64,000 bases of DNA from NCBI RefSeq assembly GCF_965363235.1, contig NC_134846.1, positions 63,477,121 through 63,541,120 on the forward strand, in the 5' to 3' direction. The notes under the pieces are model-generated. The model saw only the letters and a list, made by a program, of their open reading frames with translations, was not told the origin of the DNA and made no database searches. Shown in pieces: positions 1 through 64,000 of the stretch (position 1 is its first letter; every line of letters starts with the position of its first letter). Position numbers and translations under genes: made by a program. This stretch comes from Mytilus galloprovincialis (lineage: Eukaryota > Mollusca > Bivalvia > Mytilida > Mytilidae).

Positions 1-1105
1 CTATCGTTAATTATCCATTTTTAGATGGTGACGTTCCCTTGTCACCATCTTACGGTGTTTATATATCTCAACTTGTACGATTCGCTCGTGTATGTAACAA
101 TGTTTTAGATTTTAACGAGAAAAATTTATGTATTACTGAAAAATTATTACACCAGGGTTTTCGATATCACAAACTAGTCAAAACATTTACTAAATTTTAT
201 CATCGGTATAAGGACATCATTCGTAAATATAGCTCAACATGCAGACTTCTTATACGTTCAGGTATTTCACATCCAATTGTTTATGGAAATATTCTTTATA
301 AAGCACAAAGGTGTCAGTATTCACCTCAAAAACTAACAAAACCTTTGAATAGACTTATTAAGAAGGGATATAGTTACGATACTGTTGTCAGGTCATTAAA
401 GATTGCATATTTTGGCGTTAATATTGATTCACTTATAGGATCTTTGCATCGGAACTAAACACATTTATTCAAAAACCAGTTGTTGGCATGACACGGGTTA
501 TGTTCTTCTCATATATGTTATGATGGTATGATACTAAACCCCTAACGGGAAGGATTGTGCCTGATGTTGATATGATGAAATCATAATCTTTCAGTCAATT
601 TAATTGAAGTCTAGAGCTGGCATGTCAGTTAACTGCTAGTAGTCTATTGTTATTTATGTATCATTGTCATTTTGTTTATTTTCTTTGGTTACATCTTCTG
701 ACATCAGACTCGGACTTCTCTTCAACTGAATTTTAATGTGCGTATTGTTATGCGTTTACTTTTCTACATTGGCTAGAGGTATAGGGGGGGGTTGAGATCT
801 CACAAACATGTTTAACCCCGCCGCATTTTTGCGCCTGTCCCAAGTCAGGAGCCTCTGGCCTTTGTTAGTCTTGTATTATTTTAATTTTAGTTTCTTGTGT
901 ACAATTTGGAAATTAGTATGGCGTTCATTATCACTGAACTAGTATATATTTGTTTAGGGGCTAGCTGAAGGACGCCTCCGGGTGCGGGAATTTCTCGCTA
1001 CATTGAAGACCTGTTGGTGACCTTCTGCTGTTGTTTTTTTTTCTATGGTCGGGTTGTTGTCTCTTTGGCACATTCCCCATTTCCATTCTCAATTTTATTA
1101 GCATA
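1..1105 (+). mobile_element. 3' end of an RT-bearing retroelement (copy 1)
   Basis: The window opens inside a reverse-transcriptase-type reading frame (3-458), followed by about 650 bases of 3' untranslated sequence ending near the string CATTTCCATTCTCAATTTTA. The UTR contains a conserved core (AACATGTTTAACCCCGCC, then CCTGTCCCAAGTCAGGAGCC at about 806-852) and a second block around 960-1090. Both reappear in reverse orientation at 17341-17640, and the second also at 33934-34098. That repetition is what defines the element. The left end lies outside the window. Confidence 0.75.
3..458 (+). CDS. C-terminal part of a retroelement reverse-transcriptase polyprotein (partial)
   Basis: The frame is open from base 3 to a TAA at 456-458, giving 151 residues of what is clearly a longer protein cut by the window edge. 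It carries the signature YGVYISQLVRFARVC, which I associate with a reverse-transcriptase family very common in bivalves and lancelets, and then a basic helical tail without recognisable catalytic motifs. The RT palm and its catalytic aspartates would lie upstream of the window. No stop or frameshift interrupts this piece, whereas the inverted copy at 17965-18345 has a nonsense change in the same region. I cannot decide from this piece between a LINE and a Penelope-like element. The upstream Met at 39 is internal, not a true start. Confidence 0.7.
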   Translation: MVNYPFLDGDVPLSPSYGVYISQLVRFARVCNNVLDFNEKNLCITEKLLHQGFRYHKLVKTFTKFYHRYKDIIRKYSSTCRLLIRSGISHPIVYGNILYKAQRCQYSPQKLTKPLNRLIKKGYSYDTVVRSLKIAYFGVNIDSLIGSLHRN

Positions 1106-1176
1106 GTTGGTCCTAACTGGAATGACCAGTGTCTATTGAGTTGCACGTACCAAACATGTTGTCGAAACTCTGTTTT

Positions 1177-1208
<32 letters not shown>
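1177..1208. repeat. (AT)n microsatellite
   Basis: An uninterrupted run of alternating T and A, about 15 dinucleotides, lying just beyond the 3' end of the retroelement copy. Confidence 0.9.
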
Positions 1209-1210
<2 letters not shown>

Positions 1211-1249
1211 CCTTCTTTAATCAAGATATATGTTTCTACCTTGGCCATT

Positions 1250-3750
1250 CTGTTATATCTTTTATATAAGCAATAAACAATTTTCTTTTAATCTGTCTTA
1301 TTGTCTAGAATTAGGAATATTTGTCTTCAGGAAGTTAACACATATTTTACCCAATATGAAATTTTTAACACGATTAGCAAGCTCAGAATCAGAAAATAAC
1401 CAATCATATACTGGATGAGGTGTTTCAAGCACCAAATTGGTATTGCGATTGAACTGAGTAAAGTTTAACGACAAAAAAATGATCCCATGTTCTTTTAAGA
1501 TTCATGTCATTCCCTTAGTTTCCGTTTGCCACCTTGATTTTTCCTTTTTATCGATTTACGAAATTTTTATATCAACGAATTACGGCTGTCTCAATTATAT
1601 TCCCTTTCTAAAACAAGATATTTGCATCTATGTTAGCTTTTTTTTTTATAAAGTTGAACTTATTCTTTTACTATGGCTAATAGAATTAAATAAGGAATAC
1701 TTAAGGGGTAAATCAATCAATTTTGTATATCATCACACTGGACGAGATACGTTGATTTGTTTTAAAGTGATTAAAATTATAACTCAAAGTTGACTGCTGT
1801 ACCCCTATTTTTGAAATTTGTACCTATTATGTCGATTTGGTTTGTTCACACATAGTTGTCAATATAATGAAATTTTATGCGACTGTTATACAAGTGAGAG
1901 GTTTAGCTAGCTTTAAAGTAAGATTTAATTCACCATTTTCTACATAAGACAATGCATGTACCATCCCATTCAAAATGCCCTAACATAAAACACTTACAAT
2001 CAAGACCATTTTTATTTTCTGTTATCATAGAGGTTAATAATTTTGAAAAGAGGAGCATTTGGTAATATGCAGTAGTTTGTAAGTTGAAATTATAAAAGAA
2101 CACAAAAAATAATTGTTCTGGTTTCATCTTGAGTCAGTGTTATGGGAGTGCATGTTGGATATAAAAATGGCTTGCCAGTACCTATTTTGTTTATCAACTA
2201 GTTTGTATAACGAGATTGGCAAGTAAATGGGAGATGAACAGACAAACAAATGTCAAAATACACAACAACAACAATCTAAAGATTGTGCAATATGATTCCC
2301 TGCATCCCAGACACACAGGGGTAATTTCAAGTGTCCCATAAGGGCCAGCCAGCATTTCTTGCTGCTTGATTACTGACACCTATCATTTTACTATCATGTA
2401 ATAAATATGTTGAAAGTGCTATCTGAACCAGACCAGAACCAAGTTCATAAACCATCGATATTAGTAAATAATTTAACCTTTAAACTTGGTCGAATGCAAA
2501 AGTTTCAAAATGAGAACAAAAACAAAGGCTATTCAAGGCTGCTCAATATACATTAATCAATTCAATAGTATAAGATACAACACTTAAAACTAAACCAATA
2601 GCAACACAAGTTAAACTAAGGGCAAATTCTGGTAATCTAGAAGAGAACACAGTTACTGTTTTAATGGTGGTATCATGTGAACATGATAAGTAGAATTCGA
2701 CGTTGAGTGGCATACGGTAATGTCATAATGTTATTCCTTGTAAATTCTTGTGAATATTGCACCCTGAGCGAAATGGTAATGCAATGCTATTCGACTTCGT
2801 ATTTGAATTGCCATTTAAACTCTTCACTTGAGCGACACTGGTGATTCTTAAGTAGAAACATGCGCGTTTGGCGTGCCAAATTATAAGCTTGGTAAAATAT
2901 CCTTGTAAATTATATCAGACAAATAAAATTATTTGCAGGCAAAATTATTAAAAATGCTATAATTTGTTGTCGATGGTTAAGTTATGTCATATCTTTATCT
3001 GTAGTTTTTATCAATTGTTTTGTCATTAATTAAATACTAGTAGACTGCATATATTTTAGAGCTTGTCATATTGTGGGGATACCTGTTTATTGATGACATC
3101 TAGATGTCCTGGTTATTTTGTCGTCAGGTTGTCAAAGCGACACATACTCTTTATCTCCTTTTATTCAGGAAGAAAATAAGTGAGAACTTAAAACTAATGA
3201 ATACACTTGCATGGTCTTTGTTTGATATCGTCACATTCATTATTGACGAATTAAGCGTATCTAAATGTTAATGCATAAGATTTTAATGTAACAATTAATT
3301 GTATTCATTCAACGCAAACAAAGCATATGGAATGTCATACGAAAACACAACCTAGAACCCAACTTAAAGTACTTTTCATAGACAATATTGTTAGTACTAC
3401 CAAATGTATTTCTGTAGAAGTGCAAATGCAATTAGAAGTAGTCTGCCAGTGGGCAACCCTATTGACTCCACCGACTGCAAATTATTAATTGTAGAAATAT
3501 TTTGATATAATTTGATTTTTTTCAATTCTACATATAATTGCATGATAAAGGTAGATGAAAGGATCGCACGAAATTATATTGTTATCTACAACAAATAAAC
3601 TTACGTAATTATAGTATATTTGGATTTAAATCTAAATTCTATTATGTTATAAGAATTATTTTGTAGTTCGTTTTTATCATGATTTCCATTTCATTTTAAT
3701 CTAAAATACACCAAGACAGCGTGTAGTACATCAGATAAAAACAAACAATA
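1250..3750. other. No gene seen; one dispersed repeat fragment
   Basis: I find no convincing exon or RNA gene. The only recognisable item is a short dispersed repeat at about 1865-1955, whose core (AGTGAGAGGTTTAG, then a TTTCTACATAA box) returns at 38575-38660 and, inverted, at 16620-16715. The short ORFs in this stretch are low-complexity and AT-driven. Confidence 0.6.
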
Positions 3751-5330
3751 TTTTCCGGTTCTTACGTGCTTTCTTCAGAGGAATTATGAACACAATGAAC
3801 GGAAACTACCGATTGAAAGCGAATTAAAAGGGTGACTTAAATAGTGCACTTTGCATGGAACGAACCCAAAGATTTTCAGGTGATATCGTTATATTAGTGA
3901 TATTTTAATATCAAGGTCAAAGATAAAAACGTTTAAAATGTAGTAAATTTTGTACCGTTTATTTTATTACTGTCATTGAATCGATACCTCTGCTGACAGA
4001 CTGTCATTCCCCAAATAGAGACAACAGTAGAATAGCGCTGTTCAATAGTCATAAGTCTATTTAGCTGGAACAAATCCCGGTCACAAACCAAAACATAGGT
4101 ATCACAAGCCATGGACATCACGGAAGAGACATTGATTGTTGAAGTGTAGTAAAATTGTTATCAATTATGTATTACTACCGCTGGGTCTATAAATAAGCTT
4201 GTATACTCTTAGTCCACGAGGGTGTCACCAGCCAAGTAGCCAGCACTGCAGTTAAGTTTGTACCGTTAATTTAACAAATATGACTCGATTGATACGATAT
4301 TTCAAAGTACGATAAACAGACCAAAAAGTGCCTATAGTACAGGTTCAAGACATGACATCGAAATTTTCCTTGTTAACGATGAGATGTTTGACTGTTATGG
4401 AGTATCAATGCCAAATATCACCACGTATATTTTTAATTGTCATACTCACACTCCAGTCTTTCTTTCCTGGTTCCTTTATTAATCTCGAATTCAACTTTGA
4501 CTAGTTTCCACTTATCATGTGCATTACGATGGTTATTGATAATAGAGTATAATCAGCAGATCTTGATTCTCTGTGTTATTTCGCTATCGCAATTGTCTTG
4601 TCAACTGCTTTTTTTTTTCGTTTTTTTTTATTGTGAAGTGTTATATGAACTTTCCACTTGTTTCATGGTGTTTATTTACCCTTTTTCTATAACTCCATTT
4701 ATTTGTGATATCCATTTTTTCTTTTTTTTTTGGTGTAATGTAACTAAATTATAATTTTTTCGACCATAACAAAACATTTATTTCATAGATTTAAAATGGA
4801 CTGGGACACCTCTTCGATAGTAATAATAGCCCGAGGATTTTGAAGTTACTGGGGAAAAGAGTCAAATGAGAGACTCTTCCTCAATATGCAGACTCTTTTG
4901 TTCCCACACAGAAATGGAAAATTCACACTCGGAAAATGGAAAAATCAATTTTGTCATAAAGCTTAGTTCTTAACCTTTCATTATTTATAAGTTTTTAGAT
5001 TGAAGTTAAGATCAGATTTTACTTTATATGTGATATCTTTCATTTCCCATTTAATGCTGAATCAGAATAGTCTTCACACTTGGATTTGACATAAATGGAC
5101 ATCTAAGAGGTCAGGATACAGTGTAATATTAGCTTTTTTTTATTCACAATCTTCAAGCCCATTGATGAAGGCCTCCTTACTAGTTTACATGAAAAGTTTC
5201 ACAAAAAAAGGAACACAGTTGGTTAAAAAGGGATTGTCCGTTGGAAAGGACCACCGCCGATTTTGTGTTATTAAAATTTGCTGTTATAATTGTTTTGAAA
5301 TTATATAGAATTAAGAGTTTGTACTTCCCT
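3751..5330. other. No gene seen; T-rich stretch and a repeat scrap
   Basis: Bases 4195-4250 match part of the repeat found at 21120-21200 (the CGAGGGTGTCACCAGCCAAG block). Bases 4440-4745 are very T-rich with several T8-T10 runs, which explains the long hydrophobic ORF there. Nothing else is recognisable. Confidence 0.5.
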
Positions 5331-5334
5331 CATG

Positions 5335-5720
5335 CAAAGCTCTCATTCCTGGCCGGATTGGCTATATTTTTGTTCTTTTTGGTTTACAGCTCTTCATCCT
5401 TTTGATAAGCTTTGAATTTTCAAATAGTTTGGCCTCGAGTACCACTGAAGAGACATTGACTGTCGAAATAAGCATCTGGTGCAGAAAAATTGAAACCGTT
5501 TATGTTATTCCAAACGTAACAATATCTTTACAATATGGCTTATATTATAAATTTAAGAAATCGATGCGATGGAATGTTTCCCTTATTTACAAGTTCATAT
5601 TTATAAATTAACTGATTACAAAACTTTATAATTTTTTAAATACTAAGACTTTTCTACCTCAACTGATGAGTCTTTTGTAGAAGAAACGCGCATACAAAAT
5701 TTAATCCTGGTATTTACGAA
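5335..5720 (+). repeat. Dispersed SINE-like mussel repeat
   Basis: The block with CCACTGAAGAGACATTGACT and, further on, AACTGATGAGTCTTTTGTAG with GAAACGCGCAT belongs to the same repeat class as 13658-13855, 14284-14480 and 21105-21715. All of these carry a 'CATCAGTGATGAGTCTTATGTAG' type core. It is diverged and interrupted by unrelated sequence. Confidence 0.55.
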
Positions 5721-6599
5721 GAGTTTATAACATACTTTAAGGACTGGACCAATAGCACTGCAAGTGGACTGTTTACGGTACCCCCGACGGTATCATTAAG
5801 TCAGAAGTCAAAGGTTCCATGCTGACATGATTTGTATTATACATTAACACTTATAAAATTCCTCATTGATAAAGAAAAAAGAAAAGGTTAAAATACCCTT
5901 AAATAAATTTGGCTATTCTGTCTAGGTTTCTTTTTTGTCATATAGATCTTAATGTTAAATCACATTCATACGTCCTTGACTGTTTACGCGCTCCTGATAG
6001 AAATAAATCCAGAAAATCGCGCGTTTAACGGATACAATTTATATTCTGTTGTGTGTTTCCATTTATAGAGGGAATACGTGTATCAAAATAAGAAAATGTA
6101 TCTGTTTAACTAGTTTGATTTTATTGATTTTATTTATTTTATATATTCTATGTTTCGTGTATATTTTCCATTTTATCTGTGCTATCAAACATTTCGCAAT
6201 ATTTATTTCGCCTATTCCTGTTAAATGCCTAATTCATACGCACTCAATTTACATAATCATCACGAAACAACTTTTGATTTTGAGTTTTAAATGTTTGTAT
6301 TTATATCTTTTTTGATCATATCAAACATCAATTTAATCATTAAATAGTTCTATGACATATTATTACTCTATAAATATGAACTATTAAAATATTATCTTCC
6401 AGCTATGATATTGAAGAAAATAAAAGGTCGGCACTTATTATGTTTAATTTATCAATGTGTTAAATTTCGACGAAATAAATTCCACTAATTGAAATGAGTC
6501 TGCATTTTTGTACAATGTAAACGTTTAAAAGTACTGTTGATACAAATGATAAACGGGTATAAGAGCTGCTTTCATAAATTTATTTTCTAGATATGTTTT

Positions 6600-7200
6600 A
6601 AATGGGCATTAGCTGTAGAATTAATGTTCATCGAAAAATTCTCAAAGTTAATTTATAAAATACTGAAAGGTATATCAAAATTGAAATAAGTCTGAAATAA
6701 ACAGTTAACAATACATGTACTCGATAATATAAATCTAAATTTCTTGTGTATTTTAGTTTAGACGCTATCCAATATACTATCGAGATTACCTCCGAAGACT
6801 GCCGACGTTCACGTAACCCGATATAGATTAAAACATAAATATAAATAGATAGCAATCTTGTGCAATTGGATTTTTCTAGGTCTGTTTGATTTCATGGTAA
6901 AGGTTGACAAAATAAGTTAATAAACGTTTTTACTTATATAAGAATGATTTTCTAGGGATAGAATCAGCCAACGTGATTGTTCACCTTTTGTTTCACTTTC
7001 AATGTTGACATTCTTTCCCATTTAATGGCTGACCATGACTAATGCATGCGTAACTAATTTCTGGCTAATGTTCAAATTGGAGGCCACATGAATACGGATT
7101 CAATAAATTTGAATTATTTACTACAATGAAATTTTGAGAAAATTGGACTAAATTAGCTGCTAAAAGCGAATACTTATTTTATTATTTCCCTCTAATTAAT
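6600..7200 (+). repeat. Roughly 600-bp dispersed repeat, copy A
   Basis: It aligns by eye with 54098-54560 plus 55395-55612 (same strand) and with 8275-8815 (opposite strand). Shared landmarks include GGGCATTAGCTGTAGAATTA, the GTGTATTTTAGT block, the CTATCGAG block, TTGGATTTTTCTAGGTCT, the CCTTTTGTTTCACTTTCAA block and GCTGCTAAAAGCGAATA. No coding frame is conserved among copies, so this looks like a non-autonomous element. Confidence 0.65.
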
Positions 7201-7383
7201 GGTTGAACCAAACAAAATCATATTTTATTTGTTTTTCATATCTCGTAGCTAATACCCCTTTAAAGAGAATGCGTGTGTATACAAATGCAATGAAAAAGTA
7301 TGATGTTACAGGTCACTTTTTAAGATCACAGAGTATCATATCCTTGTATATTTGCAAGGCATAATTCTGATGTATATCAGCAG

Positions 7384-7386
<3 letters not shown>

Positions 7387-7416
<30 letters not shown>
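7387..7416. repeat. Poly(T) tract of 30 bases
   Basis: An uninterrupted run of thymines. It may be the reversed poly(A) tail of a retroposed sequence on the minus strand, but no parent sequence is recognisable beside it. Confidence 0.9.
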
Positions 7417-7420
<4 letters not shown>

Positions 7421-7469
7421 GTTTATTCTAGACCTTTTATAATAATTATTACTGCAAGAAATAACAAAA

Positions 7470-7723
7470 CTGCGTTAGTTTGACATTTCTTTTCGAAATA
7501 ACATTAAAATGTGGTGCTCACTGAATTACCCGCATAGCGAGTTATTTCAAAGTAGGCACCATATTTTTAATTTCGAATAGACAGAAACAATATTACAGTC
7601 ACTCCTTATAATTTGTTTCTAAATTCCATTTTGAGCCGGCTTAAATCAAGAAAAACTTATGTCTATGAGCTGATAAAAAAAAACACTGTTAGCCAATCAG
7701 AAGACGCGTTATATTCAAAATTA
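7470..7723 (+). mobile_element. Palindromic MITE-like element, copy 1
   Basis: An imperfect inverted repeat (about 7490-7590, arms containing AAATGTGGTGCTCACTGAAT and its complement) is followed by ATAGACAGAAACAATATTACAGTCACTCC and then a tail ending CCAATCAGAAGACGCGTT. The same arrangement occurs at 44620-44920 and, reversed, at 27146-27400. There is no coding capacity. This copy is more degraded than the one at 44.6 kb. Confidence 0.7.
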
Positions 7724-8274
7724 TTGTTCATTAATGAGAGTGAAATTGTAAATTTATAATTCGCTCTAAGGTAAACTTTGCTAAAATGAAGATTTTACTT
7801 GTTTTGTTTTCAAAAAATTGATTAAAAGCATGAAACAGCATGCTATTTTTCAAGCTACAAGTCTTGATAAATTGTATTAATTGGCATAGACTGTTCATGA
7901 AATATCACATATTTGTGAATAATGAGAAATCTATGGGAATATATTTTAAATAAATTATGAGACGATAGGTTTTATATGCATTAAGAAAATAAAAAGATAA
8001 AATGGCGTCAATGAACTTGTTTTTCTTCCTTCAAGCAAAATAACAAAATCACAATCATTCCATTATAAAACATTTAATATAAGAGTAACACCCCTTAAAT
8101 GGGAAATTGGTACTTACAACACGTATAATTGGTATTTTTTTTAACATTTGCGATGCATATATTTTCTATGTACAGATAAAACGTAAATTGCAAATCTGTC
8201 TCAAAATTTGTAGTTTTGAAGTCAAAGAACTGGACCGATTATGTACTGATATTGTACAATAAAAAAAAATGTCG

Positions 8275-8815
8275 GTATACACTGAATCTACCTTAAGCCG
8301 GAATTTTGATCAATTTTGACAATTGAGCCAAGAAACATCGCTGATGAAATATTCACTTGCAAGTGAATAGTGTGAAAATTTTGACCTTATTAACTTATAT
8401 GACCTTCAATTTAACCCTTAGGCGAAGATGGATTACTCATGTAGTCAGCTTTTAAAAAGAAAATAATGTGTACATTGAAAGTAAAACAAGGATGAACACT
8501 CTTGTTGTTAGGTTCTATTCACAAAAAAATCATTATATAAAGGTAAAAACCATGATGAACATACCTTTAGCCTACAATATAAATCAAACAAACATAGAAA
8601 AAAATGACTGCACGTGTTCGCTATCTATTTCTATTTTTGTTTATATCGGGTTATATGACCGTCGGTAGTCTTTAAAGGTCATCTCGATTGTTAATTAGAT
8701 GACCTCTATACAAGAATATACACAAAACGTTGATACATATTATCGAGTCAATGCATTGTTGATTGTTTATTTTCGACTTTTTGTTATTTGGATCTAAGTT
8801 AGGGTATGTTATAGA
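8275..8815 (-). repeat. Roughly 600-bp dispersed repeat, copy B (inverted)
   Basis: The reverse complement of 8600-8720 matches 6765-6880 of copy A through the GACTACCGACGGTCATATAA and AAATAGAAATAGATAGCGAA blocks. It also holds a CACTTGCAAGTGAATA palindrome near 8352, which recurs in copy C near 55471. The two copies form an inverted pair about 1 kb apart. Confidence 0.6.
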
Positions 8816-10290
8816 TCAAATATAAATCAAATATGAGTATAACTATTTGTCCAAAATATGAATGTGATGAACATTCTGAAAAACAACAAATCGAAAATTA
8901 TATGGATAATCTTTTAGATACAAATTTATTTATTCGGTTAGTAATGACAATTCTGTAAACACATGTGTAAAGGAGAAAGGGGTATAAACTCCAATGTTTG
9001 GCCGAAGAAAATTATGTTTTTTAATAAATCGTAATAAATAATACTGAAATTAGTACATGTCTTGAAAATATAGCCAAATGAATCATACTACATTTTTGAA
9101 TTGATAGAATTTATGAGTAATCCATTTATCATGACAAAGTCTCTATAGTTGACACATAGTGGTACTGCTTGATTATCTATAAATCTTGAGTGTATTATTC
9201 ACATAAACTAGGAAATAGTTTTTGCGCCGTGTGTTTGATAAACTCTCGCTGTTTCTAGATCAGATATGGTTCCTGCGTATTTCTATCCGACATTGATTTA
9301 CTTGTCTATAATTTTAGCTATTTGTTATGTCTATCTAATTTTCGATAGAATATTAGTTTTTCAGTGATCTCAACATAGATCAGATAAAACGCCAACTGAT
9401 GCATTTTGGAAGCATTAGTACCGATACAAAACAGTCATAAATTGTGTACGGATCACACTCGTATACTGAACATCTGGTGAAAAACATTGTCGATTTTCTA
9501 ACTGTTGGTATGAAACACGGTCAAAAGGGAAAGAAGAAACAAAAGGGGTGTGAAAAAATTGACCTTTTAAAAAACAAATTCAGATCATTGATAAAGTTCC
9601 TTTTACAAGTAACACTATCTAATAATTTAGGAGTCTTGGAGTGGCACTATCTAATGTTACTTTTGGTATCGTTGATTTACATCACCTGATCAGGGCTTGC
9701 TTCTTAGCAGCTGCTTAATTGAAGGATGTTATATGTCACCAAAATTAACAGTGGAGATGACCAGATAAGCAATGAACGAACGATCTAAAGAATCATGAAT
9801 AAATAATTCAATCAATTATACTGGGTGTTTATTGAGCATTTTGCCTGCATCAGTTTCTATAAAACCTGAAATATACTTTTTTCATTTGAATACTTTAAAA
9901 TAATAAGCTTGCCTTATCCTACATGGCTATTTTTGTCGATCCGGCATTATCGATTTCACCCCATCTGACAGTTTTAAGAATTTCCCACTATTTTTCTCAA
10001 AATTGTGCTGTATTTCTTCTGATAATATCGTAACTGGCATCTATCTTTATGCTACCTCATCTTGAACGATGTTTTAAGATGTCCAAACAAATCGTTACAG
10101 TGTCGGACTTAAAAAAAAATAAGAGAAAATAACAATGAGGCAATTAAAAATCAGGAGACCAATATAAATATATTACCTGGACCAAAACGAGAAACCCATT
10201 TTTAAACACTTTTGTTTGTTGAGACTTCATTTACTATATACAATGGTAAACAATTATAGCTTTTTTCATTCATGTGTTTACGTGTTGGTA
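8816..10290. other. No gene seen
   Basis: AT-rich sequence with a few ORFs below 85 codons, none with recognisable motifs, splice context or repeat homology elsewhere in the window. Confidence 0.5.
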
Positions 10291-10470
10291 TTAGTTTAAA
10301 ATTTTGGGTGACAATTTTGTTTCGTTTGCCTCTGTTGCCACCAAAATGTTATTTAAAAATAAATACATTAAGACAACGGTAGTTTCCCTATGGTCATATA
10401 TAATAAATCGATTAAGAAGACTAATCAAAGATACGAACACAATTAAGGCAATCGCATTAACCCCAAAAAC

Positions 10471-10574
10471 ACGGGTGTCATTCGGTTTCACGAGAGAAAT
10501 GATTGTGAAAGAATATCTAACGGTGGTCAAGTATTGCGAGACGATCGTAAAAGCTCTGGTACCGGATAGTGAAA
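10471..10574 (+). repeat. Left arm of a 104-bp inverted repeat pair
   Basis: About 104 bases beginning CACGGGTGTCATTCGGTTT and ending at GGTACCGGATAGTGAAA are nearly identical, roughly nine mismatches by eye, to the reverse complement of 13259-13362. The two arms are 2.7 kb apart and face each other. Each arm is rich in the motif GATCGTGAAAG or close variants. The 107-codon ORF that runs through this arm (10304-10627) has no recognisable domain, and its frame is not kept in the other arm. Confidence 0.75.
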
Positions 10575-10954
10575 GTCATCAAATAACTAATTTAATTAAT
10601 TACACAGACAAATTTACAACAAAATAAAATTGTCTGTCAAAATGGTTCAACATTATGATCAGTATGTGAGAAAATCCAGTATTAAAAGTATATAATTTTT
10701 TCCAAACCAACAAAAGGCAGATTGCTTCTCGACATTTCAATGACATAAAAAATGTAAACAAACATGATTTTTTTACAAATTCGTTTAAAGTTAACTACTT
10801 TTATCCGAATAAGAGCATTCTATTTGTATGAATCAAATGGTTCTCATAGCTATTTTGTATCAACATAATCTGAAACCAGGAACATGTATATACTCTTCCC
10901 AGCTGCAACTTGGTAAAAAAAGAAATATTTACACAAAATTGATTTTTCTGATCG

Positions 10955-11000
10955 TGAAAGATCACGTACCGCTTTTTTGAAGATCGTGAAAGATCTGATG
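10955..11000. repeat. Pair of GATCGTGAAAGATC motifs
   Basis: The string GATCGTGAAAGATC occurs at about 10952-10965 and again at about 10983-10996. Complementary copies (CTTTCACGATC) occur near 12409, 13255 and 13281. The motif is confined to the interval bounded by the inverted arms at 10471 and 13362, suggesting one composite element. Confidence 0.6.
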
Positions 11001-11369
11001 CTACAAAGACGTTCAAATTATTCTTCAATTATATGATAATTAATATTTGTTATAGGTAATGAGAAAAACTAGATAGGCCAAGATCCTCAATAAATTGAAG
11101 CATTTTATGTATATTGCTATTACTCTGTAAGTTACACCCGTCACTTGAAACTTTTGTTCAAACATAGACCTCGAAGAGGAGCCGAAAATGAACTGATACG
11201 CATAAAGACAATCCATATTATCGCTTGCTCAAGATATAAGCGGGGTAACAGGAGATTTTATTTGTACAAGTACATATAATACAAACAAATTATCATTTGT
11301 GCATTTGTGAACATGTTATTTGTATAATAGTTGGCTGATTGTAGGATGAAGGTTTTTATTGTCATGTGA

Positions 11370-12075
11370 AGTACTCACTTATCACGAGTTATAGGATAAC
11401 TACATTTTGTATATTAAATCCTATAATCTACAAATGTACATGTCCGTCAGACAGGATTCACCTGACCTCGACTTTGCCTCATTTCATGGATCAATATTTA
11501 GTTTTGTGGTCAAGTCCGTATCGCGGATTCGTTAAGCCTAAGGATAACTCTGTTGTTATGATTGTAAGGTGTACATGTTTGACTTCTGCAAGGTTCCAAT
11601 AACAGATCTCATTATCATGCATCATTTGGCAATGTTCGTTTTATGTTGTTTAGCCTTTTATACCTGTATGCTATAGCGCCAAGGTATTTGGTGTATGGTG
11701 TACATGTCTGTCTGCATGTTTCATATATGACGTCAATTGTATTTGATATATTGAATGATAGTAAGATGTCTATGTCTGGCTGTCGGTCAGGGTTCATATA
11801 CTTTCGACCTCATGTTCCAAATTAATTGACCAAACCTAACTTTTACATTTGTCAGTTTCTAAGGTACTGTGAGAATCGGAACACCTATATTTGGTGTACG
11901 GGATGTTTGTAGAGATCTGTATGACATGGTTCATCTGACCTTGACATCTTTTTTTGAACCATTGACAATCTTAAGCATATTTGACACTTCTAGTAAAACC
12001 CTTAATATTACAGACGTTGAACAAATATACTATCATAACTAAAGTAGACGAGACATTTCAGCATGTGCGCTCTGG
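11370..12075 (-). repeat. Old, inverted copy of the 147-bp-period repeat
   Basis: On the minus strand this region carries degraded versions of the unit seen at 45943-48255: the start GAGC...CATGCTGAAATGTCTCG (12050-12072), repeated 'GGTCAAGGTCAGATGA' boxes (for example about 11930-11950) and 'GAAATGAGGCAAAGTCGAGGTCAGGTGA' type boxes (11455-11490). The spacing is blurred by indels, so this copy is much older than the tandem pair at 46-48 kb. It explains the short ORFs here. Confidence 0.6.
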
Positions 12076-12724
12076 TATTATTTAGTCTACAGTATATAGT
12101 TATCTCATTGGAAATCAATTCACATTTTTTTTTTGGTTGATGGTTAATATTTTGTTTTAAACGTTGCATACCCATATTATTGGATAAATAGTGGGGTCTG
12201 TCTAAATTGTACTAGACCAATTCTCATAGCTGAATTTGTCACACTGATTTAGACACGTTTTTGTTTGGTTTTTTTTTTTTAAACTTTTGATGTAAAGTGT
12301 TGAATTAAAAAAAATAATAGCTTTTAATGTTCAGTTGCAGGTATATAAAATGGTAAAAGAAATATCGATTTCTTATTACTAGTATTAAGTCTGATCACGC
12401 ATTATCTTTCACGATCAAAATAATTCGTTGCCTAATCACACGATCAAGTTTGATGAAAATTCAACAAAATTCAAGGTTTTCGTAAACAAATTAACGCTTT
12501 TAATGGACGAACTGATTTTATTTTACTGTACTATACTATCAGATACACCAAAGATTAAATTTCAAATATATCATGATATTTTGAAATATGACCATTTTAG
12601 GTACAAATAGCGTACTTTTTCTTATTATTTCCATAGACATCCACTTATTTTTGTCCATCTGATGAGTTAAGCCTTTTTCAACTGATTTTTATAGTTCGTT
12701 CTTATGTTGTACTGTTATACCACT

Positions 12725-13062
12725 GTCCCAGGTTAGAAGTGTTGGGATCCCGCTAACATGTTTAACCCCGCCACATTATTTATGTATGTGCCTGTCCCAA
12801 ATCAGGAGCCTGTAATTCAGTGGTTGTCGTTTGTTTATGTGTTACATATTTGTTTTTCGTGCATTTATTTACATAAATAAGGCCGTTAGTTTTTTCGTTT
12901 GAATTGTTTTACATTGTCTTATTGGGGCCTTTTATAGCTGACTATGCGGTATGGGCTTTGCTTATTGTTGAAGGCCGTACGGTGACCTATAGCTGTTAAT
13001 ATCTGTGTCATTTTGGTCTTTTGTGGATAGTTGTCTCATTGGCAATCATACCACATCTTCTT
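12725..13062 (+). repeat. Dispersed mussel retroposon 3' end
   Basis: The stretch runs from CCCGCTAACATGTTTAACCC through GTGCCTGTCCCAAATCAGGA and GTTGAAGGCCGTACGGTGAC to TTGTCTCATTGGCAATCATA and CCACATCTTC. The first two blocks are shared with the UTR of the retroelement at 1-1105. The last blocks recur, shortened, at about 23460-23600, 28705-28765, 33365-33475, 34150-34285 and 34650-34775. The fixed end at ACCACATCTTCT and variable 5' ends fit target-primed 3'-end retroposition. Confidence 0.7.
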
Positions 13063-13258
13063 TTTTATATGCATTGAGCCTTTTGTATTTTATTCGTAAA
13101 GTACTGCATACTTTCTTTATCTTATTGCACAGTAATGTTGAGGAAGTTGAACCATTTTGACAGACATATTTTTTTGTTCGGATTTGTTCCGCGTTTTGAA
13201 AATTATGCGATTTTTTCACAGATTCTGACCTAGAATTTACATTTAAATTTTTTCACGA

Positions 13259-13362
13259 TCCGGTACCAGAGCTTTCACGATCGTCTCGCAATACTTGACT
13301 ACCGTTAAATATTCTTTCACGAACATTTCTCTCGTTAAACCGAATGACACCCGTGAAAAGGG
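13259..13362 (-). repeat. Right arm of the 104-bp inverted repeat pair
   Basis: It is the reverse complement of 10471-10574 with scattered substitutions and no length change. It holds three CTTTCACGA-type motifs. Immediately downstream lies the RT remnant at 13458. Confidence 0.75.
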
Positions 13363-13457
13363 TGAGACCTGTTAAATACGCATCTCTCGTCATGCGAATC
13401 CAAAATCAGAGCAAATGTCACAATGGGTAAAAGAACACGATCTGAAAAATTACAGTT

Positions 13458-13655
13458 CATGCAACGTATGCTCGTACTTGTTCACACTATAGTGACTTCA
13501 TATACAGGAGTGTGCTCCTTACGCAGAAACTGTTCCAAAAGAGTTATGTGGTGGAAAGATTTAAAATTACACACCATCATGAACTGGTTGATCTATACTT
13601 TGTGTTTGGGACTAAACTTACAAATGACATTTTTACCACGTTTCATATTGTGATT
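13458..13655 (+). pseudogene. Fragment of retroelement reverse transcriptase
   Basis: In the frame starting at 13467 the translation reads YARTCSHYSDFIYRSVLLTQ and continues with KLFQKSYVVERFKITHHHEL. This is the same RT family as 3-458, where the matching signature is FARVC. The longest Met-initiated ORF here (13423-13653) is in another frame and is a shadow. The fragment has no start and no catalytic core, and it abuts the SINE-like repeat at 13658. A second, more decayed relative is at 20195-20480. Confidence 0.6.
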
Positions 13656-13657
13656 TT

Positions 13658-13855
13658 AATAGTTATCAAAGGTATCAGGCTTATAATTTAATACGCCAAA
13701 CGTGCGTTTCGTCTACATAAGACTCATCAGTGACGACCGAATCGGGAAAGTAAAATAAGATGAATACAGTACGAAGTTGCAGAGGATGAAAATTCCGAAA
13801 GCTAAAAGGTTTTGCAACAATAAGCTACGGTAATCTATTCCTGGGGTAAAAAAAG
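13658..13855 (+). repeat. SINE-like mussel repeat, copy
   Basis: It begins AGTTATCAAAGGTATCAGG, then ATAATTTAATACGCCAAACG, CATAAGACTCATCAGTGACG, and ends in the ACGGTAATCTATTCCTGGGG block. It aligns along its full length with 14284-14480. Confidence 0.7.
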
Positions 13856-14171
13856 TATTACGATAAACTTAAATTTTTGTAAACAGTTCTTTTATAACTA
13901 TGGCCATAGCAATGATAATAAATTTGAATACAAAACTATAGACTATTGGACCGGTGTTTCTCTTCAGGAGGAATCCTGAATGTGGCGGGGTAAAAAAGAA
14001 TTGGAACAGACATCCCTTCAATTGGGGCAGTATCGTCAAAGCACAATATATAAACAATCTGGGTTGGGGGAGGGGGGAATCATCAGATGGAAATGGCTTG
14101 AATCATTAGATTATTACAAAGCCCAACTAGCATACAGACGAAAGACACAAATTATCGATATAAGAGTACTC

Positions 14172-14245
14172 AGTTACAAATACTAGTTCACAACCAATAC
14201 TAGTAACAAATACTAGTTCACAACCAATACTGGTAACAAATAATA
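14172..14245. repeat. Short tandem duplication
   Basis: The unit ACAAATACTAGTTCACAACC followed by AATACTAGTA occurs twice in a row with one substitution, then grades into an AATAAATAAATAA run that meets the next repeat. Confidence 0.75.
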
Positions 14246-14283
14246 AATAAATAATTTTCTTGAAGACAAAATTATCTATAAAT

Positions 14284-14480
14284 AGTTATCAAAGGTACCA
14301 GGATTATAATTTGATACGCCAGACGCGCGTTTTGTCTACATAAGACTCATCAGTGACGCTCAGATCAAAATAGTTGTAAAGCCAAAGAAGTACAACGTTG
14401 AAGAGCATTGAGGACCTAAATTCCAAAAAAATGTGCCAAATACGGCTATGGTAATCTATTCTTGGGAATATCAACGTATA
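14284..14480 (+). repeat. SINE-like mussel repeat, copy
   Basis: A better-preserved copy of the family at 13658: AGTTATCAAAGGTACCAGGA, GATACGCCAGACGCGCGTTT, CATAAGACTCATCAGTGACG, AAGAGCATTGAGGACC and GGTAATCTATTCTTGGG. Two same-strand copies lie 630 bp apart. I see no tRNA-type A/B boxes that I would call with confidence. Confidence 0.75.
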
Positions 14481-15348
14481 TTTTGAAATGACCCATTTAC
14501 ATGTATTACTACTAGATAAAAACAGCTTTGTATTTGATTTGTTCTTTCTAACTGTTTTGATTCAATCATTTAACTTGCTTCTGACGTACCAAGTAATAAA
14601 CCTGTTATCTTGGATGATTTTTTTTTTTTTTTTTTTTGATTTTTCCGGTTTTTGAACAGCTTTCCATAAATAATTTCATATCAACTTTGAATTTAGTACG
14701 CTTAATTTTTTTTCCCTAAATCACTGCATAACTCGTTCCGCTTTACCGCAAGATCAAATTCATATATTAATAATCATATCCTTTATTTGAAATGACATAA
14801 AAATGATATTTTCTTTGTTCAAAAGCACATACTCGGTTCGATTTAGAGATAACCTTATGAAATGAATATGGGTTCAGATATAGGCGTGGTACATCAATAA
14901 AAGAATATCTTTATCTATAAATCAGTTGGGTTTCGATACATAAAAAAAGAAGATATAAACGAAACCATATTCCATGTAAACAATGATTTTATTTGTACTT
15001 TTGGTTGTGCATTGAAAACTAGAAAGATAAAAATTAATGGCACAATAAGATTTGTGCATTATATTGTCTTATATGTATGTTATGCTAATCCCTTACTGAA
15101 CCACATTATCAATTTCAGACGATCGAAAAGAGGTGTACCGACTCAGGTTTTGATTGTCGTCTGCCTGAAATACCAAAAAGATTAATGACGTTTGCTGTCA
15201 ACAATCGAAAGACAATACTGTTAAAAGTCATTAATTTTCATTCAACATTAATTACATTGTTGAAAATTAAAATGCAATTAAAAAATTGTTACAAAGTTTT
15301 ATTAAAAACAACGAAGCAGAAAAATGATAGTCATTTATCTAAAAGTGT

Positions 15349-15549
15349 TTAATCAGCCGATCGTTTGTAAATAACGACTTTGTCAAAATCATATAATTGA
15401 TATCCTCCTATATTATTGTATATCTGGTCTAGTTTTCCGTTCTTAAAATAATTATTGGAACAAGAAAAAACGTAATCAAAACTTTCGGAAGAAACTGCCA
15501 TAATACTAAAGCCGACTATCTTTGATAACTTAAAAAAAAACAATGACAA
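15349..15549 (-). CDS. Unrecognised exon-like ORF
   Basis: The minus strand reads LSKIVGFSIMAVSSESFDYV and on to a TAA at 15349-15351 with non-repetitive, balanced composition. It is preceded by a T-run ending in AAG that could act as a splice acceptor. No partner exon or domain is recognisable, and no repeat in the window matches it. It may be a terminal exon or chance. Confidence 0.2.
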   Translation of the reverse strand: MSLFFFKLSKIVGFSIMAVSSESFDYVFSCSNNYFKNGKLDQIYNNIGGYQLYDFDKVVIYKRSAD

Positions 15550-15564
15550 ATAATATTCTTAAAA

Positions 15565-15909
15565 ATGAATAGAGACCCCTTTCAAAATAAATATTTCCAA
15601 ATGAATTTTCATGTCCGTAAAGCAATTGGTGTAAGTCCATGCGTAGCTAATTGTGGTTTGTTGTTTGTGAGTTATGTGATTGCTTCTTTGAAAACAAGTG
15701 ACAAAGTAACCAATGTTAGGCATATTTGCTGGATGGAATGTGTTCACATTAATTTAGACTTAACTAGAGAGTTTTGGCAAATAGAAATATCAAAAAGAGA
15801 ACCAGATGGTAATAGCAGGATCAAGTCAATGGCGACATTTCAATCACTATCGAATTGGAATTTTTCCGTTCACCAAAACTTGACAAGCCTTCCAATGTTT
15901 GATTGTTAA
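15565..15909 (+). CDS. Unrecognised 114-codon ORF
   Basis: The frame contains two cysteine clusters (SPCVANCG and ICWMECVH) and a charged segment REFWQIEISKREPDGNSR, with more even composition than surrounding ORFs. It overlaps nothing recognisable on the other strand and is not repeated in the window. The HICWMEC spacing is loosely reminiscent of PAN/apple-type modules, but I would not assign a family. Confidence 0.25.
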   Translation: MNRDPFQNKYFQMNFHVRKAIGVSPCVANCGLLFVSYVIASLKTSDKVTNVRHICWMECVHINLDLTREFWQIEISKREPDGNSRIKSMATFQSLSNWNFSVHQNLTSLPMFDC

Positions 15910-16589
15910 TCGTAAAATACAACACACTATCTGAAATTTATTTTTTTTGGAATATTCGGATGATGTAATCTAAATGAAGGCAATGTAAATACAGTTCAAG
16001 TATTAAATCGTTATAGATATTTGTCAGAAAATTGGCTTCAGTTTGACAAAATAACATCTTCCTAATCACAAGCTATAAACTTCAATGTTTCCATTCAATC
16101 TGTTACGAAATGGTACAAAAAGGTTAATACATGCAAAAGGAAAACTATTTTTTACCACTGAATTTATGTTGTTATGTACTAAGTAACTTACTTCAAATTT
16201 AGTATCAGGTGTTAGAGCAAAACACTTGGTTATTACAAAAATAAATCGTCTTTCACAACGGAATTTGGTGGTCCATTTATTTGTTTATTCATTTTAAAGA
16301 TTGCCATGTACCGTTGAAGTTGGGGTACTTTAGAAGTGAAAAATGTTTTGTTAATTATAATGGATACTCTCTTGTGGTCGTGGTCATGCATACATCCATG
16401 GTCCATGACTGGAAAGATTAATACATAACAACTGTATTAACAGAGAAATGAGCCAAACATTATCTGAGTACAAGTCAATTGTAAATAACAAAAAGTAAAA
16501 TCACAAAAATACTGAACCCAGAGGAAAATCTAATCGAAAAGTACATAATCACATAGCAAAATTAAGAGAAAGCACATCAAAAACGAACG

Positions 16590-16720
16590 GACAAGAACTG
16601 CCATATTCCTGACTTGGTACAGACATTTTCAAATGTAGAAAATGGTGGATTAAACCTGGTTTTATAGAGCTAAACCTCTCACTTTGATGACAGTCTCATC
16701 AAATTCCGTTATATTTACAA
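16590..16720 (-). repeat. Short dispersed repeat, inverted copy
   Basis: On the minus strand it carries TCAAAGTGAGAGGTTTAGCT and AGGTTTAATCCACCATTTTC, matching 1865-1955 and 38575-38660 (plus strand). About 100 bases, non-coding. Confidence 0.65.
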
Positions 16721-17340
16721 TGAGGCGTGAACTAAACAGACACAATAAATAAAAAATAAAAACAGTTGAAGTACAAATGTAGTTATATGTACAAATAATG
16801 AAATGTCCGAAAATAAATATTATCTGCAACTTTGTTGAAGGATTTGATACTTTTTGGAATGACAAAACCTTTGACTCAAGCGTCCCTGATGAAGATTAGT
16901 CTTGTGTAGAAGCATACTACGTCAAGTCATGCTACTGAAACGGTAAACATGATTCTGAAAAAATACAATCGATAGTTATACTGTTTGTTAGAGCCATTTT
17001 TTTGTCGAAACATAGTATAATAGGTTAAATTGTTTCTGGTTTTAGTTAATTCATATTTTTATTATCCTGCGGTCAAGTTCATCTTTTATCTAAAATATGA
17101 AGAAATAACAAACAGTCAAACCATGATTACAAAACTATAAATGCCTGTTGGAAATATCTATTTTGGGTAGGGGTTCTTTTGTAGGAAAGTAACATTTTGA
17201 TATCATATCAACTTCCTTTAACCCTCAACCATGATCAGAGGGCTTTGGATTCGAGACCTACTAACCCTTGGCTCTTCTGATAGTTAAGTCCTTTGTTACC
17301 AGTTAAAGGAAAAAATTAAAGTTACCATGTAGTACTCTAA

Positions 17341-18345
17341 AATTGAGAATGGAAATGGGGAATGTGCCAAAGAGACAACAACTCGACCATAGAACACACG
17401 ACAGCAGAAGGTCACCAATAGGTCTTCAATGCAGCAAGAAATTCCCGCACCCGGAGGCGTCCTTCAGCTGGCCCCTAAACAAATATATATACAAGTTTAG
17501 TGATAATGAACGCCATACTAAACTCCAAATTATACACAAGAAACTAAAACTAAAAATAATACAAGACTAACAAAGGCCAGAGGCTCCTGACTTGGGACAG
17601 GCGCAAAACTGCGGCGGGGTTAAACATGCTTATGAAATCTCAACCCTCCCCCTATACCTCTAGAAAATGCAGAAAAGTAAACGCATAACAATACGCACAT
17701 TAAAATTCAGTTCAAGAGAAGTCCGAGTCTGATGTCAGAAGATGTAACAAAAGAAACTAAACAAAATGACAATAATACATAAATTAACAACAGACTACTA
17801 GCAGTTAGCTGACATGCCAGCTCTATACTTCAATTAAACAGACTGAAAGATTGTGTCTTCATCATATGAATATCAGGCACAATCAACTCCCGTTAGGGGT
17901 TTAGTATCATATCATCATAACATGAATGAAAAGAACATAGCCCGTGTCATGCCAATAACTGGTTTTTAAATAAATGTGTGTAGTTCCGATGCAAAGACCC
18001 TATAAGTGACTCAATATTAAAACCAAAATATGCAATCTTTAATGACCTGTCAACAGTATCGTAACTGTATCCCTTCTTAATAAGTCTATTGATAGGTTTT
18101 GTTAGCTTCTGAGGTGAATACTGACATTTTTGTGCTTTATAAAGAATATTTCCATAAAAGATTGGATGTGAAATACATGAACGTATAAGAAGTCTGCATG
18201 TTGAGCTATATTTACGAATGATGTCCTTGTACCGATGATAAGATTAAGTAAATATTTTGACTAGTTTGTGATATCGAAAACCCTGGTGTAATAATTGTTC
18301 AGTAATACATAAATTTCGCTCGTTATAATCTAAAATGTTCCGACT
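17341..18345 (-). mobile_element. Inverted, 5'-truncated copy of the RT-bearing retroelement
   Basis: Read on the minus strand this is collinear with about 100-1105 of the first copy: RT tail, then the UTR with the AACCCCGCC and CTGACTTGGGACAGG blocks, then the CATTCTCAAT end at 17341. Homology stops at about 18345, so the copy lacks the YGVYISQLVRF part. The two copies form an inverted pair separated by about 16 kb. Substitutions are scattered and the copy is not recent. Confidence 0.75.
17965..18345 (-). pseudogene. RT tail, broken by a nonsense change
   Basis: This matches residues about 40-150 of the 3-458 frame. In the segment following YHKLVK the first copy has ACT AAA TTT TAT while this copy has ACT TAA TCT TAT, so a lysine codon has become a stop. 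Upstream the homology ends abruptly. It cannot encode the full tail. Confidence 0.65.
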
Positions 18346-18589
18346 GTTTATGATTAAAGTTCTTTTATATCAACCTATAGTGATAACCTTAACATGGAGT
18401 TCGACTAACAGACGGTATGTAAAATGAAGATTAAAAATAAAACGTTGTACGATACTGCTTGCTAAACCATCTTTTGTGTAGAAAGGGATACATAAAACAC
18501 TTGGATCTTGCAAAGCAGAGCAAGAATGGTATAAAAATGGTTTCGACATTACGTTTATGACGTCAAGTAACTCATCATAAATACCAAGA

Positions 18590-18725
18590 TAAAAAATGTG
18601 TATGCCAAATGTGTGATTCGTGTACTGAAGACTCTTCAGTGGCACTCGAATAAAGAACGAAGTTGAAGAGAATTGACGACCCAAAATTCCGAAAAGTTTT
18701 ACAAAACAAATATTGGGTTTTCTAT
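18590..18725 (+). repeat. Fragment of the SINE-like repeat
   Basis: TATGCCAAATGTGTGATTCG, then ACTCTTCAGTGGCACTCGAA and GAAGTTGAAGAGAATTGACG parallel the order of blocks in 13658-13800. It is diverged and lacks the starting AGTTATCAAAGG block. Confidence 0.5.
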
Positions 18726-18749
18726 TAATGGGATAGAATCCCATTAAGG

Positions 18750-19900
18750 TTCATCATAACAAATAGACAAAAATGGCTGTATTTCCACCTCAAAAGATAC
18801 CATGAGTACAGACTTACCATATCTTTATAGAAGCTAAATTCGTTTTGTGTTTAAGAAAGATCAAATGTCTTTTGGATTTTTAATTTAGTCCCTTAGTTAG
18901 AAATGGATTACGCATGAATTTGACGTGTTCCGTTATAAAAAATAACATATAATGTGGGGTATATGCAAATGATTTAATAACCCTATGACTCAATATACCA
19001 AGTCATAACTTGTTCAGAGGCCAAAGTAATTCGTGAATAAGTTAATGTCTTCCATCAATACCAAACAAAATAAACCTTTCTTTTAAAATAAGAACCTTTT
19101 GATATAACCTCGATACTTAATCGTGTCGTGGCTTCAGCAGAATAAAAAATACTGTTCACAATAAACTTACTAGGATTAATAAGGTGAACTGCAGACGTAC
19201 GTTTCATCAAACAATTGTTTTTAAATGTAAAACTGTAATTATTTCAAATGTTAGACTATAAAGAACTTGAAATTGACAGCATATCTAAAAAATGTAATGA
19301 TACTCCTCAACAATATTCACAATAGATTTTAGGAAAGTTTTCTCCTTCCGGAATAACCGCCATACATATCCCGTCAGTTAACTGGACACCTTTGTGTTCT
19401 TACCACCATTAAACAGTAAAAGATGGCCTTTTTGAAATATGGTGATTGGGTATATTCAACTTGCGGTGTTTATCAGATGGGGTATATTCAACTAGCGGTG
19501 GAATCTTGTAAATTCAAAATATGCACTCTATAAATTTAAAACTTTTGACTTTTCTACAATTAAAACTACTTCTCCCTACGAAAGATCGCATGCGACGTCT
19601 TGTTTAATAATTGAGCCTTTTCTACCAAATTGGAATCGTCGATAAAATTCCTCGCGTAGGTCATGACAATCTTTCTTTGTGAAGAACCACATCGATTTAA
19701 ACAACAAATACGAGATAATATCAAAAGTAGTATTTGATTGAAAATATATTTTTGATTTTAGTGGACTAATTTATCAACAGACAATCGGTATTCTAATCAG
19801 TATTAAGTGCTTATCTCTACTGTTATACTTTCAAGAACCTTCCCAAAGACAAAAAGAAAAGTCTCTTGCATGAGTAAATGCCTGTACCAAGTCCGGAATA
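18750..19900. other. No gene seen
   Basis: AT-rich sequence without exon-like ORFs. A short direct repeat (TGGGTATATTCAACTTGCGG and TGGGGTATATTCAACTAGCGG) lies near 19446-19500. Nothing else is recognisable. Confidence 0.45.
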
Positions 19901-19939
19901 TGAAATTAGTTATCAAAAGTACCAGGATTATAATTTAAT

Positions 19940-20065
19940 ACTCCGAAAGTTGTTTTTCATTCGTTTGATGTGTTTCAGCTTTATGATTTTGCCATTTGAT
20001 CATTATTGTTGGACTTTCCGATATGAAGTTTCCTTGTGAGTTCGGAATCTTTACTGTTTTACTTA
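19940..20065 (+). repeat. Dispersed repeat with ATTCGTTTGATGTGTTT core
   Basis: CATTCGTTTGATGTGTTTCA, GATTTTGCCATTTGATCA and GACTTTCCGATATGAAGTTT align with 38690-38800 (CATTCGTTTGATGTGTTTGA and so on). Preceded by a scrap of the SINE-like start (about 19910-19935). Confidence 0.6.
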
Positions 20066-20194
20066 TTGTAAAGAAAAATACGATAGTTCTGTCATCTTTT
20101 GGGTAATGAATTTGACAGCAAATGCCCTTTTAGAATACTATTCCCACTATATGTTCTTCTGTCGTGATTTTCTCCTCTATACTGACACAGGTGG

Positions 20195-20480
20195 ACGTCT
20201 TCATACTAGATCATAGGACAAACTTGATGATTTGAACTTTCCAACTTTATCTCTCAATTGCCAACAGTAAAAAATCATCTGTTCCATCGCATGAAAATTA
20301 TTTGTTTGGCTTTTATACATAGATCAGATTATAATCGTGCATGTTCACACAATAGACTTCATAAACAGGAGTGTGCTCTTATATAAACTGCTCCAACTGA
20401 GATATGAGTAGGAACGACTGAAACCCTGACACTTCACAAGTTTATAACCACAATCTCTGCTATATGGACAAATATGATGT
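20195..20480 (+). pseudogene. Decayed retroelement RT fragment
   Basis: The stretch begins with a frame reading DTGGRLHTRS, stop, DKLDDLNFP, and later holds GTGCATGTTCACACAATAGA, ACAGGAGTGTGCTCTTATAT and AAACTGCTCCAACTGAG. The latter are clearly the same sequence as 13470-13545 with small deletions and extra stops. It extends further 5' in the RT than the 13458 fragment does. Non-functional. Confidence 0.6.
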
Positions 20481-21104
20481 GTTAACTCCATAGACGCATG
20501 TTATTGTGGTCTTAGATCTTTAGATACCAGTACAGTCGATTGATATGTAATTTCAACAATTTTGTCCTGTTCTCTGTGTTGATTCACATTGCATTTATTC
20601 TTTCTTGATCCTTTTTGAGAAAATATGATCCCATTTCGTGATGTTTGTTACGTTGAATTGCATCTTGTTAATTAAATTGTGAGTTTTGAACATCGATATA
20701 CTACCTCAAACGCAAACCATACCAACAATTTCAAATTTGTATTATAGGAATATTGCTGTAAGGTAAGAAATTAACCTTTAATTAAAGAACTGGTTTAACA
20801 GCAATATTCTCATTTTTCTTTTCAAAAACTTTTTTTTTGTAATAGTTTGTTCGGTTTTAAGTTAAATATGAAGACATATATTTTATTGTATTTGTATTAA
20901 AATAGATAGAGGCAAATATCTAGGATCTAGAAGATATTCTGAGAGCAGAAAGAGTCCACTTTTTGTTGCTATGAACACCAAGTTTGATTACCTCTTGTAA
21001 ATTAATTGTTATAATTTCATATCACGTTACGCTTTCATTCTTGATATAAGATTGACTTTTGAGCTCTGATTAAGAAATTCTACATTCATATGATAGCTTA
21101 CACT

Positions 21105-21715
21105 TATTAAATGAAAAAAATGCTTAACGTCGATGCCACTACTGGTGGACGTTTCGTCCCCGAGGGTATCACCAGCCCAGTAGTCAACACTTCGGTGTTG
21201 ACATGAATATCAATAATGTGGTCATTTTTATAAATTTCCCGTTTACAAAACTTTGATTTTTTTCGAAAAACTAATGATTTTCTAATCCCAGGCATAGATT
21301 ACCTTAGCCGTATATGGCACAACTTCTTGGAATTTTGGATCCTCAATGCTCTTCAACTTTGTACTTGTTTGGCTTTATAAATATTTTGATATGCGCGTCA
21401 CTGATGAGTCTTATGTAGACCAAACGCGCATCTGGCGTACTGAATTACAATCCTGGTACCTTTGATAACTATTTACACCACTGGGTCGATGCCACTACTG
21501 GTGGACGTTTCGTCCCGAGGGTATCACCAGCCAAGTAGTCAACACGTCTGTGTTGACATTAATATAAATAATGTGGTCATTTTTATAAATTTCCTGTTTA
21601 CAAAACTTTGAATTTTTTCGAAAAACTAAGGACTTTTTTATATGAGCATCAGTGATGGGTCTTATGTAGAAGAAACAATCGTCTGGCATACTAAATTATA
21701 ATCCAGTACCTTTGA
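21105..21715 (-). repeat. Cluster of SINE-like repeat copies with a tandem duplication
   Basis: A 180-bp block (GTCGATGCCACTACTGGTGG to AAAAACTAATGATTTT, 21128-21280) is repeated at 21486-21632 with two short indels. Each copy is followed by a reversed SINE-like 3' part ending in GTACCTTTGATAACT (21461-21475 and 21706-21720). The arrangement is block, SINE, block, SINE, so a composite of about 365 bp has been duplicated in tandem. The ORFs at 21107-21295 and 21495-21689 are the shadows of this duplication. Confidence 0.7.
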
Positions 21716-21719
21716 TAAC

Positions 21720-22430
21720 TTTTTCTCTTGATCATGTTAATTCTTAACATGCAAGAGCAAAAATACATCTTAAGGGGGTAGGCCTCAGTAACCCCAAAAT
21801 TTTCCCGTCGTTTAATATTTTTTAAATTTATACCAATGAATAGGTATGCCTCAATACATGTTCTGGACAAGTTTAAACAAAATTGACCGTTTAGTTCTAT
21901 TTTTAGAATTGATTGAATATGGTCAATTTCGGCCATCATTTAAGCCAGTCCAAAATACCAATAGGTAAATATATTCATATATTTGAGAAAATGTACGGCC
22001 TAAATTATGACTGTTACTATTTGATTGTATTATGGTATCATATTCTAAAGTAAATATAACCTATAATTGGCATATGTGATATTTTTTAATGAAATGTAAG
22101 GTAGGAACTAACAGATACATGCAAAACTTTGGTAAGTCTCATTTGACACTTTTTATAAATAAATACATGTGGAAAAATATTTTGTCGTTTAATTTGCATA
22201 TAAAACTACTGGAACACTTATCAGTCATATATTTTTCATATGACAACTTTTTATAAATTTTCACCGTTTGAAATTTTACGAAAAATTTGATCGAAGTGAC
22301 CTAATGGACCCCCTAAAATAGGATTTTTTGAAGAAAATAACCAAAATTGACATCTATAAACCCTCATAGCCATAATTTATGGTATAACAGTTCAAGATGT
22401 TGCTTAACACAATGAATATATATATATGAT
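21720..22430. other. No gene seen
   Basis: AT-rich, with ORFs in several frames but no motif, splice context or repeat match. A pyrimidine-rich TATATATATA patch lies at about 22418-22428. Confidence 0.4.
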
Positions 22431-23039
22431 AATTCCGTTGTTCATTTCAAATAGTATTTATCTTCAAGATGCGGACCCCGGACGTAGAAAAAAAAGGGGG
22501 AGGGTGCCAAGAAAGAAACGTCTTGAGTGGAAGTTTGATAAAGTCTATGCATTTACCGTATAAGTTACTCCGTAAGTGAGTTTGTTTGTGACACATCCTT
22601 CTTCCACTTATGTATTAACTAAGTTACATAGGCCCAAACATAAATAGTGTAAAATTTCGTTTCATCACAATGACATTGGTTTCATTCCCCTGGACTACAA
22701 CCGCTCCGTCATATTTTTTTTACTTGTGTACACCAACAAGGACCCAATCCTTCACTTTCAAAATACTTTCTGTGTGCTAATGTGAGTAAATTGTTAGCTT
22801 TAGCTAGTATTTTGATAGTAGTTGAGATATTACCCACAAGAGCACAACCTGCAATAGGCCGATAATTGCTAGGACTTGAACAGTTTTGAATCTGAAGACT
22901 TCAGTTCAGATTTTGATCCGACTTTTCAGAGTTGCATCCATATGATGATCATAAGATTTTGGTAAGACTGCTGAATTTGTAATCCATTATATCATATTTT
23001 TCAAGTCTGCATGTCCCTTTCTGCATTATTCAAATCTGC

Positions 23040-23085
23040 AACCTGTGTGCTCAAGATGGGGCAAAAAGGGGGGGGGGGGGATAGG
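23040..23085. repeat. G-rich tract
   Basis: A run of eleven or more G bases preceded by GGGGCAAAAAGG and followed by ATAGGGAGG. It is a possible quadruplex-forming site and a likely sequencing-length ambiguity. Confidence 0.7.
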
Positions 23086-23459
23086 GAGGCTTCAATACTC
23101 AATTGATAGGTGTCGCTGTGTTCCTTTTACCCCATCCTTTTCATAAAATTTAGGTTAACAAAAATGTAAATCTTTTCATGTATTGCCTAGGTAAAATGTT
23201 ACCTTTTCCCATATTGTTTGAGTATCCTGTGATGTGTAATGTCATGAATATAGAACATGTAGAAGTGGAAAACCAAAATGAAAAAAATTGGTTGATAACA
23301 ACATGAACACCAATAAAGACAAAGTTATGAAAACTTATTTACCTTATCATATATTTCTGATAGTTTTCTCAACTTATTCACATATTTTCAGACTTGAAAA
23401 GGTGACCTATTCCAGGGGCACGTCCTATCACTTTCCCGATTGAATGGTTTTTCACTAGT

Positions 23460-23602
23460 AATTTTGGGGTCCTTTATAGCTTGTTGTTCGGTGTGAACCA
23501 AGGCTCCATGTTGAAGGCCATACATTACTATATGGTTTACTTTTTTAAATTGTTATTTCGATGGTGAGTTGTCTCAGTGGCCCTTACACCACATCTTTCT
23601 TT
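23460..23602 (+). repeat. Retroposon 3' end (CCACATCTTTC family)
   Basis: TTTTGGGGTCCTTTATAGCT, GTTGAAGGCCATACATTACT and GAGTTGTCTCAGTGGC, then ACACCACATCTTTC: a diverged, 5'-truncated copy of 12900-13062. Confidence 0.65.
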
Positions 23603-24499
23603 AACCATTGTATATATAGAAAGTGACCCCAAGCCTGTCTGCATGAGATCTGATCTAAATGTGTCACTTACCAAGAGAAAAATAAAATATTTTTTTTTAA
23701 ACTGCAGTACAAATGTAAGATATCAACATTGATCAATCAAATTTTTGTTTTCATGGAATTCTTTGAGTAACTGAAACATGAAAAAATGTGAAGCACACTA
23801 TATATTTTATCCTTTAAACAGTGTTTGTGTTTAAAGAGAAAAAGTCAAGAAAACATAACTGAATATACTAATGATATAATTCACCAAACACCCAAACAAC
23901 ATACATACTCATCAAACACCAATTTTTAAAATTAAATTTCCAATTCTCCCCACACTATGATTTGCAGCAGGTCAAGTTTACGAGCTTATTCCATCTACGC
24001 CAGGGACTTACAACCTTACGACTTTTCAAGGTGCGCCAGAGGGTTGCACCCTGTTCTGCAAATCATGTTCTGCTAAAATTAAATGCATGTATTTGATAAA
24101 GCCAAAATGAAATTTAAAAAAATAGAATTCCTAAGTTAGTATGTATGCCATTTGAGAAGGTATAATTTTATTATTTATCATAAAAAAAATATGATTGAAT
24201 GAACATTATAACAAAACTAACTGACAGTAAATTGAGTTCATATCTATCATCAAATCACATTGGCATACAATATATATATATATATACATGATATAGTAAT
24301 TTCATATTTATTACAAAACATGAAACACTCAAACTTCTTGAAATGATTCCAATGTGAAAGTTCATGCTTGCTTGCCTAGAAGTGGTGTGTTAAAAGGACT
24401 TTATAAATATTTTGCCACACACCTTTAGAAGTAGTTTTAAAAAAGTGATCACTTTGCAGTAAAGATATATATACATGTACATACATGCATAAACTTTCC

Positions 24500-24972
24500 A
24501 AAAAAGATGAAACAAGAATGTGTCCACAGTACATGGATGCCCCACTCGCACTATCATTTTCTATATTTAGTGGACCGTGAAATTGGAATAAATTCTCTAA
24601 TTTGGCATTAAAATTAGAATGATCTTATCATAGGGAACATGTATACTATGATTCAAGTTGATTGGACTGCAACTTCATCAAAAACTACCTTGACCAAAAA
24701 ACTTTAACCTGAAATTTGCACTATCATTTTCCATGTTCCGTGAACCGTAAAATTGGGGTCAAAACTCTAATTAGACATTACAATTAGAAAGATCATATCA
24801 TATGGCACATGTATACTAAGTTTCAAGTGGATTGGACTTCAACTTCATACAAAAACTACCTTCACCAAAATCTTTAACCTGAAGCAGGACAGACAGACTA
24901 ACAAACGAATGAACCGAGGGACGAACAGACTTACAGACCAGAAAACATAATGCCCCTCTACTATTTTAGGTG
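24500..24972 (+). repeat. Dimeric dispersed repeat with GGGGCAT ends
   Basis: Two diverged units with a 170-bp offset, each starting GCACTATCATTTTC (24548 and 24718) and containing a CCGTGAA box, ATTAGAA(T/A)GATC, ACATGTATACTA and AAAACTACCTT. The dimer is bracketed by GATGCCCCAC (24536) and its complement GTGGGGCAT (24970), with a tail of ACAGACAGACTAACAAACGA. Non-coding. A family I recognise as common in mussels. Confidence 0.65.
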
Positions 24973-24979
24973 GGGCATA

Positions 24980-25339
24980 CAAATCTAACTGTATTAATGG
25001 TGTCCTGTTAAAATGAATTCTAGTTCTGAGGTTTCCAAATTAGCTGTATAGAAAATTTAATGTGAATATTTCTCAGATAGATCTTTTTGTTTTGAAATAT
25101 GTTTGCTACGAATTAAAGTGCAGTTACTACAAATGTAGTTTATAAAAAAGATTAATCAAGTAAGATATTTAGCTCATAGAAAAGAATAACCAATATATCT
25201 TTTCAAGACAAAACACAATATAAATTGATACATTATAAACCTGATGGTGTACATTATGACAAGTTCAAACATTCTGTGCATGTTAATCTGATAACAGCAT
25301 TCCTGTAACAAAAACTTCTTTCGTCATGACTATTGAAAT
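24980..25339. other. Downstream flank of the transposase-exonuclease gene
   Basis: AT-rich sequence just 3' of the stop codon of the minus-strand gene, presumably its 3' untranslated region. I see no canonical AATAAA on the minus strand in the first 300 bases that I would commit to. Confidence 0.35.
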
Positions 25340-26389
25340 TTACTGTTCAGTTGCAAAAGCAGAAACAAATATAGAGGCAGTTTTGGTAGGAATGTTGAAC
25401 TCTTGAAACAATAATTTAATTCCGTTTGCATCTCTACTGTTAGCTATCTGTAAGTGGGATAAAGATATTCCATTCTTTGCAAGTCTCATACAAGTATCTC
25501 TGCTCACAGTTTTGTTTTGCACTAAACTGTCATAAGTAGATTTGCAACTGCAATAGTAAATGCTATGTAGATCGATATGTTTACAGTTATTCTTCATTTT
25601 TTGGTGAAATAAATGTTGAAGGGACTGTACGTCTTCTGTGGCATTGTGTGCACTGTATTCAATACCAACATACTTTAAAATAAGAGTTGATTGTTTGTAA
25701 TTGTCTACTTCATTTCGGGGGAAAATCCTTTTTGCTAATTTAAGTGTGTCAAGAAATCCTGAAGTAACATTACAAAATGAAGAAAATAAATTGAATTCCT
25801 TCAATTTGTTTGACAAAATTGCCATGTCAAAATTACATATGTTATGTCCAACAAGGATTGGATTTGGAATTGTTTTTAAAAATTCAATAAAATCTAATAA
25901 TGATTCATATTGGGATTTAGTATCCACTTCTTTTCCGTGCACATACATTTTATTTTTGGCCAGACAGCAGGTTATTCCGGTTACTTTTGAGGCTTCAAAT
26001 GAAATATCGCATCTAGGTAAAACGTAAGATTGATATAATTTCTTATCATGTACAGCTGCTATCTGAGTAATATCACTTACTCTACTTAAACCTGTGGTTT
26101 CAAGATCAAAAAATGTGAAGGATTCTGTGCCGTCCAATTTCAATGGCGATGGTATAGTAATGGCCTCAGTTTCTGATAAACCTATTGTTGCAACTTCAGA
26201 TTGATATGAAACCGGTTCATGAATATTTAGTCGCCTTTCTTTCTTATTCCTTTTTTTCTTTAGTTCAGTCCTTTTTTTCTTGAACTCACGACTTTGCCTC
26301 TTAATCTTTCTCTTGAGTTTTTCTGAATCAAGTTTCTTTGCAATACTTTTTGTATATTCTCCAGGTGAAAGAAGTGCAGCTTCATTCAT
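25340..26389 (-). CDS. Exon 8: basic linker and DEDDh exonuclease domain
   Basis: Terminal exon of 349 codons plus stop. The acceptor AATATTTCAG precedes an in-frame ATG, so the frame also stays open 33 codons upstream into the intron. Those codons are not expected in the mRNA. A lysine/arginine-rich segment (KRKIKRQSREFKKKR) may be a nuclear signal. All three Exo motifs of the DEDDh family are intact. The C-terminal 100 residues include YYCSCKS and a helical tail. Confidence 0.88.
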   Translation of the reverse strand: MNEAALLSPGEYTKSIAKKLDSEKLKRKIKRQSREFKKKRTELKKKRNKKERRLNIHEPVSYQSEVATIGLSETEAITIPSPLKLDGTESFTFFDLETTGLSRVSDITQIAAVHDKKLYQSYVLPRCDISFEASKVTGITCCLAKNKMYVHGKEVDTKSQYESLLDFIEFLKTIPNPILVGHNICNFDMAILSNKLKEFNLFSSFCNVTSGFLDTLKLAKRIFPRNEVDNYKQSTLILKYVGIEYSAHNATEDVQSLQHLFHQKMKNNCKHIDLHSIYYCSCKSTYDSLVQNKTVSRDTCMRLAKNGISLSHLQIANSRDANGIKLLFQEFNIPTKTASIFVSAFATEQ

Positions 26390-29300
26390 CTGAAATATTA
26401 TGATGTAAGAATTACAGATTAAATCTTTTATAACTGACACATTTGTACGTGAGGCAAATGTAATGATTATTAAAACTGATGCAAACAAAGCAAAAAATAT
26501 TATGTAGTAAATATTTTAAAGGTTAACCTCAAAAGTTGCAGTTACTGAGTTAGTAAGAATCATATGCTTATACAAAAGCAAAAAGTTTGCTGAATGGTAT
26601 CCCTGGGGGCTACTGACTAACCTTTAAATATAACTATGCCAAATGAAACCCTGTTCTAACTAGTAAACATTGAAAAACATACCCTGTTCTAGACCCCCTC
26701 ACAAAATGTATACCCTGTTCTAGACCGGCTCAAAAAATGTATACCCTGTTCTAGACCCGCTTAAAAAATGTATACCCTGTTCTAGACCCGCTCAAAAAAT
26801 GTATACCCTGTTCTAGACACGTTTTTTTACTACAATCATACAATTCAACAAGGATTAAGAATAAAGCAAAAAAAAAATAATTCTAATCAACTCCTTTTGC
26901 TCCATAAAAAGTTAAATAAGTGGTCATGTTCTAGCCAAATACTTTGTTTAAAAAAGATCCTGTTTTCACCAGCAGGGCATGAAAAAAATACCCTGTTCTA
27001 ACCAGCTGGACATGAAAAAGAAGACCCTGTTCTAACCAGCCGGGCATGAAAAAGGGACCCTATTTTGGGGCACACTCATACCCCTAAAAATAAAGGAAGT
27101 GTTACCACTTCAATTGTAGTAATGCTGATGTAAAACTTTATGAAAATAATTTAATTTTGAATGTAACGTGTCTTCTGATCAGTTGACGTTATTTTTTTAT
27201 GAGCCCATAGACATAATTTAGTCATGTGACCATGACATCATCAATGTTTTTTCATGGTTTTCTACGGTTTAAAATGGAATTTAGAATTAAATTATAAAAA
27301 ATGACTGTAATAAACCTGCTATGCGCGTTATTCAGTGTGCATCAAATTTTTTATGTTATATTTCTTCATAGACAGAAAAAATATTACAGTCATTCCTTAA
27401 ATAAATTGTAAATGATTATGTATATAAAAAAAAATTGTAAAAACAAAATGTGGTATGATTGTCAATAAGACAATATATTGCTAAATTTTAAACAAAGTGG
27501 ATTCAAGTCATTATAGGCATTTTTACAGTTGTCAACAATGAGGATACCAAAACTGTATAGTCGGCTACAAAAGGTAGCAATGGCTTTTCTTAGATTTATC
27601 AAGAATTATGAAAACCTACAAAAATTCACATTTACCTGTTCTAAGTAATTGTAACCTTCATTCTTTTGAAGCACAGCTGATGACACTCTACTTGCCAGGG
27701 ATTGTGAACCACCATAGTGTCTGAAATATAAAAACATGTGTCACTCACATGATATTTTTCATTTACAATTGATGCATCCAATAATACAGCCGTTATACTT
27801 TTGCTATAGTTTTAGAAATTAAAAGTAAAAAATAGCATTTTTTCCCAATGTTTTATTTTTAGCCATGTCTGCCATTTTGGTTTGCAGGCAGGGTCAATGG
27901 ATATATTTTAAAAATCTAAATACTCTAATGATTATTTGTGGCCAAGTTTTCGTTAAATTTGTCTCAGTTGTTTCAGGAGAAGACATTTGTAAAAGTTTTA
28001 ATTTTTTTTACAAGAAATAGTTAACTTTGACCATGTGCATTTTTGTAACGGCGACTTATTTTTAAATCTCACTTTGCTAACATATATTGCTGTTTACAAA
28101 TTATCACTATCTATTATAATATTCAAAATAATAACAGAAAAAAAAATCCTTAAAATTTCTTATTCAGGAGCAACCCTAATAATAGTTCTGGCCATAATAA
28201 AAACATGTGTTATTTCTATTTTTAACTTAACAATATTATAGAAACTTTACTCACTTGGATTTTGGAGCTTTCGTTGCTACAGAATGGTTGAAGCTCTCAT
28301 TAGCCTGTGTGGATCCTAAATTTCTGAGTGAAGATGCTTTGCTCTTATATTTCTCTATAAGATTCTCTAAATCTCTCCTCAAATCTTCACTAATCAGAGG
28401 CTTTCCATTAGGAAGACTTTTATATCTAAATAAACAAAATTTCTTTAAATCTTAAGGTAATTTAATCAAGCTAAACTATAACACAAGTATTACTAATGTG
28501 TTCAATATGGTTGGTATTGACATGAATGTATGTAAAATTTGTATTGCATAAGGATATATGCCCTATCTGCTTATAGTTTGTAATAACAGATTAAGATGAC
28601 ATATGTCATTTAGCTGAATATGATTATTATTTTTTTACATTATGACTAGGTAAAAATGTGTATAGGCCCTGTGTCAAAGACCATACTTTTACATATTATG
28701 TTTTTTTCTCCAATTTGTTATTGGATGGAGAGTTGTCTCATTGACACTCATACCACATCTTCTTATATCTTATATACAATAAATGTTTACATAGTTAATA
28801 ATGTTAGCATTTGTTTGTACAGTTGAACTATAATTATTTTTTTTAAAGTTATTTTTATATGAACTAGTTTTTATACGACCGCAAATTTTGAAAAAATTTT
28901 CGTCGTATATTGCTATCACGTTGGCGTCGGCGTCGTCGTCGTCGTCCGGCGTCCGAATACTTTTAGTTTTCGCACTCTTACTTTAGTAAAAGTGAATGGA
29001 AATCTATGAAATTTTAACACAAGGTTTATGACCACAAAAGGAAGGTTGGTATTGATTTTGGGAGTTTTGGTCCCAACATTTTAGGAATTAGGGGCCAAAA
29101 AGGGCCCAAATAAGCATTTTCTTGGTTTTCGCACTATAACTTTAGTTTAAGTTAATAGAAATCTATGAAATTTTGACACAAGGTTTATGACCACAAAAGA
29201 ACGGTTGGGATTGATTTTGGGAGTTTAGGTCCCAACAGTTTAGGAATTAGGGGCCAAAAAGGGACCCAAATAAGCATTTTTCTTGGTTTTCGCACCATAA

Positions 29301-32300
29301 CGTTAGTATAAGTAAATAGAAATCTATGAAATTTAAACACAAGGTTTATGACCATAAAAGAAAGGTTGGGTTTGATTTTGGGAGTTTTGGTCCCAACATA
29401 ATAAGGGGCCCAAAGGGTCCAAAATTAAACTTTTGTTTGATTTCATCAAAATTGAATAATTGGGGTTCTTTGATATGCTGAATCTAACTGTCATGACTGT
29501 GTATGTAGATTCTTAACTTTTGGTCCCGTTTTCAAATTGGTCTACATTAAGGTCCAAAGGGTCCAAAATTAAACTTAGTTTGATTTTGACAAAAAATGAA
29601 TCAGTTAGGTTCTTTGATATGCTGAATCTAAAAATGTACTTAGATTCTTGATTATTGGCCCAGTTTTCAAGTTGGTCCAAATCGGGGTCCAAAATTAAAC
29701 TTTGTTTGATTTCATCAAAAATTGAATAAATGCGGTTCTTTGATATACCAAATCTAACTGTGTATGTAGATTCTTCATTTTTGGTCCTGTTTTCAAATTG
29801 GTCTACACTAAAGTCCAAAGGGTCCAAAATTAAACTTAGTCTGATTTTAACAAAAATTGAAATCTTGAAGTTCTTTGATATGCTGAATCCAAAAATGTAC
29901 TTAGATTTTTTATTATGGGCCCAGTTTTCAAGTTGGTCCAAATCAGGATCTAAAATTATTATATTAAGTATTGTGCAATAGCAAGTCTTTTCAATTGCAC
30001 AGTATTGCGCTATGGCAAGAAATATCCAATTGCACAATATTGTGAAATAGCAAATTTTTTTTTAATTAGAGTTATCTTTCTTTGTCCAGAATAGTAAGCA
30101 AGAAATATCTAATTGCAAAATATTGTGCAATAGCAAGATTTTTTTTTAATTGGAGTTATCTTTCTTTGTCCAGAATCAACTTAAATCTTTGTTATATACA
30201 ATATACAATGTATATTCACTTTTTACTACCAACTGATAAATTAAAATAATCTTTACCATTCAGTGCTAACAAGCAGTTTTTTTACATCTTAATATTTTAT
30301 GATGTATTTAAATGAGTAGTTATTGTTGCAAACTCCATTAGAAATTTTAATTGAGATTAGTTTTGGAATAAGGGAAAGGGGGATGTGATTAAAAAAATTG
30401 GGTTCAATTTTTCTCATTTGAAATTTCATAAATAAAAAAGAAAATTTCTTCAAACATTTTTTTGAGAGGATTAATATTCAACAGCATAGTGAATTGCTCT
30501 AAGAGAAACAAAAATTTTAAGTTCATTAGAACACATTCATTCTGTGTCAGAAACCTATGCTGTGTCAACTATTTAATCACAATCCAAATTTAGAGCTGAA
30601 TCCAGCTTGAATGTTGTGTCCATACTTGCCCTAACCGTTCAGGGTTCAACCTCTGCGGTCGTATAAAGCTACGCCCTGCAGAGCATCTGGTTGTTTTTTT
30701 AAATTTTCATAACAATTAAAAATTTGCAAAAAGTAAATGACCTAACTGCGAGCAGAAAACCTCAAGTACAAGGGGAGTGTTCCGGGGGTTGGACCCCCTT
30801 TTTTTGGCAGATCAAAGCATTTGAATGGGGGCATATACTTGGAAGCCCCCTTTACTCTGGGTTGGGAACCCCTCATTTTTAAAATGGCTGGATCCACGCC
30901 TGAAAATATTAATGTTTTCAGGTAAAAAAGTGATGTGGTTAGATGTGAATGAGACAGCAATGTTACAATATAAAAAGAACCATAAAAAATCATCATGAGT
31001 CATGCATACTTGAAAGATATAGGATCATCTTTAAACGTACACCAGTCTACTGCACCACACAGTTCATGATCTCCAAAGACATGGGGAACAATTCTGGAAA
31101 GACCCTCATCAATTTGAAGTTCACTACTGCTGTTCTGTGTTATAGCATACATGAAACATCTGTTCAAATAGGGAATTACCTCTCCTGGCTTCAGCTCCTT
31201 GTGCCTACAAAATCATACAATTTATCATTACATCAGTTGTAACTTAAAATCAGGGTGTTTAATGAATAATTAAATTAAAGTTAGTTTGACTAAAACTGCA
31301 CTGGGATGAAAAATCTCTTTTTTATCTAATATTGATTGATTGAACCTAAATAGAACCCCTTTTTTCTGAGAGGAAGAATTTGGTTGATTATATAGGAAAT
31401 CACTGTTGCATGACCAGAGTGTCCCCTCTAAGGCAGTCAGTGGTCCCCTACCTATGAAAATTTCTGGATCCACCACTGGCCCACTGAAATGCCAATCCAG
31501 TGAACATTAACATTTATACATGAAGTGCTCAACAATGAATGTTATAATATGATTTGCTCAACATAGGTGAGGGTGTTGATGAGGGCTTATAGAATAGAAA
31601 ATTATGGGCCAACAAATAAAGAATAGAGAGGTCAGGAATGGACAAAATAATAAAGATTAGGAAATAATGAGGTGCTGAAAAATAAAGATCAGATAATAGA
31701 GAAAATTGCATAAAAAAAAGAATACAGAATTGAAGGATCCCCTTTTAGATCCTCATAGCTATTAAGATAAGAGCACAAAAAAACCAATATGACTGAAAAC
31801 ATAAGTTTCATTACCTTTTAGACAATTCAATCAGTGATTTTGTTATTCCCTTTGTAGTGTGATTTTGGTCGTCCTTTTTCTTCAAGTTTTCAAAGTCCAG
31901 TTTCAGTTTTAACATGGTAGTAGAATCATTGTCAGCATGAATTACATCAATCGGGCATTCATTATCATTCATCTTATGTGCCATGGAAACAGCCATATCT
32001 GGTTCCATAGACTTGCTAGACCCATACCAATTTCTACAGCAGTCATGACTTGGAACTGTGTCTTTCTTTCCCTCATGATGCTCACAAAATTTACAACTTT
32101 TACTTCTGATATCATAACAGGTCACTTTCCCTGTTTGCTTTCCTATCATTGAAGCATGTCCTGTAATTCAATTTGAAATTACATAGCTTGGTAGAAATTT
32201 TATTTGTTAGAAATAGACTAAATATTTATTTAAAATATGAATAGAAAATCATGTAGGATTGGATCAGTCAGCCAGAAAGAATAAAACTCAATAAATCTAA

Positions 32301-35300
32301 AATAGAGACTTTATACATGTATATATACTTAGTACTTCTATGAAGTATAATAATTCTCTATAACAGTAGAAATATTTGTCAACATGAATCAATAGTCTAA
32401 ATTTGTATATAACATCTGATTCTGTATTAAATATTTTGAACTTGAATCTAAATGCATCTGACCAGCTGGTAGTACTACTAGTATACTGATATATAAGTGA
32501 GAATCTCATACATGAAACATATATATATATATTGTATGTCATATAATGTGAAATATTGAATGAACATGTAGTTTGTTGTATACCCATCAGGGGCGGATAC
32601 AGCCATTTAAAAAAAAGGGGGGGAATTGGTTCCAACCCCTGGATACCCCAATGTCCATTAATAATTGAAATTTATATATATACTATAGTATTTGTATTGG
32701 ATTGTGATAACAGGTTTTGATCTTGTTAGACAATTTCACCAATGAAATTGTACCAAAAAATATAAATAATGCAAAGTTAAATAAAGTGCAGAACTTTTTC
32801 TTATTTAGCCATCATTGCCATGGCGTAGTCAGTTTATCTTTGATCTATGGGTTTTAATGTCCCCCTCCGGTATCTTTCATCCCTCTTTTACAAAGTCAAG
32901 TTTACCTGTTAAGCTATTGTAATTAAATCCGGATCCCCGTTTCTGCCAACCTGCATCAAAACTGACCTCAAGCTCCAACTCCTAAAATTCATGATTTTTT
33001 TTTAAATTAGTCATTGCAATAAGGTAGTTAACAATTTTTTTAAATTTCTTAAATTTATATTGTTCATTTTAGCTTCATATAAAAGAATTATAAAAAAAAA
33101 AAAAAAACAGTCAAAAATTAACAAATTTTATTAATCCTTTTGAAATAAATTTATTGATCTGTTTCAGCCCAATATTTAACATATATATATATATATATAT
33201 ATTTATTATATATATATACATATATATTTATTATATATAGAAGTCTAAAAAAAAAAGACCAACCAGTAAATATTCTGAATTGTACCAGATCGTCTAGAAT
33301 AGACGATACTCATGCAGATAAGGAAAAAAATTATAAGTTTATATGTTTTGTGTACAAGATATTTGCAGTATAGGCTTTGCTCATTGTTTAAGGCCGTAGG
33401 GTGACCTATGGTTGATAATTCCTGTGTAGTTTGGTATTCTGTGGAGAGATGTCTCATTGGCTACAACTTTTTCTTATTTTGATATTATGTATAAGTCAGC
33501 TTTGAAAGAGGTCTAGCAGTAGATTAAAATGTAAAGTCAAATTTATTATAATATGATATACATGTAGTATTACCTTATCTGCAGAAATTTCCTTTTCCAG
33601 TTGTTGGGCATTCTTACATGATTCTTCAGCAGCAGACACAAATATTTTTCCAATTTTCTTCTCATGTTTTTGGAAGCAAGATTTACTCATCACTGGCAAG
33701 TTACATTCTGTCAGAAAGTTTCTTATTTGTGCATATCCTAGGCCAGCATGTATCATTCCTACATGAAAGAAAACATTTTATGAAACAAAAATTACATTTA
33801 AATTGGTTTTAGCTTATTGACATGAGTAATTTCATAACATAAATAGAAGGAAATTGATTCATTTTGAATTAATAGTACAAAACGTACCTGATTACATATA
33901 ACTCTTTGTTTTGTACAAAATGTAAAATTGAGAAATGAAGTTGGGAATGTATTAAAGCCCCACCATAGAGCAGACAAGAGCCGAAGGCCACCAATGATTC
34001 TTCAATGTAGTGAGAAACTTCTGTACCCGGAGGCGTCCTTCAGCTGGCCCCTAAGCAAATATGTACATGTATACTAGTTCAGTAATAATGGACTTCATAA
34101 ATAAGTTTGAATTCATATATTTTACAATTATTGTAATTTCTTGACATTTTAGATTATAGATGACTATGTGTTATGGGTTTTGTTCATTGTTGAAGGCTGT
34201 TCAGTGACCCACAGCGGCTAACTTTTACATCCTTTGGTCTTTGATTGAAAGTTATCTTTTAGGCAATCATACCACATCTTCTAATTTTTATAATTATTCT
34301 CATAAGACTAGCAATAAGTACAATAGCATTTAGTGGCAGATCCAGAACTTTATGCAAGAGGGGGGGGGGCTGACTTACATAAGGGGACCACTCCAGTCAC
34401 ACTTCAGTGCTTCTCTATATTATCAACCAAATTTTTTCCCATGTAAGGCCTCCCCCCCCCCCCCTTCTGAATTCTCATTTGGCATTTCATTGATAATACC
34501 AATTAATTTGATACAAATTAAATGAGAACATCTATATCAAAGGCAAGAATAAATACAAATATTTGTATAATATAAATGTGTTTCCAAATTTTACATGATT
34601 AAGTTTTTGGTGTCAAAACTATCAGAAAATGACATAGTTTTATTTCAGAAGCTGCTCATTGTTGAAGGCTGTACGGTTAATACCTATAGTTTTTTTAATG
34701 TTTGTCGTCATTTTGGTCTTTTGTGGATAGTTGTCTCATGGGCAATAATACCACATCTTCTATTTTATATGTATACAATGTTTATGAATTTGATATGATA
34801 TATATATATATATGTTTGTATGTTTTGTATTGCTTGGTGTCAATCCGGTAATTTTGAATTTCAAACAAACAAAAATTACTTACTAATTACTTAGGGATGA
34901 AAAAAAAATATGGAAATTAAGTTTTTTATCCAACATTTAACTTTTGATGTGGTCCCTTACATGTACTAACTGTTTGCAACATTAAACCTTGATTTGATAT
35001 TTTGTCATACATAATATATATTTATTTATGTGATGTAATATCATGTTAATGCGGTGGAAGACATCATTATACTTGTATTGATTTTCCTGATTTAATAAAA
35101 ACTTAGAAACTTGAACAAAATAAAAGGACAAGTTTTAAAGAGTATTAAAAGAAAACTGGCAGTAACATATTTCAAAAAATGTTGAAACTGGCCTGAGACT
35201 ACTATAAATAGTAGTATTAGAACTGGCACATAAATTTTGGTAAGCTTTGAAACTTTTGAAACTTTGAAAATGAAATTCCTTGTAGCACCTAACTTTTGAA

Positions 35301-37964
35301 ACTTTAAAAATAAAATTCCTTGTAGTTTCACCTTTTTTCATTTTACATACAACTAGAGTTATATAAAAAGTTGTGTTATACAGTCGAAATCACGTCATCA
35401 TGAGAAAGTAAATGAAAATTTTTGGAATTTAGGCAATTCTGTTCTTCCAACTTCTAATAAAGCAACACATATAGGAATATGTCGTACAGACGATGATTTA
35501 TGTAAAGCTACAATAGATGAGAATTTAAAGAAAGCAAGAAGGACACTTTATAGCTTAATGGGGGTTGGACTTTATGGCGAAAATGGTCTAGATCCACAAA
35601 CCTCAATGTCAATTATGAATACTTATATTATACCAATAATGTTTTATGGATTGGAAATAGTGATCCCTAGAGGAAGATGTTTAGAAAATTTAAATATACA
35701 ATTTAAGAAATTCTTGAAACAATTGTTATCTTTACCAAAAACAGTAGCAGATCCTGCTATATATATGATTTCTGGGATGTTACCTGTAGAAGCTCAAATA
35801 GATGTAAAAATTTTAACTTTTTATGGAAATATTACTAGACAAGGAAAAAATTCTATTGAATGGCAACTAGCGGAAAGGCAATTAAATGTTAAAGCTATTA
35901 ATAGTAATAGTTGGTTTAGTTTATTGAGGAAAATATTTTTGAAATATGAACTTAATGATCCTGTACAATACTTACTTAATCCAATTAGTAAATGCCAATG
36001 GAAAAGGGAAATAACTTCCAAAGTTCAAAAATTCTGGATTGTGAAGATACTGAATCAAGCAAAACTTTATACCAGTTTAAAATACTTATCGTTGATATAT
36101 AAACCAGGACAATGTCATCCTATTGCAAATACAAATACTATGAATTCAAGGGAAATTATTAGAATTCCTACAAAATTGAAAATAGCTACTGGGAGTTATA
36201 TTCTGCAAACAGTTAGAGCCAAATTTATAAGTAATACAGAACTGTCTATATGCAAACTGTGTAATGAAACAGAAGAAACTTTACCACATTTTTTATTAAC
36301 GTGTAAAATATTAGAAGATATTAGAAAACCAATTTTGGAAGATTTAATTAATTCCTGTAGTGAAGAGTTAGCTGTCTTTAATATGAAAGATGAACATTTT
36401 GACATTTTACAACTGATCATAGATCCCTTTACTTACATGACAATGTTAAGTTTTCCTCAGTTAAGAAATGAAAAAGTTTTTAAAGTGATACAGAACATTA
36501 TAGATCCAAAATGTAGACGATTATGTTACAATCTCCATTGTGAAAGGTATAGACTGTTGCAATTAGATGATATAAAGAAAAAGAAAAGAAAGTAGATAAT
36601 AACATTTTATGAATCCTAAGTGACGATTGGTTGTCTACTCTTAAACAGTGATATCTTTTGATAAATATTTTAGATTTTAAAATATTTAATGAGTTGATGA
36701 TATTGACATTAAGCCCAATTTTATCGTCAAGAATAAATTGTACAATGTAAATAGTGTATAGTGATATTGGTGGAAGATATATATTTCTATTCATATTGTG
36801 AAATCCATTACTCGGAAGAGGTGTGCCTACACTGGCAGAATTTATATAACAGATTACAGATATATGTTATGCTGTTACACAATTTAAACAGTAGACTAGG
36901 GATTAAATTTTAGAATGGCTAGACATAAATAAGAATAACAAATGGAAGTTTTTAACAAACTTGACTGGCTATACAGCCCTTGCACGGTTGATCAAAATTC
37001 CGGCAACTTGACAAAGGAAGTTTATTATTTTTTCATTTATGTAAACAATATACTACACATTAATAACATTCATTGCAATTATTAATTTAAATATAAACTT
37101 TGAAAAATCATTTTATCTTTTTGATACTCGAAAATATCTTTTCTTATAGATAACCTATTGTAAAAGACTTTTTTGAAACGAAACATAATTTGGAGGACAA
37201 TTTCAAATGGGAAAAAATCAGGGGAAGTAACTATACACACAATTATGTATTTAAAATTTATAGAAGTCAATCTCATCTTCTCTAAAATATTATCTACAGA
37301 TACAATCTAAATAGATATGTATGCAACATTTTTCTACTTTTGTGGGGTGAAATAGGAAATGTACACGATAATGTACAAGAGTTGTATTAGATGTAATAAA
37401 CAGATAGCGATAAAACGGGAAAAAAAGGTGTGCTTACTGCTTAGCTCGTAGTACGCTGTTTACAATTACATGCATTGGGGGTATGTCCTTTATCTTTACA
37501 AAAATAGAAATAAGTTTTGATTAAAAAAGTATTGATATATTTAATTATCTACCTATAACTATCTTGGCAGTGATATTGAATGATCCAGTTGGACCGACTT
37601 TTCCAGTTGGCACATCTGTCACTGTTCGGCATTCTTGGTTGGTGCACATTATGTGGAGATAACTGCCAAATCCTATTGTTCTTTCATGGATGGTATCATG
37701 CAGGTGCAAAGGAACATTGCACCTACAACAGTACATCTTTTCCGCCAGGACACCCAATTCTACGATGCGTCTGCCAACTTGCCAATCATTGTCTATCACC
37801 ATTCCTTCGATTTCATCCTCCACTTCCTCTTCAGCCCCGATATCGATGTAATTATGTTTTACATAAGTATGGTCATTAGTGTTTTGTAAGTTTATAGACC
37901 TGTTTAAATTTTTAAAAAAGTTCGAGCGTTTAGATTTTATTTTCGATTGGAACAAACCTCTCAT
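25340..37964 (-). CDS. Mutator-like transposase domain / DEDDh exonuclease fusion protein, 8 exons
   Basis: Joining complement of 37964-37553, 33758-33574, 32981-32906, 32160-31815, 31204-31010, 28425-28255, 27720-27636 and 26389-25340 gives 839 codons plus stop with every intron GT-AG and all phases matching. Order: acidic N-terminus; C79-x2-C82 and C107-x4-C112 zinc-type motif; Mutator-like domain with VSFDAGWQKRG (D208), SKSMEPDM, HADNDSTT (D301/D303), GDHELCGAVDWC and QANESFN (E448); basic helix (about 505-545); then a DEDDh exonuclease with FFDLETTG (D585, E587), GHNICNFD (D678) and HNATEDV (H738, D743). Known of the families: the first domain occurs in many invertebrate proteins labelled Mutator-like transposase; DEDDh proteins are 3'-5' DNA or RNA exonucleases. 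Inferred: an intact, possibly domesticated transposase-derived nuclease. Target and role are unknown. An in-frame TGA at 37976-37974 supports the start. Confidence 0.87.
26681..26835. repeat. 31-bp minisatellite in intron 7
   Basis: ACCCTGTTCTAGACC recurs at 26681, 26712, 26743, 26774 and 26805, an exact 31-bp period after the first unit. A related looser array follows at about 26955-27065, with units of about 32 bp containing CCCTGTTCTAACCAGC and GGGCATGAAAAA. Confidence 0.85.
26950..27070. repeat. Related minisatellite, second array in intron 7
   Basis: Three to four degenerate units built on CCTGTTCTAACCAGCNGGGC and ATGAAAAA. It shares the CCCTGTTCTA core with the 31-bp array 120 bp away, so both probably grew from one seed sequence. 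Confidence 0.75.
27146..27400 (-). mobile_element. Palindromic MITE-like element, copy 2 (inverted, one arm deleted)
   Basis: It is the reverse of 44620-44920. The order is tail (AATTTTGAATGTAACGTGTC, TTCTGATC), body (CATAGACATAATTTAGTCAT), then the palindrome remnant ending GACAGAAAAAATATTACAGT and CATTCC. Most of one palindrome arm is missing, which would stop hairpin formation. It lies in intron 7. Confidence 0.75.
27636..27720 (-). CDS. Exon 7 of the transposase-exonuclease gene
   Basis: 85 bp. Acceptor TATATTTCAG|AC, donor GAACAG|GTAAAT. It encodes HYGGSQSLASRVSSAVLQKN and EGYNYLEQ, the end of the transposase-type domain, and leads directly into MNEAALLSPGEYTK. Confidence 0.87.
28255..28425 (-). 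CDS. Exon 6 of the transposase-exonuclease gene
   Basis: Acceptor TTATTTAG|AT, donor TCCAA|GTGAGT. It encodes YKSLPNGKPLISEDLRRDLE and on to LGSTQANESFNHSVATKAP. E448 in QANESFN is the best candidate for the third catalytic acid. Phase 2 in and out. Confidence 0.87.
28700..28770 (+). repeat. Retroposon 3' end fragment
   Basis: GGAGAGTTGTCTCATTGACA, then CTCATACCACATCTTCTTAT: only the last 70 bases of the family at 12725-13062. In intron 5. Confidence 0.65.
28871..30666. mobile_element. 1.8-kb element with 13-bp terminal inverted repeats
   Basis: It begins TTATACGACCGCA (28871-28883) and ends with the exact complement TGCGGTCGTATAA (30654-30666). Just inside the left end is a hairpin (ATACGAC...AATTTT / AATTTT...GTCGTAT) and a CGTCGT-rich patch. 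The body is two sets of tandem repeats. Three units of about 165 bp carry TTTTCGCAC..., AAATCTATGAAATTT and TTGATTTTGGGAGTTT. Then four alternating units of about 125 bp carry GGTTCTTTGATAT and GGTCCAAAATTAAACTT. There is no transposase. The 174-codon minus ORF at 29513-30037 only mirrors the repeats. I recognise it as an abundant non-autonomous mussel element. It fills most of intron 5. Confidence 0.8.
30770..30912 (-). repeat. Short dispersed fragment with GGATCCACGCC end
   Basis: GGGGGTTGGACCCCC, TTTGGCAGATCAAAGCATTT, then AAAATGGCTGGATCCACGCC. The same terminal theme (a 'GGATCCNCC' end beside runs of G or C) recurs at 31330-31490, 32583-32650 and 34325-34470. Confidence 0.5.
31010..31204 (-). 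CDS. Exon 5 of the transposase-exonuclease gene
   Basis: Acceptor GATTTTGTAG|GC, donor TTCAA|GTATGC. It encodes HKELKPGEVIPYLNRCFMYA through IVPHVFGDHELCG and VDWC. The H-x2-C-x5-C arrangement (H386, C389, C395) recalls the C/D-2-H insert of Mutator-type transposases. Confidence 0.87.
31330..31490 (-). repeat. Short dispersed fragment with GGATCCACCAC end
   Basis: CCCCTTTTTTCTGAGAGGAA to AAATTTCTGGATCCACCACT. Related in its ends to 30770-30912. Lies in intron 4. Confidence 0.45.
31815..32160 (-). CDS. Exon 4 of the transposase-exonuclease gene
   Basis: Acceptor GAATTACAG|GA, donor TAAAAG|GTAATG. It encodes HASMIGKQTGKVTCYDIRSK, the cysteine cluster CKFCEHHE, the GSSKSMEPDMAV block and HADNDSTTML, the presumed second acid. 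Phase 1 in, 2 out. Confidence 0.88.
32583..32650 (+). repeat. Short dispersed fragment
   Basis: CATCAGGGGCGGATACAGCC, then a GGGGGGG run and GGTTCCAACCCC. This resembles the reversed end of 30770-30912. In intron 3. Confidence 0.45.
32906..32981 (-). CDS. Exon 3 of the transposase-exonuclease gene
   Basis: A 76-bp exon, too short for ORF calling. Acceptor AATTTTAG|GAG, donor AACAG|GTAAAC. It encodes ELELEVSFDAGWQKRGSGFN plus YNSLT. The aspartate in SFDAGW is the presumed first catalytic acid (D208). The phases (0 in, 1 out) join the neighbours exactly. Confidence 0.87.
33178..33240. repeat. (TA)n microsatellite
   Basis: Alternating TA runs broken by two TTTATTA interruptions, in intron 2. 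Confidence 0.85.
33365..33475 (+). repeat. Retroposon 3' end fragment
   Basis: GGCTTTGCTCATTGTTTAAG, GCCGTAGGGTGACCTATGGT and GAGATGTCTCATTGGC match 12955-13045, truncated at both ends. In intron 2. Confidence 0.65.
33574..33758 (-). CDS. Exon 2 of the transposase-exonuclease gene
   Basis: Acceptor TTTCATGTAG|GA, donor GATAAG|GTAATA. It encodes GMIHAGLGYAQIRNFLTECN and LPVMSKSCFQKHEKKIGKIF, which is the DNA-binding-like start of the family domain. Phase 1 in, phase 0 out. Confidence 0.85.
33934..34098 (-). mobile_element. Fragment of the RT-bearing retroelement UTR
   Basis: On the plus strand GTTGGGAATGT, GAGCCGAAGGCCACCAATGA, CCCGGAGGCGTCCTTCAGCT and GGCCCCTAAGCAAATATG parallel 17355-17490. 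This is a third, very short copy of the element at 1-1105. In intron 1. Confidence 0.7.
34150..34285 (+). repeat. Retroposon 3' end fragment
   Basis: GATGACTATGTGTTATGGGT, GTTGAAGGCTGTTCAGTGAC and GGCAATCATACCACATCTTC match 12945-13062. In intron 1. Confidence 0.7.
34325..34470 (+). repeat. G- and C-run bounded fragment
   Basis: TTTAGTGGCAGATCCAGAAC, a run of nine G, then CTGACTTACATAAGGGGACC and a run of about fourteen C at 34452. Its ends resemble the GGATCC-ended fragments in introns 3-5. Confidence 0.45.
34650..34775 (+). repeat. Retroposon 3' end fragment
   Basis: CTGCTCATTGTTGAAGGCTG, then GGTCTTTTGTGGATAGTTGT and AATAATACCACATCTTCTAT. A close match to 12965-13062. In intron 1, 360 bp after the previous copy. 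Confidence 0.7.
35400..36595 (+). CDS. LINE ORF2 C-terminal region, intact frame (5'-truncated)
   Basis: The Met-initiated frame starts at 35558, but homology-like sequence runs on upstream in the same frame (WNLGNSVLPTSNKATHIGIC then KKARRTLYSLMG), so the Met is internal. The product corresponds to the region after the RT palm of a LINE: LDPQTSMSIMNTYIIPIMFY, LKQLLSLPKTVADPAIYMIS, and a zinc-type motif CKLCNETEETLPHFLLTC near the C-terminus. No catalytic RT residues are present. The frame is unbroken for about 395 codons, unusual among the mobile remnants here, so the insertion is young or the sequence is constrained. It sits in intron 1 of the transposase-exonuclease gene, on the opposite strand. 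Confidence 0.72.
36596..37550. other. 3' flank of the LINE fragment and rest of intron 1
   Basis: AT-rich sequence with no exon-like block. The first few hundred bases are probably LINE 3' untranslated sequence, but I see no poly(A) or microsatellite tail marking its end. Confidence 0.4.
37553..37964 (-). CDS. Exon 1 of the transposase-exonuclease gene
   Basis: It encodes residues 1-137 plus one base. It holds an acidic patch (IGAEEEVEDEIEG), then GRRIVELGVLAEKMYCCRC, the second cysteine pair MCTNQEC and VPTGK, all typical of the N-terminus of this family. The donor is ATAG|GTAGAT, phase 1. The Met start is fixed by an in-frame TGA four codons upstream. Confidence 0.85.
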
Positions 37965-37976
37965 TGTTGTTAATCA

Positions 37977-38570
37977 GCGTTTGTCACAGTATCCAAGGTA
38001 AACGATCTGTGTACACAGATGCTTGAAATTAAGGGCCGTAATAAAACGCATCAATGACACCAAGTGTATGTGTACGAGTTATTCCCCTTACCCCAGGTCT
38101 ACCACCTTAAGGTTGACTTTTTTTCTTTCATCTGTTTATTAAATATTCAGCCCGGAGTGTATATAGTAATAATGTTAAACTATATCTTTCATTGTTGTGA
38201 ACAAATTAGTAGTAGACTGGTTCTTTATTTAAAGAGGGTATATGCTATGATTTTCGGTGTGAACAATAAATGTTTTAGAATAACCTTTATTACTTACTTG
38301 AACAAAACTAGAACAAAAGTTTGGTAAGCCAAAACAATCAAATGCTTATTAGGATGCATAATGAATGAACCTAAACTGATTAGCTTTCAACCTTCTAGTG
38401 TCAACTTGGGATTTGAAATTTGGAACCTTAGTTTAAGCACTATAGCATAATTGTTTTACTGTGCTTATCTTATCAAGAGGGTTTTGTCCTTTCACTATAC
38501 CTATTGGGAAAATGATTCAGCATGATTACAGCTTGAATTCATCTCTACAAACTGATCAACTGATATTAAT
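37977..38570. other. Upstream region of the transposase-exonuclease gene
   Basis: This holds the presumed promoter and 5' UTR on the minus strand. I see no clear TATA box or initiator that I would mark. A GTGTACACAG palindrome lies near 38012. The plus ORF at 38064-38327 is AT-driven. Confidence 0.35.
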
Positions 38571-38574
38571 ATAA

Positions 38575-38800
38575 TGAAATTTGATGCCACTGCCATTCAA
38601 GTGAGAGGTTTAGGTAGCTATAAAACCAGATTTAATCCTCCAGTTTCTACATAAAAAGATGGCTGTACTAAGTCAGGATTATAACAGTTATTATCCATTC
38701 GTTTGATGTGTTTGAGCTTTTGATTTTGTCATTTGATTAGGAACTTTCCGTTTAGAGTTTTTTCTAAGTTCAGTATTTTTGTGATTTTTCTTAGCTCATA
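38575..38800 (+). repeat. Two dispersed repeat blocks in series
   Basis: 38575-38660 matches 1865-1955 (CAAGTGAGAGGTTTAGGTAG, TTTCTACATAA). 38680-38800 matches 19945-20065 (CCATTCGTTTGATGTGTTTG). Their adjacency here suggests that the pieces found separately at 1.9 kb and 19.9 kb belong to one longer mussel repeat. Confidence 0.65.
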
Positions 38801-38831
38801 GCTAGTGAATGACAGTCAGTGAGAAGCAAGT

Positions 38832-38882
38832 ACAGGCAATGCAGGCAATGCAGGCAATGCAAGCAATGCAAGCAATGCAGTG
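38832..38882. repeat. 9-bp tandem repeat
   Basis: Five to six units of CAGGCAATG / CAAGCAATG. Confidence 0.85.
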
Positions 38883-39596
38883 ACAATTTTGATAGTTGTG
38901 TGGCAAATAAATAAATGAAAGATCTATTAATATCTCCATTTATACATAGCAGACCATTCATTATTCAGTCTAAAACAATCATGTCCAATGTATCACAACT
39001 GTTAATAAAACCTTCCACACATCTTCAAACATCAACAATACATACTGGTGAATTGAACCAGAGATCTGAAAACAAAGAAAATGAATTTATAAGATATAAA
39101 CTGTTGATGCTACTTATCTAGAAAAGGTTTTATTTGATCCCTTAAATTATTATTTGAATGATACCAACAAAACCCTTTGAAATCATTAGAGTGTAATATC
39201 ATGTAAATATTCCAAGAATCATGTAGCAATACCATTAATATACAGATTTTGAGGATTTCAGTCACATACATAGAACTCTGAATAATAATAAAATAAATTC
39301 TGTTTGAGCATATAGCATTTGTCAAAATGTTTGAAGATGAAAAAATTTTCTTGTCACATTATTGAAAAGAAACCATTGTTCTTCAGAGTAATTATCATCA
39401 AGATAGTATCACAATGCCACTATCACACTTAATAGTGACCAAAAACATACTTCAGCATTTGGAGTTCATTTACAGTTCAGAGTACTACGTATATAAATTT
39501 CTTTTGGAAAGTTTGTCTCAAAAGAAAGTTTGTCTTTTCTTGCCAGACCAATATTTCTAACTAAATATATATGTATAATTTAATTGTCAGTTTTTG

Positions 39597-40670
39597 ATCA
39601 GACCTACAGTGATGTACTTTAGAACTTAGAAGACATGACATATCTACCTTATTTTGGTTTTGGTCAGACCTACAGTGATGTACTTTAGAACTTAGAAGAC
39701 ATGACATATTTACCTTAATTTGGTTTTTGGTCAGACCTACAGTGATGTACTTTAGAACTTAGAAGACATGACATATTTACCTTATTTTGGTTTTGATCAG
39801 ACCTACAGCGATGTACTTTAGAACTTAGAAGACATGACAGATTTAGCTTATTTTGGTTTAATTGTCAGGATTTGATCAGAGCTACAGCGATGTACTTTAG
39901 AACTTAGAAGACATGACATATTTACCTTTATTTGGTTTTGATCAGACCTACAACGATGTACTTTAGAACTTAGAAGACATGACATATTTACCTTATTTTG
40001 GTTAATTGTCAGTATTTGACCAGACCTACAGCGATGTACTTTAGAAGTTAGAAGACATGATATATTTACCTTTATTTTGGTTTAATTGTCAGTATTTGAC
40101 CAGACCTACAGCGATGTACTTTAGAAGTTAGAAGACATGACATATTTACCTTTATTTTGGTTTAATTGTCAGTATTTGATCAGACCTACAGCGATGTACT
40201 TTAGAAGTTAGAAGACATGACATATAAATTTACCTTGTTTTGGTTTTGATCAGACCTACAGCGATATACTTTAGAAGTTAGAAGACATGACATATTTACC
40301 TTGTTTTGGTTTTGATCAGACCTACAGCGATGTACTTTAGAAGTTAGAAGACATGACATATTTACCTTATTTTGGTTTAATTGTCAGTATTTGACCATCC
40401 TATAGCGATGTTCTTTGGAACTTAGAAGACATGACATATTTACCTTAATTTGGTTTAATTGTCAGTATTTGACCAGACCTACAGCGATTTACTTTAGAAC
40501 TTAGAAAACATGACATATTTACCTTATTTTGGTTTTGATTAGACCTACAGTAATGTACTTAAGAACTTAGAAGACATGACATATTCACCTTATTTTGGTT
40601 TTGATTAGACCTACAGTAATGTACTTTAGAACTTAGAAGACATGACATATTCACCTTATTTTGGTTTGAT
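39597..40670. repeat. 66/79-bp minisatellite, 15 units, at the CHCHD1 3' end
   Basis: The box GACCTACAG(T/C)GATGTACTTT recurs at 39601, 39667, 39734, 39800, 39879, 39945, 40023, 40103, 40183, 40253, 40319, about 40396, 40475, 40542 and 40608. Two unit lengths occur: 66-67 bp, and about 78-80 bp with an extra TAATTGTCAGTATT insert. Each unit also has CTTAGAAGACATGACATATT and ACCTTATTTTGGTTT. The last unit runs into the CHCHD1 coding end, and the TTATTTTGG in it includes the stop codon. Confidence 0.92.
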
Positions 40671-40787
40671 TGAGTGTGGTGGCTGTGGAAACTTCCTTAA
40701 CATTTTGTTTACAGCAGCATTATTGTATCTGCCTAAAACTTTCTCTTTTCCTGTGGCAATCTTTTCTTTTATTTTCTGGTCTTCAAT
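40656..40787 (-). CDS. CHCHD1: CHCHD1 terminal exon
   Basis: Acceptor TTTTGTTGTAG|AT; 43 codons and a TAA at 40658-40656. It encodes IEDQKIKEKIATGKEKVLGR then YNNAAVNKMLRKFPQPPH. The stop and the last codons lie in minisatellite-like sequence. Confidence 0.8.
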   Translation of the reverse strand: MEDQKIKEKIATGKEKVLGRYNNAAVNKMLRKFPQPPHSIKPK

Positions 40788-43700
40788 CTACAACAAAATT
40801 TAAAAGTTCTTCTACAAAATTTTACTAAGGATATAAACCTAACTAAGTAAGGAACAAATCAAACACTTGTATGAATGTATTAATTAAAAGAATACAATTT
40901 GTATGTTACTTTTTTTGAATGTGTATGACAAAGCCATATTATTTTAATCATATCAAGAAGGAAGATGTATGAGAGGTATGACCCATTGTATTCAATAACT
41001 ACACATATACATTTTTTTTTTAAATTACACATATATAAGAATATAATGTTATTCAAGTGCTACAAACAATTTTGATACATGTAAAATACATGTATCAATA
41101 TATTTTACATTCATTCAATATTTTTCCTTGAAGGATATGAAGTCGTCAAACTGATTTTATTTGTATACATGTAGATCTCAAAGATATTTCACAGCTTTAC
41201 TTCTGATAGAATTTATGTCCCCCTTTGAATTCATTGTACTTTTTACTTTTTTTTTGGCAATACTCAAATTAAAATTGCTACTTGTAATTTATGACAACCA
41301 TATGTTAATGTATCTCTATTTTTTATTGTGGTTTAATCTGCCTTCCATGTGATGAAACAAGTTTTCATTCTTTTTTAACGACATTATTGACAGTTTGGTT
41401 ATTTGAAGCAACTTGGGGAATGTTAGAAAAGCTTATGGTCAGCTTTATGGCAGTTGGTTGGTGTCATTTTGCATTCACTAGTAATAATCATAGATCTATA
41501 TGACTACTGTCTTTCTACTATTAATTGGTGGAAAAAAATAAGTGAAGTATTTTTTAAACCAGGGTTAAATTTCATTGTAGAAGTATATTTTGTAGTGCAT
41601 TGTCAAAATAATTCATAATACATCTACACAAGCTTTTTTTAAACTGGTGTGTTTATTATGTACGAATAATTAGGTTTTTCCATACTTCTTATGAAACAGA
41701 TCTATCAGTGATATTGGGTGGTAAAAATAAATTCCTTTCACTGCACCTGCTTTACACAGAAACTTTAGTATTGGTTTTTTTAACCAGTTGATCAGTTTGA
41801 AGATGAGAATTTGAACTGAAACTTAAAAATGTGTTTTGACCGAGGTATTGTTAAAGGGCTATAAAGACTTTTGGATACGCACAGTAAATACAGAAAGAAA
41901 TTGTTACAATAAGACAAATTGATCAAGTGCCTTGTCAGACATATATCAACTACAAATAAGTATAAATAATGAAATATATCTAATGGAGAATAAGATATAC
42001 TAACTTACAAAGTAATATTAAATGCAATACATATCTAAAGTACAAGAGTTTCAGATATAACTGAACCCTGAGCCCTGTATTTTTTTCTGGTGTCTGATTG
42101 TGGACACAGGTGTTAATACGACATGATCTGCATTAATTTCAGAAGATATAATACTATAGAAGCCTGTTATTTACATCATATATGTTCAAAAGTGGGCTGG
42201 AAAATAAGTAACAAATTCAGTTCTTGACACCAGGGGCCAATAAGGAAAATCATTATCATTTTTAAGGAAAACTAAATTGTAGGAATTATTCAATATTGTT
42301 GGAAAATCACTAATTATAACTACCACTTATTTATTTCATGTTAACAGATTTTCATAAACCTTGTTTTGGCACTAAATTAGTCACAATTAGATTATTTAAT
42401 TTTAAATCTGAATTGAATTATTTATTTTTAATAAGACTGGATTTCCCTGTAAATATATAATAATAATAACCATTTGATTTTGACAGGTATCAATCAAAAT
42501 ATTATATAATAAATTATTAATGAAATCAAGAAGTGAATTAACTGCCAAGGGCTTTTGGGGTATATTGATAACTGACTTTTAACATTCTAATTCCATTTTT
42601 CAATTCAGCTATTAAGTCGCTACTCCACCCCACAAATTTGGCCTCATTCAAAGTGAACAAAAGGCACTGGGGTATCAATGACTTTTTAAATTCACAGGTG
42701 TTAGCAAATAAAAATAAATAAATGAATAAACACAAGTGTATAACAAACAAATACAGCCCTGACATGAGAATTACAAAATCAACATCTTGGCCATTGAATT
42801 GACAAGTCGAAACACCCAGTACATATTCATACACAGGACTTTGACTGAATTAAGTCAAGAAAATTGTAGCACACCTGCATGGCATGAAAACTCCTCAGCA
42901 AGATTTCTTTAAGGGTATCAATGAGTGTTTGGGTGACTTTGTGGAGAAGATTTTAATTGATAAGCAATATAGAACTAATTGAAGGCTGAATGTGTTTAAC
43001 TTTTGATGCTACTTAAAGTAACATATGAAAGAAATTACCGGTTATTCATTAGATGCCGTCATTCAAAAAGTTAAGGCAAAACTATATAACATTCTTATAC
43101 ATGACAAAATTCAAAAACATGATACCTATTTTTCTAATTTGGTGCAGTAAAATTTTGCCCCAAATATGGAAAAACACAATTTTCAATATGCATATTTCTA
43201 AATACATTAAAAAAAAGAACAAAACTTCAGTGGTAGAAATTGACATTTTAACAATATAAATACAACACATATGTAGTGGTCATAAATTTCTACTGCCCAT
43301 TCAGCAACAAACAACCAAACAACCAAAGAAAGGATTATAATCTCAAAACAGAAGTTCTGAGGAAAACTTTTTAAGGCTGAAAACAGTATGTCAAAGAAGA
43401 ATTGTCATAGTTCTAAAAATTACCCATTTTAAAAGATTAAATATATATATATATACAGAAGGCATGAAAGCACTAGTGACAATATTTTAACGAACTTTTA
43501 TTATTTGATGTGAAATGTAGTTTGCGAATTTAATTTTTTTTTTATTATATATATATATGTTCAAAGAGAAATAACTGATAAATATCAGTAATACTGTAGC
43601 TCGTAGGAATTTCACCTACATGGATTCAATACACATTTAGACCCTCAGTTGTAATTTGTTGTCTCACAATGAATGAGACAGCAGTATCCTATTTTATGGA

Positions 43701-46700
43701 TAATTTTCCACTTAATTTTACACAGGACAAAGACTTTTAAACCATGGTGGTCTTCCAGGGTCTAAATATAAGTGTTGAACATATTTTGTACATCAAGTAT
43801 TCTTAAATATTATTCAAATTCAAAGTTTTGACTTCAATCCTTTTAATTAGGTGTTATGACAAAACATATATTTTACGGATTTTTAAATCAATTACATCTA
43901 CTTCATGTCTATTTATAAAAACAGATGTCTGCACTTTTCATTCTTAAATTTATACTGTTTTGGGTAAGGAATTGAATTAAAATGCCAAATTTGAAGTGTC
44001 TGATTGAGATTTTACAAAGCACACATTATTTGGTTTATTTAACAGGGTTTACCACTACTTCATTAAGCACCTGAACTCCTATTCAGTCTCCAAATCTATG
44101 AGATGCTCCATCTGGTGAAAATTACCTTTCTATTGATACATTTCATTGGGGAAAATATAATGGTACTTAACTCTACAGAAAAGAAAATGTCAAACTTTCA
44201 GATTTTATTACATCAACTTGTTGTCTTGTGTATGTAATACATGTATTATTGTGCTTAATTATTTCTATTACTCGCACATCTGGTGGCAGCTTATTTAGTA
44301 AGGTATATTTGAATAACATGGGAAATCTCTCATATGTATATATATTGTATGTACAAACAGATGCTGAAAACTAATAACAACAACACTGATCCCATATCTT
44401 TTATTGCTGACAACCTACACATGCTACACAATAAAGAAAATTTACAAATACTAGACAGGTCATTCTGGTATGAGAACTTGTGACGGGATGTAAACACACT
44501 ACTGACAAGTACATATTGTACAATATGTTCTTGTAGATGACTGGTATAAATTAAAGATAAATGCTTTGTTGATTGACCTAACCTTATTGACAATCGTTCA
44601 ACACTTAGCAAATACATTTAAGGAATGACTGTAATATTTTTTCTGTCTATGAAGAAATAACATAAAAAATTTGGTGCACACTGAATAACGCGTGTAGCAT
44701 TATTTAACAGTGTGCACCACATTTTTTATGTTATTTCGAATAGACAGAAGAAATATTACAGTCATTTCTTATAATTTAATTCTAAATTCCATTTTAAATT
44801 GTAGAAAACCATGAAAAACTTTGATGACGTCACGGTCACATGACTAAATTATGTCTATGGGCTAATAACAAAATAACGTCCGCCAATCAGAAGACGTGTT
44901 GCATCCAAAATTAAATTATAAGCAAATGTACACCAATCAAACCCAGAATGTACTTAAAATGAACAGAGCTGCTGGTGTACCTATTCAGTACAGAAACGAA
45001 GCTAGAGTGCATCTATAAATTATAAAGCCCCAGTCTCAAGATGTACTGATAGTTTTAAGACTCTGGATAAGGGAACAACTATTGATTTCAAGATGTTCTT
45101 AGAATTACAGCAACAAAGCTTCTGGTGAACCTTGAATGTGCACCAATAAAGCTCTTCGAAAGTACAAATGTACATTGTACAACGAACTATCAAACAGAGG
45201 TCTTGATGTTAATTGATTCATCTTGAATGTACAGCCAAAAATAGATGTAAATCGTTTTATGTTGCCTATAGCTATCAACCCACTTGAGAAGCATCTTACT
45301 TGTATCAAATTTTGTTTTCAAAGATTAGTTCTTGTTCTTATCTTGTCTAAACATGTAACTTATATTGTTGGCCAAAAAATATAAAATGCCTACCTACCTC
45401 AACCCTACAATGCATGCATAGGCACATTAAATAACATTTTATTTACTATTATTTTTTGTACAGCCATGGAACCGTAGGTGTTCCTTGAAAGTAAAGCATT
45501 TGAACTTACATCATACAACAGCTCCTACAGAGTAATAAGTATACCACTTTCTAACAAGGTTAATGAGTCCACTGACCAATAAAATGTAACAATATAAACA
45601 TTAGATAATGTGGTATAATTGCAAATGAGAAAACTATACACCAGAGACTAAATGATACAGAAATACATGTAATAGAAATCATTATTGAAGCAGATGTGCA
45701 ACCAGGACATGATCATGATATGCATGGTGAACTGCCTAACAGTAAGATACATTGTATATGATAAATTGAATGTGATTCTTCCAGGGATAAACATTGAACA
45801 GCACAACTCAGTACAACAATGACTTTATTGAATAAAAGAAGAGTATGTCAATGGGACACAGATGTCCCCGCTTGTAAATATGCAGCAAATTCAGCATATT
45901 TCTACATACTTCAGTCTTGTATTTATAAAGGGAAATAACTCAACAAGAGTGCACACACTGAAATGTCTCGCCTTCTTTACTAATCATTGATATTATGTTG
46001 ATAGTCCTAAGTATAAAGCTTTATTACAACTGTCTTATAAACTTAACATTAACCAAGATAACTAAACATTGACCAATGAACCATGAAAATGAGGTCAAGG
46101 TTAGATGAACCATGCCAGGCACACATGTACAGCTAACAATGCTTCCATACAACAAATATAGTTGACCTATTACTTATAGTTTAAGAAAAATAGACCAAAA
46201 CACAAAAACATAACACTGAGCAATGAACCGTGAAAATGAGGTCGAGGTCAAATAAAACCTACGCGACTGACATATAGATCATAAAATATTTCCATACACC
46301 AAATATAGTTGACCTATGGCATATAGTATTAGATAAAAAGACCAAAACTCAAAAACTTAACTTTGACCACTCAACCATGTAAATGAGGTCAAGGTCAGAT
46401 GACATCTGCCCGCTAGACATGTACACCTTACAATTATTCCATACATCAAATATAGTAGATCTATTGCATAAAGTATGAGAAAAACCGACCAAAACACAAA
46501 AACTTAACTATAACCACTGAACCATGAAAATGAGGTCAAGGTCAGATGACACCTGCCAGTTGGACATGTACACCTTACAGTCCTTCCATACACCGAATAT
46601 ACTAGCCCTATTGCTTATAGTATCTGAGATATGGACTTGACCACCAAAACTTAACCTTGTTCACTGATCCATGAAATGAGGTCGAGGTCAAGTGAAAACT

Positions 46701-46956
46701 GTCTGACGGGCATGAGGACCTTGCAAGGTACGCACATACCAAATATAATTATCCTATTACTTATAATAAGAGAGATTTCAACATTACAAAAAATCTGAAC
46801 TTTTTTTTCAAGTGGTCACTGAACCATGAAAATGAGGTCAAGGACATTTGACATGTGACTGACGGAAACTTAGTAACATGAGGCATCTATATACAAAGTA
46901 TGAAGCATCCAGGTCTTCCACCTTCTAAAATATAAAGCTTTAAAAAAGTTAGCTAA

Positions 46957-47001
<45 letters not shown>

Positions 47002-48751
47002 ATCACTATCCCTATGTCGAGCTTTCTGCAACAAAAGTTGCAGGCTCGACAAAAATCATGAAAGTGAAATCAAAATATAACGGAAGTTTGCTTCCTGGTG
47101 ACATTTTTCAATAAAGTGAGTTAAGTACCTTACATTGTATATCATATTAAGGTAAAACAAGAGTGCACACACTGAAATGTCTCGCCTTCTATACTAATCA
47201 TTGATATTATGTTGATAGTCCTAAGTATAAAGCTAAGCTTTAATACAACTGTCACATAAACTTAACATTAACCAAGATAACTAAACAAAGACCAAGGAAC
47301 CTTGAAAATGAGGTCAAGGTCAGATGAACCATGCCAGGCAGACATGTACAGCTAACAATGCTTCTATACAACATATATAGTTGACTTATTACTTATAGTT
47401 TAAGAAAAATAGACCAAAACACAAAAACTTAACACTGTGCAATGAACCGTGAAAATGAGGTCACGGTCAAATAAAACTTGCGCGACTGACATAAAGATCA
47501 TAAAATATTTCCATACACCAAATATAGATGACCTATGGCATATAGTATTAGATAAAAAGACCAAAACTCAAAAACTTAACTTTGACCACTGAACCATGAA
47601 AATGAGGTCAAGGTCACATGACATCTGCCCGCTAGATAGGTACACCTTACAATCATTCCATACAACAAATATAGTAGACCTATTGCATATAGTATGAGAA
47701 AAACAGACCAAAACACAAAAATTTAACTATAACCACTGAACCATAAAAATGAGGTCAAGGTCAGATGATACCTGCCAGTTGGACATGTACACCTTACAGT
47801 CCTTCCATACACCGAATATACTAGCCCTATTGCTTGTAGTATCTGAGATATGGACTTGACCACCAAAACTTAACCTTGTTCACTGATCCATGAAATGAGG
47901 TCGAGGTCAAGTGAAAACTGTCTGACAGACATGAGGACCTTTCAAGGTACGCACATATCAAATATAGTTATCCTATTACTTATAATAAGAGAGAATTCAA
48001 CATTACAAAAAATCTGAACTTTTTTTTCAAGTGGTCACTGAACCATGAAAATGAGGTCAAGGACATTGGACATGTGACTGACGGAAACTTCGTAACATGA
48101 GGCATCTATATACAAAGTATGAAGCATCCAGGTCTTCCACCTTCTAAAATATAAAGCTTTTAAGAAGTTAGCTAACACCGCCGCCGCCGCCGTAGCTGCC
48201 GCCGGATCACTATCCCTATGTCGAGCTTTCTGCAACAAAAGTTGCAGGCTCGACAATATATGGGGTGGGGGATATATTGCCCTAAACTTCTATAAGAGTT
48301 TAAACTTATGCTAAAATTCTATACTATCTCAACTTCCACTTTTGTACCTCCTAAGTATTAAATTTAGGGCGCTACCATGTTTTTCTATACTGGTACATGT
48401 ATATAACATTCCCATGTTATGTCATTATGAGATGAAACACAGAAATCATATCTGGGAACCAATGTGTTTTAAACAAAGTAACATATCTAGAAATATTAAA
48501 TATCTCCTCAAACAATGTCAAAAGAGGCATGGCTTGTGAAACAGCTGTATTTATAAAGTGCAAAACTATATCTTTTCTCAACAGAAACAACATTAACTAA
48601 CACTTTGAAAATATTAAGTACATGTAACTTACTGCAGCTTTTTTCATACAGTCTTGAAGAACATTATTTTCTTTTACACATTTGTCAACTGCAAAGTCAT
48701 TATTTTTCCAACACTGCATTAATTCTGACATTGGTCCAAGACATTGTTTAC
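40656..48751 (-). CDS. CHCHD1: CHCHD1 / mS37 mitochondrial small-ribosomal-subunit protein (5' end uncertain)
   Basis: Two exons, complement of 48751-48633 and 40787-40656, join in phase 0 to encode about 82 residues. The first holds a twin CX9C fold: CLGPMSELMQC and CVKENNVLQDC, with CWKNNDF between them. This closely matches the animal CHCHD1/MRPS37 pattern (a CWKxNxF segment after the first pair). The second encodes a basic tail VNKMLRKFPQPPHSIKP, like the LNKLLQRFP tail of the vertebrate protein. Known of the family: imported into the mitochondrial intermembrane space/matrix, disulphide-stabilised, part of the 28S mitoribosomal subunit. The basic N-terminus is missing here; a tentative exon is listed separately. 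The intron is 7.8 kb and packed with repeats. Confidence 0.8.
40800..44615. other. Intron of CHCHD1, first part: no gene seen
   Basis: AT-rich sequence with (AT)n patches at about 43440-43456 and 43545-43559. ORFs such as 42538-42834 (minus) are hydrophobic, repeat-free and without a recognised domain. Confidence 0.45.
44620..44920 (+). mobile_element. Palindromic MITE-like element, copy 3 (best preserved)
   Basis: 44620-44770 is a 151-bp near-perfect palindrome. The left arm AAGGAATGACTGTAATATTT ... GGTGCACACTG and right arm CAGTGTGCACC ... AATATTACAGTCATTTCTT flank a centre AATAACGCGTGTAGCATTATTT. An asymmetric tail follows to 44920, containing TGATGACGTCACGGTCACAT and CCAATCAGAAGACGTG. 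There is no ORF. Two further copies occur in the window (7470, 27146). The tail always lies on the same side of the palindrome. Confidence 0.82.
44921..45942. other. CHCHD1 intron: no gene seen
   Basis: AT-rich unique-looking sequence; a 67-codon minus ORF at 45105-45308 has no recognisable motif. Confidence 0.4.
45943..47051 (+). repeat. Composite 147-bp-period repeat, copy 1
   Basis: It starts CAAGAGTGCACACACTGAAA. The box CC(A/G)TGAAAATGAGGTCAAGG recurs at 46081, 46228, 46375, 46522, 46669 (exactly 147 bp apart) and 46824 (155). The unit ends in a (CCG)14 tract (46959-47001), GGATCACTATCCCTATG and a hairpin (47016-47050). The minus ORF 46870-47052 with an alanine run is only a reading of the CCG tract and hairpin. 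Confidence 0.88.
47016..47050. repeat. Terminal hairpin of the composite repeat, copy 1
   Basis: GTCGAGC, TTT, CTGCAAC, loop AAAA, GTTGCAG, GCTCGAC: two perfect 7-bp stem blocks separated by a small bulge. It is conserved base for base in copy 2. Confidence 0.85.
47156..48255 (+). repeat. Composite 147-bp-period repeat, copy 2
   Basis: Direct repeat of 45943-47051. The internal boxes fall at 47300, 47447, 47594, 47741, 47888 and 48043, each 1219 bp from its partner in copy 1, so spacing is preserved to the base. Point differences are scattered. The CCG tract here is shorter and interrupted (CCG five times, TAGCTG, then CCGCCG). The hairpin is at 48220-48254. Confidence 0.88.
48633..48751 (-). 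CDS. CHCHD1: CHCHD1 twin-CX9C exon
   Basis: Acceptor ATGTTTCAG|GT, donor GCTGCA|GTAAGT (full consensus). 119 bp: two bases complete a split codon, then 39 codons including both CX9C pairs. Too short for an ORF call. Confidence 0.82.
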
Positions 48752-48759
48752 CTGAAACA

Positions 48760-49680
48760 TAAAAACATGTTTCTTTTTATATCATATTATCTTTTAATAT
48801 ATACTTTTTTCTAGATTTCAGCCTTACACTGCAAGAACTGCTCTTTGAACTTTGAAAATGTATTCATCAATCATCATGAATGATATACTGACATAAAAAG
48901 CTATACTGCTTTCTCCTTTTACATGTACCTGTGCTTACCCAATTGTAAATGAGATACATACACCAAAAGATAAGGGGTTTCAGGGGATCACTCTTACAAC
49001 TTAATGGTTTTTTTTATAGAGTATATCAATAGATTTTAACATATAAAATGTGCTTTTCAATATTTTTGCTAAAACTTTAAAATTTTGATTTAATGCTGCT
49101 GCAATGTAAATTTATATCCCTTATGGGCTATGATATACCAAACATGAAATAATTCTAAAATTGTATAAAATTGAATATAAATTCATGATCTATCTATTTT
49201 TAATTATTATTGGGATTTATCATTCATAACATCGTTAAATATCATCCAGCAGCTAGAATATCTAAGTTAAATGTTTAGTTTTCCCAACATTCTATGACTG
49301 ATCTGTTGATGTTTTGGTAAGTTTTCTTTTCAATTTATCATGTTACCGGTAATTGATAATTAACTTTTATCAAGAACATAATTAACCTGTTTGTTGTTTA
49401 ACTCTACAATAAACAGGTAGTTATTGATGCTTTTTTTCTTCAAAAACTTCATCAGGAACAATGAAGTCCTTACCCAATCATCCAAGCTGTTGTTTAACCA
49501 TAAGAAAATTAGAAGCAATAAAACGGAAAACTATCAATCCCGTTCATGGAAAATACTTAACAATTATTAAGGTGATTTTTAAACATGCATAAAAGTATCC
49601 AATACCTTGAATACACATTAAGTTGAAGGAAAACAAATATATAAATAAACCCCCAAAAATGTGAATAAAATTTTATCTTT
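48760..49680. other. Upstream of the CX9C exon: no gene seen
   Basis: AT-rich sequence with no recognised exon. GTTACCGGTAAT occurs near 49344 and GTTACCGGTAAC near 50641, a shared palindromic motif. Confidence 0.4.
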
Positions 49681-49686
49681 TTGCTT

Positions 49687-50747
49687 AGGCCAACTAAAAT
49701 TAATTAGTAGATTTTCATCCAAAGTTTTGAAAAAAATGGGGCGGGTGGGAGGATTTTATTTTTTAAATTTTATTTAATATGAAACCTTCTTCAATCTTGT
49801 GACGTGAACTTCATATATATGCAAGTGTTTACTTAAAAAATGTAGCTTATACCATGTACATGTGTAAACATGTCTTAAGAATCGTACATAATTTTTTAAA
49901 TTCTTAAAAAAATATCTCTGATTGGCAACGACTGTTCTGCATGCAATTGCTACTTTAGAAACCTATTTCCAGTAAACAGTAAAATTCTCTATTCAGTTGG
50001 ACTACTTTTTAACGATGGTTTGTAGTCCCCATAAAATTATGCAAATGCAATGGTATGCAACACAAGTATTATGAATGAAATGAGAACCCAAACAGTGTTG
50101 GTAATAGTAGGGTTGTGCTTTTAAGATTCTCAAGTTATCCAAGACTGAAGCAAATATAACTAAGATGTAAAACATGAAGTTGTTTAATGACTCTTTTAAG
50201 GGTATTTGGTGTTTTTAAACAAAAACAATAGTCATGGGTAAATCTCAGGGCTTTCTATAACACAATGTGTATGTTTGCCGGGTCCAGTTATAAATGTTTT
50301 TTTCTACCAATGTGTTCCACGATTCTTGGGCTGTTGAAATCTTTCAGAGCCCAAATTTGCTGACACAAAGTCAATGTTTTATTAAAAAAAATCCACGGTT
50401 TTCTAATGACAGAAATTTTTAATTTGTTACATACCGCAATTTGCGTTCTTGAACACAGCGCATTACTCATAACCCGAATATTTCATGCCCTTCTGGTAAT
50501 CTATCTCTATTCACCGTAGATGATATTGTCATTATTGAGCTGCAGAATTTGTCAACATAATCGTTTTAAAGTACTCGAAACAATAAATAGGAAAACCGAA
50601 ATTTGAAACAGGAAATTCGAATGAAACGAAATTATTGACTGTTACCGGTAACGGAAAGGAACAAAATCCCGAAATCATAAATTTTTCAAAATAAAAAAAA
50701 TCGGGGCGGGCGGGGATGAAAATCTATCAATTAATTTTAATAGGCCT
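49687..50747. mobile_element. Putative 1.06-kb element with 34-bp inverted termini
   Basis: The left end 49687-49720 (AGGCCAACTAAAATTAATTA, then GTAGATTTTCATCC) pairs with the complement of 50714-50747 with four mismatches. G-rich runs sit just inside both ends (GGGGCGGGTGGGAGG at 49739; CGGGGCGGGCGGGG at 50702). No transposase ORF is present. Target duplications are not obvious. Confidence 0.55.
50308..50470 (-). CDS. Tentative CHCHD1 first exon
   Basis: A Met frame (MSNALCSRTQIAVCNKLKIS, then VIRKPWIFFNK and WALKDFNSPRIVEHI) ends at a possible donor ATTG|GTAGAA. Its phase (one base over) fits the twin-CX9C exon. It is basic and near the expected length, and the RKP and ALK elements loosely resemble family N-termini. 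Against it: the donor is weak and the block lies within an inverted-repeat-bounded element (49687-50747). It could equally be a chance ORF. Confidence 0.22.
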
Positions 50748-50799
50748 TATATTAAAATACTGAAAAAAATAATGTATATTAAAATTATTTAACATGGGT

Positions 50800-50905
50800 G
50801 CCGAAATGACTATATCAGGTATGGATATAACCAGGTGCCAATATGACGATGCATGTGCAGATTTGACGATACGGTTGCTGATTTGACGATATGGGTGCCG
50901 ATTTG
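50800..50905. repeat. Degenerate short tandem repeats
   Basis: Units of about 20 bp built on GGTGCCGATTTGACGATA, directly upstream of the 50-bp array. Confidence 0.7.
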
Positions 50906-50908
50906 CCT

Positions 50909-51348
50909 AGAGTATTTCATCTTCTCAAGGTAGGGCTGATACATCCTAGAATATTTCGTCTTTTCAACAAATGTTCAAAATAGGGCTGATACATCCTAGA
51001 ATATTTCATCTTTTCAACAAATGTTCAAGGTAGGGCTGCACCGTCCTAGAATATTTCATCTTTTCAACAAATGTTCAAGGTAGGGCTGATACGTCCTAGA
51101 ATATTTCATCTTTTCAACAAATGTTCAAGGTAGGGCTGATACGTCCTAGAATATTTTATCTTTTCAACAAATGTTCAAGGTAGGGCTGATACGTCCTAGA
51201 ATATTTCATCTTTTCAACAAATGTTCAAGGTAGGGCTGATACGTCCTAGAATATTTTATCTTTTCAACAAATGCTCAAGGTAGGAATGATACATTCTAGG
51301 ATATTTCATCTTTTCAACAAATGTTCAAGGTGGGGCCGATACATCCTA
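50909..51348. repeat. 50-bp satellite array, 9 units
   Basis: TAGGGCTGATACGTCCTAGA starts at 50931, 50981, 51031, 51081, 51131, 51181, 51231, 51281 and 51331: exact 50-bp spacing with substitutions but no indels. Each unit also holds ATATTTCATCTTTTCAACAA and ATGTTCAAGG. Followed by degenerate GACATCATGACAGTACG-type units to about 51445. Confidence 0.92.
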
Positions 51349-51632
51349 TGGACATCATGACAGTACGGACATCTTGACAGTATGGTCATACAACATAGTA
51401 TACAATGTAGACATAATGACAGAATGGACGTCATCACAGTATGGATGTTGCATCATGCATCAATAATTAACCTGATAACTCTGGGAGTTGGGAAATTACC
51501 ATACTTGTGTACTAGAATGTTCAGCGCCCTGAGTCAGTCTTGAACCTGTGACTTTCGGTACTGTATCAATCGGTTATATACATTAGGCTGTATACCATCA
51601 CAAAGCCGTTTAATCCTTGTGCAAGGCCAACC

Positions 51633-53235
51633 TTAAAAATATGTTTGTTTGCAGTTTTCCGACTGTACCTTCAGACTGAAAGGTCGGTAGGTAGGAAAAA
51701 TATTTTATTTTATCAGCCAAAATACAGTTTAAACAAGCAGTTACACTAAACCAAGTTTCTTGTGAAGAAAAAAAAAAACATTTTAAAACAACAAACACTG
51801 GACATGCTGAAAACCAACATCAAATAAACAGGCATTTTCAGATAAAAAACTTTTTAACCAAAACTGAAAGTTTAACATAGTGTCATTATCCAATTTATGA
51901 CATAAAATATGGTATAATTATTAAATACTGGAACACTTATAAACAAGGAATGTCATTATGACTAGAACTGTTTTAAAGAAATATATTCAGACATGTATGC
52001 TTCTTGACTAGAATGTTTTCATGAGTAGAGTATTTTCATCAGAAAAATGTAGATATTAAAGATTTATAAGACAATGTATTAAAGAGTGTATTTTTAATAA
52101 AAAAAAAAAATAACCATTGAATCTTCCTCAATTGAAAAAAAGGCAACTTGAAAAAAAAGTATTAAGACATTCTACTGTTTTCATATTTCTAACAATATTT
52201 AATTATATGTGATAAGGTTATATTTTTGCCAGGCTTTAATGAAAACCAAAGAAATCTAAAGTTTTGGGTGAAATCCATAGCACCCCATTAAAAGTAAATG
52301 GTCTGTACTGAAATGTTTTTAATGCATAAAAAAAATTAGCAGCATAGCTCCTAAGGACATGTTTTAATTGAATTCACTCAGGCCACACAGTTTGGGTATA
52401 TTTAATATTGTAAGAAAGAGAATAATTGCAATGAGTGGGGCAGCCCCCCTTATCCTAAAGGAGCATACTCATTGCAATCGAAGATAGATTTAATATAGAG
52501 AGAGTATATTTATTTTTCAAGCTAACCATTCATTTTCTCTACATCTTTGTGTAGTTAGGGTTGCTTCTTATTGATTTGGCATGATCTATATCCATTAACA
52601 TTTCAAATGAGCCCTTCCTCCGTACGGGCGTGTTTACAGATATCCATGAAGATTTAAGTCACGGAGGAGTGGTTTCATCTTTGTCGTCTTCACAACGATT
52701 TGTAGAAAATATGCCATACTTCAAGCTGCTGTCGAATTATTTAACCACTGAAATTGGTTCCATAAAGTCAGGCTCCACAGATTCTGTACCCGATTTGTTT
52801 GAGACAGAATGGTTATCGTGTCAGTTATCAATATCCGCTGCATCATCGTCAATGATATCATCACACATCATTACATGTGCCTGAATCTGTATAAACAGTT
52901 TACTAATAAACTTTTTTGTTTGTTATTTGTCTTAAAATTGACACGAGACGTCAGCGTAAAGTACTCCTCCGTGACTTCATGGATACCTGTAAACAATTTC
53001 CATGTGCTTTATCATTAAATGGTCACATGAACGCTTGACGGGAAGCTAAGAAAAACCGAACTTGAAATGCGTAATTGACCCAGACTTTAAATCATTTCCG
53101 GAAAGGACCCAAAGTTCCGGATCGCGTCAATAGAAGTATTAAAAAAAATTTCTTCAAATTTAAAGCAATAAAATTTTCACAGTCGGGAGGATTTTCAAGG
53201 GTCGGTCGGTAAACTGCAAACAAACAATATTTTAA
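51633..53235. mobile_element. Putative 1.6-kb element with 31-bp inverted termini
   Basis: The left end 51633-51663 (TTAAAAATATGTTTGTTTGC, then AGTTTTCCGAC) matches the complement of 53205-53235 with about four mismatches. Both outer ends are TTAA. It contains a second inverted pair (GTTTACAGATATCCATGAAG at 52632 and its complement at about 52979-52998, with GTCACGGAGGAG inside) and a 12-bp hairpin pair (52425-52436 and 52467-52478). The 84-codon ORF at 52630-52884 has no recognised domain. Looks non-autonomous. Confidence 0.55.
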
Positions 53236-53289
53236 TTTAAGCCCAACTGCAGTTCATGTCGTTTCCATCCAGTGCTGTCTCAAAGCTGA

Positions 53290-53740
53290 AATTTTTTTCT
53301 TTCTTTTTATAATGGCCTTTGATCTGCTTTTTATGCATTTATTAAATATATCTGCCATAATTTAAATGCTAGTGCTTATATTTATTTATTTATTTATTTG
53401 TTTTAATGCTTTTAGTTTGTTATTATTTTATGACTTTCAAGTGATTTGCTGACTCCCCCGTTCAATGCACATAGATGCGCTTGCCACATGAACTTTGATG
53501 ACTCTGGAGGCTCACAGATCAAATAGATTTGCTTTCATTATACTTGCATGTTTTTTTAATTTTTATATGATAGTATTTGCTAGTCCAAATAATTATGACG
53601 TCTTGAAAGTATTTGCATGATGCTGCATGATTTTTTTATATGATAGTCGGTTAAAGAGCTCACCCGAGCTCATGTTTTGTCTGTTATTATGTGTATATAT
53701 GCCGACTCTAAATAAAATTTACTTACTTACTTACTTACGT
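53290..53740 (+). mobile_element. 3' end of a LINE with (ACTT)n tail
   Basis: GTCGGTTAAAGAGCTCACCC, GAGCTCATGTTTTGTCTGTT and GCCGACTCTAAATAAAATTT, then ACTTACTTACTTACTTAC. The same order (GTCGGATAAAAGCTCTACAG, CATATGTTGTATTG, CCGACTTTAAATAAATC, then a microsatellite) ends the LINE copy at 54565-55398. Both belong to one family. This copy holds no coding sequence. Confidence 0.65.
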
Positions 53741-54097
53741 ATACCGTATAAAAGTATGTACATGTATGCCTATTATATACTAACCTTGTGGATCCGAGAG
53801 TACAACGTTCTGAACGTTGTTCTTCAGAACTGGTGGAAGCAAAATTTTGTATGGATGTTTAGGCAAGTAGTTGGTGAACTTTTTTAGAGGTCTCTTCGCA
53901 GCAAAAAGAGGAACAGTTAACCGAGTCATGTTGCTTAATTTGTCAAATTAAATTTCATTTCCAATGTCATTTTCCCCTGTTACCGTAAATCGGTCGTACA
54001 AAATTTACCCTATTACCAAGGAATAAGATAGAACAACGTACCATATACCGGCAACATCAAGTTATAAGCTTTTTAAAAAGCTTGTTCAGTGTAAATT

Positions 54098-55612
54098 AAA
54101 GGGGCACTAGCTGTCAAATTCATGTTCACCGATTTGACTCAAATTCTCATATTTGATTCATAACAATGTCAAACATTTATCTAAAGGTCTAACACAAACA
54201 ATTTACAGGGCATAGGCTCGATAATATGTAGCTTCATTACGCGTGTATTTTAGTCTAGACGGCATCTTATAACTATCGAGTTGACCTCCAATGTCCGATG
54301 ATATAAGCGATTTAAACATAAATATAGGTATAAATGGATTAAGCGAACTCATGTAATTGATTTTTCTAGGTCTTTTCAATTTCATATTATAGATTAAAAA
54401 TATGTGTTATCATCGTTTTAGCTATATAATATATATTTTTGTGAATGGAATAAGTCAATCAAATGATTTACCCTTTGTTTCACTTTCAAAGTTGACATTC
54501 TTTTCCTTTAAATAACTTTACACACACGATTACGTAGACTTACTATATATTATTCATTTAAAATGTCAACTTGATTTTAATTATTGTCCTGTAATATGGC
54601 ACTTCTGTGGTGATTGTAACACCAGAAAAATAGAGAAAATACAGGAGCGTGCCCTAAGATTTATATATGAAGACTATTGTAGTACTTATCAATAACTGTT
54701 AATTAAATCAAAATTACCAAGCTTAGAAATCAGAAGAATTAGAATGATAGCAATAGAGGTACGTATATACAATTATTAATAAACAATGTCCATTACATCT
54801 ACATGAACTTATTGAAATGTAATTACTCTTTTAGAAATGACAACATAGCAGATGTTCCCAGGGTAAGAACAACTACCCATGGGCTACACTCATTTAGATA
54901 TGCAAGAGCCAAACTCTGGAACGAACTGCCAAATAAGATGAGGGAAGAAATGCCATTGGGTCAGTTTAAAAGCTTGGTTGGTAATTGGGAGGGCAGTTCG
55001 TGTCAGTGTTCCTCCTGCAGATCTCAGTGAGCTGTAGATCAGTTTATTTATTTATCTTGTATACTCTGGCTTTTAAATTATTAGGCATAATTTTTTATTT
55101 GTGTTCTAAATGCTTGAATTACTTTTAGTGCTTTATAATAGCTATTGCATGAATGATAGTTTATCTGCATTTTATGTTTGCTTATATGCTTTAATTGTGC
55201 TTATTAATTGCTTTGCTTGATAACATTATTTATTTTGCATGATGTGCTTTATGTTTTATGTGTTTTATGTATTGTGCTCGTCTTATATGTATGTCGGATA
55301 AAAGCTCTACAGAGCATATGTTGTATTGTTATATGTATAACCGACTTTAAATAAATCTTTTATGCTTTATGCTTTATGCTTTATGCTTTATGCTTTATGA
55401 TTCAAGCGTTATCCATCTCTAGCTAAGGGGTTGAATTAAAAAGTGAATACGGATTGGATGAGGTCGAATTTTTCACTTGCAAGTGAATAATTCATCAATT
55501 CATCATGTGTCTTAGTTATTTAAAAAAAAGAACAATACTGGCTGCTAAAAGCGAATAAATATATCACTCTTTCGCTTTCATTAATGATAGAACAAAAAAA
55601 CTAATATAAATA
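54098..55612 (+). repeat. Roughly 600-bp dispersed repeat, copy C, split by a LINE
   Basis: 54098-54560 follows copy A (6600-7060) block by block. 55395-55612 follows its last third (AAGTGAATACGGATTGG, GGCTGCTAAAAGCGAATA, TTAATGATAGAAC). The LINE fragment 54565-55398 interrupts it. Contains the CACTTGCAAGTGAATA palindrome shared with copy B. Confidence 0.65.
54565..55398 (+). pseudogene. LINE (jockey/CR1-like) ORF2 C-terminus, 5'-truncated
   Basis: The translation shows WHFCGDCNTRKIEKIQERAL then RFIYEDYCSTY, stop, then SLEIRRIRMIAIEV, a frame break, and FRNDNIADVPRVRTTTHGLH, FRYARAKLWNELPNKMRE. These are the usual last 150 residues of invertebrate jockey/CR1-type ORF2. At least one stop and one frameshift make it dead. 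The 3' UTR ends in a (CTTTATG)n tail at 55356-55399. It inserted into the repeat at 54098-55612. Confidence 0.7.
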
Positions 55613-55617
55613 AATAA

Positions 55618-56591
55618 GATCAACCCACATAAAGCCACCGGCCCAGATAACACCAGTGGCCGCTTACTGAAAGAAATGCAGACAGAAATTGCACCAATTC
55701 TATGCTTAATTTTTAACAAATCTTACAATACTGGTATTACACCTAACGACTGGAAACACGCTAGAGTCGCACGTACATATAAAAAGGGGGATAACCATAA
55801 ACCGGTCAATTATAGACCTATCTCATTAACTTGTATATTCTGCAAGTTAATGGAACACATAGTAACATCACATATTATGAAACATCTCGAATCAAACATC
55901 TTGTATGACCTCCAACATGGCTTTCGGCACTCTTGATATTGCGAGACATAACTTTTCTCCTTCATCTAAGAACTTCAATCCACAAACAATTCAAATACAC
56001 AAACAAACCTTGTAATAATGGACTTCGCGAAGGCCTTTAATAAAGTTCCGCATCGTCACTTAGTTACTTTACAAATTACACTACTAAATATTTTGGCATT
56101 AATGGAAACACTTTAAACTGGATCTCTGCATTTCTCTCCGATCGAACCCAAACAGTTGTTCTGGATGGAAGATCATCAAGCACAGTCCCAGTCACCTCTG
56201 GGGTTCCACAAGGTACTGTCTTAGGTCCAGTATTATTCTTGGCTTATATTAATGACCTTCCAGACTACCTTACACATAGAAAACTAAGATTACTTGCTGA
56301 TGACAGCATCATATATATGCCAGTTAAATCCCAGAGTGACTGTCTAAAACTGCAAGCTGACCTTGATGCAGCTGCAAAATGGGAGGAGGACTGGATGATG
56401 GCCTTCCACCCAGACAGTGTAATGTTCTCTCTGTCACAACTAAACGTCAACCTTTACAACATAATTAAACTCTTCACAATCATATTTTAGAATCTGTTAC
56501 ATCTGCTAAGTACTTACATTACAATCAAACCTTAAATAGGACAAACACATAGATGACAATATCTCGAAAGCCATCAAAACACTCGGCTTCC
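55618..56591 (+). pseudogene. LINE reverse transcriptase fragment (jockey/CR1-like)
   Basis: Starting at NPHKATGPDNTSG the RT motifs appear in order: WKHARVARTYKKGD, NYRPISLTC, LVIMDFAKAFNK (catalytic Asp of motif A), GVPQGTVLGPVLFLAYINDL (motif B) and LLADDSIIY (motif C, the two catalytic Asp). A stop follows FRHS at 55936, and at least two frameshifts break the frame. Homology ends at SKAIKTLGF near 56591, where a minus-strand LINE begins. A second copy of the same family lies at 59404. Confidence 0.75.
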
Positions 56592-56596
56592 ATGGA

Positions 56597-57640
56597 TAGA
56601 ATGCTTTTTTGTTCTTTTCTATACATTCCCTTACTTTTGGCGAGGCTTTCCACTTTGGTCCTTTCAGGGGAACTATTTTCTTAACAACACTCAATTCAGT
56701 AGCTTCCTGTAAAATGTTTATGATATTAATTGCTTGTTGTTCTACATCAGTTTCATTTTTGCATTTCCGTCTTCTTCCTCACTTGATTTACCTTTGGTTG
56801 GTAATTTTCTATGTTTTTTTCTTCCCATTTCAGAATAGTTTTCTTTTTGCTTGTTGTGCTGATCATCTAAGTTTTCCCCTTAACGATCAGGTTGTGTTTT
56901 GCCTTTACTGGTACATGTGCTGAACTGTTAAGTAGATGTTGGTCCATAATCGCTGAATCCAAAAGATTACTGCCTCTGAAGTTCTCTAGGATGTAATCTA
57001 TCTGCGAGGTGGAATTTTTATTATGGTGATAAAAAGTAGGTTTGTGAGTATTTCTAACTATGCTTTTAATAGCTGATGTTGACTGCAGAAGTTCTTAAGC
57101 AAATTGTCATGGTTATTATTTCTACTTGGCATGAGTGTTCCATTCAAATCCCCCACTATGAAGACATTGTGTGTTTGCTCATATTTATCAATAATTGACG
57201 AAATTTTATCCAGTTGTTCTCTGTACTCTTTGTCTGATCCTGTTGCCATTGTTGGCATATATCTATTAATTAGGATTACTTTAACTGGTTCAGACTAAAT
57301 TTCGATGACTATTCTTCTTTTTCTAGCTTCCTGATCTTATGTGAGATTGTTTGAGGCCATATAGTTATTACTCCCCCATTCCCCCTTCTTCTTTGTAGTT
57401 CCAAATCAACTAGATTATCATCAAAGCTTGAGATATGATAGTCGCAGTCTGGCAGAATTTATTTTAGTGCGACTAATTCATATCCGTGTAACCAATATCC
57501 TTGCAAACATAGAATTGTGTTTGTTTTTAACAGTTCTTTCAGATATACCTTGCTGCCTTTCATTCCCTCAATGTTCATTGAGACAATATCTAGCATTGTC
57601 TCAGTAGTATTTCGGTCTCCTGTCCAAGTTTTTGGATGTC
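56597..57640 (-). pseudogene. LINE ORF2 N-terminus: APE-type endonuclease (decayed)
   Basis: Read on the minus strand from about 57640: MLDIVSMNIEGMKGSKVYLK, RRRNGGVITIWP, YMPTMATGSDKEYREQLDKI, IVGDLNGTLMPSRNNNHD (the catalytic GDxN motif), STSQIDYILENF, and a terminal SSAHVPVK resembling the family's SDH motif. Several stops and frameshifts separate these. The linker WKASPKVRECIEKNKKAFYP is at 56660-56600, and the sequence then stops at the junction with the plus-strand RT fragment. The RT domain of this element is missing. Confidence 0.68.
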
Positions 57641-57669
57641 TGGTGGTTCCTTTGGTTGGTCTATTTTCC

Positions 57670-59275
57670 CTAAAAATACTGTTTTGGCTTATCTTCTTCT
57701 GTTGAATGTTGAGGAAGGTTCATTGAAGGATGGTCAACATGTTGATTATTAGGAACTGTTATTTCAGTGTCAGGAGTTGCAGTAATTGTTGGTGTTTCTT
57801 TTAGTTTTTGTTCTTCATTTAGCAGAGACTCTGGATTTGTAAGTTTATCAAATGCTTGGGTCAGTTTAATTTCTGTTTCGGCATGACTTAGCGGACTTGA
57901 GCTACCTTCTGAGTTGGACTTTTCTTTTCTTTGCCCATTATCACTGTGTCTTTCTACTGATATTTTGTTATGGTAATAGAGATTACTATTCTGTTGATAA
58001 GGTGGTGGTGGCACTCTCAGCAGTCCTTGTCTTAGTAGATCATCTTCATGCACTGAGTTGTAGTGTTATGGATCAATTTGACTGACTTGGTCTTGCCTTG
58101 AATAAAACTGGAGTTGACCGTTTAAATAAGATTGACCTTGTCCATTAGTATAGGGATCATTTTGATGTCGACTTTTTCCAGAGTTGTACCCTCTTGTATC
58201 ATTTTGCTGATGTTGTTCAGAGTTATACCCTCTTGGATCATTTTGAAGATGTTGATTTTGTCCAGAGTAATACCCTCTTTGGTCTTTTTGTTGTTGCAGA
58301 TGTGGTCCAGAGTTAAATCTTCTCAGATGATTTTGGTGAATTTGATTTTGCCCTGAGTTATATGGATACCCTCTTGGATCATTTTGTTGATGTTGACTTT
58401 GCCAAGAGTTCAAACATCCTGGGTCATTTTGATGTTGTTTTTGATTTTGTCCAGAGTTAAACCCTCTTGGATCAGCTTGATGTTGGCTTTGTTCAGAGTT
58501 ATACCCTTTTGGATCCATTTGATGTTGATTTTGTCCAGAGTTATACCTTCTTTGGTCATTTTGATGTAGAATTTGTCCAGAGATATACCATCTTGGATCT
58601 GTTTGATGTTGGATTTGTCCAGAGTTATACCCTCTTAGATCCATTTGATGTTGATTTTGTCCAGAGTTATACCTTCTTTGGTCATTTTGATGTAGAATTT
58701 GTCCAGAATTATACCTTTGGTCATTTTGATGTAGAATTCGTCCAGAGATATACCCTCTTGGATCAGTTTGATGTTGGATTTGTCCAGAGTTATACCCTCT
58801 TGGATCCATTTGATGTTGATTTTGTCCAGAGTTATATCTTTATAGCTGCTTTAGCCTCATATCCATCATTTGCCCATGCATTTCTTGTTTTATCTGTTTT
58901 TCAAGCTCATCTCTCATTTGATCTATATTGCTTCTCTTCAGATTACCTTGTTCTATATATGGTTGCCTTTTCATGCTATTGATGTTATCTGCTGGCTGTC
59001 CATTACTTTGAATGATCTCCGTGTTTTTCTTTAGTAAATCTATTGTTTTGTCTTGATTCTTAATGCGCTGTTCTAATGAGCTTATATAAGCTATCTGTTC
59101 TAATTCAAGTTTCCGGTTTTGCTGGTTTTTCTTGTTGCTTCTTTTAACCGTTTGTTTCTGGTTCTGTTTATCTATATTTCTATTGTTTCCATATGCACTT
59201 AAAATAGCACCTTCCAATGGCTGCTTTTAAAACTGAGGTTTGCTCCTCCACAGGGTGCAGAGATTGTCTATTCAT
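57670..59275 (-). pseudogene. LINE ORF1 with a long QN-rich tandem peptide repeat
   Basis: From an ATG at 59275 (MNRQSLHPVEEQTSVLKA) a frameshift near 59218 leads into one continuous frame to the stop at 57670, broken only by two in-frame TAA codons (58840-58842 and 58066-58068). Order: coiled-coil-prone segment LEQRIKNQDKTIDLLKKN; then about sixteen units of 13-17 residues on the theme DPRGYNSGQNQHQ; then a C-terminal part VHEDDLLRQGLLRVPPPPYQ and an acidic tail. It lies directly upstream of the endonuclease on the same strand, so it is the ORF1 of that LINE. Nucleic-acid binding or particle assembly is the usual ORF1 role; no RRM or CCHC motif is seen. Confidence 0.65.
58066..58830. repeat. 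39-51-bp coding minisatellite inside ORF1
   Basis: Units with the plus-strand string TTTGTCCAGAGTTATACC recur about every 39-51 bp. Length changes are multiples of three, so the peptide frame survives. Long ORFs on the plus strand (58384-58982) are mirror readings. Confidence 0.85.
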
Positions 59276-59325
59276 TGTGTCTGATTCTCCCTCAGGATTG
59301 ATACATATTGATGGGAGCGTTTTTT

Positions 59326-59388
59326 ACCACAGAACACCACAGAATACCACAGAATACCACAGAACACCATAGAATACCTCATATTTTC
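59326..59388. repeat. 11-bp tandem repeat at a LINE junction
   Basis: ACCACAGAATA / ACCACAGAACA units, five to six copies, between the ORF1 start of the minus-strand LINE and the 5' edge of the plus-strand RT copy. Confidence 0.8.
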
Positions 59389-59403
59389 CTGGCATTACAA
59401 AAC

Positions 59404-60535
59404 TTCTGAAAAACATGAACCCTCACAAAGCCACCGGTCCAGACAACATTAATGGTTGAGTTCTAAAAGAACTACACAAACAAATAGCACCAATACTGCA
59501 GCTTATATTCAAAAAGTCATTTGACGCTAGGCAAACTCCAACATACTGGAAGCATGCTAACGTCGCTCCAGCTTTTAAAAAAGGAGATAAACACAAAGCA
59601 GTAAACTACCGACCTATTTCATTAACTTGCATCTGTTGCAAGTTAATGGAACACATAGTCACAAAACATCTTATGAATCACCTCGAAAATAACAACATCC
59701 TCTATGATCTCCAACACGGCTTCCGAAATTCACGCTCAAGCGAAACTCAACTTCTTTCCTTCATACAAGCATTATCAGAAACAGACAATAAAAATATTCA
59801 AACAGATTTAGTTATTATGGATTTTGCTAAGGCATTTGATAAAGTTCATCACCGAAGACTTCTCTGTAAATTACAGTACTACGACATCTCTGGACAAACA
59901 CTAAACTTGATAAAAGTATTTCTTTCCAACCGTACACAAACTGTTGTCATAGATGGAAAGTCATCACCACTGTCCCTGTCGTTTCTGGTGTTCCACAAGG
60001 TACTGTATTGGGCCCTGTCTTGTTTCTGGTCTACATTAATGACCTGCCAGACTACTTGACCCACAGCAAGCTCAGGCTATTCGCAGATGATACCATAATA
60101 TACAGACCGATCAAATCCCAGAGTGACTGTGATAATCTCCAAGTAGATCTAGATGCGGCAGCTAGTTGGGAGAGGGACTGGCTGATGGTTTCAGTCCATC
60201 CAGATAAATGTACTGTGCTATCTGTCACCAAAAAGAAACGACCTATACAGCACAACTACATTTTAAATGGTCATACACTGGAATCAGTCACATCAGCTAA
60301 GTACCTTGGTGTCACAATACAGTCAAACCTAAAGTGGGATAAACATATAAATGACATTACATCCAAAGGCAACAAATCACTGGGTTTCCTACATATTCAT
60401 ACATCAAAAGACTCCTACAGACATTCATACTTTCCATATTCAATACCACAGTGTAACCAGCTCCCTGTGGTACCAGGCACCATCCATTGATAGCTTCAAA
60501 GAACAGCTCACTTCAGCTGTTCTCTGTTCTATTAA
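59404..60535 (+). pseudogene. LINE reverse transcriptase, internally deleted (second copy)
   Basis: Same family as 55618. ITKLLKNMNPHKATGPDNIN, then a stop, VLKELHKQIAPIL, FKKGDKHKAVNYRPISLTC, LVIMDFAKAFDKVHHRRLL (motif A), a frameshift near 59970, GVPQGTVLGPVLFLVYINDL (motif B), LRLFADDTIIY (motif C intact) and SAKYLGVTIQSNLKWDKHIN. After LGFL about 200 residues are missing, and the frame resumes at DSYRHSYFPYSIPQCNQLP and QAPSIDSFKEQLTSA. Catalytic residues are present but the reading frame is not, so it is inactive. Confidence 0.78.
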
Positions 60536-60589
60536 TAAAAAGCATCAATTTAAATTGTATATAGTCATGATAGTTTTAATCACAAATTT

Positions 60590-60770
60590 GACATTTTATT
60601 GCACTTTAATTATATTTCGTTTAAATTGGGGTAAAAATTTGGTAAATAGTCCACGTATGCGAACTGTATGTAATCATCGAAGTCGATGGAATATTGTATG
60701 TATACCTAAAGAAGAAGAAGATAAGTGGTGTCCTTTTATCGAACGTTGCTACGCACGATATAAGAAATAA
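60590..60770 (+). CDS. Unrecognised cysteine-patterned C-terminal frame
   Basis: After the LINE remnant the same strand reads SPRMRTVCNHRSRWNIVC, then IPKEEEDKWCPFIERCYARY and KK, stop. Four cysteines are spaced C-x9-C-x9-C-x5-C. An AATAAA overlaps the stop codon. The upstream part of the open frame is LINE-derived and AT-rich, so a real product would need an upstream exon. No acceptor site is convincing. Not recognised. Confidence 0.25.
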
Positions 60771-60989
60771 AATATTGGTATTTAGATATAAACGTAAAAC
60801 GTAAAAACAAATGTCTTTTTATTTTTTCACTACTTTCAATGTCTTTTTTTGTACGGAAAAGTGATATTTTTCACTATCGAATGAACACGTTGACTCCTAT
60901 GGAATAAGTTTGTTATAAGTAGTTGTCGTAAAAGTTCAATCGACTGGTATATTTAGGTACCAGACAAACCCAGTTAGTACGCGGAAAAT

Positions 60990-61055
60990 ATGGGTGATAG
61001 ATTAAAAGAGCTGCGAGAAAGATCACAGAAAAGAAAACAGCTGCTTGCACAAGCA
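60990..61055 (+). CDS. Candidate first exon of a gene running off the right edge
   Basis: ATG at 60990 opens a strongly charged helical frame, MGDRLKELRERSQKRKQLLA then QA, ending at a donor-like GCA|GTAAAT after 22 codons (phase 0). Without splicing it would stop four codons later. The composition (heptad leucines, many K/R/E) differs sharply from the AT-driven ORFs around it. No downstream exon was found before 64000, and I cannot name the protein. Confidence 0.35.
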
Positions 61056-61070
61056 GTAAATGATTTTTAA

Positions 61071-64000
61071 TCTCAATTTTTAAAATGAAAACTATGAAAG
61101 ATTCAGTTGTTTACTGTTCATCCTTGTCTTTTGTTGAATGTTCTTAAACTTTCACTTTGATGAAAACAAGGATTTGTATAGCTATAAATCTTACTAAACA
61201 AATCCTTGTCATGAATAACTTCGGCTCTGTGAATTTATCATATCAATAATTTGTCTGCCATTACTGGTTTCAACAAAGGTTCCCTTAAAAGTGTGACGTC
61301 TTTAAACAATAAACCTTATCGTTATTTGTTCGCCATTTAATACTGGACATCACACAGGATCCATTAAAATTTGACGTCATAATACAAAATACCTGTTGCC
61401 ACCATGGAAAAGAGATTGTTGTATGACGTCAATAGTTTAAGCGGGACAGATTCTCGGGTCAGCTGGGAATATAGACCGAATTTTTCTCTCCCTATAATGC
61501 ATATATTTCTTTATTTAATTTGCAATATAGAGACAAAAAGCTGTGTCCATTCAAAACGGGAGATTCGCATACAATTTGTTTGCGCTCAATGTTTGATGAT
61601 TTTATACATTTTTTAGCCATCTGTACCTATATACACGAATAGATATTTTCATGTGCCTTATAAAGATCTTTCTGAGTCTAGATAATCCACTATTTTTTTA
61701 ACACTTATTACAATGCTACTTTCATTCTCGTCAAGCTGAAAAAAGTGGATGTTCAAAAGTCGGAACAATCATTGTTCATAGTTAAAAAATCCTGTTTAAT
61801 TCAAATATAAAATTTCAAATTGTGAGTTTAGATTATTGTGATTTTAACCCTGTCACATTATCATGATTATATACAATGTAAGCTACGGTCTCATTTTAAG
61901 GTATGAAGAATTCCTTTTAATTGTTTAACTGACACATGAACATATATATATATTGACAGGACTTGACACTACCTAATTGTAGCAGATTTCATCTTCGCGT
62001 CATCATTTATAAAGATACAATGTGGAAACGGACATGTGTTAAAAACATACTCACTATTATCCTAATAAGTTCTGATAATATCAATTAAATGTCATTCAAA
62101 CTAAGTTTTATAGTAATGCCAGTGCATTGAGCATGTAATCTGTCACTTCATAATTGTTATTAGCACATTCATATCATCACAGAAGGGTACAGAATACAAA
62201 CCATTCAATAAAAAAATGTTGCCGATGGCAGTCCCAAACCATTATATAACATTTCACATCGAATAAACCACACTTATCTTGGTAATTTTGCATGACAAAA
62301 TATATCTACTTTATGATAAGACTTATATTTATATATGAATTATTGTGTTTAACTCATACATGTGAACCTCCCGACGGGAGGACAATAATCCCGTTTTCAG
62401 GGGTCTCCTCCAGTCCTCCTGTTTAGGAGAAAAAAATCCTGTGTATGAAATATTTTATGAATGGAAATTTTCAGCCATAATGTTTTGGGATACGATTGCT
62501 TTCAAGCAATCTGTAGACTTATACCATTGGCTCAGGCCCATGTCCTCACGTCAACTGTTTTATTCTAAACATTAAGGAACATCTCAGATTCTTATGATTG
62601 TCTTGCTTTAAAAGGTAAAAACAAACAAAGGGATTGAACTTAAACTTTCCTATAATGTTCTTTTCATAATCTTCATGTTTGATATTTCCCTTGACTTAAA
62701 TGCATGTTTTTAACAACACGGAAAATCAGAATTAAGCAGTATTTATATTTAGTGTTTTTATAAATTTAGAAACATGTCAGAGGGAATTCCCCCGTTTTGA
62801 TAAAAATGCGAGAGTTCTCTGAATTCCGATAAATCTATTTATAGATCATATAAGAACTGAAGTGGAGTTTTTCTTATATATGTCACTGTTATGAAACTGA
62901 TATTTGATATTGTACTTCCATAAAGAAATAGAGAACCATCTAGGTCGTTTAATTAACATTTAATATACGTTCTTGCTCCAGGGTTTGTTTAGGTAATTAT
63001 GGGCATGCGTATAGTTTTCTTGACTTTAAGGGGTATTAGATTGAATGGTTGCTCTGGATTCCCTACTCAATTGATTGATTTAAAACTCATCGGATCCTTT
63101 CTATGTAGGTCTGCTATTAAGGGTTATTGTTGTTGCATAATTTTAAATCATATACATCATTTAAATTAAAATAAATGTAGTCCACATCGTAAAGGTGTAA
63201 CTACAACACCCCTTCAGGCGAAATGGACAGGAGTCTTCCATATTATCTTTTCGAGTTGTCTCCCTTCCGGAAGTAACTTCCGTCAATTGTGATACGATAC
63301 AACACGTCAAGAAAAATTAACTTGTTCTGTCGATAAACGTTGTATTATATTAAAACAATCGCAATTTAAACCGAGGAATGTGTACAGAAAGGAGTCATGA
63401 ACACAGGAAATTAAATATTTAAAGTGTTAGGAATTGGGTTCCTCCTAGAATTAACGTAGGAAAATAGGTGATAAGATACGATGTGAAATACCTTCTCTCA
63501 CTCTGAGTCTCAGTGACTGCTGTGGAAAGTAAACTTGGAATTGATAGTACAAACAAAACAAAACACAAAAGGCCTAAGTACATTGTTCATACACTTGTAT
63601 CCAGGATTGGCTATTTTGTAACTATTCAGATTACGTAAATTACATTTTACATGTGCAGTTGAATTAGTTTTGAAAATAATATTATCCAGCTACATGTATA
63701 CATGTGTCAATGAAAACAATGGCAATCGTATCCCTCACAGCAATCTGCTCTTTGATTATTATTTGTTAGATAGTACTACGGGTGTAACTGACACCTGTGT
63801 TAAATTTTACCTGTAAATCAAAGAGGATGTATAATTATAGGGCTTCACTTGACAGCTTGGGTTTCAACATACTGGTAATCAACGATGTTTACCTCTAGCA
63901 AACTGCCAATGTGTAATAAAAACTGTGTATTGGAAGATAATTGAAATCGATTTTTGGTTACTTCCCTTTGATTTATCCTGTTTTAAGTTATTTTTCTTTA
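61071..64000. other. No further gene identified
   Basis: AT-rich sequence. Notable only for an (AT)n patch near 61943, a CCTCCCGACGGGAGG palindrome at about 62369, and CTTCCGGAAGTAACTTCCG near 63265, which contains ETS-type GGAA sites on both strands. If the exon at 60990 is real, this is its first intron. Confidence 0.4.

Follow-up and report, generated by a model that had tools for sequence, protein, structure and literature searches.

Transposons of the Kolobok superfamily have been characterized by their TTAA duplications, their 5'-RR / YY-3' termini and a C/DxxH motif, and the lineages of the superfamily differ, in the sections of the survey drawn on here, in their accessory enzymes, which comprise a lambda-type exonuclease, a DEDDh exonuclease, a homing endonuclease and a RecQ helicase (Kojima and Bao, PMC9587614). 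The name KolobokD was introduced in 2022 for molluscan, arthropod and cnidarian families that carry a DEDDh exonuclease, and a role for that exonuclease in transposition is, in the same sections, a proposal of these authors (PMC9587614). The stretch of Mytilus galloprovincialis DNA analysed here, 64,000 nucleotides long and called the window below, holds a gene that is very probably the only one detected in a DNA transposon of the KolobokD type and that would act by the cutting and trimming mechanism set out below. The assignment to KolobokD is drawn from the agreement of the TTAA, the end bases, the C/DxxH motif, the CCHC finger and the DEDDh domain with the published description; the gene is intact and an ordinary representative of the lineage named in 2022.

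The predicted gene lies on the minus strand and consists of eight exons that encode a frame of 839 amino acids followed by a stop; GT-AG boundaries at seven of seven introns and consistent phases bear out the gene structure that a first-pass annotation of this DNA had put forward, and the nine catalytic residues named there are all found at the numbers it gave. Exon 1 (37553-37964) encodes residues 1-137, among them the N-terminal portion of PF20700, exon 3 (32906-32981) encodes the first catalytic Asp, D208, exon 4 (31815-32160) encodes a CCHC finger (C247, C250, H263, C265), the second Asp (D301 or D303) and the C/DxxH motif D322-Q-N-H, exon 5 (31010-31204) encodes a possible second finger (H381, H386, C389, C395), and exon 6 (28255-28425) encodes the catalytic Glu, E448; the roles of these acids in a transposase are putative, being assigned by their positions in the frame. 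Exons 2 (33574-33758) and 7 (27636-27720) are placed by the gene model and by alignment with a sister family, group B, that is described below. Exon 8 (25340-26389, with the stop at 25340-25342) encodes a basic linker, the complete DEDDh set (D585, E587, D678, H738, D743) and a PML_C helical tail. Four Pfam profiles match the protein above cut-off: PF20700, labelled 'Mutator', at residues 64-395 (2e-82, with the whole profile covered), RNase_T at 583-747 (1.1e-10), an Exuperantia RNase H-like profile at 584-722 and PML_C at 772-823 (3.2e-9).

These matches agree with the earlier claim of an in-frame fusion of transposase and exonuclease. The alternative that the model has joined two neighbouring genes by chance, one for a transposase and a separate one for an exonuclease, is conceivable in that exon 8 starts with ATG and might yield a short protein of its own, but two relatives in the same genome hold both domains in a single uninterrupted ORF. 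These ORFs, of 682 residues at C11:81273300-81275400 and 675 residues at C9:24012800-24014900, start shortly ahead of the first catalytic Asp, extend to the tail and match RNase_T, the Exuperantia-like profile and PML_C as well as PF20700, the last at profile positions 145-357 and 142-357, respectively; since this coverage is partial, the N-terminal part of PF20700 must be outside the ORFs, and since the first Asp and the tail share one ORF in both relatives, the fusion is not an artefact of the splice model. Two intron-bearing group B elements match the window gene at each of its exons and in unchanged order, apart from one extra intron, which also argues against two separate genes. So does the arrangement across the genome (1.38 Gb searched, in 331 contigs), where a transposase match is found within 15 kb upstream on the same strand for at least 62 of 116 exonuclease matches, the window copy among them, at a median distance of 3550 bases, downstream for one and on the opposite strand for none. 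The figure of 62 is a lower bound because only the best candidates were scored, and group B copies are counted among the 54 matches without an upstream transposase, yet both of the copies that were fetched carry one; the entries used for the count were all 116 for the exonuclease, together with 87 of 87 and 73 of 114 from two further match lists, the 41 entries left out belonging to tandem clusters. The two-gene explanation is thus extremely improbable, and the uninterrupted ORFs already appear to have largely refuted it.

The fused gene lies within a transposon that extends, with its TTAA target duplication, from 21770 to 38110 on the minus strand (16341 bp, a length inflated by nested inserts). 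The first-pass annotation had reported no terminal inverted repeats, which is incorrect: they are present at 21770 and 38110, outside the interval 25340-37964 that it described. A search for group B ends found two matches, TTAAGGGGGTAGGCCT at 21770 and TTAAGGTGGTAGACCT, which is on the minus strand, at 38110. The 3' end of the element (21770-21785, plus strand), placed by homology to other copies, consists of TTAA and a 12-bp terminal inverted repeat, and the 5' end (38095-38110, minus strand) consists of a 12-bp repeat, identical to that of the other end at 10 of 12 positions, and TTAA; the TTAA sequences occupy 21770-21773 and 38107-38110, and GG stands inside the TTAA at both ends. Matches to the end consensus, taken alone, are at chance level (11 compared to 8.76 expected), and the score of a direct alignment of the two window ends is reached by 219 of 500 shuffles. 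Because the consensus matches are no better than chance, the ends were tested against homologous copies. When the 150 bases inside each window end are compared with the corresponding end of the group B copy on C14, the scores are 66 against a shuffle maximum of 51 and 56 against 43, with none of 500 shuffles reaching the score at either end, and for the crossed comparisons the score is reached by 55 and 345 of 500 shuffles. Two relics also bear on the boundaries: one on C12 begins exactly at 38110 and is 91.6% identical over 801 columns, and one on C13, 89% identical, reads CTAAGGGG and stops at 21775, at most five bases from the left end. The homology to the group B ends, the start of the C12 relic and the stop of the C13 relic together define the element as 21770-38110, so that each window end rests on one relic in addition to group B; one of the DNA searches used a query ending at 38110, and its matches are uninformative on that boundary.

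The features of the element are those of Kolobok. Its target site duplication is the 4-bp TTAA, the GG at both ends conforms to 5'-RR / YY-3', the acids D208, D301 or D303 and E448 are accompanied by the C/DxxH motif, and the candidate finger H381, H386, C389, C395 would be the zinc finger expected between that motif and the last Glu. The two features specific to KolobokD, a CCHC finger downstream of the first catalytic Asp and a DEDDh (DnaQ) exonuclease joined to the transposase, are likewise present, the latter with its RNase_T match and five residues. The term 'Mutator-like' used in the first-pass annotation accordingly holds as the Pfam label of PF20700, but the features of the element place it in the Kolobok superfamily.

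Mobility is evident in group B. Between its copies on C14 and C4, identity is 93-95% over 10.3 and 10.6 kb, the sequences flanking the two copies are unrelated, and both copies carry TTAAGGGGGTACC at one end and its inverse at the other, with TTAA at both ends in both copies; group B is demonstrably a mobile sister family, and the same genome contains further groups of near-identical copies. For the window element itself, DNA searches of the genome gave incomplete relatives that are 74-95% similar and no near-identical copy, and its own recent mobility is therefore no more than possible. What had been named in advance as the mark of an active transposon, near-identical copies bearing both terminal repeats and target duplications, exists in group B (93-95%) but was not found for the window copy. 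In the C12 relic the 551-base 5' end is 95% identical to the window element, exon 1 contains three stops, and exons 2 and 4 are absent from the stretch examined; a relic on C7, 83-85% identical, has stops and frameshifts in exon 8; and the C13 relic (3' part only) gave no coding match across 20 kb of sequence. Further pieces of the window element were matched at C11:31581044 (88%), C9:31980030 (91% over 209 bases), C9:68107345 (74%) and C11:34346986 (95% over 0.9 kb). The window frame is intact, in contrast to both relatives examined in their coding part (C12 and C7), and the window copy belongs to an old subfamily in which it is perhaps still autonomous.

An intact frame among broken relatives could also be read as a sign of domestication, in which an old KolobokD copy would have been retained by the host as a nuclease, working for instance on the ends of DNA or RNA or countering other mobile elements, while the transposon ends have not yet decayed. 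The Ka/Ks ratio of 0.08 between the window and C12 in exon 1 (12 synonymous and 4 nonsynonymous changes, three stop codons excluded) might be taken in the same sense, but low ratios are also found in mobile group B, where the exonuclease gives 0.14-0.18 in three pairs, and Ka/Ks consequently cannot separate domestication from ordinary transposon life. Both ends and their TTAA, moreover, persist in the window element. The first-pass annotation leaned towards domestication because terminal repeats were thought to be missing; with both ends and the TTAA in place this leaning loses its support, and the option it had mentioned besides, an unusual autonomous element, is favoured by the complete TTAA-bounded ends and the mobile sister family. 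Domestication is accordingly judged improbable, and the gene is taken as that of a KolobokD transposon.

The ratios in group B point clearly to purifying selection on the nuclease half, and hence to retention of the nuclease for as long as the element is active. For two parts of exon 8, comparison of the window with C7 gives 0.39 and 0.29 (two and no stops excluded). Other close pairs of exonucleases have few changes, with ratios of 0.52 for L011/L012 (three changes), 0.32 for L012/L020, 0.29 for L017/L018 and 0.18 for L031/L034 (five changes), two nonsynonymous changes only in L011/L013 and no changes in L024/L025, and distant pairs are saturated. Among the 16 copies in A1, D188, H248 and D253 (exon 8 numbering) are present in all, and in the 14 that cover the first motif the Glu is kept in 14 and the Asp in 11, the changed copies being L018, L019 and L021.

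Several repeats were observed in and around the transposon. A LINE-type fragment that is foreign to it lies in intron 1 (35366-36861, plus strand), assigned to this type by eye with a zf-RVT match below cut-off; it lies antisense to the gene and contains a 412-residue open frame, seven other copies are 99-100% identical over the full insert, and its insertion is very recent. A second foreign insert of about 1.8 kb in intron 5 (28873-30690) is absent from the C12 relic and is rich in GTCGTCGTC-type repeats, and a 480-bp repeat at 24510-24984, in the 3' part of the transposon, has more than 30 genome matches about 90% alike among the matches listed. Elsewhere in the window there are a 257-residue frame of RGYNSGQNQHQ-type repeats at 58066-58839 (minus strand) and, assigned by eye, LINE-type reverse-transcriptase-like frames at 55610-56490 and 59460-60490 (plus strand).

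As to mechanism, the DDE domain would recognize the inverted ends, cut there and rejoin the element at TTAA, while the tethered exonuclease would trim or degrade the free 3' ends produced by those cuts, whether at the break left in the donor or on by-products; the tail, predicted to be helical, may bind nucleic acid. The presence of a different accessory enzyme in each of several Kolobok lineages, as listed in the parts of the survey cited above, suggests by analogy that end processing matters in the superfamily.

The interest of the window gene lies in its nuclease, whose nearest solved relative is Plex9.1, which keeps its active-site residues and which carries the C-terminal domain of PML. 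A profile built from 16 mussel copies and searched against the PDB returned Plex9.1 first (4.4e-49), followed by two chains named exodeoxyribonuclease III (9l8b and 9l85), Exuperantia (3e-13), PolC (4.1e-9) and TREX1 (0.015). Plex9 is a vertebrate family linked to restraining transposable elements. Structure prediction gives a compatible picture: exon 8, as modelled by AlphaFold2 (mean pLDDT 86.4), is closest to DEDDh exonucleases, with Plex9.1 as the best structural match (E 2.5e-16, 38% identity) followed by Exu and then TREX1, an order that VIA-align reproduces. The mussel nuclease thus stands closer to Plex9.1 of zebrafish than to TREX1, and the distance between their values within one profile marks it as a predicted catalytic DEDDh exonuclease resembling Plex9. 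A match of the tail to PML_C was obtained in eight of eight copies tested (limit E 1), above the Pfam cut-off in the window protein, five other exonucleases and the 682- and 675-residue ORF proteins and below it in L024 (23.1 compared to 27.1 bits); the seed of PML_C may contain transposon sequences, in which case the match is less independent but still points to PML homology. Structure comparison of the predicted tail identified no fold; it may correspond to the SAM-like helical tail that follows the exonuclease in PXL and Exu.

The direction of descent can be stated only tentatively. A tree was built over 158 sites from 29 mussel exonucleases and five solved chains; in it Plex9.1 and two further solved chains fall among the mussel lineages, with weak backbone support (15 to 62), and the AU test does not reject a single clade of mussel copies (p 0.444, or 0.449 when Exu is left out). 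It is possible, although we would not favour it over the contrary, that vertebrate Plex9, the PML-I exon 9 domain and perhaps insect Exuperantia descend from an exonuclease and tail of KolobokD type by host capture; the wide distribution of KolobokD in the published survey, as far as the sections cited show, makes such capture plausible (PMC9587614). If this is true, hosts took over a nuclease from a mobile element, in vertebrates it came to restrain retrotransposons, and KolobokD is the relative of PXL and Exu that has stayed mobile and catalytically complete. The mussel nuclease makes it possible to test phylogenetically how the exon 9 domain of PML originated. In a literature search that left most subscription papers outside and is to that extent weak evidence, no link between Kolobok and PML was found, the two co-occurring only in an unrelated review with 'PML' in a reference title, and exuperantia, PML and exonuclease occurred together only in the PXL preprint (PMC12934764), without 'transpos'; the name KolobokD occurred in a single paper.

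Compared with known systems, the window element shares with published KolobokD, as portrayed in the sections cited, the TTAA duplication, purine-rich 5' ends, C/DxxH, the CCHC finger after the first Asp, the DEDDh exonuclease and molluscan occurrence, and similarity to exuperantia and TREX is noted there as well (PMC9587614). PML, Plex9 and a PML_C tail go unmentioned in those sections, the comparison being one of descriptions rather than of consensus sequences. Two other PF20700 proteins of the same genome, L001 and L006, which were the two tested, also combine the transposase with a C-terminal nuclease, but one of YqaJ / alkaline exonuclease type rather than DEDDh, and they fit KolobokE, the lineage with a lambda-exonuclease-like nuclease in the cited parts of the survey. 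Head-to-tail clusters of PF20700, with units mostly 3.6-5.1 kb apart, were observed at G000 C12:64934696-64990401, C61 and C219 and further at C11:77878388-77911131 and C2:54270267-54294758; they are possibly akin to the KolobokP multimers described in the same parts (PMC9587614). Zebrafish Plex9.1 (PDB 9MRC, 9MRD) differs from the window protein in that its solved chain is the exonuclease alone, without a transposase. The PXL domain of PML-I exon 9 (PMC12934764, from the portion of the preprint available) and Drosophila Exuperantia have, like the mussel protein as predicted, an exonuclease fold followed by a helical tail, and the mussel tail matches the PML_C profile; the active sites are lost, according to the same portion, in PXL and Exu, whereas the mussel protein keeps all five DEDDh residues.
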